Origin: Sulfurovum sp. | GTDB lineage: Bacteria; Campylobacterota; Campylobacteria; Campylobacterales; Sulfurovaceae | NCBI GenBank assembly: GCA_027068485.1 | Contig: JAMOSB010000014.1 | Coordinates: 1 to 58,384 of the forward strand | Direction of reading: 5' to 3' | DNA: 58,384 bases | Shown here: piece after piece, positions 1 to 58,384 of the stretch | Position numbering within the stretch: the stretch's first letter is position 1 | Layout of the letters: each line of letters begins with the position of its first letter | The notes under the pieces: model-generated | The model's input: the letters and a program-made list of their open reading frames with translations, nothing else | The model's database searches: none | Told to the model about the DNA's origin: nothing | Program-made: the position numbers and the translations under genes

Positions 1-64
1 TTACCCCTGTTAATCTTTTAAATAACTCTGGTTTTAATTGTTTTAGCTTTTCATAATTCTTCAT
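1..64 (-). CDS. Transposase, N-terminal fragment (runs off window)
   Basis: The minus strand opens with an ATG at 64-62 and reads MKNYEKLKQLKPELFKRLTG before the window ends. This short lysine- and leucine-rich start resembles the N-terminus of IS5-family DDE transposases, in which a helical segment ending in a K/R-L-T/C-G-V pattern precedes the catalytic core. The catalytic core is outside the window. Its position just inside the IS terminal repeat supports the call. Probably the same gene as the C-terminal piece at 58280-58384, from another copy. Confidence 0.7.
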   Translation of the reverse strand, partial: MKNYEKLKQLKPELFKRLTGV

Positions 65-124
65 TTCTTAACCAATATAATTTTTAAGAGATTTTATCAT
101 TTTTTTGGTTATGCAAGAAGTCTA
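1..124 (-). mobile_element. Left end of an insertion sequence (IS5-like), partial
   Basis: Bases 107-123 hold a 17-base end, AGACTTCTTGCATAACC when read on the minus strand. The identical 17 bases occur in the opposite sense at 58261-58277. On the minus strand this end is followed after a short AT-rich gap by a transposase start codon at 64. The element runs off the window at base 1. The join lies inside a protease/hydrolase gene, whose last 12 codons are IS sequence. The family assignment (IS5-like DDE) rests on the look of the two transposase ends and is an inference. Confidence 0.85.
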
Positions 125-1832
125 TTACCCCTTTTTTATGAGCTTTGATATAGTACTTGTTGGCAAACTCTACCGTACACGCAGGAGCATAGAGTGTCAA
201 TGAGTCGATCAACATGGCTCGTTTTGCCAACTCCTCCATCCAGTACCCAAAGAGAATTGACCCCGCAGAGTGTCCTACAAGATGCACCTCACACCCAAAC
301 TCCTTCTGAAGTCTCTCTAGCGATTGTGCCAAGATGACCATCCCACCTGATTTGGTATCACCATGCTGTGCATATCCAGGAACCGCTCTATCACTCGCAT
401 ACTTAGCATTCTCTTTGATCTCTGACCAGATCCCTTTGACTACAATATGTTTGGAGAAGCTCTCAATCGAACGATCGATCGACTCTTGAAACCTCTGGAG
501 TATCCCGTGTGCTTTTGTACTAGATGAGGCGATACCCACCGCTGAGAAGATTTTCCCTATCTGATCATGGATTTGATTGGAGATTGACTCCATAACGCCT
601 GTTTTCCATGTGATAAAGAGTGGATAGATCCCATTGGCTTTGAAGTAGGGAGCCATAATCCTAATGCGATTAATCGAATCTTTCTCATTGTTGAGTCCCC
701 CATGTGCATAGATAACCACTTTTCGATTCTTTTTACTCTCTGCCATCCACGCTTTGAGGTAGCGATAGGAGATGATTTGAACAGACTCTTCTGGGGTTGA
801 AGCAGAGACAATCGTCCGTTTTGGTCTTCCATCATTACCAATCACCACACTATGCTGATAGGCCTGCTCTTCACTCCAGGGCTTGAGACGCTCTTGTGTA
901 TAGGAGTAGCCCAAGGCTCGACTGATTGTGAGATTTTCTGATTTTGAATAGTCCGCACCCACAGTCTGAAGGGCTTGATTGGAGAAGGTAATCGGAACGC
1001 GTTCTACCGCAAGTGGTGCCCCTCTTACCGCAACCCACGCATCGGTACTATTCTCTACCCAATCACGATAAGTGATGACAGCAAATCCATGAAAGCCCCA
1101 CTCTCCTCCCCATGAGTTCTGTACGATAAACCCCTCTTTGTTGTACCCTACGATAGCAAAGGCATGTCCTCCCATCTTACGCTTGGTCTGTTTGATAGTA
1201 GGCAATATATCAGAAGAAATGATCTTCTGCCACCCCGTATGCACTGTAGCGGAGCAGTAGATAGCCCCCACTTCCATAATCGCTGCTTGCATATCTACCA
1301 CAGAATCTTTATTGATTCGATAGTAGACCCCCAAAGGGTTCTCCACCGCCTCCTTAGCCCAATCCTTAGCAGGATACTCCTCTGTTTTATGCTTGTGGTT
1401 AGGCCACGATTTTTGGCTACAAACCCCATGTTTATGCCATCCTTTCATTGCCCCTCTACAGCTCGACCCCTCATAATCCTCTCCTTTCCACTCATCATAG
1501 ATTCGTGCCATATTGTAGAGCATCTTAGGGCTGACTTTTCGCGTTTGGATCTCCTCTTTTTTCAACGCATCACCCTCTTGACTCACGGCATCCCACCACA
1601 CTAAGAAGTTGATTACCCCTGCTAGTCCAAAGCCTGTACAGGCTCCCTCTTCACCTTGATTGAGTACCATACCCATCTGATTATAGAGAGGGAAGTACTT
1701 TGCTATATCCGCCTCTCTTGGCCATGAAGCAGGAAGTGAGATTAATGGAGGACGATACTCCCTATCTCTTAAATCCAATCTATCTCGTCGTGCATCTAAA
1801 ACCACTTTACTATATTGACTCTTTGCCATCAT
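84..1832 (-). CDS. Papain-like (C1) protease fused to alpha/beta hydrolase, 3' end cut by IS
   Basis: The first ~270 residues form a papain-fold cysteine protease: NQGEEGACTGFG holds Cys65, GGHAFAIVGY holds His223, and NSWGGEWG holds Asn239, the usual Cys-His-Asn order. Residues ~365-560 look like a lipase-type alpha/beta hydrolase, with YAHGGLNNE as the oxyanion strand and the nucleophile elbow GHSAG (Ser522). The hydrolase Asp and His expected further on are not seen. Residues 571-582 are encoded by the IS end, so the native C-terminus is lost and the hydrolase is probably dead. No signal peptide is present, so it would be cytoplasmic. The start touches the stop of the upstream caspase gene, so the two are almost certainly co-translated. 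Targets are unknown. Confidence 0.8.
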   Translation of the reverse strand: MMAKSQYSKVVLDARRDRLDLRDREYRPPLISLPASWPREADIAKYFPLYNQMGMVLNQGEEGACTGFGLAGVINFLVWWDAVSQEGDALKKEEIQTRKVSPKMLYNMARIYDEWKGEDYEGSSCRGAMKGWHKHGVCSQKSWPNHKHKTEEYPAKDWAKEAVENPLGVYYRINKDSVVDMQAAIMEVGAIYCSATVHTGWQKIISSDILPTIKQTKRKMGGHAFAIVGYNKEGFIVQNSWGGEWGFHGFAVITYRDWVENSTDAWVAVRGAPLAVERVPITFSNQALQTVGADYSKSENLTISRALGYSYTQERLKPWSEEQAYQHSVVIGNDGRPKRTIVSASTPEESVQIISYRYLKAWMAESKKNRKVVIYAHGGLNNEKDSINRIRIMAPYFKANGIYPLFITWKTGVMESISNQIHDQIGKIFSAVGIASSSTKAHGILQRFQESIDRSIESFSKHIVVKGIWSEIKENAKYASDRAVPGYAQHGDTKSGGMVILAQSLERLQKEFGCEVHLVGHSAGSILFGYWMEELAKRAMLIDSLTLYAPACTVEFANKYYIKAHKKGVIDFLHNQKNDKIS

Positions 1833-2648
1833 CTACTCCTCAAAGACTTTCCATCTATTTTTTTGATACCGTGACGCAACAATTTGTGGGGTTTGTGAAT
1901 AGTTCACATGGGGGAGAAATTTGCGTATCTCCCGATACCAGTCACTATAGGTTGCCTCTTGGGATAAGCGTGTGAGTGCTTGGAGTGCCATATAGGTAAA
2001 GGCACCATTGGCACGACCATTAAACCACGCATCATAGCTATACTCATTATCTCTACACCCCGAGAGCAATACCGATGCCGCACGGATCTTCCCGCGTGCA
2101 GATTGGTTCTCGACCCGTTTTGCTCGACTCAAGAGGGCTCGATTGTTGTGTAGATAACTCTCAGGGGGGAGAAACTTAATCGCAGGAAACTTCCACGAAT
2201 CCCCCTCAACTCCTGGAACAAAGTGACTCACACGACTCACCGACCCAGAGTGACACGAATCACTAATAAAGATAATACGAGCCCCCCACCTCTTATGACT
2301 AAAGATATCATGGAGTTCATCATCTATGAGAACTTCACCCGTGGCAATATCATAAGGACAGAGGGCTTCATCTCTCCCATCTGCCTCATCATGATCCTCA
2401 TCAGGTACCCATGTCCCATGACCTGAGTAGGTAATCACTGCAATATCATTTCGCTTGGTATCTGCGACGATCTTCGTAAGTGCCTCCACCATCGCACCCT
2501 TGGTCGCCTCTCCATCGAGTAGAGAAGTCGTCAAGAACTCTCGCTTGGCTAGTGCCTCTTGCCAGTCATTGGCATCATTGATACACCCCTCTAGGTCACT
2601 TCCCATCTCAGGATAGTGATTGATCCCAATATGTAGTGAACGCTTCAT
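1833..2648 (-). CDS. Caspase-like cysteine protease (peptidase C14, metacaspase type)
   Basis: The 271-residue protein is a caspase-fold peptidase with almost nothing outside the catalytic domain. The N-terminus reads LHIGINHYPEMGSDLEGCIN, the usual first strand and D-L-x-G-C-x-N-D-A motif. His77 lies in ITYSGHGTW and Cys132 in ISDSCHSGS, the catalytic dyad. The stretch DGRDEALCPYD is typical of metacaspases, which cut after Arg/Lys. No signal peptide or membrane segment is seen. It is followed without a gap by the papain/hydrolase gene, so the two form an operon behind a promoter at ~2675. Bacterial caspases often act as effectors or processing proteases in conflict or cell-death modules; its role here is inferred only. 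Confidence 0.88.
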   Translation of the reverse strand: MKRSLHIGINHYPEMGSDLEGCINDANDWQEALAKREFLTTSLLDGEATKGAMVEALTKIVADTKRNDIAVITYSGHGTWVPDEDHDEADGRDEALCPYDIATGEVLIDDELHDIFSHKRWGARIIFISDSCHSGSVSRVSHFVPGVEGDSWKFPAIKFLPPESYLHNNRALLSRAKRVENQSARGKIRAASVLLSGCRDNEYSYDAWFNGRANGAFTYMALQALTRLSQEATYSDWYREIRKFLPHVNYSQTPQIVASRYQKNRWKVFEE

Positions 2649-2670
2649 CTTATCTCCTTTTTTACCCTAC

Positions 2671-2676
2671 AGTATA
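2671..2676 (-). promoter_or_regulatory. -10 box for the caspase-papain operon
   Basis: The minus strand reads GTTATACTG here, giving a TATACT -10 box about 25 bases ahead of the caspase ATG. An AAAGGAGAT ribosome-binding site sits between box and start. No clear -35 box is seen, as is common in Campylobacterota. Confidence 0.5.
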
Positions 2677-2708
2677 ACAGAGGAGAATTTTATAGATGTT
2701 GCATTGTC

Positions 2709-3758
2709 TCAAAAATGGAGGGTTACCCCTGTATGGTTTTTGGTAGGATAGACAACATGGTAGTGGTACTGTGCAGGTAGCCCTCTCTCACCCCATACGG
2801 CAGTATAGTGAGAGTGGTAGTTGAAGTAGAGTGTAGGAGAGTCCCCTCCATACTTGAGAATCCGTGCAATCGCGACCACATCAGGGTGATGGTGTCTTGC
2901 ACCATTGGTTGAGATGAGATAGCGATGACACCGTAGGCGTTGAAGAAGTGCTTGGGAGAGGTTGCCATCACTCCCATGATGTGGTACCTTAAAGAGATCC
3001 AAAGAGAGCGACTCACACGCAGGGAGATACTGCTCAATCGTCTCTAGTAGTGTTGTGGCATAAGCATCTCCACTAAAGAGCATCTGCTTCCCCTCATAGC
3101 GTAGTAAAAAGGCGATACTACTCGCATTGGTTAGAGAGGTATCAGACTCAAAGGGTGTCTTGGCAAGGGTATCAATATCTCCTAGCGTCTCTCCTCTTCG
3201 ACCTATAGGATGGGGAGTCTCTGAGGAGTCTCTGGATTTCAAAGTGGCTCGTTTCATCTCTTTGAGCCAGTGTGGTTGTAGAGAGGTGAGTGCCTCTTGG
3301 GTAGGAGAGAGAAGAATCAGCTCTACCCCTCCACGAAGGGCTATAGGCACTCCTACTGCCTCCTCCTTGACGACCACCGCCTCTCCATCAAAAGCTCCAT
3401 TCCATGCACTAGCGGTGTGTGTGAGATAGTCCGAGAGCCGTTCACCCTGCATCACCCCTTTGGTACGCCCCCCTCCTAGATGTCTCAGTCCATTGAACCA
3501 GATATCAGCAAAAGTAACCCCTAGCCCCTCATCCTCAAGCAGTCTCAAGACCCCACCAATATGATCCGCATCGATATGCGTAATCACCAAAAGCTCAAAG
3601 TGGCGTGCATCCAAGGGGAGGCGTTCGATACGCTTTTTGAGTTGTTTGTAGGTTGCACGCGTCCCCCCATCGATAAGGATACGATAGCATTCCTCTTCAC
3701 CATACTCAATCCAGAGACAATCCCCCTCCCCTGCACCTATCGACTCGACACAAATCAT
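2709..3758 (-). CDS. Metallo-beta-lactamase-fold hydrolase, ComEC/Rec2 C-domain type
   Basis: A 349-residue MBL-fold enzyme. Metal ligands are visible in THIDADHIGG (HxDxDH, residues ~61-66), in FSGDA and in the PHHGSDGNLS loop that marks the stand-alone relatives of the ComEC/Rec2 C-terminal nuclease domain. The start reads ESIGAGEGDCLWIEY, also typical of this group. There is no signal peptide and no membrane part, so it is not a DNA-uptake channel. It is the last gene of a three-gene operon, 3 bases after a small membrane protein. ComEC-type MBL proteins are mostly predicted nucleases or phosphodiesterases, and they recur next to caspases and other proteases in bacterial defence loci. Substrate unknown. 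Confidence 0.82.
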   Translation of the reverse strand: MICVESIGAGEGDCLWIEYGEEECYRILIDGGTRATYKQLKKRIERLPLDARHFELLVITHIDADHIGGVLRLLEDEGLGVTFADIWFNGLRHLGGGRTKGVMQGERLSDYLTHTASAWNGAFDGEAVVVKEEAVGVPIALRGGVELILLSPTQEALTSLQPHWLKEMKRATLKSRDSSETPHPIGRRGETLGDIDTLAKTPFESDTSLTNASSIAFLLRYEGKQMLFSGDAYATTLLETIEQYLPACESLSLDLFKVPHHGSDGNLSQALLQRLRCHRYLISTNGARHHHPDVVAIARILKYGGDSPTLYFNYHSHYTAVWGERGLPAQYHYHVVYPTKNHTGVTLHF

Positions 3759-3761
3759 CCC

Positions 3762-4226
3762 CTACCCCTCTACCACTTTACTCTTATCTGACGCACCAAA
3801 GAGATACCCAGCAATCGCACCAAGTATACCCATCGGAGCGGTGAGTTGTCCTGTATCCCCTACCATCAGTACAAGAAGGATAGTACCAAATATCACCGAA
3901 GCCATCCCCACCATCGTTACAATATCTTTGGATTGGTGTTTTTTATCCCACATAAAGACCATGATAATAACCAAGGAGAATGCATAGAGCATCGCTGTAA
4001 TTTCTACATAGCGTACATTGGCTTCGACCTGCATCCGCACAACCTCTTGATTGGATTCTACGACTGGCTGTACCTTGGAGGAGGCTTCTGAGGTGGTAGC
4101 CCCCCCATAGGTGTAATTTTGTGCCAACGCGGTAATCTCTGGGTCACTCTCCTCTCCATAGAGCAGACTCCCACCGACAAAAAGTAGTGCGATGAGTAAC
4201 AACATCTTATAAAAAATGACACGCAT
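3762..4226 (-). CDS. Small membrane protein with signal peptide and three C-terminal TM segments
   Basis: Not recognised. The ATG at 4226 overlaps the stop of the upstream gene by one base (TGATG), which fixes the start better than the GTG one codon earlier. The protein of ~154 residues starts with a hydrophobic signal (KMLLLIALLFVGGSLLYG). A polar stretch of about 50 residues follows, then three membrane segments near residues 75-95, 105-125 and 130-148. The last runs GILGAIAGYLFGASDKSK. It looks like a small inner-membrane protein with a short periplasmic head. It stands between another small membrane-anchored protein and the MBL-fold enzyme and is co-translated with both. Confidence 0.7.
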   Translation of the reverse strand: MRVIFYKMLLLIALLFVGGSLLYGEESDPEITALAQNYTYGGATTSEASSKVQPVVESNQEVVRMQVEANVRYVEITAMLYAFSLVIIMVFMWDKKHQSKDIVTMVGMASVIFGTILLVLMVGDTGQLTAPMGILGAIAGYLFGASDKSKVVEG

Positions 4227-4546
4227 CACTGCCCCTTTTGTAGTTGTTCTAAAATTGTGATTAGCTTTTGATAATACCCCGCTTCCTCAAAGTTTTTATT
4301 ATCCACTGCACGATTCATCTTGCCTTGAAAGTAGGTTTTTAACTTCGCTCGCTTCTGAGGAGAGAGTTTCATCATATCTGCTCTAAACTTCATCTCCACA
4401 TCAGGCTTAGCCGTAGTCGTTTGATAGACTACCGTTGGCTGTTTGGGGATATAGTACTTATCGAGTGGTGCAGAGAGTAGAAGCGTCCCACACACCATAC
4501 CTACCCCTACCAATCGACCATAGTTTACCTTAACTATCATATCCAT
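4226..4546 (-). CDS. Small membrane-anchored protein, unknown function
   Basis: Not recognised. The 106-residue product has one hydrophobic segment (residues ~11-26, GVGMVCGTLLLSAP) that could be a signal anchor. A charged helical part rich in K, R, M and Q follows (residues ~50-106). It is the first gene of the operon that ends with the MBL-fold hydrolase. Its stop overlaps the next start by one base. A TATAAT box lies 25 bases upstream of its ATG. Confidence 0.65.
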   Translation of the reverse strand: MDMIVKVNYGRLVGVGMVCGTLLLSAPLDKYYIPKQPTVVYQTTTAKPDVEMKFRADMMKLSPQKRAKLKTYFQGKMNRAVDNKNFEEAGYYQKLITILEQLQKGQ

Positions 4547-4570
4547 CCTCCTCTACTCTGAACTATCTTC

Positions 4571-4576
4571 ATTATA
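4571..4576 (-). promoter_or_regulatory. -10 box for the small membrane protein/MBL operon
   Basis: The minus strand reads GTGTATAATGAAG, a perfect TATAAT 25 bases before the first ATG of the operon at 4546. It separates this operon from the two giant genes upstream. Confidence 0.6.
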
Positions 4577-4608
4577 CACCATCTAAATTTTATTCGTGTT
4601 GCATCTCC

Positions 4609-7311
4609 TTACGGGCATCCACTCTTGGACTTGGCATGCATAAAGTAGAGGGCAATACCATCGCCAAATCCATTGGCAAACCCTCCGAGGGTCTCAGAGA
4701 CACCTGTCATACCACTCTGGTTTCCACGAGCTAGAGCCGTTGCCCAGCTGACGGCTTTGGAGGCACCCCCTTGTCCTGCACACCCTAGCAGAGTGCCTGC
4801 TCCACCCCCTGCATTGGCGATGGTCGTTGAGGAGAGAGCCCCTGAGGCGAACTGCATCGTCGAGACGGCACAGGCGATGGTGTTGGCTAGGCGTTGAGCA
4901 GACTTGAGGACACCACAAGTATCGGGGAGTCGTAGAGAGTAAGTCAGCACCGTAAAGATACTCGTCTCCACCCCCTTAAAGAGTCCAAAGCCATAACTCG
5001 CGATATCCATCACCGATTGGAGTATCTCCTCTTCACTCATCGCCCCGTAGCGACCATCGGCTCTCACGAGTACCGTATGGTAGGTATCGGGATCGATCTC
5101 AAACCAAAGACGCGGTGGGGTATCCCCTAAAGGGTAGAGCCATACCCTATCACTCTGCTGATAGCGGGTGATTAGGGGTGAGGGGAGATGGTGCGACCGC
5201 ATCCACGCAAGGATAGGAGACTTCTGCGTAAGAGGCAGAAGCGTAAAGGTCGCAATGTGTGACTGCCAATACCCCTCAAGGCTAGGAGCATTGGGGATCA
5301 CCTGTGTCTCCGCCTCCGCTCCAAGTATCCCTCCCATCAGCTGAAAGGCTCTACACCGCTTGGTGCTACCATAGCTATCTCCCCATACACGCCGTAGGTC
5401 GATAGAGCTAGTAAGTCTACCATCAGGGTGTCGCTCCACCATCGCAAGGATCGCCCGAGGAGTCTTGTGACGCGTTGCAACAACCCCTAGGCTCTGGGCT
5501 AGATGCCTCTCATAGGCATGCTGTAGGGTGACAAACTTATAGAGCTTGGCACGGTTGATCCACTGAAGCTTCGAGAGGGGGGTGATAGTGGGGTGGCTCT
5601 GCCCCGCAAAGCGATCTACCCGCTTCTGCTCCATGCGTGCAAGCGTCGCTTTGGGGATATCAGGCGTACCCAAGGCAATACTCAAGAAGAGATCACTCAA
5701 GGACTCCCCCTTCTCAAAGTGGTGGGTGTAGGTATCGAGCGTGCCATCGGGCATCTCAATGGTGATCGCCAACTCCTCAGGGGCGATGTGGCGCTCAGGG
5801 AGGGCGTGGGTCTGGTCTTGGTGGGTGCCGTTGTGGTCGGTGTAGTATGCGGTTGTCTTTGGGAAGTAGACATCGATAGGGGTATCAGAGACCTCCGCTA
5901 GATCCCACCGCTTTTTGAGTATCACCGCAGACTTCACACGATGCCTACTCCCCCCCATCGCACCTCCAAACATCCCAAAACTCTGTGTCGTACTCCCATC
6001 ACTCTGGGGGCGGTAGCGTAGTGTCACGGTGAGGGTTGTGTAGCACTTGGCACGCGATGAGCGGTAGTGCTTCTGTGTAATCCACTCCGCCACCGCCTCA
6101 CTAGGCTCCAAAAAGGGCAAGACAAGCGAGTGAAGACTCCCCGCCTCCTCCCACTCGATAAACGGAATGGTATCTCTAAGAGGTACCTCCCCTGCTCTAG
6201 CCGACAAGACCTCACGCCCCTGAGGGGTGAGGTGGTAACTCCCAAACCGTACCCTCTGCCCTTGGAGGTGGTCGTAGAGTGCATAGAACATCGCATTCTC
6301 TGTCGCCCACCCTTGGGTGAAGAGTCCCGCAGGGGAGTAGAGTGACGCAGTCGCCTTATAGTAAGCGGGTACCCACTGTAGCGTTTTGAGTGCGGTGATG
6401 AGTGCGGGGGTATCACCCAATCGCTTCATAGACTCACGCCCCTCACTACTCGCATCGAGTGGGGGTATCGTGACCTGCTTGGGGGGTGGTGGGGTGCTGG
6501 TCTTCGGGGGATGTGCCTGAGCATACGCCTTACGCAACACGGTGACTGCACGGCTAATCTGTCGCTCGATAGGATCAGACTTCACTCTGTAGGGGTCGAT
6601 GATCGTTGGGAGGGTGTTGAGTCCCTCAGTCCCCTCTGCCATCTCCCCGATGATGGGCAGATCGATCGTACCATACTTACTATCATAGTAGTGCAAAGAG
6701 AGCTGGGTGATGGACTCCCCTTGCTTCACCCGAAACGCCACTTGCCCCCGCATCTGCCCTGACGGTGCGACGGTGAGTGCGTTGCTTTGAGGAGAGAGGA
6801 GTGGCTGAGGGAGGAGATGAGAGATCTCGGAGAGTGGTTGGAGGGGTCGATGGTTGATAGAGAGGTAGAGGTGGCGTGTGAGATTGGGGATTAGATAGGG
6901 CGGTATCGCCTCTATCGTAGGTATCTCTTTGTTCTGATTGACCCATGTTGCGGGGTGGTCTGATCCCTCAGAGAGGATGACCTTTTGGCGGGGGAGACGA
7001 TTGGTCAAGGCGAGATCAAAGAGCAGATACTCCACCCCGATCCCCGCTACTTCTCTCTGGTAGTCTAGGTGCTTGAGTGCGATACGCACCGCACGATTCT
7101 CCTTGGAGATGGGGTGCCATGGGGGAAGCGTCTGGGAGGTAGTGGTGTCTGTAGGCACACTAGGCGGTGGGGTGGGGGTATCCGCAGGGAGGATAAACCC
7201 ACTCTCCTCCCCCTCAAAGCTATCAAAGCTATCAAAGCTCTCAAACCCCTCCTCGGCAATACTCCCAAGTGTCATCAGAGACACAACGACGACTACAATA
7301 CTCATCCGCAT
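4609..7311 (-). CDS. Large exported protein with N-terminal FDS repeat, unknown function
   Basis: Not recognised. The 900-residue product begins with a hydrophobic signal peptide, then an acidic tract with repeated Phe-Asp-Ser units (GFESFDSFDSFEGEE), then a Pro/Thr-rich linker (residues ~42-63). A second Pro/Thr-rich linker lies near residue 270. The middle is a mixed alpha/beta region with no motif I can name. The C-terminus holds a Gly/Ala/Ser-rich hydrophobic tract (residues ~800-890) with several Cys and ends KSKSGCP. The start is set by AAAGGAG six bases before the ATG. It begins 3 bases after the ~1770-aa VWA protein stops, so the pair is one operon and probably acts together at the cell surface. 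The DNA is markedly GC-rich compared with the ribosomal genes. Confidence 0.75.
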   Translation of the reverse strand: MRMSIVVVVVSLMTLGSIAEEGFESFDSFDSFEGEESGFILPADTPTPPPSVPTDTTTSQTLPPWHPISKENRAVRIALKHLDYQREVAGIGVEYLLFDLALTNRLPRQKVILSEGSDHPATWVNQNKEIPTIEAIPPYLIPNLTRHLYLSINHRPLQPLSEISHLLPQPLLSPQSNALTVAPSGQMRGQVAFRVKQGESITQLSLHYYDSKYGTIDLPIIGEMAEGTEGLNTLPTIIDPYRVKSDPIERQISRAVTVLRKAYAQAHPPKTSTPPPPKQVTIPPLDASSEGRESMKRLGDTPALITALKTLQWVPAYYKATASLYSPAGLFTQGWATENAMFYALYDHLQGQRVRFGSYHLTPQGREVLSARAGEVPLRDTIPFIEWEEAGSLHSLVLPFLEPSEAVAEWITQKHYRSSRAKCYTTLTVTLRYRPQSDGSTTQSFGMFGGAMGGSRHRVKSAVILKKRWDLAEVSDTPIDVYFPKTTAYYTDHNGTHQDQTHALPERHIAPEELAITIEMPDGTLDTYTHHFEKGESLSDLFLSIALGTPDIPKATLARMEQKRVDRFAGQSHPTITPLSKLQWINRAKLYKFVTLQHAYERHLAQSLGVVATRHKTPRAILAMVERHPDGRLTSSIDLRRVWGDSYGSTKRCRAFQLMGGILGAEAETQVIPNAPSLEGYWQSHIATFTLLPLTQKSPILAWMRSHHLPSPLITRYQQSDRVWLYPLGDTPPRLWFEIDPDTYHTVLVRADGRYGAMSEEEILQSVMDIASYGFGLFKGVETSIFTVLTYSLRLPDTCGVLKSAQRLANTIACAVSTMQFASGALSSTTIANAGGGAGTLLGCAGQGGASKAVSWATALARGNQSGMTGVSETLGGFANGFGDGIALYFMHAKSKSGCP
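7213..7239. repeat. Three 9-base tandem repeats inside a coding region
   Basis: The unit TCAAAGCTA is repeated three times (the last copy ends in C), and TCAAA of a fourth copy follows at 7240. On the coding minus strand each unit gives Phe-Asp-Ser or a close variant, just after the signal peptide of the 900-aa protein. Gain or loss of one unit keeps the frame. Confidence 0.8.
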
Positions 7312-7314
7312 AGG

Positions 7315-10300
7315 CTACTCCTTTAGTGTTACGATAGAGGGCTTCTCACCCACCACAACGACATCCTCCACCACCCGCTCAGGGGAGGAAGCGACGACCA
7401 CACGGTAGTGACCCCCCTTGAGGGAGAGTCTATCACCACCGACGATACCTGAGGCAACATACTCCCCTTGGGGGGTATAGACACGATAGGGTACCTGCAA
7501 GGCGTGGTCGATAGCACGCTCAAGCGAGTGTTTATCGTTGGCTTCAAAGTAGGCACCATTGCCCAACTTTGCCCATCGACGAAACTGGACTTTGAGTGCC
7601 TCATCATCAATGGCAAACCCTACGATATTGATCCGTACCTCAAACCCTTGTGCTTTGAGGTGGGCGATCTCCTTGGCAGGATCCCCTCCACAAGTCTCCT
7701 CTCCATCGGTCACGAGGATCACCACCCGTGTACCGTGACTCTTGGCAAGGTCACTTGCCACCTTCGCCAACGACTCAGCAATCGGAGTCTTGGCACGGTT
7801 TTTGGCACGGATATGGGAGAGGATACGGAGCGTCTTGGTGGGGTTGAGGGGCTGAAGTCGCATCGCTAGATCGGTACGACAGCTTCCCGACTGCTTATGC
7901 CCAAAGACCCGCAAGGCGATAGGGGTTTTGGGTGGAATGATCTGCTTGATCGCCTTGGTGAGTACCTCTCGTGCGATGGCGATGCGTCGTTTGCCATGGA
8001 TGCGTTGGAGCATACTCCCTGAGGCATCAAGTATCAGCTCTATGGCGAGGTTTGAGGTGGGGTGTTGGGTCTGTGAGGGAGCCTCTATCACCCGCAGACT
8101 CCCTGCCCCCAAGGGTCGCTGGTAGGTATGCTCTATCCCTAAGCGGTAGAAGACAGGACGACGCAGTATCGCTGTAGCCAAATCGATCGCATGGTACATC
8201 TCTTGGGCATCGTTGACGACGCTATAGGTGCCGTTGTTGACCCGTGACCAACTCTGCATCACCCCCGTATAGAGTGGGTTGTTTTGGTACTGTGACTGCA
8301 CACGAATCGCAAAGACCTTGGGCTTGACTGCTGCGAGACTATCCCAGAGGGTGATGTCACGATTGCCCACTCCATCACCAATGAGTATCACCCCTTTGGT
8401 ACCCTCCCGATACTGGAGCTTCTGTGTTGCCACACGCAGAGGGCGTTCGGCATCACTATCGGAGCAGTCGGGGATAAAGTTGTTGAAGATCGTCTCTATC
8501 TGATGGGTATCATCACTAAAATCCGCAAGGATTAGCTTACTTCGCTGATTGAAGCAGAGGAGATTGACCGCATCGATATGAGGCTCAATCGTACGGATAT
8601 AGTTGTTGACGGTGTTAAAGATCTCTTTGTGGTAGGGGGAGACACTCCCACTGTTGTCCCACGCAAAGATCACCGAGATAATAGGCTGTGTAACCCTAAG
8701 CGTATAGTTCCCCTCCGCTACCTCAAACCCCAAGGCTATCTCATTGGGGGCTTGGTCACGCACACTAGGCTCAATCTGATGGTGCCTAGGATCAAAGAGT
8801 TGGGCGGTCACATCGACCCCCTCACGCCCCGCGAGTCTTACGGTGAGGTGATTCTCCCCTTTGGGGATAGAAATCTGATACCAATCTGCTTGGTGGTTTG
8901 CCACTGAGACCTGCCCCGTGACGGTCTGGTTGGACTCTAGGGGGTAGGCATCTTCTTGGCGTTCATTGCCCTCTATCACGGCGAGGGTGTGTGAGGTATC
9001 GGGGTGGCTATACTCATAGAAGGCACGGTGAGAGTCTACACCCCACTCCCCCAATATCGAGGCATACGAGGAGCTTGGCTTGGCTTCATAGATCTCTAGG
9101 GTCTCAGGGAGTGCGTAGTAGCGTGTGGTATCCAGAGGCACCTCAAACTTCACATACCTCGCCCATGTCGGTCTCTCAAAGTGGTAGTGACTCTCCAGCC
9201 CCTTCCCTTTCACCCATCCGTTCACCTCTCTCCATGGTCCATTGGGGGTCGTCGTAGAGATAGAGACCTTGAGGCGTTGGATTGCATAGCGGGGTTTTTG
9301 GTTTGTAGGGGCGTGCCACACCATATCGGTGAGCTTTGCCATACGCTCATGGTGGAAGCCCACCACCCATGAGAGTTCTTGTGCCTCTTTATGTAGATAG
9401 AGTCCACTCCCCACATCAGCTTTGGGGGTGAGGATCGCACGATCCCACTGGGAGCTGAGGAGTGTAGAGGCTTTGACGATATGCCCACCGTAGCGGGGAT
9501 CTGCGATATTAAACCCCGCTATCCCTGTTAGGCTCTCCTGCTTGGCGATGACCTTCCACTCTCCAAGGGAGATCGCTTTGTGTCTCTGGTTGGCATGGTT
9601 GGAGTGGAGTGTGAGGCGGGCATACTTGGCACGGTAGCTACGATCAAACGCAAACACCTGATCGGTATGGGCTAACCCCAACTCTCCACGATAGACCCGC
9701 GTAAAGTGCGTGCCATCTTCCGATAGAGAGATAGAAAACGCCTTCAACTGCTCACTACGGCTCCCGCGTCCTAGAGGATTGAGACTCACCCCCACCACCT
9801 CAACCGCCTCACGCCCCGCAAGAGCGATGGTAACATTCTCATCGAGGGTATCACGGTGGGCGTAGAGGTAGAAGCTGTTTTTGTAGACGATATCATCAAA
9901 GAGTAGCTGATAGCCGTTGGCGATACTAGGGACATACCCCTCCCCCTGCTCAGGGTAGCTTGGCACACGCGTCGCCCCAAAATCCAACCGTGCCACATTG
10001 AGTCCTCCCAAGAGTGCCTTGGGTAGCCCCCAATCCTCATAAGAGCGGAGAGGGAGTGAGTGGGTCTTGGGGAGGATAGGTACAGAGAGTGTCTTGAAAT
10101 CCCCCCGTGCAGTCGCATACTTCACCGTCACGACGACAGGGGTGGTATCACACTGCTTGGGGATGCGTACCTCAAAGGGTATCTGTATAGGCTCATTCGC
10201 CAAGAGCGTCACACTCTCATTGGACTCCACCTGCCATGAGGCATCACTCACATGGGTGGTGAGGTGTAGTGGAAGAGACGCATTACTCTCTAGCTCTAGC

Positions 10301-12624
10301 ACAAACCGCACCCTCTGCCCCAAGGCGTGATACGCCAAAGGCTCCGAGGGGGGTGTAGTGACACGCAACGAGAGGGGCAATACCTTGGGGATGCGTGGGG
10401 TGTAGGCGGAGAAGTCAAAGGTGTAATCATACGCACCAATCCCCCCTTTAACCTTGAGGTAGGTGCGTGCGGGGGTCTTGAGCTGTGCGGTGTAGACCTT
10501 ACGCTTCGCCTCCCACTTCAGTGGGATATAGGCATCTTTTTTATCACTACAGTGGTAGAGGAGGAGTTGGTCTTTGAGGTTGGCTCCTGAGATGGTGAGG
10601 TTACTCTCCTTGAGGAGTTGGCTTGGGAGCTTCACATAGTCATCATCACGGGCATTGCTGTAGCCTTTGAGGTGGAAGCTCATCGGCAGGGTTTGGGCTA
10701 AGGAGAGCTGATCGTTTGGCTCCTGCTCTGTGGCGGTGAAGAAGTTGGTACGGGAGAGCTGAAGGGTGTAGGGGTGGAGGCTGGGATGATCACTCCATAG
10801 CTCTAGGGTGTAGCGTCCAGGGGGGTAGATCCCCTCGATGATCGCCTCCTCGCCATGCTGACTTGGACGCGAAGAGTGACGCAGAAGATCCCCTTTGAGG
10901 ACAAAATGGACGATCCCCTCCTGCGGGGGTGTCACACGCAGACGAATCGACTCATAGTTTCGTAGGGTGAAGTGGTAGTAGTCCTCATCTTTACGGTTTT
11001 GGATACTCCCTTGGATAGGGGTATCAAACGCCAAGGCGTTGGTCTGACGCTCGTTTTGGTTGGGTTCATGCTCAATCTGATCGAGTGAGTCAATCCCTAG
11101 TGCGGTGAGATTCTCCTCCTCCACTCGCACCCGATAGCTCCCCTCATCGCCCCATAGACAGAGCCGATACTCCCCCATCAAGAGGAGTAGATGGGTGAGT
11201 GCTAGGGTGGGCTGTTTGCTTCGTGAGAGGCTCATCAGCTTCTTCGAGGAGGCTCCTTTGAAGAGGCTGATGCGTCGTAGCCCCTCCCCCTTGGCATCGA
11301 TATGCCATAGGCGGTTGGCTCGATCGACGGTAAACCCAAAACAGTCACGCTCACGCCCGCGAAATAGCCCCTCTATCGCGTGTGATGGCACGAGAGGGGT
11401 GGCGAGTGCCAAGCTATCATTGGGCTCTATCTCATGTGCCACGAGAGGCGACCGAAAAGGGGAGAACTTCAGCGTATAGTGACTCCCACGCGTAGGGGTA
11501 TCGACCCAGAGGAGGTACTCCTGTGCGACACTGAGTCCAAGGTGTCTCATGGTGCCATTATGCTCTTGGGTCTGCTTCTGTAGAAGGGTACCATGGCTAT
11601 CTCCAAGGGAGAGTACCGCCTTTGTATCCTCACTCTCCAAGGTGATATCACACACCATCCCCTCAAACCGCTTGGGGATAGCGAAGCTAAAGTAGTCCCG
11701 ATCTTTGGCTCTGTTGGCTTGACCATGAATCACCTGTGTGAGTGTGATACGGTTGGCGTGGGGCTTCTTGTCATTGGGTTCGCTCTCTGTTTGGGTGATC
11801 TTCTGGGTACCTGTACTATAGAGTTGCATCCCGTAGTGAAGCCCTGAGCTATCCCCTTGGAAGTGGAGGAAGTATCGCCCACTATAGAGGCGTAGATCAC
11901 GCAGGACAAACTTCCCAAAGCGGTCACTCTTCGCCTCGGCGATACGCTCCCCCGCCTCATCGACAAGGGTGATTTGCACGCGATGCCCTACACTACTAAT
12001 CCCCCGTAGTGTCCAGAGCTTCTGACGCTCTTTGGCATTGATACGAAACTGTAGCCACCCTGAGGATTGCTCAAAGGCGTAGTGGTAGTAGTGGGGGGTG
12101 GGCTGAGACTTAGGGGCGAAGTGGGGGGCGTGGGCTTGGCTACTCTCCTTGATACGGGCAGGACTCTTCTGGTCTTGACGCACCTCAAGGCTATAGCGTC
12201 GGTTGGCACTCTGCGGGTCGTGAGGCTTGGCAGTCACAGCGATGAGATACTCTCCCTTATCAAACAGCAGATGGGGAAGCTCTACAGGTCGGTTACCTGT
12301 GCGTGTCCCAAAGGAGAAGTAGCGTCTATAGGAGACCTTATCACCTCGCTTCTCCACACGCATCACATCGATGCGTGTCATGGCATGGGGGAGTCCTGTG
12401 AGGATCATATCCCAACTATACACACTCGCCTCACTATCAATCTCCCACAAGTAGGCATCTTGATCACCCTGCTCTATGGCTCCATAGAGTACCATCTCAT
12501 CCCTAAAGTGCGTCGCTGTGGCAGGGGTATTGTTGGGTTCTATCTCATAACGGGTGGTGGTGGGGGACGCAGAGAGAGACGCTACCATCAAGACCCACAT
12601 CAGCACATACACACTATATCTCAT
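7315..12624 (-). CDS. Giant exported PPC-repeat / discoidin-like / double-VWA protein
   Basis: About 1769 residues. After a signal peptide, PPC-type beta domains repeat, each opening with an EPN motif (near residues 31, 284, 402, 522, 638) and containing a D-x-D-Y/F-type core; a sixth degenerate copy lies near 1225. Residues ~920-1030 and ~1090-1185 look like discoidin (F5/8C) modules. Two VWA domains follow. The first holds DNSGSVS (~1326). The second holds the full MIDAS pieces DASGS (~1536) and TDGEE (~1642) plus CGGD. No protease domain is seen, although PPC domains usually accompany one. I chose the ATG at 12624 with GAGG and AGGAG upstream; a TTG three codons earlier is possible. It heads an operon with the 900-aa protein. 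A role in surface adhesion or metal-dependent binding is inferred. Confidence 0.82.
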   Translation of the reverse strand: MRYSVYVLMWVLMVASLSASPTTTRYEIEPNNTPATATHFRDEMVLYGAIEQGDQDAYLWEIDSEASVYSWDMILTGLPHAMTRIDVMRVEKRGDKVSYRRYFSFGTRTGNRPVELPHLLFDKGEYLIAVTAKPHDPQSANRRYSLEVRQDQKSPARIKESSQAHAPHFAPKSQPTPHYYHYAFEQSSGWLQFRINAKERQKLWTLRGISSVGHRVQITLVDEAGERIAEAKSDRFGKFVLRDLRLYSGRYFLHFQGDSSGLHYGMQLYSTGTQKITQTESEPNDKKPHANRITLTQVIHGQANRAKDRDYFSFAIPKRFEGMVCDITLESEDTKAVLSLGDSHGTLLQKQTQEHNGTMRHLGLSVAQEYLLWVDTPTRGSHYTLKFSPFRSPLVAHEIEPNDSLALATPLVPSHAIEGLFRGRERDCFGFTVDRANRLWHIDAKGEGLRRISLFKGASSKKLMSLSRSKQPTLALTHLLLLMGEYRLCLWGDEGSYRVRVEEENLTALGIDSLDQIEHEPNQNERQTNALAFDTPIQGSIQNRKDEDYYHFTLRNYESIRLRVTPPQEGIVHFVLKGDLLRHSSRPSQHGEEAIIEGIYPPGRYTLELWSDHPSLHPYTLQLSRTNFFTATEQEPNDQLSLAQTLPMSFHLKGYSNARDDDYVKLPSQLLKESNLTISGANLKDQLLLYHCSDKKDAYIPLKWEAKRKVYTAQLKTPARTYLKVKGGIGAYDYTFDFSAYTPRIPKVLPLSLRVTTPPSEPLAYHALGQRVRFVLELESNASLPLHLTTHVSDASWQVESNESVTLLANEPIQIPFEVRIPKQCDTTPVVVTVKYATARGDFKTLSVPILPKTHSLPLRSYEDWGLPKALLGGLNVARLDFGATRVPSYPEQGEGYVPSIANGYQLLFDDIVYKNSFYLYAHRDTLDENVTIALAGREAVEVVGVSLNPLGRGSRSEQLKAFSISLSEDGTHFTRVYRGELGLAHTDQVFAFDRSYRAKYARLTLHSNHANQRHKAISLGEWKVIAKQESLTGIAGFNIADPRYGGHIVKASTLLSSQWDRAILTPKADVGSGLYLHKEAQELSWVVGFHHERMAKLTDMVWHAPTNQKPRYAIQRLKVSISTTTPNGPWREVNGWVKGKGLESHYHFERPTWARYVKFEVPLDTTRYYALPETLEIYEAKPSSSYASILGEWGVDSHRAFYEYSHPDTSHTLAVIEGNERQEDAYPLESNQTVTGQVSVANHQADWYQISIPKGENHLTVRLAGREGVDVTAQLFDPRHHQIEPSVRDQAPNEIALGFEVAEGNYTLRVTQPIISVIFAWDNSGSVSPYHKEIFNTVNNYIRTIEPHIDAVNLLCFNQRSKLILADFSDDTHQIETIFNNFIPDCSDSDAERPLRVATQKLQYREGTKGVILIGDGVGNRDITLWDSLAAVKPKVFAIRVQSQYQNNPLYTGVMQSWSRVNNGTYSVVNDAQEMYHAIDLATAILRRPVFYRLGIEHTYQRPLGAGSLRVIEAPSQTQHPTSNLAIELILDASGSMLQRIHGKRRIAIAREVLTKAIKQIIPPKTPIALRVFGHKQSGSCRTDLAMRLQPLNPTKTLRILSHIRAKNRAKTPIAESLAKVASDLAKSHGTRVVILVTDGEETCGGDPAKEIAHLKAQGFEVRINIVGFAIDDEALKVQFRRWAKLGNGAYFEANDKHSLERAIDHALQVPYRVYTPQGEYVASGIVGGDRLSLKGGHYRVVVASSPERVVEDVVVVGEKPSIVTLKE

Positions 12625-12668
12625 TATCCTCAACTCCTACAGATCCAAAAAAAGGCTTATATCCTTTG

Positions 12669-12674
12669 ATTATA
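12669..12674 (-). promoter_or_regulatory. -10 box for the giant VWA protein operon
   Basis: The minus strand reads ACGCTATAATCAAAGG, a perfect TATAAT about 45 bases before the start codon, with an AGGAG ribosome-binding site in between. Confidence 0.6.
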
Positions 12675-12806
12675 GCGTGTAGGCGTTGGGTTCTCTCTAT
12701 GGAAGAGCCAAAAAAGGGAGGAGTTGAGGCAAATTTGCTGTTTGGGTAGAAGGAGAGAGGAGAGAGTGATTACCTTATGACAACCAACCCCACGCCTAGC
12801 CCCCCC

Positions 12807-13484
12807 TTAGTAGACCTCTCCTGCAAAGGTCATCCCTGAGAGTCGGCTCTTGGTGTGGGTGGTATCGGGGGTGAGGTATCGCATATTGACCCATCCGAGT
12901 ATCGCATAGGGGATCTGCATACTCCCTACCCCCATCGACCATCGCATCTGTGAATCATACGCCACATAGCACCAGCGACTCCGTCCGACCTTTTGGCATT
13001 TGCGTGCGATGATACCGACATCATCGGGGTAGAGTACCCCTACCTTTTTGGCGTGGGTGTAGGGAGCGGAGCGAACATTGAGCTGATCATCAGAGGCGAC
13101 CCCTCGTACACGGAAGATATTGTGGTTGGTGGTGTAGGAGAAGGCATCACTATAGAGGATATCCCTGCTGGCTTTGAGGTAGCGTCTATTGACCCACTTC
13201 TTGCCCAGAATAGCCGAGAATCCCCGCTCAAAAAACATATAATCATCAGACAAAAAGTCGATACTACACCATGTCGTCCGCCCCCGCTTGGTACAGGAGT
13301 CGATGACGATACCTGTATCGTAGGGCATCAGCTCCGTTAGTTTCTTCGCAGAGGCAGAGGGAGCCGAACGCACACTGAGTGTATCATCAGAGGCGACCCC
13401 CACCACCCGATAGTATCTATCCCCCGCAAGGGAGAAGCTCACACTGAGTAGTAGCACCGCTAGTATCGTTGGGTATCGTTGCAT
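12807..13484 (-). CDS. Exported protein with two SH3b domains
   Basis: The 225-residue protein starts with a signal peptide (LAVLLLSVSFSLAG). Two homologous bacterial SH3 (SH3b) units follow, near residues 24-105 and 122-205. Each has the hallmark VxGVASDDxLxVRSAP, a K-K-x-G/T-x-L turn, a C-x(7-9)-WC stretch and a closing GWVNxRYL or KWVNRRYL. The repeats are clearly paralogous, so an internal duplication is likely. SH3b domains usually bind peptidoglycan peptides or other proteins in the periplasm. It has its own TATAAT promoter and lies upstream of the giant VWA gene on the same strand, with 170 bases between. No enzyme domain is attached. Confidence 0.85.
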   Translation of the reverse strand: MQRYPTILAVLLLSVSFSLAGDRYYRVVGVASDDTLSVRSAPSASAKKLTELMPYDTGIVIDSCTKRGRTTWCSIDFLSDDYMFFERGFSAILGKKWVNRRYLKASRDILYSDAFSYTTNHNIFRVRGVASDDQLNVRSAPYTHAKKVGVLYPDDVGIIARKCQKVGRSRWCYVAYDSQMRWSMGVGSMQIPYAILGWVNMRYLTPDTTHTKSRLSGMTFAGEVY

Positions 13485-13521
13485 CTTCTTGACTCCTCTA
13501 CTTTAAGATAGACCAAGGATA

Positions 13522-13527
13522 ATTATA
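13522..13527 (-). promoter_or_regulatory. -10 box for the SH3b gene
   Basis: The minus strand reads ATGCTATAATTATCC, with TATAAT 38 bases before the ATG at 13484. It lies back to back with the plus-strand promoter at 13562-13590. Confidence 0.6.
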
Positions 13528-13561
13528 GCATAAGTGACGATGTGGTGGGGGCTTGGGGAAT

Positions 13562-13590
13562 TTGGTAGACTAAGTCTGAGTCGCTATACT
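13562..13590 (+). promoter_or_regulatory. Sigma70-type promoter for the lipoprotein gene
   Basis: TTGGTA (13562-13567), a 17-base spacer and TATACT (13585-13590) form one of the few complete -35/-10 pairs in the window. An AAAGGAT ribosome-binding site at 13603-13609 leads to the ATG at 13616. Confidence 0.55.
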
Positions 13591-13615
13591 ATGATTTTGA
13601 AAAAGGATCGGTTTG

Positions 13616-14644
13616 ATGCAAAAATATCTGCTGTTTTTGTTACTCTTGATACTCCACGGCTGTGCCATTAGTACACTAATGGTACCCAAAGGGGTAGATA
13701 GAGCCGAAGTGGTTGCCTTTGGGTCTACGATCAAGCACTACCGTATCTACCTAGAGCGAAGCCGTCTCAAGCCCATCCTCAATCACAAGAAGTATCTCTA
13801 CTTCTACCACAAACGATCCAAACAACCCGCCGTCTTGATCCATCGCCAAAAGCACTACACCCTCTATAGCCTCACCGACCCTAAGCAGAAGCCGTTTACC
13901 TTTTCACAGAGCTACAAAGCACGCTATCGCCATATCCTACGCACCCTCAAGACCCAAGGGTATCAGCCTCTTGCACACCCAGAGCGGATAGGTTTCAGCA
14001 TCACGGTGGGACATCGACGGCTCAATGGAGCCAAGACACTACGCATCGAAGCCAAGGACTACACCACCCTCATACGCCTTAGCCGACACGCGATCAAGGG
14101 CTACACCACCACACCCCTCGACGCTGTTGAGAGTGCCTTGCCGTGGTACTTTATCTCCGACTACTACACACGCTATGCCAAGCGTGCCACCTCACCCCAA
14201 CAACACGAGGCACTCGATGCGATCGCTCAGAGACTTCAGCTCACCCCAAATATCACCCCCAGAACCCCCAGAACCCCTGAGCATAACACTTCACAGCGGA
14301 GCATAATCGTAGAGGCACGCATCCGCCAACGCATCCGTAGACTCGCCACCCAACACAACCAGACACGCGCCAAGCAGATTGCCAGACGACAACACCCCCA
14401 ACGCACCACCACACCCAAGACACACCCCAAGCCCTACCGCTACTACCTCCAAAGTGCCTCCTCTGCGGAGCTGACCCGCTACCTACTCAACCCCCAAAGT
14501 ATCAAACAACTCTCAAGCCAACAATATGGGGAGCTGATGAAGCGACAGATTATCCTACGACGCACAGCACGCAAACGCCCCAAACCCACACATACCCCAA
14601 CGGTGGGATATAGTAAATCATTTTTAATTCTTAAGGCGAAGTGA
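13616..14644 (+). CDS. Predicted lipoprotein, basic, unknown function
   Basis: Not recognised. The protein of ~342 residues begins with a lipoprotein signal, LLLLILHGCAIS, with the Cys of the lipobox near residue 17. The rest is strongly basic and rich in His, Arg, Lys, Thr and Tyr, with an Arg/Gln-rich stretch near residues 225-270 and several RTPRTPE-like motifs. It ends in a short hydrophobic tail. A TTG one codon before the chosen ATG could also start it. It is the only plus-strand gene in the left part and overlaps the end of the histidine kinase gene by 14 bases tail to tail. A structured basic lipoprotein anchored to a membrane is the safest description. Confidence 0.65.
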   Translation: MQKYLLFLLLLILHGCAISTLMVPKGVDRAEVVAFGSTIKHYRIYLERSRLKPILNHKKYLYFYHKRSKQPAVLIHRQKHYTLYSLTDPKQKPFTFSQSYKARYRHILRTLKTQGYQPLAHPERIGFSITVGHRRLNGAKTLRIEAKDYTTLIRLSRHAIKGYTTTPLDAVESALPWYFISDYYTRYAKRATSPQQHEALDAIAQRLQLTPNITPRTPRTPEHNTSQRSIIVEARIRQRIRRLATQHNQTRAKQIARRQHPQRTTTPKTHPKPYRYYLQSASSAELTRYLLNPQSIKQLSSQQYGELMKRQIILRRTARKRPKPTHTPTVGYSKSFLILKAK

Positions 14645-15686
14645 TAATCTTACGCAGATCAAGCGTGACCTTGGTTCCTTTGTCAAGTTGGCTCTCAATC
14701 GCGATGGAGAGCCCTAGCTCATCACAGAGCTTCTTGACGATATGAAGCCCAATCCCAATCCCTCGACTCTGCTCTTTATAGTAGCGGTTGAAGACCTTGG
14801 AGGGGCGTTTGATCCCCTTGCCTGTATCTTTGATGATAAGGTGTGTCCCATCAAACCAGACAAAGACATCGCCCCCTTCGACATTGTATTTACCTGCATT
14901 ACTCAGAAGATTATCGATGATACGCACCAGTGCATCAGGGCTACTCTTGACTGCTATCTCCCACTTCAAGGCGATACGATACCGCACCTGAGGGTAGAGC
15001 GTCTCAAAGTAGCTCACCCGTGCTTTGAGGAGGGTATTGAGGCTGAACTCCTCAGACTGTGTAGGTAGCTCTTTGAGAAAGAGCTGGAGGTTGTGCTGAA
15101 GAAGCATAATCGTCTCGATATTATGCTCTAGTCTCTCGATTTTCTTCCCTCTGCCATACTCCTTTTCGAGGAGTTTGAGGTTGATACGCATCGAACTGAT
15201 GGGGGTATTGAAGTCGTGTAGGATATCCTTGACAAACTCCTCATTGAGATGTAAGGCACGGCGGATAGGCATCAGAGCATAGAGGGCAAAGAAGAGAGAG
15301 ATGAGCAGTGCGACAATCGAGTAGATCTCAAACTTCCGCAGTGTCTTATCCTCTAGGCGCTCTAGCCTCTTGTGGTAGAAGTCCTCAGGGTAGATCACCT
15401 TGGTGAGTTCGGAGTGGGCTTCAGGGACACGAAAGTAGCTATAGAAATCCCCATCACGACAGAGGATCCCCGCCTTTTGAACCTGCTCCACTCTGGGGAA
15501 GATCTTCTGAAGTCCATGACACTGCCCTGTGTAGGCACACAACCGCATCTCTGTCTCTATCTTCTTCTCTATCCCCCCTTTTCGCTCATGAAACTCATAC
15601 CAGAAGTTGAGCATCAAGAGGATCTCAAAGAGAAAGAGGAAGATAAAAAAGCTCTTCAGAAAAGATTCGACTTCACACTTTTTCAA
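14631..15686 (-). CDS. Sensor histidine kinase
   Basis: The 351-residue kinase has two membrane segments (~11-28 and ~121-140) enclosing a small periplasmic domain with a Cys pair (C50, C56). The phospho-acceptor H157 lies in ILHDFNTPISS, followed by an N box (RIIDNLLSNAGKYN) and G boxes (KDTGKGI, GIGIGLHIVKKL). The acceptor motif H-D-F-N-T-P is a variant of the usual H-E-L/I-R-T-P and is seen in Campylobacterota kinases. The start is a TTG that overlaps the regulator gene by 14 bases; it has AAGGA upstream and is needed to keep the first membrane segment. It pairs with the OmpR-type regulator just upstream. The signal is unknown. Confidence 0.9.
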   Translation of the reverse strand: MKKCEVESFLKSFFIFLFLFEILLMLNFWYEFHERKGGIEKKIETEMRLCAYTGQCHGLQKIFPRVEQVQKAGILCRDGDFYSYFRVPEAHSELTKVIYPEDFYHKRLERLEDKTLRKFEIYSIVALLISLFFALYALMPIRRALHLNEEFVKDILHDFNTPISSMRINLKLLEKEYGRGKKIERLEHNIETIMLLQHNLQLFLKELPTQSEEFSLNTLLKARVSYFETLYPQVRYRIALKWEIAVKSSPDALVRIIDNLLSNAGKYNVEGGDVFVWFDGTHLIIKDTGKGIKRPSKVFNRYYKEQSRGIGIGLHIVKKLCDELGLSIAIESQLDKGTKVTLDLRKIITSP

Positions 15687-16308
15687 TCATATATCCTTGC
15701 CCCCTAATATTGGTGATCTCAATGCCTAGTTTGCTCTTGAGCTTGGCGATATTGACACGCAGGGCATTGGCATTGGGCTGCTCTAGGGTATCCATGAGAT
15801 CATAGCTCTCCACAAGGCTATTGAGGTGGGTGATGAGTAGATGAAATAGGTTGAGCTGTACTTCACCTAGGGCGACCCGCTCAGCTCCACGATAAAGCAC
15901 CCGACTCTCTGGGTCATAACAGAGCTCTCCTAGGCAGATACGATGCTCCTCACTCGGGGTGTACTTACTCTTGATACGGATGAGAAGCTCCTCAGGGTCA
16001 AAGGGCTTCTTGATATAGTCCTCTGCCCCTATCTCAAAGCCTTTAGAGATGGAGTTGATATCGGTTAGGGCGGTGATATAGATCGCAGGGGTGGTATCTC
16101 CCGCCTCTTTGAGGGAGCGAAGGACATCAAATCCATCGACATCGGGGACATTGACATCAAGGATATAGAGATCATACACCTGCTCAAAGGTTCGCTCAAA
16201 CACCTCCGTGCCACGGTAGGCGGTATCGACGCTGTACCCCTCAAGCTCCAACAACTCTTTGAGTGAGTCGCTTAGTATCCGATCATCTTCTAGTAGTAGT
16301 ATCTTCAT
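15673..16308 (-). CDS. OmpR-family response regulator
   Basis: Residues 1-115 form a receiver domain: acidic pair in LLLEDDR, phospho-acceptor Asp51 in YILDVNVPDVDG, Thr in YITALTD and Lys in KKPFDPEE. Residues ~125-211 form a winged-helix DNA-binding domain ending RGQGYMIEKV. I start it at the ATG at 16308, which gives MKILLLEDD with GAGGGT five bases upstream; an in-frame ATG one codon earlier and one nine codons earlier are less likely. It is translationally coupled to the kinase. The gene lies 39 bases after a 29-codon membrane peptide and may be transcribed with nfo. Confidence 0.92.
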   Translation of the reverse strand: MKILLLEDDRILSDSLKELLELEGYSVDTAYRGTEVFERTFEQVYDLYILDVNVPDVDGFDVLRSLKEAGDTTPAIYITALTDINSISKGFEIGAEDYIKKPFDPEELLIRIKSKYTPSEEHRICLGELCYDPESRVLYRGAERVALGEVQLNLFHLLITHLNSLVESYDLMDTLEQPNANALRVNIAKLKSKLGIEITNIRGQGYMIEKV

Positions 16309-16347
16309 CATACCCTCAGTATACCCCCCAACCATTAACGGGTGGTA

Positions 16348-16437
16348 CTACTTCTTCTTTGGTGACTTCAAGACGATAAAAAAGGTGAGCAAAATCAGAC
16401 CATAGACAATATAGTGGTAGATATTATCACTAGGCAT
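16348..16437 (-). CDS. 29-residue predicted membrane peptide coupled to nfo
   Basis: The ATG at 16437-16435 overlaps the nfo stop by one base (TGATG), the same coupling used elsewhere in this window. The frame reads [20 protein letters not shown] and then nine more residues ending SPKKK before a TAG. A single hydrophobic helix (residues ~9-23) followed by a basic tail predicts a small inner-membrane peptide with its C-terminus inside. It sits between nfo and the response regulator on the same strand. No family is recognised. The evidence is the coupling, the good helix and the positive-inside tail. Confidence 0.55.
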   Translation of the reverse strand: MPSDNIYHYIVYGLILLTFFIVLKSPKKK

Positions 16438-17330
16438 CACTTCTCCTCCACTAACGCATAGAGGGCTTGAATCTCTTCTGCCCAGATCGTCTCATCGATT
16501 GTCTCTAGTATCATGGGGATATCCTCCATACGCGGATCATTCATAATACACCTAAACGCCTCCCAACCAATCTCACCCTGCCCTAGGGAGTGGTGACGGT
16601 CTACACGAGAACCTAGAGGGGGCTTGGAGTCATTGAGGTGCATCCCCATCAGATAGTTCGCCCCTACGATACGATCAAACGCCCCCATCGTCTCCTCATA
16701 CGCCTCTGTCGTACGCAGGTCATACCCTGAGGTAAAGGTGTGGCAAGTGTCCAAGCAGACCCCTACACGACTCTTCTCCTCTACCCTGTCGATGATATGT
16801 GCAAGATGCTCAAACCGATACCCAAGGTTGCTCCCCTGCCCTGCGGTGTTCTCAATGACGAGTTTGATATCCATCTTGGCGGTCGCTTCAATCGCACGGT
16901 TGAGCGACTCGGAAATCACATCGAGACACCCTAGCTCCGCTTCGAGTAACTTCTCTTGGTAGAGTGGGTCGCGTTTGGGTATCTTGACAAGGTGGGATCC
17001 TGGGTGGAAGTTGAGACGGTCAAGCCCAAGGATATGGCACCGCTCTATCTCATCGACAAACGCCTCACGCGACTTCTCTAGCTTCTCCACCTCAGGGTGT
17101 CCAAGGTTGATGAGATAGGAGTCGTGTGGGAGGATATGTTTGGGTAAGATCCCTGAGGCTTCGAGATTTTTGTGAAACGCATCAATCGTTTGGCTCTCTA
17201 GGGGCTTTGCCTTCCACTGTCTTTGGTTTTTGGTAAAGAGTGCAAAGGCTCTTGCCCCAATCTTCATAGCATTGAGTGGGGCGTTGTCTACCCCACCACT
17301 TGCACTTACATGTGCACCGACAAACTTCAT
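16437..17330 (-). CDS. nfo: Deoxyribonuclease IV (AP endonuclease)
   Basis: The 297-residue TIM-barrel enzyme cuts the DNA backbone 5' of abasic sites in base-excision repair. It opens with [20 protein letters not shown] and carries the metal-ligand motifs of the Nfo family: [55 protein letters not shown] and ETID. These supply the His, Glu and Asp residues for three zinc ions. Length is normal. Its start overlaps the end of the upstream lipoprotein gene by 4 bases, and its stop overlaps a 29-codon membrane peptide. Confidence 0.96.
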
Positions 17331-17800
17331 TTTTTTACCTTAATAAGAATTTTATTGATTGTATCACGGAAAATCGTCTCTTTTGATAAAACGGTGTAAG
17401 CTATCTGATATTTTCCACTTTTTTTAATCTGTTGCGTAAAGCCGTTACGCTCTCGCTTGAGTCCACGCCCCTCCCAAATCACCTCCCCACGAAAGATCTG
17501 TGAGAGGAGCTGGGGAGGATAGGGGGCATGGAGTACCTCTTGGTTGAAACGGCTGTTCTCCATACACGCAAACTGTGACAAGCAGGTACGCTCCTTGCCG
17601 ATACGCAGTGCCATCTGAGCATGCCCACTACTATAGACCTCCACCTTCACCTCCTCCCGACTCTCATAGACAAACCCCATATCGGCAAACCTCACTGTCG
17701 GGGTCTTCAAGAGAATCAACGCAGCAGTCTGTGTCGTATAGGTGTGTGAGGCACACCCCCCTAGTATCCATACACCTATCAGCACCCCATACCACTTCAT
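17327..17800 (-). CDS. Predicted lipoprotein, unknown function
   Basis: Not recognised beyond the signal. The 157-residue product begins [19 protein letters not shown], with a clear lipobox (LGGC, Cys15). The mature part has one more Cys pair (near residues 69 and 74, [10 protein letters not shown]) that could form a disulfide. It ends with a basic tail. It heads a likely operon with nfo, the small membrane peptide and the two-component genes, with an ATGA overlap to nfo. Confidence 0.7.
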
Positions 17801-17818
17801 CTTCTACCCCTCTTTTAG

Positions 17819-17836
17819 ACTCTATTATACTAGAGT
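17819..17836 (-). promoter_or_regulatory. -10 box inside an inverted repeat (lipoprotein-nfo operon)
   Basis: The minus-strand TATAAT (17829-17824) lies inside the inverted repeat ACTCTA-TTATAC-TAGAGT. The start codon is 24 bases downstream. A dyad centred on the -10 box is a plausible repressor site, but no regulator is known. Confidence 0.45.
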
Positions 17837-17902
17837 TTTAGCCCATTGTGACTATTTTTAATAAATTGTATCAACTTAAGCTTATTTTAAGTAATCTAGG
17901 TA

Positions 17903-17908
17903 TATAAT
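17903..17908 (+). promoter_or_regulatory. -10 box for the tRNA-Glu pair
   Basis: TATAAT lies 21 bases before the first tRNA-Glu. The upstream sequence is AT-rich, with CTTATT 16 bases further up as a weak -35 candidate. Confidence 0.55.
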
Positions 17909-17928
17909 TCCGCCTACAAGTTGTGAAT

Positions 17929-18003
17929 GGCCCCTTCGTCTAGCGGTTAGGATCCATGGTTTTCATCCATGTTACAGGAGTTCGAGTCTCCTAGGGGTCA
18001 CCA
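17929..18003 (+). tRNA. tRNA-Glu (UUC), copy 1
   Basis: The 75 bases fold as a cloverleaf. GGCCCCT pairs with AGGGGTC in the acceptor stem, with a G-T wobble at position 2. The anticodon loop is TTTTCAT with anticodon TTC, and the T arm reads AGGAGTTCGAGTCTCCT. The 3' CCA is encoded. It reads GAA/GAG codons. Confidence 0.97.
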
Positions 18004-18035
18004 TTTGTACTTGTACTACAGTTATAAAATTTGTT

Positions 18036-18110
18036 GGCCCCTTCGTCTAGCGGTTAGGATCCATGGTTTTCATCCATGTTACAGGAGTTCGAGTCTCCTA
18101 GGGGTCACCA
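18036..18110 (+). tRNA. tRNA-Glu (UUC), copy 2
   Basis: Base-for-base identical to the first tRNA-Glu and only 32 bases downstream, so the two are probably cut from one transcript. CCA is encoded. A T-rich stretch follows and could help termination. Confidence 0.97.
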
Positions 18111-18231
18111 ACATTTTTTATCTCCCTAAGCCTTCCCCACTATTTTTTACACTACTAACTTATTTATCTCTTAAACGACACTTCTCTATAGTCTTACACC
18201 ACTACCCTCAGGCAGAGATAGCGAGTCGAGC

Positions 18232-18256
18232 ATAGAGATCGCTACGCGACCTCTAT
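18232..18256 (-). terminator. Hairpin at the end of the prenyltransferase gene
   Basis: ATAGAG-A-TCGC, loop TAC, GCGA-C-CTCTAT forms a ten-pair stem with one mismatch and spans the TAG stop of the prenyltransferase gene. It has no T-run on the minus-strand side, so it may protect the 3' end rather than terminate. Confidence 0.35.
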
Positions 18257-19096
18257 AACAATCAAGAGCAAAAAAACAAATCCAAGATAGCCATTGACTG
18301 TGAAGAAGGCTTTGTCTATCTTGGTAAAGTCTTTGTTGACAAGGTAGTGTTCATACCCCAACATCACCGCACCAAAGAGTACCGCAATCCATGCCCATAC
18401 CCCAAGCCCTGCACTTAGGGTGAAGCCTCCCCATAAGCCAATGGTCAAGAGGTGAAAAAGCTTGGCGATGTGCATGGTGGTGGTCGCCCCAAACTTAGAG
18501 GGGATAGAGTGAAGCCCGTGGGCTTTGTCGAAGTCGATATCTTGGAGTGAGTAGAGCAGATCAAACCCCGCCACCCAAAACATCACCCCAAATGCCAAAT
18601 AGAAAGACCACCCCGTTACCTCTCCCAAGACTGCAACCACCCCTGCGATAGGTGCGAGTCCTAGACTCACCCCCAAAATCAGGTGTGCCGCAGCGGAGAA
18701 TCGTTTGAAGATGGTATAGGCTCCCAAGACTGCCAAAATAGGTAGAGAGAGCTGAAGAGCAAGGGGGTTGATAAAGTAGGCGATTAGGACAAAGAGACCG
18801 CCATTGAGCAGGATAAACCACCGCATCTGAGCGTGAGAGACTCTCCCATCTACAGAGGGACGGTTTTGGGTGCGGGGGTTGAGGATATCGATATCTCTAT
18901 CGAGATAGCGGTTGACCCCCATCGCAAAGTTACGGGCACTCACCGCAGCGAGTGTCCCAAGAAGAAGGAGCTTCCACCCAAACCACCCCTCCGCAGCAAC
19001 CAACATCGCAATGAAGATAAAAGGGAGGGAGAAGATCGAGTGCTGAAACATCACCAGCTCAGAGAAGTCATGGAGCTTCTGTTTAATCTGTTGCAT
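18242..19096 (-). CDS. mqnP: UbiA-family prenyltransferase, probably menaquinone (futalosine pathway) MqnP
   Basis: The 284-residue membrane enzyme has about eight transmembrane helices. Two Asp-rich motifs bind the Mg-prenyl diphosphate: NRYLDRDIDILNPRT (NxxxDxxxD) near residue 62 and LQDIDFDKAHG near residue 185. Campylobacterota make menaquinone by the futalosine route, and the UbiA homologue there is MqnP, which prenylates a dihydroxynaphthoate precursor. UbiA activity on 4-hydroxybenzoate cannot be excluded from sequence, but ubiquinone is not expected in this phylum. The gene is 9 bases after pssA on the same strand, so both may be co-transcribed for membrane biogenesis. Confidence 0.85.
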   Translation of the reverse strand: MQQIKQKLHDFSELVMFQHSIFSLPFIFIAMLVAAEGWFGWKLLLLGTLAAVSARNFAMGVNRYLDRDIDILNPRTQNRPSVDGRVSHAQMRWFILLNGGLFVLIAYFINPLALQLSLPILAVLGAYTIFKRFSAAAHLILGVSLGLAPIAGVVAVLGEVTGWSFYLAFGVMFWVAGFDLLYSLQDIDFDKAHGLHSIPSKFGATTTMHIAKLFHLLTIGLWGGFTLSAGLGVWAWIAVLFGAVMLGYEHYLVNKDFTKIDKAFFTVNGYLGFVFLLLIVIEVA

Positions 19097-19105
19097 CGAT
19101 AGACT

Positions 19106-19660
19106 CTAGGGATGGGGGATTTTGAGCTGAGAGTTGAGCGACCATGCGATCCCCATCGTCAAGAGACCGATCACATAGCTACTTCCAATGATATCATAGG
19201 AGAAGAGTAGATAGAGTATCCAAAGCAGTATCGCACCTAGTGGGGTGGGTACCCCTGTGAAGTACTTTGCTGCCTCTCCCACTTCGACTTTGATATTGAA
19301 CTCAATCAAGCGTCGCAGTCCAGAGATGATATAGCCAATAAATACCAAGCCAAGAAGCAGTGCCTCTATCTGCCCACTCTCTTGGGTGATGGCGTAGTAG
19401 AGCAAAAATGAGGGCATCACCACAAAGGAGATAAAGTCTGCGTAGCTATCGACTTGGATACCAAACTCTGTGGAGAGGTGATACTTGCGTGCGACCTTCC
19501 CATCTGCGATATCCAATGCCCCTGCAATCCACGCCAAAACAATCGCAGTAAAGAAGTCCCCGTGGACAATAAAGTGTATCGCAATCAGACCCGCTGCGAT
19601 GTTGCCAAAGGTAATCAAATTGGCGATGTTAAAACGGTTGTTTTTGTCAAATAAGTTCAT
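19106..19660 (-). CDS. pssA: CDP-diacylglycerol-serine O-phosphatidyltransferase
   Basis: The enzyme joins CDP-diacylglycerol with serine to make phosphatidylserine, the precursor of phosphatidylethanolamine. The CDP-alcohol phosphotransferase motif D-G-x2-A-R-x8-G-x3-D-x3-D is complete, from DGKVARKY to GIQVDSYAD (residues ~48-70). About five hydrophobic helices follow. At 184 residues it is shorter than many PssA proteins (about 230-260). Choice of alcohol (serine rather than glycerol phosphate) is inferred from the overall resemblance. A TAAAAT -10 box lies at 19685-19690 on the minus strand. Confidence 0.82.
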   Translation of the reverse strand: MNLFDKNNRFNIANLITFGNIAAGLIAIHFIVHGDFFTAIVLAWIAGALDIADGKVARKYHLSTEFGIQVDSYADFISFVVMPSFLLYYAITQESGQIEALLLGLVFIGYIISGLRRLIEFNIKVEVGEAAKYFTGVPTPLGAILLWILYLLFSYDIIGSSYVIGLLTMGIAWSLNSQLKIPHP

Positions 19661-19736
19661 AGTAGCCTCAAAATAGTTTGGCTTATTTTACCCTCTTTGC
19701 GATTACAAAGTAATGAGAAGTATGCCACTATTTTGT

Positions 19737-19742
19737 TATGAT
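19737..19742 (+). promoter_or_regulatory. Possible -10 box directly before miaA
   Basis: TATGAT ends six bases before the miaA ATG at 19749, and no ribosome-binding site is visible between them. If used, transcription would start at or next to the ATG and the mRNA would be leaderless. Without mapping this is only a candidate. Confidence 0.3.
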
Positions 19743-19748
19743 TGCACT

Positions 19749-20636
19749 ATGAAACAACTCGCGATTATAGGGGCAACCGCCTCAGGAAAAACTGCACTTG
19801 CTATCGAGGTGGCAACACAACTCAATGCCCATATCCTCTCAATCGATTCGCTCTCCATCTATAAAGAGATCGATATCGTCTCTGCCAAACCCACCCTAGA
19901 GGAGCGTGCGGGCATCGAACACTTTGGGATAGATCACCTCTCTCCTAATGCACACTTCGATGTGACGACCTTCATCCAGCTCTACCATGAGGTGGTCACA
20001 GCGTGCCAACACGCAGAAAAAAACCTTGTCATCGTAGGTGGAACAAGCTTCTACCTCAAGATGCTCCTAGAGGGGATCAGTCAGACCCCTACCCCCTCCA
20101 AGCAGACCCGACTTGCCACCCAAGCCTACCTCTTGGATCTCCCCCAGACCTACGCATGGCTCCACTCACTTGATCCGACCTATATGGCACACATCACCCC
20201 CCATGACCGCTACCGTATCGAGAAGGTACTACACCTCTACCTAGAGAGTGGAGAGATACCCACTGCGTACTTCAAGCAGTTTCCCCCTACGCCTACAATC
20301 ACCATGCCACTACCCCTCTACCAGATCACCACCGATCGTACCACACTGCGTAGACGCATCGTCACACGCACCGAGCAGATGCTTCATGCAGGGCTGATCG
20401 ATGAAGTGTGTACCCTAGAGCAACGCTACACCCGTACCCCCAATGCGATGAAGGCGATCGGGATCAAAGAGACACTTGGCTACCTCGATGGTCTCTACAC
20501 CAAACCCCAGCTCATCGAGAAGATCTCCACCAATACCGCACGCCTTGCCAAACGCCAAACCACCTTCAACACCTCTCAGTTTGAGGGGGTGACCCAAGGG
20601 AGTGTCACCCAACTCCAACAGGCTATTCTAGGGTGA
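19749..20636 (+). CDS. miaA: tRNA dimethylallyltransferase
   Basis: MiaA transfers a dimethylallyl group to N6 of A37 in tRNAs that read UNN codons. The P-loop GATASGKTAL lies near residue 10, followed by LSIDSLSIYKEIDIVSAKPT (substrate loop), GIDHL, IVGGTSFYLKMLL and PHDRYRIEKVLHLY. The family start matches the ATG at 19749 (MKQLAIIG). An ATG twelve codons upstream is open but would add residues the family lacks. The total is 295 residues, normal length. The 3' end overlaps the convergent small gene by 14 bases. Confidence 0.95.
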   Translation: MKQLAIIGATASGKTALAIEVATQLNAHILSIDSLSIYKEIDIVSAKPTLEERAGIEHFGIDHLSPNAHFDVTTFIQLYHEVVTACQHAEKNLVIVGGTSFYLKMLLEGISQTPTPSKQTRLATQAYLLDLPQTYAWLHSLDPTYMAHITPHDRYRIEKVLHLYLESGEIPTAYFKQFPPTPTITMPLPLYQITTDRTTLRRRIVTRTEQMLHAGLIDEVCTLEQRYTRTPNAMKAIGIKETLGYLDGLYTKPQLIEKISTNTARLAKRQTTFNTSQFEGVTQGSVTQLQQAILG

Positions 20637-20991
20637 TAAAGAGCAGATACCTCTGCTCTGCATCATTTTTACCAAACCCTATCACCTCAACCCCTTTATG
20701 GTGTGTATTGACATCAATCAGGATTGGATACATCATAGACTCCATATCGGCAATAACCAACGAGGGGAGAAGCTCCTCCACACACACCCGCTTAGAAGAG
20801 CCATCAATCCCGAAACAGAGCTGTTTGGTATCACTATCAAAGCGTACCCAGTTGAGGGGGGACTCCCCTGCATAGTGCATCGTGGTACTATCGGTGGGGT
20901 CTTTTTTGAGCAGTCCTACCCCGAAGGTATAGGTGGGGTGGTTGGCGATAGACGCTCGTATATCCTCTATCAAATCGATAACAAACTTCAT
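20623..20991 (-). CDS. Conserved small protein of unknown function
   Basis: Not recognised. The 122-residue product is soluble, without signal or membrane segments, and has mixed alpha/beta composition with a central VRFDSDTKQLCFGIDGSSKR stretch. It is transcribed towards miaA and its end overlaps miaA by 14 bases. A TATAGT -10 box sits ~20 bases upstream of its ATG, so it is probably independent of the nuo operon. Confidence 0.65.
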   Translation of the reverse strand: MKFVIDLIEDIRASIANHPTYTFGVGLLKKDPTDSTTMHYAGESPLNWVRFDSDTKQLCFGIDGSSKRVCVEELLPSLVIADMESMMYPILIDVNTHHKGVEVIGFGKNDAEQRYLLFITLE

Positions 20992-21079
20992 GAGAGATCC
21001 TTTTAAATACTATACTCATACAACCGTGATTGAAACAGTATAAGATTTGAAAAAAGAGGGGAAGAGATACAAAGAGACC

Positions 21080-21100
21080 CCCCTCCCAAGGGAGGAGGTA
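21080..21100 (-). terminator. Terminator after nuoN
   Basis: The minus strand after the nuoN stop reads ACCTCC...GGAGGGGGGT, a GC-rich hairpin of about seven pairs with some G-T wobble. Pyrimidine-rich sequence ending in CTCTTTTTT follows. It would end the long complex I transcript. Confidence 0.5.
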
Positions 21101-21115
21101 CGGAGTGTGGAAGGG

Positions 21116-22606
21116 CTAGTAGCCACTCGCACTAATCATATAGTAGAGGTAGGATACCAGTGGTTGGACATAGAAGATCGCTCCTACTGTCGCAATGGTA
21201 GCAAACCCGATCACTACCATCAACGGTTTAGAGAGGTTGTAGTAGATCACATCGACTTTTTTGACTGGTTCCATCAAGAACATATAGACAATGAGCTTGA
21301 GGTAGTAATAGGCAGCAATCGCTGAGTTGAGACCCATCACGACTGCCAACCAGATATACCCCGAGTTGACAGCTGCTTGCATTACATAGATCTTGCCCCA
21401 GAAGAGTGAGAAGGGTGGAACCCCTGCAAGTGAAAGCATAAAGAGTGCCATGATCGTCGCACCCACTGGCATGATTTTGATAAATCCTGCAAACTTACTG
21501 TAGGGGTGGTCATAACGGTTACTAAAGGCTTTTTTCTTACGACGAGAGATCCACAACATCGCAAATGCACCAAGATTGGTAAACATAAAGAGTGCATAGT
21601 AGAGGAAGATCGCAGTCGTCCCCTCAGTGGTATCAAGTGCCAAAGCGGCCATAATGAATCCCGCATGGGAAATAGAGGAGTATGCGAGCATACGCTTGAC
21701 ATCCTCTTGGACAAGTGCCATGATGTTTGCCATGGTCATGGTCAAGACTGCCATCACCAACAGTGTCACTCTCACCCACTCAACACCCAAGTCGATATAC
21801 ATACCAAAGATACGGATAGAGACCACAAAGGCTGCGATTTTAGGGACAACTGACATATACCCTACGAGTGGAGCTGCTGCCCCCTCATAGACATCAGGAG
21901 CCCATGTATGGAAGGGGAAGAGAGAGAGCTTAAAGGCAAAGGCAACGAGGAGTAGTACCGATGAACCAAAGATAGCGATCATCAATCCTGTCTCATTCAT
22001 ACGCGTAGCAAGTACCTCTGCGACCTTATAAAGCTCAACCGATCCTGTCAACCCATACACCACCGCAGATCCCATTGCATAGAACGCAGCTGCTAATGCA
22101 CCCATTGTGAAGTACTTCACTGCCGCCTCAAATGAGTTGGCTCTGTTGTGTAGTGCGATCAGAGTATAGAGTGAGAGTGACGCAGTCTCAAGTCCTACAA
22201 AGATCAAGATAAGGTTGTCACTGGCTACCATAAACTGGAATCCTGCAATCATAAACAAGAAGAGTGCAAAGAACTCTGGATAGGAGTACTCATGGAATCG
22301 CTTAGAGGTGAGTGCAAGCGGGATAAAGATAATCGATGCGACGATAATCATCAGCTGGGAGATGATAGAGATACCATCAATCAGCATCACATCAAAAAAT
22401 CCTCTCTCATTGACACCAAGCCCTAGGGTTGCACCAAAGTCAACCACTAGAAGCAAGATTGTGAGCATCACATAGAGTGATTTGTGTAGTTTTTCATTGA
22501 TTAAGTCAAGAATTAAAATTACCAATCCACCCACAATCGCGATAAGCATCGGTGCAAGTGTAACAAGGTTTAGACTCTCTAAACTTACATTAATAGGTTG
22601 CAACAT
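21116..22606 (-). CDS. nuoN: NADH-quinone oxidoreductase subunit N
   Basis: NuoN is one of three antiporter-like proton-pumping subunits in the membrane arm of complex I. The 496-residue protein has about fourteen transmembrane helices and the conserved functional lysine region (AFAFKLSLFPFHTWAPDVYEG) with the broken helix. The DVKRMLAYSSISHAGF motif follows. It overlaps nuoM by one base, and it is the last gene of the operon. Confidence 0.96.
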   Translation of the reverse strand: MLQPINVSLESLNLVTLAPMLIAIVGGLVILILDLINEKLHKSLYVMLTILLLVVDFGATLGLGVNERGFFDVMLIDGISIISQLMIIVASIIFIPLALTSKRFHEYSYPEFFALFLFMIAGFQFMVASDNLILIFVGLETASLSLYTLIALHNRANSFEAAVKYFTMGALAAAFYAMGSAVVYGLTGSVELYKVAEVLATRMNETGLMIAIFGSSVLLLVAFAFKLSLFPFHTWAPDVYEGAAAPLVGYMSVVPKIAAFVVSIRIFGMYIDLGVEWVRVTLLVMAVLTMTMANIMALVQEDVKRMLAYSSISHAGFIMAALALDTTEGTTAIFLYYALFMFTNLGAFAMLWISRRKKKAFSNRYDHPYSKFAGFIKIMPVGATIMALFMLSLAGVPPFSLFWGKIYVMQAAVNSGYIWLAVVMGLNSAIAAYYYLKLIVYMFLMEPVKKVDVIYYNLSKPLMVVIGFATIATVGAIFYVQPLVSYLYYMISASGY

Positions 22607-24132
22607 TAGGCACCTCCTTGATTTGATTTAGCGACGATGATCAACTCTTTCGCCTCTTTTGTAATCGCTTTTTCATCCATAAACTCAAGCATCGCTTTGA
22701 CAGAGTTATCAATAGGCTCAAGTACAGGTTTAGGATAGACACCCAACCAGATTACAATCGCAACCAAAGGAATGAGTGACCAAGTCTCTGTTGGCGTAAG
22801 GTCTTTGAGTACCTTGTTTGCCTCATTGGTGACAGGTCCAAAGAATGTTCTCTTATAGATAGTGAGCATATAGATCGCTCCAATAATAATCGAAGTCCCT
22901 GCAAGGAGTGTCATCACGGGAGAGATTTGATAGAATCCAAGGAGTACGAGGAACTCCCCAACAAATCCAATCGTAAGTGGCAATCCAACAGAAGCCATCA
23001 ACATAATACCAAAGATCACAGCGTACTTAGGCATCACTGCTGCCAAGCCACCAAACTCATCGAGCATCTTAGTGTGTCGTCTATCGTAGATCATCCCCAC
23101 AAGCATAAAGAGCGCCCCTGAGACGATACCGTGTGAGAGCATCTGGAAGACTGAACCACTGATACCCTCTGCATTCATCGCAAAGATACCCAACATAATG
23201 ATACCCATGTGTGAGACAGATGAGTAGGCGATAACCTGTTTGATATCTTTTTGTGCGTAGGCGACCATCGCCGTATAGATAATCATAATAATCGAGATCA
23301 CAGCAATCGGTGTAATCATCATCACCGACGCATCAGGAAACATCGGAAGTGAGAAGCGTACAAATCCATAAGTACCCATCTTGAGCAGAACCGCAGCAAG
23401 AATCACCGAACCAATCGTAGGAGCCTGTCCGTGTGCATAAGGCAACCAAGTGTGGAATGGAAACATCGGTACCTTGATCGCAAACCCAAAGAAGAACGCT
23501 CCAAAGAGCCAGAGCTGATACTCAACAGGCAAGACCAACGCATACCAATCTGTAATCGCAAAGCTCCATACTCCTGTGAGGTTGTGGTAGATATAGGCAA
23601 CAAACAGCATACCAACCAACATAATCAATGACCCTGCAAAGGTGTAGAGGAAGAACTTCACTGACGCGTAGATACGAAGATTACCACCCCAAGCCCCAAT
23701 GATATAGAGCATTGGAACAAGTGAAAGCTCCCAGAAGAGGTAGAAGATAATGGCATCAAGTGCTACAAAAACACCCATCATCGTCATCTCCAAAAAGAGC
23801 AAGGTAATAATCATATTTTTAATATTCTCCGTGATACTCATACTAATCATACCAATCAGCGTCATCAACGCTGCCATGATAAGGATAAAGAGTGAGATAC
23901 CATCTACCCCAAGGTAGTAGGAGACACCAAAATCAGGAATCAATGGAATCATCTCCACAAACTGCATCCCTGCATTACTCGCATCAAAACTAACCCATAA
24001 CCAGATAGAGAGCAAGAACTCAATAGCTGCTACGGTGATACCGTACACCCTTGCACTCTCTTTATCTACAATAAATCCCAACAATCCTGCGATTGCTGGG
24101 AAAAATACCAATATACTTAATATATTATCCAT
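22606..24132 (-). CDS. nuoM: NADH-quinone oxidoreductase subunit M
   Basis: The 508-residue antiporter-like membrane subunit of complex I. Key parts visible are FWELSLVPMLYIIGAWGG (conserved Glu in helix 5), AFFFGFAIKVPMFPFHTWLP (Lys in helix 7) and DIKQVIAYSSVSHMG. About fourteen helices fit the family. It lies between nuoL (11-base gap) and nuoN (one-base overlap). Confidence 0.97.
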   Translation of the reverse strand: MDNILSILVFFPAIAGLLGFIVDKESARVYGITVAAIEFLLSIWLWVSFDASNAGMQFVEMIPLIPDFGVSYYLGVDGISLFILIMAALMTLIGMISMSITENIKNMIITLLFLEMTMMGVFVALDAIIFYLFWELSLVPMLYIIGAWGGNLRIYASVKFFLYTFAGSLIMLVGMLFVAYIYHNLTGVWSFAITDWYALVLPVEYQLWLFGAFFFGFAIKVPMFPFHTWLPYAHGQAPTIGSVILAAVLLKMGTYGFVRFSLPMFPDASVMMITPIAVISIIMIIYTAMVAYAQKDIKQVIAYSSVSHMGIIMLGIFAMNAEGISGSVFQMLSHGIVSGALFMLVGMIYDRRHTKMLDEFGGLAAVMPKYAVIFGIMLMASVGLPLTIGFVGEFLVLLGFYQISPVMTLLAGTSIIIGAIYMLTIYKRTFFGPVTNEANKVLKDLTPTETWSLIPLVAIVIWLGVYPKPVLEPIDNSVKAMLEFMDEKAITKEAKELIIVAKSNQGGA

Positions 24133-24143
24133 CTATCTACTCC

Positions 24144-26048
24144 TTAACCTAGCATTGCTGAGAAGGCTGCGACTAACAAGAGCAACACGGCACCAACAGC
24201 CATCCAATTTAGATAGTTTGAAAGGTTACCACTCTGCATCCTTCTAGCCCCATCACCACTTTTGTAAAGAAGTTTCGCAATACCATCTACTGTGGCATCG
24301 ACGATCTTCATATCTACCTCTTTCCATAAAATCTCTGAGAGCATCGCATACGGTTTGGTGATGAATGCCTCATAGAACTGAGGAATATAGTACTGGTTTG
24401 CAAGGAGCTGATAGATAAAGCTGTTTTCAAGTGCTTCATCTCTCTTAAGCCCTTTTGCATACTTCTTATAAGCATACGCAATACCACCTACAGCAACTAC
24501 CAAGACAACCAAGCCAAGGAGCCATGCGATGTGGTGTGTATGTTCACTCATATGGTACTCAGGAAGGAGTGTCGTAACAAAATGCTCGAAGCTCCCCATA
24601 CCAAATCCAGCAACCACTGCCAAGAGAGCCAATGGTGACATTGCGATCAATACAAACTTATACATCTCATGGGGGTGGATATCAAACGCTTTGTATCGCT
24701 CATCACCCTCAAAGGTCAAGAAGACTTGTCTAAAGCTATAGAAGGCAGTCATACCTGCGGTAATCACAAGAATTGCCCAGAGTACTAGTGTGCCTTCATT
24801 CCATGCGGTCTCAATAATCGCATCTTTAGAGAAGAACCCTGCAAAGAACGGAATCCCTGCAAGTGCCAAAGATGCCAATCCCATATAGATATAGGTAGGA
24901 CGCATTACTTTTTTGAGTCCCCCCATCTTGAAGATATCAAGCTCATCATGCATTGCGTGCATAACATTCCCCGCACCCAAGAAGAGCAGGGCTTTGAAGA
25001 ATGCGTGTGCCGCAAGGTGGAAGAGTGCGATCCAGTAGGCACCCAGACCCGCCGCCGCAAACATATACCCTAGCTGTGAGAGGGTTGAGAAGGCGATAAT
25101 ACGCTTCAAGTCACGGTTGACTAGCGCCATGGACGCAGCGAAGAATGCTACAAATGTACCGAGTGCTGCGATAAAGTAACTCACCCCAGCGACCTCTTCC
25201 ATCCCAAAGAGTGGGTTGGCACGAATAACCAAGAAGACCCCCGCAGTAACCATAGTCGCTGCGTGAATCAATGCAGATACAGGAGTAGGCCCCTCCATCG
25301 CATCGGTCAACCAAGTGTGAAGTGGGAACTGTGCTGATTTACCCATCGCCCCAATAAAGAGGAAGATAGCCGCAGCATTGAGTACCGAACCACTCAAACT
25401 AGGAAGTGTCTCAAAGACCACATCATACTGAAGGCTCCCAGTGTTCCAGTAGAGGATAAAGAGTCCTACCAACATACCAAGGTCAGCGATACGGTTAACG
25501 ATAAACGCCTCATTGGCTGCCCATGATGGAGAGATAGAGGGATTCTCTTCTCTCGAAACATCCGCTTTGTGATACCAAAATCCAATCAGTAACCATGAAC
25601 AGACACCAACCCCTTCCCAACCAATAAAGAGTCCAGCGAAGTTATCTGACATGACCAAGATCATCATCGAGAATACAAACGCAGAGAGGTAAGAGAAGAA
25701 ACGGTTGAAGCTCTTATCGTGATCCATATACCCAATAGAGTAGATATGTACCACGGTAGAGACGAGTGTCACCACGGTCATCATCGTAACAGAGACTTGA
25801 TCCACCAAGAATCCAAATGGAATACTCAAGTCACCCGCACTAATCCAATCCATCATCGTAACATGGATTGGGGTACCTGTCGATACAATGTGAGACGCAA
25901 GTGTCGCCGAAGCCAAAAAGGAGATAAAGAGCAGTGTTGAAGCGATCACCCCAACAAATGTCTGCCGCTTACTCATCCCAAAGAGTGCTGAGAAGAGTGA
26001 ACTAACCAACGGAGCAAAAAGTGCTATATATACTAAATTTTCCATCAT
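24144..26048 (-). CDS. nuoL: NADH-quinone oxidoreductase subunit L
   Basis: The 634-residue subunit is the distal proton-pumping unit and carries the long lateral helix that spans the membrane arm. Visible motifs include FIGWEGVGVCSWLLIGFWY (helix 5 Glu), GKSAQFPLHTWLTDAMEGPT (helix 7 Lys) and DLKRIIAFSTLSQLGYM. The C-terminal 120 residues fit the lateral helix and a last membrane anchor. The ATG at 26048 overlaps the nuoK stop by one base (TAATG); a second ATG follows directly. Confidence 0.97.
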   Translation of the reverse strand: MMENLVYIALFAPLVSSLFSALFGMSKRQTFVGVIASTLLFISFLASATLASHIVSTGTPIHVTMMDWISAGDLSIPFGFLVDQVSVTMMTVVTLVSTVVHIYSIGYMDHDKSFNRFFSYLSAFVFSMMILVMSDNFAGLFIGWEGVGVCSWLLIGFWYHKADVSREENPSISPSWAANEAFIVNRIADLGMLVGLFILYWNTGSLQYDVVFETLPSLSGSVLNAAAIFLFIGAMGKSAQFPLHTWLTDAMEGPTPVSALIHAATMVTAGVFLVIRANPLFGMEEVAGVSYFIAALGTFVAFFAASMALVNRDLKRIIAFSTLSQLGYMFAAAGLGAYWIALFHLAAHAFFKALLFLGAGNVMHAMHDELDIFKMGGLKKVMRPTYIYMGLASLALAGIPFFAGFFSKDAIIETAWNEGTLVLWAILVITAGMTAFYSFRQVFLTFEGDERYKAFDIHPHEMYKFVLIAMSPLALLAVVAGFGMGSFEHFVTTLLPEYHMSEHTHHIAWLLGLVVLVVAVGGIAYAYKKYAKGLKRDEALENSFIYQLLANQYYIPQFYEAFITKPYAMLSEILWKEVDMKIVDATVDGIAKLLYKSGDGARRMQSGNLSNYLNWMAVGAVLLLLVAAFSAMLG

Positions 26049-26350
26049 TATCCCCTCATTTTTGCAAGATCATCAAGATCGAGCGTACCATGTTTTTTGT
26101 ACAATACAATCAAAATCCCCAGTCCAACGGCTACTTCACTCGCTGCAATAGCGATAATAAAGAAGGCAAACATCTGACCTGTCAAATCATTGTAGTAGTG
26201 TGAGATCGCTGCAAATGCGATATTGACCGCATTGAGCATCACCTCTGTTGCGAAGAAAAGCATCAAAAGATTTCTTCGTCGTAACACACCCACCAATCCA
26301 ATAGAGAAGATCAGTGCGGAGACGATAAGGTAGTGAGAAAGACCTATCAT
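26048..26350 (-). CDS. nuoK: NADH-quinone oxidoreductase subunit K
   Basis: The 100-residue, three-helix membrane subunit. It carries the conserved glutamates in the second and third helices (LMLFFATEVMLNAVNIAF and AIAASEVAVGLGILIVLY) that form part of the proton path. It overlaps nuoJ by 4 bases and nuoL by one. Length is normal. Confidence 0.96.
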   Translation of the reverse strand: MIGLSHYLIVSALIFSIGLVGVLRRRNLLMLFFATEVMLNAVNIAFAAISHYYNDLTGQMFAFFIIAIAASEVAVGLGILIVLYKKHGTLDLDDLAKMRG

Positions 26351-26913
26351 TTTTCATCCTTTTGTATCAAGATTTCATCAGCACTCATGTCTTCTGTAAG
26401 ACTCTGATCCATTTTTTTACCTGCGAGGATAATCCCTGCAATCATAGCAACGAGTAGCATCAAGGCAGCGACCTCAAAGGGGATAAGGTACTTCGTAAAG
26501 AGTACAATACCCACATCTTGTGCATTCCCTACCCCTTCATGCATCGGATAGAGTGCGGTGATCGCATCACTATGGATAGGGGCTGCAAACATCAATACCA
26601 ACACCAATGCACTCAAACCACCTAGTAAAAAGACCAACGCGGAATTGGTATTTTTCTCTTTGATATCGCGTGTTGCATCAAAGAACATCATCGCAAATGA
26701 GTAGAGTGCCATAACAGCCCCTACATATGCGATGAGCTGAACGACACCCAAAAAGTCTGCCCCCAAGATAAAGAAAAATCCTGAGATAAGTACCATACCT
26801 GCGGCAAGTGATGTCATAGCGTAGAGTATATTTTTACTCATAACTGTCACAAGGAAAAGCCCTATGGTTAAACCTGAAAATAGATAAAAAGCAACTACTT
26901 CATACATATTCAC
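26347..26913 (-). CDS. nuoJ: NADH-quinone oxidoreductase subunit J
   Basis: The 188-residue subunit has five transmembrane helices, including the conserved helix 3 VVQLIAYVGAVMALYSFAMM with the Tyr/Gly bulge seen in complex I structures. The C-terminal tail (DQSLTEDMSADEILIQKDEK) is polar and probably cytoplasmic. It follows nuoI with a 5-base gap. Confidence 0.95.
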   Translation of the reverse strand: MNMYEVVAFYLFSGLTIGLFLVTVMSKNILYAMTSLAAGMVLISGFFFILGADFLGVVQLIAYVGAVMALYSFAMMFFDATRDIKEKNTNSALVFLLGGLSALVLVLMFAAPIHSDAITALYPMHEGVGNAQDVGIVLFTKYLIPFEVAALMLLVAMIAGIILAGKKMDQSLTEDMSADEILIQKDEK

Positions 26914-26918
26914 TCCTC

Positions 26919-27542
26919 CTAATACGCCAGTGGCGTTTGTTTAATGTTCTCATCAGCATTTGGTGATACTGCACCAAACCCTTGATACTCTTGCTGTAGG
27001 TTCAACTGATCTACAGGGCTTAACATGTCTTCAAAGATAGAGAAACTCGCTCTCTGCTCTGAAGCTGTCTCATAGCGTTGCCCATGGACAATTGCCAACT
27101 CAGGACAGACCTCTGCACAGTATCCACAGAAGATACAGCGTCCAAAGTTGATGGTGTACTCACTCACCTCTTTGCGTTGATTCTCATCATAGCGTGTATC
27201 CATGGTGATACAGTTTGAGATACAGATCTTCTCACACAATCCACATCCGATACAACGATAGTGTCCACTCTCTAGGAGTCGAAGCATATCATGAATCGCA
27301 CGGTAGCGTGGAGAGATAGGCATCTTTTCAAACGGGTACTTCACGGTGTGCATATCATCAGCAAAGAGTGCTTTGACCATCGCCTTCATTACGACACCCA
27401 ATCCTACAAAAAGCTCTCCCTTCACGGTACGCTTTGCAACTTGCTTAAAGCGTTCCATTCCTGTTTGGGGTGAGACACCCACATCGAGTGTTTTGTAGTT
27501 TTGTGTTCCTACATTTCTGTTTTTAAATTGTTCTAAACCCAT
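26919..27542 (-). CDS. nuoI: NADH-quinone oxidoreductase subunit I (2x[4Fe-4S])
   Basis: The 207-residue peripheral-arm subunit carries clusters N6a and N6b. Both CxxCxxCxxxC motifs are complete: CIGCGLCEKIC and CIFCGYCAEVC. Electrons pass from here to NuoB. The first ~60 residues before the ferredoxin part are longer than in E. coli NuoI but similar to other Campylobacterota. It follows nuoH with a 9-base gap. Confidence 0.97.
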   Translation of the reverse strand: MGLEQFKNRNVGTQNYKTLDVGVSPQTGMERFKQVAKRTVKGELFVGLGVVMKAMVKALFADDMHTVKYPFEKMPISPRYRAIHDMLRLLESGHYRCIGCGLCEKICISNCITMDTRYDENQRKEVSEYTINFGRCIFCGYCAEVCPELAIVHGQRYETASEQRASFSIFEDMLSPVDQLNLQQEYQGFGAVSPNADENIKQTPLAY

Positions 27543-27551
27543 ACTTTCTCC

Positions 27552-28580
27552 TTATACCATCATCACAATACCAGTAATCACAACATTGATTACTGCAATT
27601 GGCATTAAGACTTTCCAACAGAGCCACATCAACTGATCTGGTCTGACATGAGGCCATGCTGCTCTTACCCATAACATCAAGAAAAAGAAGAATGCTACTT
27701 TTAAGAGTATCGCTAATCCAAGTGTCCCTTCACTGTACCCACCAAGGAAAACCACCGCTGCAATGATAGAGACCGTAATCATATTGGCATACTCTCCAAT
27801 GAAGAACATCCCCCATCGCATACCAGAGTACTCTGTTGCATATCCAGAGACAACCTCTGCTTCATGCTCAAGTAGGTCAAAAGGTGTTCTGTTGGTCTCC
27901 GCAAATCCTGCGATCAAGAAGAGGACAAATGCGACTGGCTGTTGCCAGATGAGCCACGAGGTAATCCCTCCTGCTTGATAGCTATTGAAGTCAACAAAAG
28001 AGAGTGATCCTACTAGCATAATAGGTGCAAGGATAGAGAGTCCTGTAACGACTTCATAACTCAAGAACTGAACTGCTGTTCTAGCTGAACCGATAATCCC
28101 CCACTTGTTTGCTTGTGACATCCCCGCAAGGAGTGGACCATAGAGTCCCGCTGCCATCATCCCAAGCACAAACAAAATCCCGATATTGAGATCCGCTGCA
28201 ATAGCGGGTACGAAAGTATCACCAAGCAGTGGTATCCAACTAGGGATAGTAAAGTCTGGGAATACAGGCACCGCGGCAAGAGCGATAAACGCAGTCGCTG
28301 CAGTGATAATCGGTGCAACCATAAAGATAAACTTATTGGCATTTTGTGGGACGATATCCTCTTTGGTAAAGAGTTTGATACCATCAGCCGCAAGTTGTAG
28401 CAACCCATAAGGTCCAACATGAAGTGGTCCCTGTCGTCGTTGCATCCAAGCGAGTACTTTTCTCTCAATAAATGTACCAAACCCAGCAATAGCAGAGATA
28501 ATTGCTAAGATGAGGATGGCTTTGATAAGCACACCTACCCATGTGACATGTGGTAGGGTTTCTACGAGTGTTGTTTCCAT
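27552..28580 (-). CDS. nuoH: NADH-quinone oxidoreductase subunit H
   Basis: The 342-residue membrane subunit joins the two arms and forms the quinone entry chamber. It has about eight helices. Signature stretches are FIERKVLAWMQRRQGPLHVG, the loop NRTPFDLLEHEAEVVSGYAT (charged quinone-site loop) and WVRAAWPHVRPDQLMWLCWK. It follows the second nuoG by one base. Confidence 0.97.
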   Translation of the reverse strand: METTLVETLPHVTWVGVLIKAILILAIISAIAGFGTFIERKVLAWMQRRQGPLHVGPYGLLQLAADGIKLFTKEDIVPQNANKFIFMVAPIITAATAFIALAAVPVFPDFTIPSWIPLLGDTFVPAIAADLNIGILFVLGMMAAGLYGPLLAGMSQANKWGIIGSARTAVQFLSYEVVTGLSILAPIMLVGSLSFVDFNSYQAGGITSWLIWQQPVAFVLFLIAGFAETNRTPFDLLEHEAEVVSGYATEYSGMRWGMFFIGEYANMITVSIIAAVVFLGGYSEGTLGLAILLKVAFFFFLMLWVRAAWPHVRPDQLMWLCWKVLMPIAVINVVITGIVMMV

Positions 28581-28581
28581 A

Positions 28582-31041
28582 TTACACCTTTCTCATTGTT
28601 ACTGTTTTGTATCTTGACTCACCAAAGAGAGTATAGACATCTTTCGCACTCTTAAAGTCTGATAGCTTGGTGATATCCCCTTCTATTTTGGGATCAACAA
28701 TCACATCTACTACCAGTGTCCCATTCTCAAAGACAATCTCGACCTTCTCACCTAGGCTCTCTGCTTTGGCAGGAGAGGCGTAGAGTCCAAAGGCTTCAAA
28801 GATCTCATGAGACTTATCGGTAAAGTCATTAAACTGTCGTGCAGGGTTACATCGGTAGACAATCTCACCCTCAAGCACTAGGCTCGTATCAAACTTCTCA
28901 ATCGTAGGCACAGCGACCTCACTACTCTCAACTTCAAGGAGGTAGCCACGATTCTCAACTCCCTCATTGGTATAGCCATTAGGTAGATCATCAAACGCAA
29001 CCGCTCTATACCCTTTAGCGGTAGGAAGTAGTGGTGTCCAGTCGATCGTTTCGCGTTGTCCCTCAATCAATACAGAGACGATATCATTGAGTTCGTACCC
29101 ACCATAGCTCAGTGCTGCATTGGTTGGAACAACACGCTTAGACATGGTAGTAAATGTCCCCTCTTGTTGGTTCATCGCTGGCATATCCAAGTCACCCTCT
29201 CCAAGAGCAGAGAGTCTAAAGTCACCATTCTCATTATACCCAATGGTGTACCCCTCTGCCTCATCATCAAGATCACAGATAAGAGCAACACCCAAGGCAT
29301 TGGATTTGGGTGGTGTCATCACCACATCAATCGTCGTACACTTCTCAATAAGCGCAATAAGGTGTGCGATATTTTCTGCTTTCTCATGATAGTAGAGATC
29401 CTCTCCTACCATCAGTGAGAATGACTCTTTTTTCTTCATCATCTTCGCAAAAGTCTCCTCAAACTTCTCCGCGTCACCACCAAGAAGCTCAACAAGTCCA
29501 TTACGCTCAACACTCACCTCTTTGGTTACCATCTCTGGTACCTTTTTGGTCACCTCTTTAGACTCACCTGTCTCCTCATCTACCACCGTCTCAGTGACGG
29601 ACTTCATCACCTTCTCTTTGATAGTTTTGGTCTCACTGCTCTTGAAGCTTGCGATATAAGCACTCACCTCTTCAGGTAGACGCATCGCATCTGCAAAGAG
29701 ATCAAGGAGGAGATAGAGTGCTGCCTCTTCGAGTCCTACTTTGTGTGTAAAGGAGAGGAGACTCTTCCCAAAAGTAGGGATAAGTGTATCCCCTACAGGG
29801 TGGAAGTAGAGTCCTGCCCCTTTATTCATCTTCTGTACATTATTGAAAGCGTACTTAAGCCCTGGGCTATCATTACGCATCGCTGTACCAATCGCTATCA
29901 CAAAATCACTCTGCTTCATAATCGTATCGGTATCGGTTGTATAGAGGCTATTGCCTGATGCGTCTTGATAGTATCCCAAGAACTTCTGGAACTTGCGTAC
30001 CTCAGGGTTGTAGAGCTTAATCCCCATCTGCTCCTTGAGACGCTGAAGCATTAGTGCCTCTTCATTGGTAATAACAGAGTTGAAACGCACTGTTTTTGCT
30101 TGTTTGAACGCTGCGACTGCCTTATCAAACGCCTCGGGGTCTTTGGTGACTCCACGGTTCTCAAAGTCATACGCAAAACGCGCCGCACCATCAAGGGAGA
30201 CATAGTTCCACTCATTAGTGACACGGAAGATCTTCTTCTCTCTATCCTCAATGGAGGCAGGTTTCGTCTCATAGAAGATCTGGAATCCATCAGAGGAGTG
30301 GGCAGATACCGCAGGGATGCGTGAGAGATCCCATGCGTTGGTGGTGTATTGGAAATCACGGCTTACCAATGCCCCGACAGGACAGACTGCCGCACACTCA
30401 CCACAATCAGAACACTCTGTAGACTCTGTCCCATTACTTGGAGCAATGACCGATTTTTGAAGCTTGTTCCACATCGCATAGGCATCTTTTGGCATACTTG
30501 CCTTATACTCCTTATCGAGTGCTTCTCCTCCGCGTTTGGTTGTCTTGAGTGCCGCGTCACCAATCATATCTTTACAGACAGTAACACAGCGTTCACAGAC
30601 GATACAGAGTCCTGCATCGTAGTGAAGTACAGAACTCCAATTTTTGTTCTCTCTTTTGGTATCGGGGATACGATAGGATTGAGAATCTACTCCCAACGCT
30701 AGGGTGTAGTTTTGGAGTTCACACTCCCCACTCTTGTCACATACACCACACTGAAGTGGGTGGTTGACATCATAGACCTCCATAATCGCTCGACGCTCTT
30801 GAAGAATTGTCGGTGTATCCACCGTGATCTCCATCCCCTCTTTGACTTTGGCATTACACGCATAGACCTGCTTACCATCAGCCTCTACCAAACAGATACG
30901 ACACGCGAGTGTTGGTGAACATCTTGTTAGGTAGCAGATTGCTGGAATAAAAACATCATTAGCACGCGCTGCATTGAGAATATATTCACCCTCATTAACT
31001 GCAAACTCTTTGCCATCAATTTTGATATTGACTTTACTCAT
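28582..31041 (-). CDS. nuoG: Second NuoG-like subunit, with an extra [4Fe-4S] motif and no N7 site
   Basis: The 819-residue paralogue keeps the [2Fe-2S] site (C36, C47, C50, C62) and the N5 site (H94, C98, C101, C107). Two complete four-Cys ferredoxin motifs follow: CIVCERCVTVC (C146-C156) and CSDCGECAAVC (C210-C220). The first NuoG has only one cluster there. In contrast, the N7 position reads AVSAHSSDGF with no cysteine. Residues ~467-513 are a highly charged K/E/V/T-rich insert absent from the first copy. The shared C-terminal signature DLDDEAEGYTIGYNENGDF shows common ancestry. It presumably sits in the electron-input arm and may give a second wiring route. Two bases separate it from the first nuoG. 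Confidence 0.9.
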   Translation of the reverse strand: MSKVNIKIDGKEFAVNEGEYILNAARANDVFIPAICYLTRCSPTLACRICLVEADGKQVYACNAKVKEGMEITVDTPTILQERRAIMEVYDVNHPLQCGVCDKSGECELQNYTLALGVDSQSYRIPDTKRENKNWSSVLHYDAGLCIVCERCVTVCKDMIGDAALKTTKRGGEALDKEYKASMPKDAYAMWNKLQKSVIAPSNGTESTECSDCGECAAVCPVGALVSRDFQYTTNAWDLSRIPAVSAHSSDGFQIFYETKPASIEDREKKIFRVTNEWNYVSLDGAARFAYDFENRGVTKDPEAFDKAVAAFKQAKTVRFNSVITNEEALMLQRLKEQMGIKLYNPEVRKFQKFLGYYQDASGNSLYTTDTDTIMKQSDFVIAIGTAMRNDSPGLKYAFNNVQKMNKGAGLYFHPVGDTLIPTFGKSLLSFTHKVGLEEAALYLLLDLFADAMRLPEEVSAYIASFKSSETKTIKEKVMKSVTETVVDEETGESKEVTKKVPEMVTKEVSVERNGLVELLGGDAEKFEETFAKMMKKKESFSLMVGEDLYYHEKAENIAHLIALIEKCTTIDVVMTPPKSNALGVALICDLDDEAEGYTIGYNENGDFRLSALGEGDLDMPAMNQQEGTFTTMSKRVVPTNAALSYGGYELNDIVSVLIEGQRETIDWTPLLPTAKGYRAVAFDDLPNGYTNEGVENRGYLLEVESSEVAVPTIEKFDTSLVLEGEIVYRCNPARQFNDFTDKSHEIFEAFGLYASPAKAESLGEKVEIVFENGTLVVDVIVDPKIEGDITKLSDFKSAKDVYTLFGESRYKTVTMRKV

Positions 31042-31043
31042 TA

Positions 31044-33302
31044 TTACCTCCCTGCCCTTTTAAAATCTAACCTGCTAAATCTATAAGAGGATAGCAAAGC
31101 CCCACTTAATCCCTTGTCATAAGTAGGGTTGAGTGCTATGGTCCCTTTCATAGATGTATCAATCTTAAACACACGATCAAACACTACACCATCAATAGTA
31201 TAGATAATCTGCTCGCCATCTTGTAGCTTGGTTGCCGTAGCAAACTGCTCAGATCCAACCAAAAAGCTCTCAGACTTCAACGCATCACACTTCGCGGTAA
31301 AGGCAGAGAACTGCTCTGTTGGATTACACTGATAGACAACTGCTCCATCAAACCCATCAATCTCGGTGATCTCTTCAAACTTTCGATCAACAGATGCCTT
31401 GATGCGTCTCAAGGGATAGCCACGATACTCTCGTCCAACACTATCAAAATAGTCAGGAAGATCATCAAAGGCTACAGATTGGAACCCTCGCTCTTGAGGA
31501 AGCAGTGGTGTATAATCAATCGTATACTCCTCCACCACCCCGAGGGCATTGGCGATATCATTGAGCGTGTATCCCCCATACGGTAGGGCAACATGCATCG
31601 GTACCACACGCTTATTGAGTGTGGTGAGTGTCCCCTCTTGTTGGTTCATCGCTGGCATATCCAAATCTCCATCACCCAAAGCACTGAGCGTAAAGTCAGC
31701 AGGGACATTATACCCTACCGTATACCCCTCAGCCTCATCATCAAGATCACAGATGAGTGATATACCCATAGCATTACCCGCAGGGGGTACACAGACGACA
31801 TTAAAGTCTGCAAAAGTCTCAAGGAGTGCTAAGATTTTGGCAATCTGCTCTGCTTGAGGATGGGCATAGAGATCACTCCCAATCACCAACGAGAAGCCAG
31901 ACTTTTTCTGTAGAGAGTTGGAGAGCATCTCTAGCTCTTCCTCCCCTACATTACTCTCCGCACTCAGATTACCGATATCGAGATCATCAAGGAAGCTACG
32001 CACCCCTTTGGGGAGCTCTACAGCCTGAAGAAGTTCAGAGACGAGTAGTGCAGCTACCCCCTCTTCACTCCCTGCTTCATACTTGATAAACTGTGTGACA
32101 ATCCCACTAAGCTCTCGATCTTCAATCGGATGCATATAGGCAACTCTTGCACGATGCCACTTACTTGCCATATTGATATGGTACTTCACCGAGGGAGCAT
32201 CATCATTGAGTCGACTCCCCATCACAATAATCACACGAGACTGAGCAATCTCCTCTAAGCTTCCACTATAGAGGCTCTTGCCTGTTACGCTACTATACGC
32301 GTCCATAAACTTCTGATAGGCTCGTGCTTCATGAGAGATGAGACGGTACCCCTTAGTCTGCTTGAGTGTTTGAAGTATCATCGCCTCTTCATTGGAGATT
32401 TGACTACTAAAGTGGATACTCTTTGCCGTTTGGAACGCCTCGATAGCGTGGCTAAACGCCTCTTTATCTTGGGTGACTCCTTCATTGGCATAGTCAAATC
32501 CATAGCGTCCCGCTCCACAAAGATTGGTAAACTCATAGGCATTAGTGACACGGTAGATCTTGTTGTTTTTGACCTCATAGGTCATCTGACATCCACCACC
32601 ACAGTGAGGGCAAGCACTCGGTATCTTCTCTAGCTCCCATGCGTTGGTCGTATATTTGAAGCTGGTATCGACCAATGCCCCAACAGGACAGACCGCCGCA
32701 GCTTCACCCAATGAGGCGTAGTTCTGCTCAGGTTTGGTGTTGACAATCGTGGATCCATACCCACCAAACTTCACCTTGAGTGCCTCATCTCCTGTGATCT
32801 CAGTGGAGACGCGTACACACTTCTCACACATAATACACAAAGAGGGGTCATAGGAGACATATCCCCAGTTTTCGATAGGACGGTGCTGATCACGGGCAGT
32901 AAATGCCTGCTCAGCTACACCAAACTCCATTGTCTTATTTTGAAGATCACACTCTCCACTCTTGTCACACACCCCACACTCAAGTGGGTGGTTGACATTG
33001 TAGAGTTTCATGATATTTTGACGCTCTTGATGAAGTGCTTGGTTGTTGGTACGGATCACTGCCCCATCAGTTGCTTTCTCTTGACACGAAAGGATCATCC
33101 CCTCTACACCCTCGACCTCTACCACACACATACGGCACGCCCCAATAGGCTGTACCTTGGTGAGGTAACACATGGTAGGGATATAGACCTCATGCTCTCT
33201 TGCAATCTCAAGAATAGTCTTACCAAAAGTGCTTTGAATTTTCTGACCATCAATTGTTACAGTAATTGCTTTACCTTTATTGATAGAATTGTGTTGACTC
33301 AT
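31044..33302 (-). CDS. nuoG: First NuoG subunit, with N1b, N4, N5 and N7 sites
   Basis: The 752-residue subunit has all four standard cluster sites: [2Fe-2S] N1b (C45, C56, C59, C73), N5 (H105, C109, C112, C118), N4 (C156, C159, C162, C205) and N7 (C231, C234, C238, C262, in CPHCGGGC and NLCGAGRYG). The C-terminal part is a molybdopterin-oxidoreductase-like fold without cofactor, as in all NuoG. It begins 13 bases after the NuoF/GltD fusion and is followed by a diverged second nuoG. It would carry electrons from the input module towards NuoI. Confidence 0.93.
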   Translation of the reverse strand: MSQHNSINKGKAITVTIDGQKIQSTFGKTILEIAREHEVYIPTMCYLTKVQPIGACRMCVVEVEGVEGMILSCQEKATDGAVIRTNNQALHQERQNIMKLYNVNHPLECGVCDKSGECDLQNKTMEFGVAEQAFTARDQHRPIENWGYVSYDPSLCIMCEKCVRVSTEITGDEALKVKFGGYGSTIVNTKPEQNYASLGEAAAVCPVGALVDTSFKYTTNAWELEKIPSACPHCGGGCQMTYEVKNNKIYRVTNAYEFTNLCGAGRYGFDYANEGVTQDKEAFSHAIEAFQTAKSIHFSSQISNEEAMILQTLKQTKGYRLISHEARAYQKFMDAYSSVTGKSLYSGSLEEIAQSRVIIVMGSRLNDDAPSVKYHINMASKWHRARVAYMHPIEDRELSGIVTQFIKYEAGSEEGVAALLVSELLQAVELPKGVRSFLDDLDIGNLSAESNVGEEELEMLSNSLQKKSGFSLVIGSDLYAHPQAEQIAKILALLETFADFNVVCVPPAGNAMGISLICDLDDEAEGYTVGYNVPADFTLSALGDGDLDMPAMNQQEGTLTTLNKRVVPMHVALPYGGYTLNDIANALGVVEEYTIDYTPLLPQERGFQSVAFDDLPDYFDSVGREYRGYPLRRIKASVDRKFEEITEIDGFDGAVVYQCNPTEQFSAFTAKCDALKSESFLVGSEQFATATKLQDGEQIIYTIDGVVFDRVFKIDTSMKGTIALNPTYDKGLSGALLSSYRFSRLDFKRAGR

Positions 33303-33315
33303 CTTATACCACCTA

Positions 33316-35325
33316 TCATACTGCTACCATCGAGATATAGTAACAACGCATGCATCGCTCTGCTTCGCTCATTGCTTCCTCTCCCGTGAAGCCTAAGTTG
33401 ACCTCTTTATTGTTTGTCTTCCGCTCCTCTACCCCAAGCTTTTCACTCTCTGCTCGTGGTAGTCCAGGCATCCAACCCGTAATCTTCTCTTTTTTATCGT
33501 AGACTCTTAAACGATTGAGGTGATCTTCCATAATCTCATCATCTAGCAGAGTACACTTACCATCATAGATATAACGGCTAATCACCGAAGCTGCTCTTCG
33601 TGCCTGTCCTACCGCATTGACAATCGTCATGGGTCCATACTCACAATCACCCGCAGCAAAGAGTCCCTCACGGGAGGTCATATAGTCTTTACCATTGGTA
33701 AGGATAGAGTTCCATGAGGTCATCTCTATATTCCACTCCTCTGGCAAGATCTGTGTATCGAGTGCTTGAGAGACCGCAGGGATAAGATAGTCACATGCTA
33801 TCTCAAAATCCCCATCTTCAATCTTGACCAGTTGTGCACGCCCACCATTAGGATCAGGGACAAGTTCAAACTTATTGACCTTGAGCTTGGTAATCTGCTC
33901 CCCATCATCATAGATCTCTTCAATCGCGGAGTGGAAGATAAACTCAACCCCCTCTTCGACAGCTTCATGATACTCTTCATAGGTCGTATTACGAATAATC
34001 GTCTTCTCATCACGACGGTAGAGCATAATCACCTTTTTGGCACCCTCACGAATAGAGCAACGCACCACATCCATAGAGGTAAATCCACCCCCAACACAGA
34101 CGACTGTCTTACCCTTGAGTTCGTTAGAGGCAGGAGATCCTATCTGATACTTATGCCAGAGGTTTACCTTATCTAGCATATCAATCGCACCCCAATATCC
34201 ACCCATTTTTGGGTTCTCATTGGCTGCACGCACCTTCTTGGAAAGTCTTGCTCCAAATCCAAGGAGGATCGCATCATACTCCGCTTCAATCTCTTTGAGT
34301 TTGGCTGCATCGACACGACAGTTGTTGGTGATACTCACCGCTTCCATCTCTAGTACCAAATCGATATCTTTTTGGTACTTGCCAATAGGCATACGATACT
34401 CAGGTACCCCAACAGCAACCTCACCCCCATTGACAGGAAGCTCCTCAAAGATATGAGAAGCGATCCCCTCAAGTGCGAGGTAGTACGCCGCCGTAAGTCC
34501 CGCAGGTCCTGCACCAATAATCGCTACCTTCTTCCCATCATTACGCAAGGGTTTGGGTTCTACAGGGTGAAGCCATGGAAGTTCATGATCGGTCTCATAG
34601 TCTGCTCCTAGACGCTTCAACTCCATAATAGAGATCGGTTCATCTAGGTTGGTACGACGACACGCATCTTCACACGGGTGTGGACAGACACGCCCACAGG
34701 TGTGTGCCAATGGCATCGTCTGGCGTGTCGCAGCAAGAGAGTCGGTAAAGAGCATATCTCGTACCCCCTCAATATACGCAGGGATATCGACATGTGCGGG
34801 ACACATATCGGTACAAGGAGCCGTCACCTTGGCGATATAGTTGATATCTCCTTGGTAGTGCTTGGAGGGGACTTGTGCATCGATACAGTAGTCAAACTGC
34901 TCTTTATAGTGCTCCATCAAATCCAAAATCGGCTTGGGTACGGTCTTTCCGATCTCACACTTAGAGGTGTTCATCATCGTACTAGAGATCTCTTTGAGGT
35001 GGGCGATATCATCATGTGAACCTGCCCCCCGTGCAATCTTATCGAGTAGATCATAGAGGATCCGTCCACCCCATCGTCCAGGGGTACACCGACCACACGC
35101 CTCAGAGTACTCTTGATACTGTGCCGCATACTTGTTTGCCAACTCTACCGCATCGATATCTTCATCAAAAATCGCAACACCATCCCACCCTATAAAGGCT
35201 TTGGCATCTCTATCGCCATGGTAGGTTTCAGGTAACTTAAAAGTGGATTGACTCAACTCGTCAAGAGGTTTACCGCGGTTATCAATAAACTCATCACGCC
35301 AAGTAGAGAATACTATACCTGACAT
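33316..35325 (-). CDS. NuoF-like [Fe-S] domain fused to GltD-like FAD/NAD(P)H oxidoreductase
   Basis: 669 residues in the nuoF place. Residues ~40-145 match the C-terminal iron-sulfur domain of NuoF: ACGRCTPGRWGG holds C77 and C80, and C123 follows in SKCEIGK. The third N3 ligand is Gly83 instead of Cys. The FMN/NADH Rossmann part of NuoF is absent. Residues ~165-260 form the GltD-type double-cluster domain (CTDMCPAHVDIPAY, CGRVCPHPCEDAC). Then come an FAD-binding GAGPAGLTAAYY (271), an NAD(P)-binding VGGGFTS (411) and the FAD closing motif GLFAAGDCEYGP (~554). A tail CMRCYY ends it. The layout suggests an alternative flavin input to complex I using NAD(P)H or another donor; this is inference. 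It overlaps the upstream small gene by one base. Confidence 0.88.
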   Translation of the reverse strand: MSGIVFSTWRDEFIDNRGKPLDELSQSTFKLPETYHGDRDAKAFIGWDGVAIFDEDIDAVELANKYAAQYQEYSEACGRCTPGRWGGRILYDLLDKIARGAGSHDDIAHLKEISSTMMNTSKCEIGKTVPKPILDLMEHYKEQFDYCIDAQVPSKHYQGDINYIAKVTAPCTDMCPAHVDIPAYIEGVRDMLFTDSLAATRQTMPLAHTCGRVCPHPCEDACRRTNLDEPISIMELKRLGADYETDHELPWLHPVEPKPLRNDGKKVAIIGAGPAGLTAAYYLALEGIASHIFEELPVNGGEVAVGVPEYRMPIGKYQKDIDLVLEMEAVSITNNCRVDAAKLKEIEAEYDAILLGFGARLSKKVRAANENPKMGGYWGAIDMLDKVNLWHKYQIGSPASNELKGKTVVCVGGGFTSMDVVRCSIREGAKKVIMLYRRDEKTIIRNTTYEEYHEAVEEGVEFIFHSAIEEIYDDGEQITKLKVNKFELVPDPNGGRAQLVKIEDGDFEIACDYLIPAVSQALDTQILPEEWNIEMTSWNSILTNGKDYMTSREGLFAAGDCEYGPMTIVNAVGQARRAASVISRYIYDGKCTLLDDEIMEDHLNRLRVYDKKEKITGWMPGLPRAESEKLGVEERKTNNKEVNLGFTGEEAMSEAERCMRCYYISMVAV

Positions 35326-35873
35326 TATTTAGCCTTTGATTTTCTAGGAGTGGTTTTTCGTGCAGGTGCTTTTTTATCGCTCTGCTTCGTTGCTACCTCT
35401 TTTTTGGCTGTTTGCTCTGCCTCTTTGGCTTTGGCTTCCTCTTCCGCTTTGAGGGCGGCAGCTTTTGCCTCCTCCTCTGCTTTAGCTTCTGCCTCTTCTT
35501 TGGCTTTGAGTTCCGCTTCCTCTTTGGCTTTAGCCTCTGCTTTTGCCTTCGCTTCTGCTTCCTCTTTTGCCTTCAACTCTTCTGCTTCAAGAGCAGCTAC
35601 TCTATCGGCTTCCAACTTAGCTATGCGTGCCTGCTGTGTCGCTTCATCGACTTTTTTGACGACAATCGTCCAGTCCACTTCATTGAACTTCAAGGAGTTC
35701 ATCAAGTCGTGTCCTGCAGCACGCACCACATCTGCGGACTTCTGAATCGCAGAGAAGTCTCCCACCTCAAAGAGGAAGATCCCTACCTCGCCTACAGTAA
35801 GACCCTTTTCGATAAGTTCAACCATTCTGTCATAAAAATCATCTTTGAGATGTCTTAAATCATATCTTTTCAT
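35325..35873 (-). CDS. Small complex I accessory protein in the nuoE place, with A/K/E-rich tail
   Basis: The 182-residue protein has a globular N-terminal domain (~1-85) beginning MKRYDLRHLKDDFYDRMVEL. From residue ~85 the tail is almost only Ala, Lys and Glu in short repeats (KAEAKAKEEAELKAKEEAE) and ends in a basic PARKTTPRKSKAK. The tail would form a long single helix or coiled coil. NuoE cysteines for N1a are missing. Campylobacter has a similar small non-NuoE protein between nuoD and nuoG, so the N-terminal part probably belongs to that family. A link between the NuoF/GltD fusion and the Q module is a guess. Confidence 0.8.
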   Translation of the reverse strand: MKRYDLRHLKDDFYDRMVELIEKGLTVGEVGIFLFEVGDFSAIQKSADVVRAAGHDLMNSLKFNEVDWTIVVKKVDEATQQARIAKLEADRVAALEAEELKAKEEAEAKAKAEAKAKEEAELKAKEEAEAKAEEEAKAAALKAEEEAKAKEAEQTAKKEVATKQSDKKAPARKTTPRKSKAK

Positions 35874-35884
35874 TGCTCTTCTCC

Positions 35885-37114
35885 TTAACGGTCAACTTCA
35901 CCAAATACGATATTGGTCGTACCAATAATCGTAACAACATCTGCTAGATAGGTTCCTACAAGAAGCTCTTGTAAGAGTCCTGTATGGAAGAAGCTAGGGG
36001 CTCTACACTTCAATCGATACGCATAAGGCTCACCCTCTGACTTGATATAGAACCCAAGCTCACCTTTGGGTGACTCTGTTGGGACATAGACTTCTCCTTT
36101 AGGAGGTCTCATCCCTTGTGTAACAAGTACAAAGTGTTGCATCAACGCATAGTTTTGCGTCATAATCTCCTCTTTGGGTGCGGAGATATACTGTGGTGCG
36201 TGTGCCATCAACTGTGGCTCAGTATCTTTATACATGCGTGTGAGTTGTCTGATGATCTTAGTCGATTGAACCATCTCCTCCATATAGATCATAAATCGCC
36301 CATAAGAGTCACATCGTTCACTGATAGGGATATCAAAATCAAGCTCAGAGTAGAGTTCGTATGGCTCCTCTTTTCGGATATCATACTTGATACCAGATCC
36401 TCTAATCATCGGTCCACTACAGCCCCAAGAGAGAGCATCTTCAGCAGAGATAACCCCTACATCCTCAAGACGCATCTTCCAGATACGGTTTTCGTTGAGC
36501 AAGGCACCATAGGTATGCTCTACCTCATAATCTACCTTATCACAGAAAGTCAAGACATTGGTCAACCAATCTGTAGGGAGATCCAGTGGCACCCCACCAA
36601 TACGCACAGCAGAGTGTGTCAATCTCGCACCACAGTAGTCCTCCATCAAGTCCATCGCAAACTCTCGCTCACGGAAAGCATAGAGAAAGACCGACATCGC
36701 ACCAACATCGAGTGCATGGGTCGCAACAAAGAAGAGGTGGGAGATGATACGGTTCAGCTCCAAGAGCATGGTACGAATCACCTGTGCGCGTCGTGGTGCT
36801 TCAATACCTAAAAGCTTCTCCACTGCTAACGCATAGGCGTAGTTATTTGAAGTAGAGGCGATATAGTCTAGTCTATCGGTTGTAGGCAAGAACTCATTGT
36901 AGGTCATATTCTCTGCCATCTTCTCGATACCACGGTGAAGGTATCCAATATCTGGATAGGCTTTGACGACCTGTTCACCCTCTAGCTCAAGTACCAATCT
37001 CAACTGTCCGTGAGCTGAAGGGTGCTGAGGACCAAAGTTGATAACCATTGTGTTGTCTTCACGCTCAAAATTGAGGTTTTCAAAAAATGGGGTTAATTTA
37101 TTTGGTTGTTGCAT
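35885..37114 (-). CDS. nuoD: NADH-quinone oxidoreductase subunit D
   Basis: The 409-residue 49-kDa-type subunit forms the quinone pocket with NuoB and NuoH. Conserved pieces include [20 protein letters not shown] with the quinone-site His, [19 protein letters not shown] and the C-terminal [20 protein letters not shown] and [12 protein letters not shown]. Length matches the family. It stands 8 bases after nuoC as a separate gene, not fused as in E. coli. Confidence 0.97.
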
Positions 37115-37122
37115 AGTTGTCC

Positions 37123-37908
37123 CTACCTTCTCTCATCTAATTGTTTGCCACTCTCTTGAGTATAGTCTACCAATACGGTTTCACTATACGCTATAGGGTT
37201 CTCTTTTTCACCTTCAGAGATATCGGCTCCAAATGGTACTTCATATCCTACGCGTGAGAAACGCTTGGTATCATATCTATCAATGCGTGACTGATCTCTA
37301 TTTTCTGGTCCAATGACATCTCTATACTCTTTACCAAAGATCTTATCTACCTCATACCATGAGGCAAACTCATCTCCTATCATAGGGTAGGTTTTGAGTA
37401 GTGGATGTCCCTCCCAATCATCAGGCATAATAATACGCTTGAGGAAGGGGTGGTTATTGACCTTGATACCAAACATATCAAATATCTCACGCTCTGCAAA
37501 GTTGGCAGACTTAAAGAGTGGTACCACACTCTCAATCGCCTCACCCTCTTTGATACGACAGACCACTCTCACACGCTTAGCTTCCGTGATATTGAGGAGT
37601 TGATAGAAGAGTTCAAACTCCCCATCTTGTGCGAGGTAGTCCACCGCACTCTGCTCTGAACACTGTGTATAACCACACTGCTCTTTGAGTGTTTGAAGTA
37701 CTGCAAAGTTTTCAGTAGACTCAATCTGAAGGACGAGTTGTCCCACTTCGATATAGCACTCTTTTGCTTGGGTACCTATAGCCTCTACTACCGAAGCGAA
37801 GTGACTCCCCTCTGCTACCGCCTCTCTTGGTACGCGTGGAGCAACCCAAAATCTATCTGTATAGTAAGAGTGTTTTTGTACATTATCTTTTGGTGTATAT
37901 TTTCTCAT
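37123..37908 (-). CDS. nuoC: NADH-quinone oxidoreductase subunit C
   Basis: The 261-residue 30-kDa-type subunit. The signature [20 protein letters not shown] followed by [18 protein letters not shown] is complete. The N-terminal ~30 residues and the C-terminal acidic tail are extra relative to minimal NuoC. The start touches the nuoB stop by one base. Confidence 0.96.
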
Positions 37909-38426
37909 TACACTAACCTTAGGTTCTGTTTTGTGTTGTTGTTCATATTGGCAGACTCTCTTCTAATCTTCTTTTGAAGCATCATCATCGCGTACTGAAG
38001 TGTCTCTGGGCGTGGAGCACACCCTGGAAGATAGATATCTACAGGGATAATACGATCAACCCCTTGGACCGTTGCGTAGGTGTTAAACATCCCTCCTGTA
38101 TTGGCACAAGACCCCATAGAGATGACCCACTTTGGCTCAGTCATCTGATCATAGAGTCTGCGTGCAAACTCAGAGTGTTTTTTGGAGAGTGTCCCTGCCA
38201 AAATCATCACATCGGCTTGTCTTGGAGAGGCTCTAAAGATTGTCCCCATTCTATCGAAGTCATAACGCGATGCTCCCGATGCCATCATCTCAATCGCACA
38301 ACATGCGAGACCATAAGTGAGTGGCCAGAGTGAGTTTGACCGCCCCCAGTTTACGAGTTTGTCGACCGATGTAAGTGCTATCGGTAATCCTGCCGCACTG
38401 GCGTAATTTACTTGATGCTGTGCCAT
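37908..38426 (-). CDS. nuoB: NADH-quinone oxidoreductase subunit B (cluster N2)
   Basis: The 172-residue subunit carries N2, the last cluster before quinone. The adjacent Cys pair in [10 protein letters not shown], the Cys in [10 protein letters not shown] and the Cys in [11 protein letters not shown] are all present. Its start overlaps nuoA by 19 bases, a longer overlap than elsewhere in the operon. Confidence 0.97.
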
Positions 38427-38797
38427 TCAAGTGCTCCTTTCTTCCATGCATATACGAAACCAATCGCAAGTAGTAAAATAAATAGTATCATCTCAGTAAA
38501 ACCAAACCAACCCAACAACTTAAAGTCGATTGCCCATGGGAACATAAAGATGATCTCTACATCAAATAGAATAAACAGAAGTGCTATCAAGTAGAACTGT
38601 ACGGAGATGGTGTTTGGCTGTTTTGTTACCTCTGGACCACACTCGTAGATACTAAGCTTAAGCTTTTCTGTGTCAAGTTTAGCCATCTTTCGGCTAACTA
38701 GCCTTGCTAAAAATAGCGTAGCGGGAAACGCTACACCAGTCAAAGCAAATAGAACAAACACACCAAAATATGGATGATCTGTTATTACATGAGTCAT
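38408..38797 (-). CDS. nuoA: NADH-quinone oxidoreductase subunit A
   Basis: The 129-residue membrane subunit has three helices. It carries the conserved loop [13 protein letters not shown] with the Cys of the flexible quinone-site loop, and the second-helix stretch [15 protein letters not shown]. It is the first gene of the complex I operon, with a dyad-rich promoter region upstream. Confidence 0.95.
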
Positions 38798-38819
38798 GTT
38801 AATCCCTTACCTGTTTAAT

Positions 38820-38851
38820 TCTCGTACAACGACGAGACTATTCTTAGAATA
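38820..38851 (-). promoter_or_regulatory. nuo operon promoter region with two dyads
   Basis: Upstream of nuoA the sequence holds TCTCGT-N6-ACGAGA (38820-38837) and the 13-base palindrome TATTCTTAGAATA (38839-38851). Read on the minus strand, TATTCT could serve as the -10 box, so the palindrome would be an operator and the other dyad a hairpin in the 5' leader. The rest of the gap to purN (to 39039) holds short T- and A-runs but no gene that I can support. Confidence 0.35.
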
Positions 38852-39039
38852 TCAACTTCATACTATCTGAAAGATGATTAAACTAATTTTGACTCGAAAT
38901 GCTTTAAAAGATACTTTGGAGGGGTGTAACGATGTGAAACAGAAAAAAGGGGATTTTCAAGAGAAAAAACAGAATGTTTTAGATAAGAATTGCTAATAAG
39001 ATTACCAGGTGCCACCCCTTCACACACCTCATCGAAACT

Positions 39040-39597
39040 TTAGGTTAAGAGCTGTGTAATCGCCTCTTGGAGTGCGACTTTCTCAATGGTGCGTATGGTT
39101 TGATTATAGCGTTCAAAACTCAACCCCTCTTTGGAGATGGATTTTTGTAAAATTACCTCACCCCCATCAAGTTCCGAGGTGACCCAGTGGACAGAGACAC
39201 CCCCCTCGGGATGGGAATCTGCATAGCTTCGTTCAATCGCATGTAACCCTTTGTGTCGTGGGAGTAGTGAGGGGTGGAGATTGATACTTTTGATCTGTGA
39301 GGTGAAGTGTGGCGTGAGGATACGCATAAAGCCTGCCAAAATCGTCAGATCTGCTCCATACCCCTCAAGACGCTCTACCACCACACGATCAAACGCCTCA
39401 CGACTGCTATACCCTTTGCTATCGACAATCTCTAAAGGGATAGCCGCAGCGTGTGCTACTTCAATCCCTTTGGCATCTGGATTGTTCGTCAGTGCCACAA
39501 CGACATCTACACTCTGCTGGTGAAGATGCGCTACGATATGAGCAAAGTTACTCCCCGTACCACTAAAGAGTATGGCTATCTTTTTACGCGTCTGCAT
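39040..39597 (-). CDS. purN: Phosphoribosylglycinamide formyltransferase
   Basis: PurN moves a formyl group from 10-formyl-THF to GAR in purine synthesis. The motif KKIAILFSGTGSNF opens the protein. The catalytic part SINLHPSLLPRHKGLHAIER with SVHWVTSELDGGEVILQK supplies the His and Asp. I chose the ATG at 39597 (MQTRKKIAILF); a frame open 14 codons further upstream has no family match and lies deep in murE. The overlap with murE is 14 bases. 185 residues is normal. Confidence 0.93.
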   Translation of the reverse strand: MQTRKKIAILFSGTGSNFAHIVAHLHQQSVDVVVALTNNPDAKGIEVAHAAAIPLEIVDSKGYSSREAFDRVVVERLEGYGADLTILAGFMRILTPHFTSQIKSINLHPSLLPRHKGLHAIERSYADSHPEGGVSVHWVTSELDGGEVILQKSISKEGLSFERYNQTIRTIEKVALQEAITQLLT

Positions 39598-40891
39598 GCG
39601 ATTGTGCAAGAAATTCTCGTACCACTTCACGATCATCAAAGGGGTGTTTTACCCCCTTGATCTCTTGATACTCCTCATCCCCTTTACCTAAAATCAACAG
39701 GGCATCATTGGGTTCGAGTGCTTCAAGTGCCATCTTGATGGCTAAGCGTCTATCAGGGGTGGCGGTGACATGATCTTTTCCTCGTAATCCTACCAAAATC
39801 TCTTCGAGTATCATCTCAGGAACTTCATCACGAGGATTGTCACTGGTGACATAGATCTTTTTGGCAAACTTCCCTGCGACCGCACCCATACGGGGGCGTT
39901 TGGCACGGTCACGATTACCGCCTGCACCAAAGACTACGGAGATATCTCTCTCTTTGATCGAGTCAAGCACCTGCACCATACCATCAGCAGTATGCGCAAA
40001 ATCTACAATCACCAAGGGGTTACGACTCACCACCTCCATGCGTCCTGAGACACCTGCAAAGTAACCTACCACATCACACACCTCTTGGAGACTGCGTCCT
40101 GTAAGCATCACGACAGAACCCACAGCAGCCATAAGGTTGAAGAGGTTAAAGAGTCCCACCATAGGAGAGGCAAAAAGTGCCTCCTCTTTGTGCATATACT
40201 TGATCCCTGCAGTGATCCCATTGAGTAGTGAAAATGCTTGTACTTTGAAAGTGGCAGGTTCATCTACCCCATAGCTCTGTGCACCAATGGGGTTGTAGGT
40301 GATATGCTTCAGATCATCTTTGTTGAGTAGTTTAGGGGTCTCATCCGCAAAGAAACGACTCTTGACGCGTCGATACTCCTCAAGTGTCTTATGGTAATCT
40401 AGGTGATCACTCGTAACATTGGTATGGACTTTGAGTGCAAAAGTGATCCCCTCAATACGCTCTTGGTCGATCGCATGAGAACTCACCTCCATAATAAAGT
40501 AGTTACACCCAAGGGCATGGGTCTGCTTCATATTATACAAAGTCTCAAGGATAGAGGGGGTAGTCATATGTTTTGACTCTAGTCGCTGCTCATGAGCAAA
40601 GAGTCCTCGTGTCCCTTGTAGTGCGGGTTTCTCACCTAGATCAAGTAAAAAGGAGTAGATCGCTGCGGTGACCGTTGTCTTGCCATTGGTACCTGTCACA
40701 CCCACTACGCGTAGAGACTCCAAGCCCCATAATGCGATAAGCTCTTGAGGGGTAATCGCAGGAGGGGTGGAGGCTAACGCCTCGTAGTAGTGACGATTTT
40801 GTGCTGTCTTGAGAAACAGGGTCTCAGGCTCTAAGAGCATGGTATCATCTGTAATCGCCTGATACCCCTTAAGATTGAATGGTACTTTCAC
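39584..40891 (-). CDS. murE: UDP-MurNAc-tripeptide synthetase (meso-diaminopimelate type)
   Basis: MurE adds the third amino acid to the peptidoglycan stem peptide. The ATP site GVTGTNGKTTVTAAIYSF is clear. The motif TSDNPRDEVP contains DNPR, which marks enzymes using meso-diaminopimelate rather than lysine. At 435 residues it is somewhat shorter than the E. coli enzyme, with a compact N-terminal domain as in other Campylobacterota. The start is a GTG that overlaps the upstream stop by one base (TAGTG). Confidence 0.95.
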   Translation of the reverse strand: MKVPFNLKGYQAITDDTMLLEPETLFLKTAQNRHYYEALASTPPAITPQELIALWGLESLRVVGVTGTNGKTTVTAAIYSFLLDLGEKPALQGTRGLFAHEQRLESKHMTTPSILETLYNMKQTHALGCNYFIMEVSSHAIDQERIEGITFALKVHTNVTSDHLDYHKTLEEYRRVKSRFFADETPKLLNKDDLKHITYNPIGAQSYGVDEPATFKVQAFSLLNGITAGIKYMHKEEALFASPMVGLFNLFNLMAAVGSVVMLTGRSLQEVCDVVGYFAGVSGRMEVVSRNPLVIVDFAHTADGMVQVLDSIKERDISVVFGAGGNRDRAKRPRMGAVAGKFAKKIYVTSDNPRDEVPEMILEEILVGLRGKDHVTATPDRRLAIKMALEALEPNDALLILGKGDEEYQEIKGVKHPFDDREVVREFLAQSHADA

Positions 40892-41469
40892 TACTCTGTA
40901 TCCTCCACAAGACTATAGAGTGCCAAGACATCTTGATCATTTCCAAAGTGTTTTGCCATACCATCTAAATATCCTAATGCCATCTCATTAAATCCTTCTT
41001 TGGTGAGCTGTTTGACAAAGTCGATAAACTCATCTTTCTCCGTAATAATCACTTTAGTTGAGAACATAATATCTTCAAAAGTCTGCTTGAAGCTTCCTCG
41101 ACTCTCAACCAATGCTAAAAAGTCACTATAACGAATACCATCTCCATACTCCACCTGCTCTTGTACGGGGTGGCTAAGGAGCTCCTCGATTTGATGTTTG
41201 GTGGTATCTAATGAGGTAATAAGATTATCAATAATCTCCACAGCATTTTTCTTCTCTCGTTTAATGACCTGATAGTAATCAAAGAGGGCTTGGGCTTCTG
41301 CTTCACTCTCTACACCTAAGTCACTTAGGTAGACCCCTATTCTCGCTTCATCCAAAGAGGGATAATCTTTGAGAATCAACCCATAGCTCCGTAGTGCGTA
41401 GCTATAGTCACCCTTCAAAAAGGCACCCTCTGCCCTTTGAAGGCGTATCTCTGGACTCACTCTACTCAT
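40891..41469 (-). CDS. Conserved protein with TPR-like N-terminus, unknown function
   Basis: Not recognised as a named family. The ~192-residue protein opens with MSRVSPEIRLQRAEGAFLKG and then a helix-turn-helix resembling a tetratricopeptide unit (YSYALRSYGLILKDYPSLDE). The rest is predicted helical with acidic patches. No signal or membrane segment. The ATG at 41469, one base after the nfu stop, is preferred over ATGs up to 15 codons upstream that lie inside nfu. It sits between nfu and murE in one operon. Confidence 0.7.
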   Translation of the reverse strand: MSRVSPEIRLQRAEGAFLKGDYSYALRSYGLILKDYPSLDEARIGVYLSDLGVESEAEAQALFDYYQVIKREKKNAVEIIDNLITSLDTTKHQIEELLSHPVQEQVEYGDGIRYSDFLALVESRGSFKQTFEDIMFSTKVIITEKDEFIDFVKQLTKEGFNEMALGYLDGMAKHFGNDQDVLALYSLVEDTE

Positions 41470-41470
41470 C

Positions 41471-41749
41471 TTAACCGAGTTCATCCAGTCTATTTTCCCA
41501 ACCATGTGGAACACTCATCACCGTGATATCAGGATGAATAAGAGTCTTGATCTGACGCTCAACACCAAACTTGATCGTCGTACCCGCACTTCCACACCCG
41601 ACACAGGCACCTTGTAGCTGAACATAGACAATACCATTTTTAACAGCAATCAACTCAATATCTCCACCATCTAGTTTAATCGATGGTCGTACTTTCTCAA
41701 TCACACCCTCTACAGCAGGCATTAACTCTTCATCAGTAAATGGAATCAC
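41471..41749 (-). CDS. NifU-like (Nfu) iron-sulfur scaffold protein
   Basis: The 92-residue Nfu domain binds a [4Fe-4S] cluster between two monomers through the CxxC motif in GACVGCGSAGTTIKFG. The surrounding LDGGDIELIAVKNGIVYVQL is the family signature. It delivers clusters to apo-proteins such as the many found in complex I. The start is a GTG with AAGGAG eight bases upstream. A set of dyads lies over its promoter. Confidence 0.9.
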   Translation of the reverse strand: MIPFTDEELMPAVEGVIEKVRPSIKLDGGDIELIAVKNGIVYVQLQGACVGCGSAGTTIKFGVERQIKTLIHPDITVMSVPHGWENRLDELG

Positions 41750-41776
41750 TCGATACTCCTTTGTATATATTACTCA

Positions 41777-41802
41777 CACTATGCGAATAGTGTTATACAC
41801 TA
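41777..41802 (-). promoter_or_regulatory. Promoter with three dyad half-sites before nfu
   Basis: CACTAT-GCGA-ATAGTG and TAGTGT-TAT-ACACTA overlap and share their middle half-site. The minus-strand -10 candidate TATAAC (41797-41792) lies inside. This looks like tandem operator sites for a repressor. An iron or redox regulator would fit an Fe-S gene, but that is inference. Confidence 0.45.
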
Positions 41803-41861
41803 AAAGGACTACTTTGTCAATATCTTTAGGGAATTTTAGGGAAGTTTATAGGGGGAGTAGT

Positions 41862-41887
41862 GAACCTTAAGCCATGAGGCTTAAGGT
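41862..41887 (-). terminator. Perfect 11-pair hairpin after rplQ
   Basis: AACCTTAAGCC, loop ATGA, GGCTTAAGGTT form a perfect stem 23 bases downstream of the rplQ stop. Downstream on the minus strand there is no T-run, so it may terminate poorly or stabilise the 3' end of the ribosomal transcript. Confidence 0.55.
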
Positions 41888-41910
41888 TGCGGGGTACAAC
41901 GGATAGGGGA

Positions 41911-42261
41911 CTATACGAGTTCGATAATCGCCATAGGTGCTGCATCACCTCTTCGCATACGCGTTTTGATGATTCTTGTGTAACCACCCTTTCGCTCTGC
42001 ATACTGTGGTGCAATCTCTGTTACAATTTTATTTGTAACTGCTTTGTCTTGAATCATTGCAAAGATTGCTCTGTGTGCATTGAAGTCACCTGTTGATGCT
42101 TTCGTGATAAGCTTTTCATAGTAACTTCTAAGCTCTTTTGCTTTTGGCAATGTTGTCTCGATTCTACCCTCTTTAGTCAAAGCGATAGAAAGGTTTTTCA
42201 ACAATGCTGCTCTATGAGAAGAGGTTCTATTTAGTCTACGATAACCATGCTTATGTCTCAT
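41911..42261 (-). CDS. rplQ: 50S ribosomal protein L17
   Basis: The 116-residue protein begins [20 protein letters not shown], the L17 signature, and contains [20 protein letters not shown] and [18 protein letters not shown]17 lies near the exit of the peptide tunnel. It is the last gene of the alpha operon, 9 bases after rpoA, and is followed by a strong hairpin. Confidence 0.97.
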
Positions 42262-42270
42262 AAGAATCCT

Positions 42271-43272
42271 TTATTGTTTTAATTGTTCTATTTTTTTCAC
42301 AAGATTTGCTCTTGTAACATCTGAAAGTTCAAAATCAGAATCAAACCCATTCTCAACAAGACACTCACTAATCTCATCTAGTGACTTCTTACCAAGGTTT
42401 TTGATATCTTTTATCTCATTTTCACTCATAAGTACTAGCTCACCAAGAAACTTAATACCTGCACGATCTAGTGAGTTGAATGATCTTGCACTCAATCCAA
42501 GATTATCTACGCTTTGCAAGAAAGGTTTGAGTTCGCTATCATCACTGCTTCGTTTGACTGGCGTTGCTGAGATATTAACATCAAGTACACCATTAAAGAC
42601 AGAGAGTTGCTTATTCATTACTTCCAGTGCATTAGTAAATGCTTCAACTGGACCAATCTGTGCATCGGTTTCGATATCAAAGGTAATCTTCTCAAAGTTC
42701 GGGTTATCTTCAACAAGGACTGGCTCAATCTTATAGTTTGCTTTTCTTACAGGGGTAAAGAAAGCATCCAATGCAATACTATCAGGTGCGACTTCATCTC
42801 TAAGGTCTTCACTCGGCACATACCCGATCCCTTTTGAGATAACGACCGTAAAGTTTAATTCAGCATCTTCATTGAGTGTTGCCAAAGGAAGATCGCCATT
42901 GACAACTTCAATCAAGTCATTGTTAAGATCTTGTGCTGTAACCTCTTTGTGTCCAGAAAAACTATATTTTAGCTCTATCTTATCGCCCTCGTCTTTAATT
43001 TTAAAACGAATATTTTTAAGATTGATAATAAATACAGCAACATCTTCGTGCATACCTCTAATGTTGTCAAACTCGTGTGCAGCACCTTCAATCTTGACAG
43101 AAATAGGTGCATACCCGATAGAAGAACCCAAAATGAGTCTTCTAAGGGGGTGTGCAAGTGTAACAGCATAGCCACTCTCGAAAGGATAAGCAACAATCTC
43201 AGCACGGTTTGCACTGATCTCGTTGACTCCTACCTCTGTTGGCATAAATGGTGCAACTTTAATTTTTCTCAT
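42271..43272 (-). CDS. rpoA: RNA polymerase alpha subunit
   Basis: The 333-residue subunit nucleates assembly of RNA polymerase. The N-terminal domain has GYAVTLAHPLRRLILGSSIG, and the C-terminal DNA- and activator-binding domain has LGLSARSFNSLDRAGIKFLG and NLGKKSLDEISECL. Domain order and length are normal. It is co-transcribed with rpsD and rplQ. Confidence 0.98.
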   Translation of the reverse strand: MRKIKVAPFMPTEVGVNEISANRAEIVAYPFESGYAVTLAHPLRRLILGSSIGYAPISVKIEGAAHEFDNIRGMHEDVAVFIINLKNIRFKIKDEGDKIELKYSFSGHKEVTAQDLNNDLIEVVNGDLPLATLNEDAELNFTVVISKGIGYVPSEDLRDEVAPDSIALDAFFTPVRKANYKIEPVLVEDNPNFEKITFDIETDAQIGPVEAFTNALEVMNKQLSVFNGVLDVNISATPVKRSSDDSELKPFLQSVDNLGLSARSFNSLDRAGIKFLGELVLMSENEIKDIKNLGKKSLDEISECLVENGFDSDFELSDVTRANLVKKIEQLKQ

Positions 43273-43291
43273 TAACTAGCCTTTACTAAGA

Positions 43292-43918
43292 TTATTTAGA
43301 GTAAAGTTCGACGATTAGACGCTCTTCAACTGGGATTGAAATCTCTTCTCTCTCTGGGATTCTAGTGAAAAGTCCAAAGAGTTTCTCTTTGTCCATATCA
43401 ACCCACTCTACCATACCAGTTTGGTTTGTAAGTTCCATAGCTCTAAGGATTTGAGGGTTGCCTTTACTCTTCTCTCTAATCTCAATCTTTTGACCTGCTT
43501 TAACTCTAAATGAAGGGATATCTACTCTTTTACCATCAACTAATACATGTCCGTGATTTACAAACTGTCTAGCGGATGCTCTTGTTGTTGCAAAACCCAT
43601 TCTATAGACAACATTGTCAAGTCTTTGCTCAAGAAGTTGAATAAGGATTGCCCCTGTATTCCCATCTTTTCTGTTTGCTTCTTTAAAGAGTGCTCTAAAT
43701 TGTTTTTCAGATACACCATACATAAATTTAGCTTTTTGCTTCTCTTGAAGTTGAAGACCATACTCAGAGATCTTTGTTCTTCTTTGACCGTGTTGCCCTG
43801 GAGCATATGGTCTCTTCTCTAATGCAGATTTACCAGCAAGTCTTCTCTCACCTTTTAACCCCAAATCAACGCCAAGTCTTCTTTCTAGTCTCTCTACTGG
43901 ACCTCTATATCTTGCCAT
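43292..43918 (-). CDS. rpsD: 30S ribosomal protein S4
   Basis: The 208-residue primary 16S-binding protein starts [19 protein letters not shown] and has the S4 RNA-binding domain [20 protein letters not shown] with [17 protein letters not shown]. No zinc-binding Cys set is present in the N-terminal part. In E. coli S4 represses this operon by binding its leader; here a structured leader lies before rpmJ. Confidence 0.98.
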
Positions 43919-43927
43919 TTCTTATCC

Positions 43928-44302
43928 TTATACTCTACGCTTTTTCGGTGGTCTACAACCATTATGAGGAAGTGGTGTAATATCTTTCAAGAAACTTACA
44001 CGGATACCTTCTGTTGCACCAATCGCTTTTACTGCTGTATCTCTACCAGAACCAGGACCTTGAACTTTGATCCCTACCTCTTTGATACCATTCTCCATCG
44101 CTTTAGTCATTGCATCTGCAACAGCTTCTGTCGCAGCAAATGGTGTTGACTTCTTAGAACCTTTAAATCCTAATGCTCCAGCACTACTCCAAGCGATAAC
44201 ATTTCCCATCTCATCAGTTACAGTGATCACCGTGTTGTTAAAGGTGGCTGCCACATAGACAATACCCTTTGCAATACTTTTTTTTGCTTTTTTCTTAGCC
44301 AT
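43928..44302 (-). CDS. rpsK: 30S ribosomal protein S11
   Basis: The 124-residue platform protein contains [38 protein letters not shown] and the closing [16 protein letters not shown]. Length is normal for the phylum. It lies 13 bases after rpsM and 9 bases before rpsD. Confidence 0.98.
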
Positions 44303-44315
44303 ACTTTGCTACTCC

Positions 44316-44678
44316 TTACGCTGCACCGACAGTTTTACGCTTACCTTTTCTAGTACGCGCATTTGTCTTTGTTTTTTGTCCACGACAAGGTAACCCTCTT
44401 CTGTGTCTAAGACCTCTATATGAACCCAAATCCATAAGTGCTTTGATATCTAGGGTTACTTTTTTTCTAAGATCCCCTTCAACCATAACATTCTCTTGAA
44501 TGTCATTACGGATTGTTGCTGCTTGTGCATCTGTTAGTTCATAAACTCTTGTGTTGTAGTCAACACCTGTTCTATCAAGAATTTGTCTTGATGTAGTCAA
44601 ACCAATACCAAAAATGTAAGTAAGTGCATACTCCATTCTCTTCTTCTGTGGTAAATCAACACCTGCAATACGTGCCAT
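44316..44678 (-). CDS. rpsM: 30S ribosomal protein S13
   Basis: The 120-residue head protein starts [20 protein letters not shown] and ends in the basic tail [20 protein letters not shown] typical of S13, which contacts the P-site tRNA. Two bases separate it from rpmJ. Confidence 0.98.
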
Positions 44679-44680
44679 GT

Positions 44681-44794
44681 TTATCCTTGTCTCTGTTTAT
44701 GTTTTGGATTTTTACAAATCACGCGTACGATACCTTTGCGTTTGATTACTTTACAATCTTCACACATTTTTTTAACTGATGGTCTAACCTTCAT
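44681..44794 (-). CDS. rpmJ: 50S ribosomal protein L36
   Basis: The 37-residue protein begins [20 protein letters not shown] and ends NPKHKQRQG. It keeps all four zinc ligands (C11, C14, C27, H32), so it is the zinc-containing form. The start has TAGGAG upstream. It is the first gene after the structured leader and begins the rpmJ-rpsM-rpsK-rpsD-rpoA-rplQ unit. Confidence 0.97.
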
Positions 44795-44971
44795 GGGTTA
44801 ACTCCTACGATATTTTTGCACCTAGAGTGCTTTTCTATAGACGATACACACTCATTTGTTGCGTGGATTATCGATGTAGCATAATCCAATCCTTGATTAA
44901 TCAGTGCCACTTAATCAAAGATTCTTCACGCAGTTTCCTAAAAGCCTAATGTATTAGGGAGAAGGATTATA
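44795..44971 (-). promoter_or_regulatory. Promoter and structured 5' leader of the rpmJ-rplQ operon
   Basis: On the minus strand TATAAT lies at 44971-44966, so the leader is about 165 nt. It can fold into three helices. P1 pairs TGCGTG with CACGCA (44927-44932 with 44860-44865). P2 is a 12-pair hairpin of ATCTTTGATTAA with TTAATCAAGGAT. P3 pairs TGGATTAT with ATAATCCA. Together they make a three-way junction just upstream of the ribosome-binding region. In other bacteria the alpha operon leader binds S4; whether this one does is not known. Confidence 0.6.
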
Positions 44972-45042
44972 CCCAAATAGTTATTAAGATTTTCTTATAT
45001 GGTAAGTGAGATGGGGTGGTGGAAGAAGGGGTGAGGAGAAGA

Positions 45043-45064
45043 GGATGTATGATACCATACATCC
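45043..45064 (-). terminator. Hairpin after infA
   Basis: GGATGTATG, loop ATAC, CATACATCC make a perfect nine-pair stem starting 8 bases after the infA stop. Pyrimidine-rich sequence follows, without a long T-run. It probably separates the S10-spc-infA transcript from the rpmJ operon, which has its own promoter. Confidence 0.5.
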
Positions 45065-45071
45065 CTCTCTA

Positions 45072-45290
45072 CTATTTGTATCTAAAAGTAATACGCCCTT
45101 TATCAAGACTATAGGGGGTAAGCTCAACTTTAACCTTATCTCCTGGTAGGATTTTGATATAGTGCATACGCATCTTTCCTGCGATATGACAGAGGACAAT
45201 ATGCTTGTTCTCTAGCTCTACTCTAAATGTTGCATTTGGCAACGCCTCAACTACTTTACCATCAATCTCAATGACATCATCTTTTGCCAT
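45072..45290 (-). CDS. infA: Translation initiation factor IF-1
   Basis: The 72-residue OB-fold protein starts [20 protein letters not shown] and ends [12 protein letters not shown]. It binds the A site during initiation. It lies 14 bases after map and ends the upstream transcript. Confidence 0.98.
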
Positions 45291-45304
45291 GAATTTTCCT
45301 TTTA

Positions 45305-46066
45305 CTATATTGTTGCTTCAGTCAATATGACTGCTTTCCCATCGACTACAGCGATCTGGTGTTCATAGTGACTTGTTCGTAATCCATCTTCACTCAATAC
45401 CGACCACTTATCTTCCAATAAAAGTGGCGTTCCACTCTTTTGACAAACCATAGGCTCAAGACAAAAAACCATACCGTTTTTAATCTTGGGGCCTTGATTG
45501 GGCTTACCCTCAAGGTAGTTTGGAATATTGGGTTCATCATGTGGCTTGGTACCAATCCCATGCCCACAATAGTCTCGAAGTGGAATAAATCCTCTACTGG
45601 TAATAAACTCTTCAAGAAGTTGTGTCAACTCCTTAAAACGCATACCTGGACGAATCTGCTCAATCGTATGATAGAGGGCATCCCTAGAGCATGCGATCAA
45701 GGCTTCATCTTCTGCACTAATCGTACCAATAGCCATTGTAATAGCAGCATCACCATAGTATCCATCAAGCTTGGTACCGATATCCAACCCTAAGATATCC
45801 CCCTCTTTGATGATAGTCTCAGTGGGGACACCATGGATACAGACCTCATTGAGAGAAGTACATACCGAACCTCTGAAGCCATAGAGTCCCAAAAATGATG
45901 GGACAGCTCCTTGTTCACGAATATAAGCTTCTCCTAGCTGATCGATCTCTTTAAGTGTCATGCCTGATTTGATGGTGTTTTGAAGATATTGAAGTGTATT
46001 TCCAACGATCTCGCCAGCTCGTTTAAGCTTAGCGATCTCATCAGGTTTTCGTAATGTAATAGCCAT
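45305..46066 (-). CDS. map: Methionine aminopeptidase, type I
   Basis: The 253-residue enzyme removes the starter methionine. The metal ligands are all visible: [19 protein letters not shown] (two Asp), [18 protein letters not shown] (His), FCLEPMV (Glu) and [11 protein letters not shown] (Glu). The start overlaps the secY stop (TAATG), the usual secY-map coupling. Confidence 0.97.
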
Positions 46067-47325
46067 TAGAGACCTACATTACCCAGTGTATCATATTGAC
46101 TCATAGTTCGTTGTGCTTCGATTTTTCTCATCGTATCAAGTGCAACTTGTACAATAATCAAGACCGCAACACCTCCAAAATAGAAGCTCGCCCCCATTCC
46201 TGAAATCAACATAAACGGTATCGTAGAGATAATAGCCAAATAGACAGAGCCAGAACCCGTCAATCGACTCGCAACCTCATTTAAAAACTCTTTGGTATGC
46301 TCTCCAGGTCTAACCCCAGGGATAAATCCACCTTGTCTTTTGAGATTATCTGCAATATCTTTTGCATTAAATGCGATAGAGGCATAGAAGAATGCAAAGA
46401 ACATAATCAATAAGAAAGTCACTACATTAAAAGTGATACCACCCGGTGCCAATGAATCTGCGATTGCTGTTGCAAACTCTGAACTACTTGATTGAAGCAT
46501 GGTCAAAGGGAACATCAAAATAGCAGAAGCAAAGATCGGAGGAATAACGCCTGAAAGGTTGACTTTTACAGGAATATAGTTCATCACTCTTTTTGTCTGA
46601 TTTTGCATGATTGTCTTTCTTGAGTAGGAGATAGGAACCCGTCTCTCACCTAATTCAACATAGATAATCGCCAAGATAGTAATCAGCATAATAGCTAAGA
46701 TACCAAGGATAACCAAGAAGTTCATCTCTCCTGCATTGACGGCTCTAACCGTATTACTAATTGCCGAGGGGAGTCCAGAAACAATACCTGCAAAGATAAT
46801 CAAAGAGATACCATTACCGATACCTTTTTGTGTAATCTGTTCACCAATCCACATCAATAACATAGTTCCTGTCAACATAGAGAATGTTGTCAAAATCGTA
46901 AACTCTACAGGGTCAATCATCACGGCACTCTGTCCTGCACTACCTGTCATACTCTGAAGTCCCATAGAGACACCAATCGCTTGAACAATAGTAATAAAGA
47001 TGGTGAAATAACGGATAATTTGCATATACTTCTGCATACCATCACGCTCTTTTTTCATCTGTCCGAGTGTGGGGAATGTCGCAGCAAGAAGTTCCATGAC
47101 AATGGAAGCAGTAATATAAGGCATAATACCTAAGGAGATGATACTCATACGCTCAACGGCACCACCAGAGAACATATTTGCCATACCTGTGATACCACCG
47201 GGGCTATCAAAGAGCCCTTTGATAACATCGAGATCAACACCCGGCGTAGGAACATAGGCTAAAACTCTATACGCAAATAGAAATCCTAAAGTAATAAGGA
47301 TTTTTTGAGTTAAAGCGTTACCCAT
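46066..47325 (-). CDS. secY: Protein translocase channel SecY
   Basis: The 419-residue channel has ten transmembrane helices. Typical pieces are YVPTPGVDLDVIKGLF, LGIMPYITASIVMELL, KGIGNGISLIIFAGIVSGLP and the cytoplasmic loop GERRVPISYSRKTI. The plug and gating helices are in place. It lies 2 bases after rplO. Confidence 0.97.
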   Translation of the reverse strand: MGNALTQKILITLGFLFAYRVLAYVPTPGVDLDVIKGLFDSPGGITGMANMFSGGAVERMSIISLGIMPYITASIVMELLAATFPTLGQMKKERDGMQKYMQIIRYFTIFITIVQAIGVSMGLQSMTGSAGQSAVMIDPVEFTILTTFSMLTGTMLLMWIGEQITQKGIGNGISLIIFAGIVSGLPSAISNTVRAVNAGEMNFLVILGILAIMLITILAIIYVELGERRVPISYSRKTIMQNQTKRVMNYIPVKVNLSGVIPPIFASAILMFPLTMLQSSSSEFATAIADSLAPGGITFNVVTFLLIMFFAFFYASIAFNAKDIADNLKRQGGFIPGVRPGEHTKEFLNEVASRLTGSGSVYLAIISTIPFMLISGMGASFYFGGVAVLIIVQVALDTMRKIEAQRTMSQYDTLGNVGL

Positions 47326-47327
47326 GA

Positions 47328-47726
47328 TTATTTTCCGCTTGTTGTAACAGCGTCGTCTTTGATCTTAGCAGCAAGCTCTCTTGCAGAAGCACCAATCAAC
47401 TTTACTCTCGTTACAGTTTTAGCAAGCTTATGAACAGACTTGATTGACTCAAGTGTGATCTCTTCAAGTGCTGCAACCACTTTAATCTTTTCAACATTGA
47501 TTACATATGGCTTCTCTACTCTAGAGGTGAAACCAATCTTAGGAAGTCTTTTTTGGAGTGGCATCTGTCCACCCTCAAAACCTCTTTTTCTGCTGTAACC
47601 TGTTCTAGATTTTTGACCTTTGTTACCGCGTCCAGCTGTTTTACCTGTACCTGAACCTTGACCACGACCGACTCTTTTTCTATTACGAGTGGATCCTGGA
47701 GCAGGTTGTAAATTATGTAAACCCAT
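47328..47726 (-). CDS. rplO: 50S ribosomal protein L15
   Basis: The 132-residue protein has the glycine/arginine-rich N-terminal extension ([20 protein letters not shown]) that threads into 23S rRNA, followed by [18 protein letters not shown]. Only 10 bases separate it from rpsE, so rpmD (L30), usual at this spot, is missing. Confidence 0.97.
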
Positions 47727-47736
47727 ACTTACCCCC

Positions 47737-48180
47737 TTACGCTTTGATTCTAGTAAGTGCTTGGATTGTTGCTCTTACTAGGTTATTTGGGTTGTTAGAA
47801 CCAATTGATTTACTAAGAACATCTTGGATTCCAGCAAGCTCAAGTACTGGTCTAGCAGCACCACCAGCGATTACCCCTGTACCTTCTGATGCAGGTCTAA
47901 GTACAATTCTACTTGCATTGAATTTGTGTTCAATGTCATGTGCAATTGTTGTCCCTTTGATGTTGATAGTTACAAGGTTTTTGTGTGCATCATCTACGGC
48001 TTTCTTAATCGCATCAGGTACCTCTTTGGCTTTACCAAATCCGTATCCAACTGTACCGTTTTTGTTACCGATGACAACCAATGCAGTAAATCTAAATCTT
48101 CTACCACCCTTGACAACCTTAACAACACGACCGATATTAACGATTACCTCTTCAAACTCTTTTTCTATTTCTTCCATCAT
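47737..48180 (-). CDS. rpsE: 30S ribosomal protein S5
   Basis: The 147-residue protein carries [20 protein letters not shown] and [20 protein letters not shown], the double-stranded-RNA-binding part, and the C-terminal [20 protein letters not shown]. Two ATGs start it; either fits. Confidence 0.97.
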
Positions 48181-48186
48181 GCTTCC

Positions 48187-48543
48187 TTAAAACTTAATTC
48201 CGGCTTCTCTAAGCGCATCAGCAAATGATGCAACAACACCGTGGTAAAGGTAACCATTTCTGTCGAAAACAACATTTTCAATGTTTTTAGAAGCAAGATT
48301 TTTCGCCATTTCGACAGCTACTTTTTTGACATCTTCTCTGTTTGATTTGAGTCCAAGCTTTCTACCATCAACGGATGCAAGTGTTGTACCCGTATTATCA
48401 TCAATCGCTTGAGCATAGAAGTGTTTGTTTGACTTAAATATTGTTAATCTTGGAAGTGTGTCAGTTCCAAAGATCTTACCTCTTACTCTCGCTTTTCTCT
48501 GAGCACGAAGTTTATTTTTTCTTTTTTGAATACTTTTTAACAT
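48187..48543 (-). CDS. rplR: 50S ribosomal protein L18
   Basis: The 118-residue 5S-rRNA-binding protein has the basic N-terminus ([20 protein letters not shown]) and the core [19 protein letters not shown]. It ends [19 protein letters not shown], the family end. 10 bases separate it from rplF. Confidence 0.97.
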
Positions 48544-48553
48544 CTACTGCCCC

Positions 48554-49090
48554 TTACTTACCAGCTGCTTTACCAGCTTTTCTGATGATCACTTCATCGG
48601 TATACTTCACACCTTTACCTTTGTATGGCTCTGGTGGTCTGAATTCTCTAATCTCTGCAGCTGCTTGACCTACGGCTTGCTTATCTGTACCTTTAACGGT
48701 TACGATGTTTTTAGTTACAGTGATTTCAAGCTCATCAGGGATAGCAAACTGAATTGGGTGAGAGTGACCAAGCTGAAGGTTCAACATTTTACCTTCAACG
48801 GCAGCTCTATACCCAACACCATTGATCTCAAGAGATTTTTCATACCCTTTATCAAGACCAATAATAATGTTGTTAAAGAGTGCTCTATAAGTACCCCAGT
48901 ATGCTGCATCTTGCTTCTCTTCACCTACTCTAGCGAAAGTGACTTCTGAACCATCGATGCTAATCTCAACTCGTCCATGAGTCTCAAGTCTTTTTTCAAG
49001 ATTGCCCTTCTTAGCCACGAGACATGTACCGTCAAGTGATACCTCAATACCACTTGCTACCGTTACGGGTCTTTTTCCTACTCTTGACAT
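48554..49090 (-). CDS. rplF: 50S ribosomal protein L6
   Basis: The 178-residue protein has the two homologous L6 domains and the C-terminal signature RPPEPYKGKGVKYTDEVII. The beginning MSRVGKRPVTVASGIEVSL is standard. It binds near the factor-binding site of the large subunit. Confidence 0.98.
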   Translation of the reverse strand: MSRVGKRPVTVASGIEVSLDGTCLVAKKGNLEKRLETHGRVEISIDGSEVTFARVGEEKQDAAYWGTYRALFNNIIIGLDKGYEKSLEINGVGYRAAVEGKMLNLQLGHSHPIQFAIPDELEITVTKNIVTVKGTDKQAVGQAAAEIREFRPPEPYKGKGVKYTDEVIIRKAGKAAGK

Positions 49091-49099
49091 CTTCTCTCC

Positions 49100-49492
49100 T
49101 TACCAAATACTACAGATTACTTCGCCACCAATTCCACGCTTAAACGCTTCATCATTAGCAAGAACACCTTGGCTAGTTGAAACTACCAAAGTACCATATC
49201 CGTTTTTAAATGTTCTAATATCATCTTTACCTTGGTGTACACGACGACCAGGCTTAGAGATCTTTTTAAGTTCATTAATCACGCTTTTTTCATTTTCGTC
49301 ATATTTAAGAACCACTTTAATTGTCTTTTTGTTTCCATCTTCTTTCACTTTGAAACTCTCAAGGTACCCTTTGTCTACCAAAATAGACACCGTTGCCTCA
49401 ATCATCTTTGAGTGAAGAAGTGTTGTAACATCTAGTCTTCTTTGTGCAGCATTTCTGATACGAGTCAGAGAATCTGCCATTATATCTGTCAT
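49100..49492 (-). CDS. rpsH: 30S ribosomal protein S8
   Basis: I start it at the ATG at 49492 ([20 protein letters not shown]), preceded by GGAGAAG; the ATG just before is equally possible and a longer upstream frame lacks family support. The end [20 protein letters not shown] matches S8. About 130 residues. Confidence 0.96.
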
Positions 49493-49508
49493 CATCTTTT
49501 TCTTCTCC

Positions 49509-49694
49509 TTACCAGCTTGCTTTACGCATACCAGGAATAAGACCTTCATTGGCCATTTTTCTTAAACACACACGACAAAGACCAAAGTCTCTGTATACTG
49601 AGTGAGGTCTACCACAAATGTTACATCTTGTATATGCTTGCGTAGAGAATTTTGCTTTTCTCTTCTGCTTAGCTATCATTGATTTCTTAGCCAT
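49509..49694 (-). CDS. rpsN: 30S ribosomal protein S14, zinc type
   Basis: The 61-residue short form has two CxxC pairs (CNIC and CRVC around [12 protein letters not shown]), so it binds zinc. It ends [13 protein letters not shown]. It overlaps rplE by one base. Confidence 0.97.
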
Positions 49695-50239
49695 TAGTTT
49701 CTCCCTTTAGCAAAAGGCATACCAAGCTTTTCTAAAAGCGCGAAACCTTCTTTATCTGATTCAGTACTGGTTACGATTGTAATATTCATACCATGTGTCT
49801 TAATCACTTTATCAAACTCAACTTCTGGAAACATCAACTGCTCTTGAAGACCGAAGTTATAGTTACCTCTACCATCAAAACCTTTTCTTGGTGTACCTCT
49901 AAAGTCTTTTACTCTAGGAAGAGAGATAGAGACAAGTTTATCAAAGAAGTTATACATATTGTCCCCTCTAAGTGTCACTCTAATTCCTGTTGGTGCACCC
50001 TCTCTTGCCTTAAATCCAGCAACAGATTTTTTAGCGTTGACGATAACTGCTTTTTGTCCTGCAATTAGTGAAATAGTATCTGCCATATTTGCGATAAGTT
50101 TATTATCCTTACCCTCTTCACCAGCACCTACGGAGATCACTATTTTTTCAAGCTTAGGAGTCTGCATCGGGTTAGTAATCCCACACTCTTCTCTTAGTGC
50201 AGGAACGATGTCATTGTACTTTTGCTTCATTCTACTCAT
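49694..50239 (-). CDS. rplE: 50S ribosomal protein L5
   Basis: The 181-residue 5S-rRNA-binding protein contains [40 protein letters not shown] and [20 protein letters not shown]. Length and ends are normal. Confidence 0.98.
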
Positions 50240-50243
50240 AAGA

Positions 50244-50477
50244 TTATGCCTCTACTTTTTTTACATTTGAGATATGGATAGGCATCTCTTTGTTGTCAAA
50301 TCCACCCTCTTTGTTCTGCTCGCTTGGTTTAACAGCTTTTTTAGCCATCTTACAACCCGAAACGATCACAGCATCTTTTTTAGTAAGAACTTGAAGAACC
50401 TCTCCAGTTTTACCTTTGTCATCACCAGCGATAACCATTACTTGATCACCTTTTTTGATTTTGAATGTTTTTGCCAT
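50244..50477 (-). CDS. rplX: 50S ribosomal protein L24
   Basis: The ATG at 50477 gives [20 protein letters not shown], the standard L24 start with its KOW motif; the GGAGG ribosome-binding site lies inside the end of rplN. The frame is open ten codons further upstream but that part belongs to rplN. 77 residues, slightly shorter than E. coli L24. Confidence 0.96.
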
Positions 50478-50478
50478 A

Positions 50479-50847
50479 CTACCATACCTCCGGAGCAAGT
50501 GATACAATCTTCATAAACCCTGCATATCTAGCCTCACGACTTACAGGACCAAAAATACGCGTACCAATAGGCTCTTTTTTATCATCGATAATAACTGCTG
50601 CATTGTCATCAAAACGGATAAGTGAACCATTTTCTCTCTGGATCTCTTTTTTTGTTCTTACGACAACGGCTTTAACAACCTTACCTTTTTTAATTTTTCC
50701 TGTTGGAAGTGCTTTCTTTACAGAAGCAACGATCACATCACCTACAGATGCATATCTTCTCTTAGAACCACCAAGAACTTTGATACACATAATCTCTTTT
50801 GCACCAGAGTTATCTGCTACATTTAATCTAGTAAAACCTTGGATCAT
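50479..50847 (-). CDS. rplN: 50S ribosomal protein L14
   Basis: The 122-residue protein starts [20 protein letters not shown] and contains [20 protein letters not shown] and [20 protein letters not shown]. It forms part of the intersubunit face. It overlaps rpsQ by one base. Confidence 0.98.
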
Positions 50848-51095
50848 TACACTTCTCCTCTTTTCACGATTTCAAGAAGTCTGAAACTTTTTGTTTTTGA
50901 AAGTGGTCTACACTCAATAGCAGTCACTGTATCTCCAACATTAATGTCATTTTTCTCATCATGGATAAGGTATTTCTTAAATCTTTTTACTGTTTTGTGA
51001 TATCTTGGGTGGAGAACTCTTCTCTCAACCAAGACAGTGGCTGTTTTATCACCCGCTTTTTTAATCACACTACCTGTTATTTGTCTTTTTGGCAT
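50847..51095 (-). CDS. rpsQ: 30S ribosomal protein S17
   Basis: The 82-residue OB-fold protein has [20 protein letters not shown] and the family block [20 protein letters not shown]. It binds the 5' domain of 16S rRNA. Confidence 0.97.
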
Positions 51096-51105
51096 AAATA
51101 ATCCC

Positions 51106-51297
51106 TTACTTCGATCTAGCAGCAGTCAATGCTGTCTGGATTCTTGCGATATCTTTTTTCGCTACTCTCAACTCAGTAGTGTTTGTAAGCTGCATAGTTT
51201 TCTGCTTTGCTTTAAGTGTAAACAACTCGAGTTTTTTCTCTTTGAGCATCTCTAGAAGATCTGCTTCAGTTTTCTCTTTCAAATCAATATAGTTCAT
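51106..51297 (-). CDS. rpmC: 50S ribosomal protein L29
   Basis: The 63-residue two-helix protein has [20 protein letters not shown] and [16 protein letters not shown]. It lies by the tunnel exit. Its start overlaps the end of rplP by 14 bases. Confidence 0.96.
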
Positions 51298-51709
51298 TTG
51301 TATCCTTTAAAGCGATGATTTTACACTTAAATGGCATCTTATGAATTGCGAGTGTCAATGCTTCTCTTGCAAGCTCTTCATTTACACCTGCCATCTCAAA
51401 GATAATTCTACCTGGCTTGATATTCATTACCCATCTATCAACCGCACCTTTACCTTTACCCATTCTTGTTTCCAATGGTTTAGCAGTCAAAGGCTTATCA
51501 GGGAAAACTCTAATCCAAGTTTTACCTGTTCTGTTGATTTTTCTTGTCATTGTAATACGCGCTGCTTCAATCTGTCTAGAGTCAATTCTACCAGCCTCTA
51601 CAGCTTTGATTGCAATATCACCAAACTCAATTTTGTTGCCTCTGAAAGATTTACCGCGATTACGGCCTTTCATCTGCTTTCTCCACTTCGTTCTTTTAGG
51701 CATCAACAT
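51284..51709 (-). CDS. rplP: 50S ribosomal protein L16
   Basis: The 141-residue protein begins [20 protein letters not shown] and contains [20 protein letters not shown] and [20 protein letters not shown]. It helps position the A-site tRNA. Two bases separate it from rpsC. Confidence 0.98.
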
Positions 51710-51711
51710 AA

Positions 51712-52410
51712 CTATTCACCTCTTCTTTTAGATGGTCTACGCCCACCTTTTTTCTCTTCTTTTGGCTCTGCTTGAATCCCTTTAGCGAGTACTTCACCTT
51801 TGAAGATCCATACTTTAATACCAATGATTCCATAAGTAGTATGTGCTTCAGCAAAACCATAATCGATTTTTGCTCTTAGTGTATGAAGAGGTACTCTACC
51901 CTCAAGATACCACTCAGTTCTTGCCATTTCAGCACCACCAAGTCTACCAGATACAGAGATTTTGATCCCTTTTGCACCTGATTTCAATGCACCTTGAATC
52001 ACTTTTTTCATCGCTCTTCTAAAGGCAACTCTTCTCTCTAGTTGAGTCGCAACATTCTCAGCAGCCAATTGACCTGATGCTTGAGGACGCTTCTCTTCTT
52101 TGATATTGATAGAGACATCTTTACCAAGCATTTTAATAAGTGTCGCTTTCAACTTCTCAATATCCGCACCTTTTTTCCCGATAATGATACCAGGTCTTGC
52201 TGTTACGATATTGATTCTTAGCTTCTTAACAGTTCTTTCGATGATGATGTTAGAGACACCTGCATAGAAAAGCTCTTTTTTAAGAAACTTTCTGATTTTG
52301 TAATCTTCAGCGATAAAATCAGCTGTTCTACTTTTAGCTGGGAACCATCTTGATTCCCAGTTTCTGTTGATACCAAGTCTAAGACCTATAGGATTTACTT
52401 TTTGACCCAT
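51712..52410 (-). CDS. rpsC: 30S ribosomal protein S3
   Basis: The 232-residue protein starts [20 protein letters not shown]. It has the KH domain ([20 protein letters not shown]) and the C-terminal half [20 protein letters not shown]. The tail is basic ([12 protein letters not shown]). It forms part of the mRNA entry tunnel. Confidence 0.98.
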
Positions 52411-52411
52411 A

Positions 52412-52750
52412 TTATGCGTTCTCCTCAGTGTTTTTAACTATGCCAACTTCTACCAAGATATGTGCTGTTGGTTTGATAATTTTAGATGCTGTACCTCTAG
52501 CTCTTGGTCTCCATCTCTTCATTACAGCTGCTTTATCAACTCTACAAGAAGTAATTGTTACCTCTTCAGGTTCATAATCACCGTTTGCTACCGCAGATGC
52601 GATAACTTTTGAGATGATTCCTGCTGCTTTGTTAGGCATAAACTCAAGCGAAGCCAATGCGAGCTCTGCGTTCATCCCTTGTACTTCTCTTGCAATAAGT
52701 CTTGCTTTAGTAGGAGAAACTCTTACAAATTTCAATAGTGCTCTACTCAT
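52412..52750 (-). CDS. rplV: 50S ribosomal protein L22
   Basis: The 112-residue protein has [20 protein letters not shown] and the tunnel hairpin [20 protein letters not shown]. One base separates it from rpsS and rpsC on either side. Confidence 0.98.
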
Positions 52751-52751
52751 A

Positions 52752-53030
52752 TTAACCTACCTTCTTCTGAACAGAACCTTTATGGCCCTTAAATGTTCTT
52801 GTTGGTGAAAATTCACCCAACTTGTATCCTACATGGTTCTCTGTAATAAATACAGGGATAAACTGTCGTCCATTATGTACATTGATAGTCAAACCAATAA
52901 ACTCAGGGAAAATCACAGATCTTCTTGACCAAGTTTTAATAGGTTTTTTAGAACCCTCTTCTTTTGCTTTAAGCACTTTTTTCATGAGGTGACCATCGAT
53001 AAATGGACCTTTTTTTGTCGATCTTGCCAT
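52752..53030 (-). CDS. rpsS: 30S ribosomal protein S19
   Basis: The 92-residue head protein starts [20 protein letters not shown] and has [20 protein letters not shown] and [18 protein letters not shown]. Normal length. Confidence 0.98.
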
Positions 53031-53041
53031 ATCTTAGCCCC

Positions 53042-53872
53042 TTATTTCTTTTTCTTTCTAGAGATAATTAACTTATCACTTGCTTGTTTTCTACGCGTTT
53101 TAAACCCTTTAGCTGGAGTACCCCATGGAGATACTGGATGTCTACCAGAGTTTGTCTTACCTTCACCACCACCGTGTGGGTGATCGATTGGGTTCATCGC
53201 AGAACCACGAGTCTGAGGTCTGATACCTCTATGTCTACTTCTACCCGCTTTACCAACCACTTCGTTAGCGATCTCTTCATTACCGATAGTACCGATAGTT
53301 GCGAGACACTCACCAAGAACATATCTCATCTCACCTGATGGAAGTCTAAGTGAAACATACTTACCATCTCTACCCATGATTTGAGCATATGCACCCGCAG
53401 AACGAGCCATCTGACCACCATGACCTGGGCTCATTTCGATATTGTGTACCAATGTACCAATAGGAATAGCTTTAAGTTTCATTGCGTTACCAGTCTTGAT
53501 ATCAAGTCCTGACTCTGCTGACATAATCTTAGTACCTACTGTCAACCCTTTTGGTTGAAGTACATATCTTCTATCACCATCTGTATACTTAACCAAACAG
53601 ATTCTACAGTTTCTATATGGGTCATACTCGATTGTTGCTACTGTACCTTCAACATTAAATTTATTTCGTTTAAAGTCGATGATTCTGTAGAGTTTCTTAG
53701 CCCCTGCCTCTCTGTGACGAGAAGTGATTCTACCATTTGAGTTTCTACCTGCTGATCTTGGAAGATTTTTAAGTAGAGCTCTTACAGTTGGTTTAGAGGT
53801 AATATCTTTACTATCAAGGTTTGTCATCCAACGACGCGCCGGAGTTATCGGTCTATATGATTTCATTGCCAT
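53042..53872 (-). CDS. rplB: 50S ribosomal protein L2
   Basis: The 276-residue protein has [39 protein letters not shown] and the catalytic-centre loop [20 protein letters not shown] with its conserved His. It ends [17 protein letters not shown]. It contacts the peptidyl-transferase centre. Confidence 0.98.
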
Positions 53873-53882
53873 TTTCTACTCC

Positions 53883-54164
53883 TTATACCGCTAAACTTTC
53901 GATTTTTGCATCTTCTGGAAGTGTGACATAGAACTTTTTAAGATCTGGTCTTTTCCCTTCGATACCTTTAAATCTCTTCACTTTACCGTTCACTCTCATA
54001 GAGTTTACTTTAAGTGGATTGATCCCGAAGAACTCTTTAAATACTTCTTTAAGACCATTCTTAGTCATTCTAGGACTTGTTTGCACTACGATAACACCAT
54101 GCTCTTGAAGATCAATACTCTTCTCTGTGTACATAATTGCTTTAATATCTGTAATATCTGCCAT
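53883..54164 (-). CDS. rplW: 50S ribosomal protein L23
   Basis: The 93-residue tunnel-exit protein contains [20 protein letters not shown] and [20 protein letters not shown]. It offers the docking site for SRP and trigger factor. One base separates it from rplD. Confidence 0.97.
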
Positions 54165-54165
54165 C

Positions 54166-54756
54166 TTAAGCCTCTTTTGTCAATTTATCAAATACTGCTT
54201 TTTCAATCACTATAGAGTGATAAGCAGCAGCAAGGTAAGCGTTAAGCTCATTTGCTTCAATAAGATATGCGTTTTGAAGATTTCTAAATGCCAAGAAAGT
54301 CTTGTCATCTATCATCTCTTTTACGACCAATACATCTCTCTGCTCAAGACCATTTACAAATGCCAATGCATCTTTTGTCTTACCTGACTCAATAGCGATA
54401 CTATCAACAACAAATAGTTTCTCATTGGCAGCCATCTCAGCAATTGCATGCATCAAGGCAAGTCTCTTCTGCTTTTTGTTGACTTTTTGGTTATAGTTTT
54501 TGTTGGTACTTGGTCCAAATGCAACACCACCACCTACAAAAATAGGAGATCTAGTAGAACCGGCTCTCGCACGACCGCCACCTTTTTGTGCCCATGGCTT
54601 CTTACCACCACCACTTACAGCAGATCTATTTTTAGTCTGTGCTGTATTGGCTCTAAGCCCTGCTGCATATGCTTTACAGTAGAGGTAGAGATTATGTGGG
54701 TGTACTTCCAAAAACGCTTGTGGCAAATCACTTGTTTTAATTACTGTTGTACTCAT
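54166..54756 (-). CDS. rplD: 50S ribosomal protein L4
   Basis: The 196-residue protein has the long tunnel loop [20 protein letters not shown] and [20 protein letters not shown]. In E. coli L4 represses the S10 operon through its leader; a leader with several hairpins is present upstream of rpsJ here. It touches rplC by one base. Confidence 0.98.
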
Positions 54757-55337
54757 TATTTAACTATCCTAACCAATCCGCGTGAACCATTTGCTCCTGG
54801 GATTGAACCTTTTAATACTAAAATTCCATTCTCTGTGTCAAATGAGATAACATCATTTTTCACAGTGACTTGTGTGTTACCATACTGTCCAGGCATCTTT
54901 TTACCTTTTTGGACACGCCCTGGCCACTCAGCATTACCAATTGAACCGATTCTTCTACCAAATCTATGTCCGTGTGAACCAGGTCCACCAGAGAATCCGT
55001 GACGCTTCATACCACCTTGGAATCCTCTACCTTTAGTGTTTAAAGATGTTTTTACCAATGTTGCTTCAGCCAATGCTGCTGGATTCAAGTCACCCGCCTC
55101 AGTACCTTCAGCTACTTCGATAGTCATAAATTTGTTAAACTCTTTAGAGACACCAAATTTAGTCTGCTGACCTTCAATACTCTTATTTAGTTTTTTGCTT
55201 GAGTTATAAGCAACAAGTGCTTTCCCGTCTTCTCTCACTTCACAAACTTTCGCCTCAACGACTTTTAGAAGTGTAACTGGAACACTTGGTACTTCAACAG
55301 TTCTGCTCATACCAATTTTTTCTACGATAAATTCCAT
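54756..55337 (-). CDS. rplC: 50S ribosomal protein L3
   Basis: The 193-residue protein has the loop [20 protein letters not shown] followed by [20 protein letters not shown], which reaches the peptidyl-transferase centre and holds the conserved Gln that can be methylated. The N-terminal part starts [20 protein letters not shown]. Confidence 0.97.
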
Positions 55338-55346
55338 TCTCTACTC

Positions 55347-55658
55347 CTACTTGTCCATTGATCTGATTTCAACTTCGATTTCAGGTGCTAGATCCAACTT
55401 CATAAGTGAATCAATAGTATCTGAAGTAGCCGAAACGATGTCGATCATTCTTCCATGAATTCTAATCTCAAACTGCTCACGCGAATCTTTGTTTACATGT
55501 GGCGATTTAAGCACGGTATAACGCTTCATCTTAGTTGGCATTGGAATTGGCCCTCTAATCTCTGCACCTGTACGCTTAACTGCATCTACGATAGCAGCAA
55601 CTGATCTGTCTAAAACTCTGTGATCATAAGCTTTAAGCTTCAATCTAATCTTTTCCAT
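55347..55658 (-). CDS. rpsJ: 30S ribosomal protein S10
   Basis: The 103-residue protein starts [20 protein letters not shown] and has [20 protein letters not shown]. It is the first gene of the ribosomal cluster, with a leader and a TATAAT promoter upstream. Confidence 0.98.
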
Positions 55659-55753
55659 ATTTACCCTTTAAAGAACTCGTTAGCAAGGCAAAGCCAAGGT
55701 GCCTAAAACACAGGGGGTTACCCTCTAACCTAAATTTAGGAACTCAGATTATA
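55659..55753 (-). promoter_or_regulatory. Promoter and leader of the S10 operon
   Basis: TATAAT lies at 55753-55748 on the minus strand, giving a leader of about 80 nt. It contains the palindrome CCTAAATTTAGG (55729-55740), a GGTTA/TAACC hairpin and an AGGCA/TGCCT hairpin. It is much shorter than the E. coli S10 leader, so control by L4 would need a different structure. Confidence 0.55.
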
Positions 55754-55815
55754 CCAAAACTTTCCCCGATGCACAATGTTTTCTAGTCAAAATACGCTAC
55801 AATATAGAAAAAAGC

Positions 55816-55832
55816 TTCCTTTTAAAAAGGAA
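55816..55832. terminator. AT-rich hairpin between the divergent rpsJ and ATPase genes
   Basis: TTCCTTTT and AAAAGGAA form a perfect eight-pair stem. On the minus strand it is followed by GCTTTTTT, the form of an intrinsic terminator that would stop antisense transcription into the S10 promoter. On the plus strand it lies in the 5' leader of the ATPase gene. A TACAAT -10 candidate lies at 55798-55803 on the plus strand. Confidence 0.4.
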
Positions 55833-55851
55833 ACTATCGGGGATTTGACCT

Positions 55852-56934
55852 ATGGAACTTATCGAATATCTTCACAATCAGCACTATACTACAGAGAACT
55901 ATGTCGTACGCAAGACACAACTCCCCCCAGAAGGAGATATCAACCTCTATGGGGTACGCGGTGCAGGCAAATCGACCCTTGTACTAGATCTACTCTCCTC
56001 TGAGGCGGAGGTGAAGATCCTCTATATCGACCTAGAGGATCCCAATCTCACCTTCTCCCCCCTCTCCCTCACTCAACTACAACGCTATATCACCCAAGAG
56101 CAGATTAGCCTCTTGATACTCGACCACTACCTCGCAGGCTATCTCCCCGCTTTCCCCCAAGTCGCACGCAAAATTATTGTCTCTCGTATCCCACTTCACG
56201 ATACCACTCTCATCCCACTAGAGCTTTTCCCTCTTGATTATGAAGAGTTTCTTGCTTTTGAGAGTTCGATCTTCTCTACCACTACCTTCAACCACTTCCT
56301 AAGACGAGGAACACTCCCTGCTATGGCAAAGATCCAAAAATCTACTACCACCACGATGAAGCAGTTCTTCCAGAGCCACTTTGACCCCAAAGAGCAACAG
56401 CTTCTTATCCTCCTTGCCCAGCACCACACCAAGCACCTCACCATCAATCAGATCTACAGTTACGCCAAAGAGAAGTTCAAACTCTCCAAAGATTGGCTCT
56501 ACCGTACCATTAAAGCCTTCACCCAAGAGGGGGTGCTTCTCTTCATCGATGACCACTACCAAAAATCAGGCAAAAAGATGCTCCTCTTTGATTTTGCCTT
56601 CGCCAAATACCTCACCCTAGGACAACCTTTTATCACACAGTTTGATACCATGGTTGCCCTTGCCCTTCTCAAGCATGGTATCCCCTTTGAGACCTTGGGT
56701 ATCCACGGCTACCTTACCCACACCCATACCCTTATCATCCCTGCCCCCTTTGAGAGTGAAGAGAGCCTCTGGGTCAAGTCCCAAAATAAGTTCTCCCTCT
56801 ACAAAAAATATGGCATCTCACACATCACCATCATCACTGTAGCCAATAGCTATGAGTATACCATCGAGAAGATCGGGTTTGAAGCCCTCCCCTTCTATGA
56901 ATGGACGATTGTAGAGGATGACAATTCAGTATAA
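55852..56934 (+). CDS. AAA-type ATPase with DUF4143-like C-terminus (HP1321-like)
   Basis: The 360-residue protein has a P-loop GVRGAGKSTLVLDLL (residues ~34-48), a Walker-B-like ISLLILDHYL and a sensor-type SRIPLHDT. The middle holds a winged-helix-like part (TINQIYSYAKEKFKLSKDWL). The C-terminal third resembles the nuclease-like end of AAA_14/DUF4143 proteins. Helicobacter pylori keeps a comparable ATP-binding protein (HP1321) beside rpsJ, so the position is conserved in the phylum. Function unknown; the fold suggests DNA-related NTPase. Confidence 0.8.
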   Translation: MELIEYLHNQHYTTENYVVRKTQLPPEGDINLYGVRGAGKSTLVLDLLSSEAEVKILYIDLEDPNLTFSPLSLTQLQRYITQEQISLLILDHYLAGYLPAFPQVARKIIVSRIPLHDTTLIPLELFPLDYEEFLAFESSIFSTTTFNHFLRRGTLPAMAKIQKSTTTTMKQFFQSHFDPKEQQLLILLAQHHTKHLTINQIYSYAKEKFKLSKDWLYRTIKAFTQEGVLLFIDDHYQKSGKKMLLFDFAFAKYLTLGQPFITQFDTMVALALLKHGIPFETLGIHGYLTHTHTLIIPAPFESEESLWVKSQNKFSLYKKYGISHITIITVANSYEYTIEKIGFEALPFYEWTIVEDDNSV

Positions 56935-56961
56935 CTTAATCTTCCATTGGCTATTATTCGC

Positions 56962-57070
56962 GTGCCTCTTTTCAGACCTGTGCAACGGTACTGAGAGACA
57001 ATGGGTCAGGATGGGAACATAGCAGCCCACCTCTCCTTACTGTGTGCCGCAGGGATCTGGGGAGAGGTAC
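56962..57070 (+). ncRNA. ffs: Signal recognition particle RNA (small bacterial type)
   Basis: The conserved domain IV loop is present as GGGTCAGGATGGGAACATAG followed by CAGCCC. The 5' stretch GTGCCTCTTTTCAGACC pairs with GGATCTGGGGAGAGGTAC at the 3' end to give one long hairpin of about 109 nt. It binds Ffh and guides membrane protein insertion. A TATTAT -10 box lies at 56952-56957. Confidence 0.92.
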
Positions 57071-57140
57071 TACACTACTTAATCTTATTTTCAAGCTCAA
57101 AATTACTTTTGTCCCTTGTCCCAATAAGAGTATTGACCGT

Positions 57141-57228
57141 AGAGAGGTGGCCGAGTGGTCGAAGGCGCACGACTGGAACTCGTGTATGGGGCAACTCATC
57201 GAGGGTTCGAATCCCTTCCTCTCTGCCA
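57141..57228 (+). tRNA. tRNA-Ser (GGA)
   Basis: The 88 bases have an acceptor stem AGAGAGG/CCTCTCT, discriminator G, encoded CCA, anticodon loop CTGGAAC (anticodon GGA) and the long variable arm of serine tRNAs. It lies 70 bases after ffs and may share its transcript. It is followed by the AT-rich DUF262 gene. Confidence 0.96.
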
Positions 57229-57303
57229 GTCATCCCCATAAAACTTTTCAAAAATTATCCTAGAGTCTAGTAAACTTTAAGCGTCCAAAAGGTAGCTTAG
57301 CAC

Positions 57304-57348
57304 ATGACTACAACGAACAAAAACCCGTATTCAGGAGGAATTTTTTGA
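57304..57348 (+). CDS. 14-codon upstream ORF coupled to the DUF262 gene
   Basis: The frame reads MTTTNKNPYSGGIF and its TGA stop overlaps the TTG start of the next gene (TTGA). The ribosome-binding site AGGAGG of the next gene lies inside it. It has no visible ribosome-binding site of its own, so it may be chance or a remnant of an earlier gene. Confidence 0.25.
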   Translation: MTTTNKNPYSGGIF

Positions 57349-58262
57349 AAGCACAAGACATACAATTTTTTAAATTACTACAAGGCTCAAAGCAGTTTAT
57401 CATCCCTATTTACCAACGAACATACAGTTGGGGAGTAAAACAGTGCCGACAGCTCTTATCTGATATAGAAAAGATAGGAAAAAGTGAAGAGTTCTCTGGA
57501 CATTTCTTGGGCTCTATTGTTTATATACAAGAACACCACCAAACAACAAGCGATGTACCTAAACTACTCGTCATAGATGGTCAACAGCGTTTGACTACCA
57601 TAAGCATCTTACTAACAGCACTGGCAAACGCTATAGAAGACAGCGATAAAGAGTTAAGCATCAGTGCAAAAAAGATACGCAATCTATATCTCTTCAACTC
57701 AGAAGAGGAGGATAAGAAGTATTTTAAGCTCATACTGACTCAGAGTGATAAGGACACCCTGTTACAGTTGCAAAAGTCTAAAGATCTACCTGCGAAAGAG
57801 TCTGTGAGAATAGCTGAAAACTATGACTATTTTTTGAAAGATCTAGCAAAGATGAATTTGGAAACCATCTATAGAGGTTTGCAGAAACTATTTGTGGTAG
57901 AGGTATCTTTAGAGAGAGGCAAAGATAATCCTCAACTTATTTTTGAAAGTATGAACTCTACTGGGTTAGACTTGACGCAAGCAGACTTGATACGAAACTA
58001 CATCTTGATGGGATTAGAAGCTAAAATACAAAAAGAGCTCTATGAAAACTACTGGTACCTCATGGAACAATCATTTGGCAACGAGTATGCTACTAAATTT
58101 GATGCCTTTGTAAGAGATTACTTGACTATCAAAAACAAGGGTGACATACCAAACAAAAATGCTGTTTACGAAGCATTTAAAGAGTACTTTACCAAAGAGA
58201 GCTTTGCAGGGTTAGATGTGGAGACTATAGTTAAAGATTTATATGAATACTCTAAACATTAG
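57345..58262 (+). CDS. DUF262 (GmrSD-like) protein, C-terminus cut by IS
   Basis: The N-terminal DUF262 domain is clear: IPIYQRTYSWG near residue 20 and LLVIDGQQRLTTISIL near residue 76, the ParB/Srx-like nucleotide-binding motif. FESMNSTGLDLTQADLIRNY follows near residue 205. Related type IV restriction proteins (GmrSD) continue with a DUF1524 HNH-type nuclease domain and are about twice as long. Here the frame ends at YEYSKH exactly where the IS begins, and the TAG stop is made by the join. Nuclease function is therefore probably lost. The start is TTG with a strong AGGAGG six bases ahead. It is AT-rich and sits next to a tRNA, which suggests transfer. Confidence 0.85.
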   Translation: MKAQDIQFFKLLQGSKQFIIPIYQRTYSWGVKQCRQLLSDIEKIGKSEEFSGHFLGSIVYIQEHHQTTSDVPKLLVIDGQQRLTTISILLTALANAIEDSDKELSISAKKIRNLYLFNSEEEDKKYFKLILTQSDKDTLLQLQKSKDLPAKESVRIAENYDYFLKDLAKMNLETIYRGLQKLFVVEVSLERGKDNPQLIFESMNSTGLDLTQADLIRNYILMGLEAKIQKELYENYWYLMEQSFGNEYATKFDAFVRDYLTIKNKGDIPNKNAVYEAFKEYFTKESFAGLDVETIVKDLYEYSKH

Positions 58263-58384
58263 ACTTCTTGCATAACCTATTATTTAACCGCAAAACCTCT
58301 ATCCAAGTTTACTAAAGCACAGATTAGATTAAATCTCAAGCCAAATCTTTTTCTTCTATTCCTGTATTTTGTAGCAACAATTTT
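58261..58384 (-). mobile_element. Right end of the insertion sequence, partial
   Basis: Bases 58261-58277 read AGACTTCTTGCATAACC, the inverted partner of the IS end at 107-123. The transposase stop lies 3 bases further in. The element runs out of the window. The transposase orientation is the same as at the left end, so the two copies are direct repeats in the window. Confidence 0.85.
58280..58384 (-). CDS. Transposase, C-terminal fragment
   Basis: The minus-strand frame entering from the right reads KIVATKYRNRRKRFGLRFNL and continues to DRGFAVK before a TAA. The R-N-R-R-K-R-F-G-L-R-F-N-L-I stretch is the common end of IS5-family DDE transposases, with the last catalytic Glu lying further upstream and out of the window. 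The stop lies close to the inverted repeat, as in compact IS elements. Confidence 0.8.
   Translation of the reverse strand, partial: KIVATKYRNRRKRFGLRFNLICALVNLDRGFAVK

Follow-up and report, generated by a model that had tools for sequence, protein, structure and literature searches.

The two tandem nuoG genes of this Sulfurovum sp. operon encode what are, on the evidence of their sequences, ancient and non-interchangeable paralogues. They probably have separate jobs in one complex I, the second protein (NuoG-b) being the true NuoG and the first (NuoG-a) forming, together with a NuoF-GltD fusion, an input module placed in series with it. Complex I is usually taken to hold one NuoG and one linear chain of clusters from N3 to N2.

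The operon and its two NuoG proteins

The window, i.e., the whole stretch of 58,384 nucleotides that was analyzed, carries a complete complex I operon on its - strand, in the order nuoA, nuoB, nuoC, nuoD, NuoE-position protein, fusion, NuoG-a, NuoG-b and nuoH to nuoN. The genes and the sites of interest within them are:

35885..38797, - strand: nuoD, nuoC, nuoB and nuoA (domain and profile matches, gene order)
38408-38797, - strand: nuoA, first gene of the operon
35325..35873, - strand: NuoE-position protein, 182 aa, Campylobacterota-type PF16514 (NuoX-like; Pfam match)
33316..35325, - strand: NuoF N3-domain/GltD-like fusion, 669 aa (domain and profile matches)
31044..33302, - strand: NuoG-a, the first NuoG, 752 aa, with N1b, N5, N4 and N7, extra [4Fe-4S] ligands lost (domains, alignment)
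32688..32837, - strand: NuoG-a residues 156-205, N4 ligands C156, C159, C162 and C205 retained, second-cluster ligands replaced by S166, Y195, L198 and A201 (59-sequence alignment)
32517..32612, - strand: NuoG-a residues 231-262, N7 ligands C231, C234, C238 and C262 (PF04879, alignment)
31782..32270, - strand: NuoG-a residues 345-507, first segment surviving as a stand-alone protein in fusion-less genomes (profile match, 19/19)
31059..31391, - strand: NuoG-a residues 638-748, second surviving segment (profile match)
28582..31041, - strand: NuoG-b, the second NuoG, 819 aa, with N1b, N5 and a 2[4Fe-4S] domain, N7 lost (profile, alignment)
30382..30606, - strand: NuoG-b residues 146-220, double ferredoxin motif with 8 Cys, complete in 76/77 NuoG-b (alignment)
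30190..30312, - strand: NuoG-b residues 244-284, degenerate N7 site (AVSAHSSDGF ... D284; alignment)
21116..28580, - strand: nuoH, nuoI, nuoJ, nuoK, nuoL, nuoM and nuoN (H, I, J and L matched; K, M and N by ORF order and size)

The nuoG pair is flanked by the fusion and nuoH, only a few bases separate the two genes, and a Shine-Dalgarno-like GGAGG directly precedes the NuoG-b start. Both proteins matched the Campylobacterota NuoG model NF006305/PRK08493 (cut-off 591), NuoG-a with 833 bits and NuoG-b with 1066 bits, and both show the traits of a NuoG, namely an N1b [2Fe-2S] site, a His-ligated N5, an N4 ligand set and a location in a nuo operon. A search of the genome detected no further NuoG, no canonical NuoF elsewhere and no StnB-type NuoF. 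The PF16514 NuoX-like protein in the NuoE position is a feature of the epsilon-Nuo (NuoXY-type) enzymes; a stand-alone NuoY/Cj1574c-type protein is absent from the operon, and the fusion and a full-length NuoG-a stand in its place.

The sequence-only reading had described two tandem nuoG genes with different cluster sets, and its open reading frames, coordinates and site assignments were all borne out. The ligands of NuoG-a are C45/56/59/73 for N1b, H105/C109/112/118 for N5, C156/159/162/205 for N4 and C231/234/238/262 for N7. The positions lost are Cys 4-7 of the ferredoxin motif, i.e., exactly the four ligands of one cluster, leaving the N4 set. NuoG-b has C36/47/50/62 (N1b) and H94/C98/101/107 (N5), followed by the 8-Cys 2[4Fe-4S] domain (C146/149/152/156 and C210/213/216/220), and all four of its N7 ligands are replaced (S246/S249/F253/D284). 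The N7 ligands, which vary among NuoGs and are not required in them, are therefore present in NuoG-a only. The same S-S-F-D pattern recurs in another, complete genome from the genus (L035) and at five further named loci, which excludes chance or sequencing error as the origin of the N7 loss in NuoG-b. Purifying selection is strong on both genes, with dN/dS of 0.04-0.12 in pairs with unsaturated dS.

AlphaFold2 models were obtained with pLDDT 83 and pTM 0.84 for NuoG-a, and pLDDT 86 and pTM 0.83 for NuoG-b. The best PDB matches of both models were the alpha subunit of NAD-dependent formate dehydrogenase and NuoG, over most of their length (E 1e-25 to 1e-38), and both NuoGs are accordingly modeled with a molybdopterin-oxidoreductase-like fold in their C-terminal part. 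A long two-stranded beta-hairpin is predicted for NuoG-b residues 467-514 (about 29500-29643) and is absent from NuoG-a. An insert of similar length occurs in most NuoG-b, fusion-less loci included, and is absent from a few fusion loci.

The fusion lacks the FMN/NADH-binding domain of NuoF: only positions ~292-409 of TIGR01959, the N3 domain, are matched, and a GltD/NfnB-like FAD/NAD(P)H oxidoreductase domain replaces the rest. At the N3 site (C77, C80, G83, C123; motif CxxCxxG...C) the third Cys is Gly in 59/59 sequences, leaving three of the four Cys of a usual N3, and the cluster may thus have three Cys ligands or be of an unusual type. The GltD/NfnB-like part bears an invariant Tyr-Arg-Arg after the nucleotide-binding glycines. 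It lacks the usual N-terminal CxxC, and another CxxC ('EAxRCMRC', residues 658 and 661), invariant in 59/59 at the extreme C-terminus, may provide the ligands that the first GltD-type cluster would otherwise lack. A role of the fusion as the small subunit of the cell's glutamate synthase is unlikely, as a separate GltD-like gene is present (G000:C18).

Distribution, age and cluster sets among relatives

The survey of the fusion covered Campylobacterota genomes and yielded 60 fusion loci and 20 fusion-less ones, from which 59 full NuoG-a and 77 NuoG-b were aligned. A full-length NuoG-a accompanied the fusion at every fusion locus checked. The order NuoE-like protein, fusion, NuoG-a, NuoG-b, nuoH was found at 58/60 fusion loci; of the two exceptions, one lies at a contig end and one is a split operon. 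Among named loci with enough flanking sequence, the fusion and both NuoGs occur together in 51/53; in the two exceptions, L156 and L164, NuoG-b lies elsewhere in the genome. Such split operons, in which the part from nuoABCD to the fusion and NuoG-a is apart from NuoG-b, were seen in G249 (L164) and in G218/G250 (L049, L156). The apparent single-NuoG fusion loci (L049, L080, L083, L089, L094, L156, L164) were traced to contig ends, a split NuoG-b (G167) or split operons; for L080 (G105), where the contig ends at the locus, this explanation is tentative. The expectation that fusion genomes also possess both NuoGs thus proved true in every checkable case (about 60 genomes), and the observation named beforehand as refuting it, a fusion genome with a single NuoG, was not found among them.

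At L083 (G167:C1:478680-481002), in a one-contig genome, NuoG-b is encoded by two ORFs of 315 and 538 aa, through fission or frameshift, and the split separates the cluster domains from the C-terminal domain. At L093 (G212) the fusion (962 aa), NuoG-a (1046 aa) and NuoG-b (1012 aa) are far longer than elsewhere, and the N3 and GltD parts of the fusion are widely spaced.

NuoG-a and NuoG-b have the same domain order and are 39% identical. In separate trees of the N-terminal and C-terminal halves, each paralogue formed one clade (100/100) spanning the sampled families, from which it follows that the duplication is older than the divergence of these families. The claim that the two genes are not simple redundant copies is therefore upheld, by the age of the duplication, by co-retention and by the finding, described below, that the fusion and the cluster-bearing part of NuoG-a have repeatedly gone missing together. 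The reason originally given for it, the different cluster sets, does not stand. A recent duplication providing gene dosage, with copies now drifting apart, could be read from the tandem position and common domain order; given the 39% identity, the family-spanning clades, the purifying selection on both genes and their retention in all checkable fusion genomes, we regard it as excluded for practical purposes. One stretch (NuoG-a ~506-570 vs NuoG-b ~577-640; LICDLDDEAEGYT..LSALG.GDLDMPAMNQQEGT) is far more alike than the rest of the two proteins, through shared constraint or gene conversion; it falls in a part absent from the short proteins of the next section.

Across relatives, the ligands of N1b, N5 and N4 are invariant in 59/59 NuoG-a and 77/77 NuoG-b. 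The extra ferredoxin cluster has its complete set of four ligands in 52/59 NuoG-a, the losses (L000, L035-L038, L042 and L059) being those of the window's genus, L042 and L059; L059 also lost N7 of NuoG-a. In NuoG-b, N7 is retained in 57/77, and where it is lost all four ligands are lost together. On the nuoABCDHIJK tree, at least four changes were counted for the N7 state of NuoG-b and at least three for the extra-cluster state of NuoG-a. In a second set of named loci, partially overlapping the first, both clusters were present at 28, the extra cluster of NuoG-a alone was missing at 11, N7 of NuoG-b alone at 6 and both at 10. Also, in six named loci among L115-L194 the third Cys of the NuoG-a N7 site is His (C-C-H-C), and every one of these loci has also lost the extra cluster.

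Most likely, the ancestral NuoG-a and NuoG-b shared the same five sites, N1b, N5, N4, the extra [4Fe-4S] and N7. Since these five-site sets are usual in both NuoGs of most relatives, the contrast seen in the window would result from independent loss in each copy: as the alignments indicate, it is a lineage-specific, late accident in which each paralogue lost one off-path cluster with its four ligands. The idea that different cluster sets denote two different machines was thus rejected, the sets being identical in both copies of most relatives.

Short NuoG-a relatives in loci without the fusion

Each of the 20 fusion-less loci encodes a single full NuoG, the orthologue of NuoG-b. In 19/20 of them, the gene preceding NuoG-b encodes a protein of 215-351 aa. 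None of five such proteins tested reached the Pfam cut-offs. The NuoG-a profile nevertheless matched 19/19 of them (E 2e-12 to 1e-65), the NuoG-b profile being far weaker, and showed that they correspond to NuoG-a residues ~345-507 and ~640-750, the cluster domains (1-340) and residues ~509-630 being absent (19/19). At the remaining single-NuoG locus, L113 (G231), no NuoG-a remnant lies between the NuoE-position ORF and NuoG-b.

In the C-terminal tree, all 19 short proteins branched with NuoG-a and not with NuoG-b (100/100), and they did so at several places; for example, remnants of family f6 grouped with NuoG-a of f6 (100/98) and those of f2 with NuoG-a of f2 (97/95). A single remnant clade was rejected, moderately, with AU p values of 0.026 and 0.020 in two alignments, the remnants being fast-evolving. 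The fusion status changed at least five times on the nuoABCDHIJK tree when only well-supported branches were counted. The simplest account starts from an ancestor with the fusion, NuoG-a and NuoG-b; on several occasions the fusion and the cluster-bearing half of NuoG-a would have disappeared, and the same C-terminal segments would have been spared every time. Fusion loss showed no correlation with loss of N7 in NuoG-b in 5 independent pairs.

By synteny, i.e., a position between the NuoE-position gene and nuoG, and by the homology of its relatives rather than of the Cj1574c sequence itself, the remnant would be Cj1574c/NuoY. This suggests that the small and poorly understood protein at the NuoY position in the Campylobacter/Helicobacter enzyme is a leftover of the first NuoG copy. 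In C. jejuni, Cj1575c and Cj1574c replace nuoEF, according to PMC4178425 and PMC6682613, which cite Weerakoon and Olson (2008). From the same work, PMC4178425 reports that Cj1574c mediates electron transfer from flavodoxin (FldA) to complex I.

Long-chain flavodoxins were rarer in genomes with the fusion (31/60) than in the others (172/189), counts that take no account of relatedness; they are suggestive of an association of the fusion with fewer long-chain flavodoxins across the phylum. No long-chain flavodoxin was found by search of the window's genome, which fits a donor other than FldA.

Proposed electron path, alternatives and known systems

In the arrangement that we favor, NuoG-b would sit at the canonical NuoG place on NuoI/NuoD, NuoG-a would bind NuoG-b via the retained C-terminal segments, and the fusion would dock on N1b of NuoG-a through its N3 domain. 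Electrons would pass from the GltD-type FAD/NAD(P)H site through the [4Fe-4S] clusters of the fusion to N3, then along N1b-N4-N5 of NuoG-a and N1b-N4-N5 of NuoG-b to NuoI. The extra [4Fe-4S] and N7 would lie on side branches, each of which can be lost separately, and the two copies of the window would differ in cluster set for this reason. In flavodoxin-fed complexes the outer module would be dropped, the NuoG-a remnant staying at the input end. Because they are lost together, the fusion and the cluster domains of NuoG-a probably form one input module; the persistence of its C-terminal segments beside NuoG-b after cluster loss makes it probable that NuoG-a and NuoG-b are joined in one complex. 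The C. jejuni NuoG, an orthologue of NuoG-b, runs together with NuoC/D on native gels (PMC7717971), and the structure of StnC shows a NuoG chain fed by GltD/NADPH (PMC10482914). The chances appear to us about even that the full scheme holds, i.e., a series wire of at least nine Fe-S clusters from a GltD-type NADPH site via two NuoGs, an outer module repeatedly dropped, and NuoY as its cluster-free remnant. Weighed against a series reading were Gly83 in the N3 site of the fusion, the fast evolution of the remnants, the moderately low AU p values, the locus L113 and the split loci L164/G249 and L156/G218. Also, the conservation of N1b, N4 and N5 would be equally expected if the two NuoGs acted in parallel.

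To our knowledge, a complex I wire of nine or more clusters has no precedent. The sequence-only reading had proposed either such a longer wire containing both NuoGs or two alternative input arms, and of these the former is favored here. In the latter case, each complex I might hold either NuoG-a plus the fusion (NADPH) or NuoG-b plus flavodoxin/ferredoxin, swapped according to conditions. Both paralogues do have full N1b-N5-N4 chains, NuoG-b alone serves complexes lacking the fusion, and the separate loci of the two genes in G249 and G218 would permit separate regulation. No part of NuoG-a should then survive loss of its clusters and of the fusion, yet its C-terminal piece stays beside NuoG-b in 19/20 loci, and the positional equivalent of this piece in C. 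jejuni reportedly matters for electron entry (PMC4178425). The nuoG genes are, moreover, otherwise adjacent and only a few bases apart. We thus consider alternative arms unlikely, and the longer wire is preferred because a piece of NuoG-a remains with NuoG-b after cluster loss, its C. jejuni counterpart reportedly being required for electrons to enter.

The fusion and NuoG-a could instead constitute a soluble NADPH enzyme of the StnC/Nfn type, separate from complex I and sharing only its transcription. GltD plus NuoG is indeed the architecture of StnC (PMC10482914), and NuoG-a matched the StnC chain 8oh5_C with E 2.3e-32. However, the genes are embedded between the nuoE-like gene and nuoG-b/nuoH in nearly all loci, the remnant devoid of cluster domain stays in complex I operons, and the StnB-type NuoF is missing from the window's genome; such an enzyme is rather improbable in our opinion. 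A further possibility is that NuoG-a is mainly a structural adaptor, the electrons of the fusion going straight to NuoG-b or via only some of the NuoG-a clusters. This agrees with a remnant that works cluster-free in the flavodoxin-type complex and with the tolerance of NuoG-a to cluster loss (the repeated changes of its extra-cluster state, the N7 loss in L059). The invariance of its N1b, N5 and N4 ligands in 59/59 sequences, needless for a pure adaptor, makes this very doubtful.

If the series arrangement is true, two NuoGs with a GltD-type input, conserved as they are, would constitute a distinct electron-entry module for complex I. In these vent and sediment autotrophs, which fix CO2 by the reductive TCA cycle, the module could also run backwards and make NADPH, for which specificity is putative. 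The remnant reading would give the NuoY (Cj1574c)-position protein of Campylobacter/Helicobacter relatives an origin, in a second NuoG, and would open the question of flavodoxin entry to structural tests and to mutants of a defined interface. Also, independent single-cluster losses in sister chains provide a natural experiment, in which N1b, N4 and N5 appear needed, and the extra cluster and N7 optional.

Our literature search retrieved no description of a tandem NuoG or of a NuoF-GltD fusion; subscription papers lay largely outside this search and reports may exist. Neither a structure nor biochemistry of a two-NuoG enzyme was found in the literature searched. Reviews of Campylobacterota complex I describe NuoXY instead of NuoEF and leave a second NuoG unmentioned (PMC6682613, PMC4178425).

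Among known systems, epsilon-Nuo (NuoXY type; C. jejuni cj1566c-cj1579c) resembles the window's operon in its plan, in the PF16514 protein at the NuoE position, in a NuoG of the NF006305 type (corresponding to NuoG-b) and in the lack of a canonical NADH-binding NuoF. It differs in that the place of NuoY is held in the window by the NuoF-GltD fusion and by a second, full-length NuoG; the NuoY-position protein is homologous to C-terminal segments of this second NuoG. StnC of the Stn transhydrogenase (Sporomusa ovata, 8OH5) likewise has a GltD/NfnB-like NADPH-FAD module on a NuoG-like cluster chain (PMC10482914). It is, however, a single polypeptide feeding a bifurcating NuoF-like StnB, with no membrane complex I, whereas in the window GltD is fused to the N3 domain of NuoF and followed by two NuoGs, all as separate genes. 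The canonical NuoG/Nqo3 of E. coli and T. thermophilus shares N1b, N5, N4 and the fold with both proteins, and N7 with NuoG-a, which in the window's genus came to have the canonical set once the extra cluster was lost; the canonical NuoG is present in one copy per complex and lacks the extra ferredoxin cluster kept by NuoG-b. In the alignment, the 8-Cys 2[4Fe-4S] domain with N1b and N5 is also found in Aquifex aeolicus NuoG (7q5y) and in the N-termini of the NADH-dependent [FeFe]-hydrogenase HydA and of NAD-dependent formate dehydrogenase alpha subunits. The Aquifex-type set matches that of the ancestral NuoG-a and NuoG-b, but A. aeolicus has a single NuoG, and its N7 is kept, whereas NuoG-b of the window has lost it.
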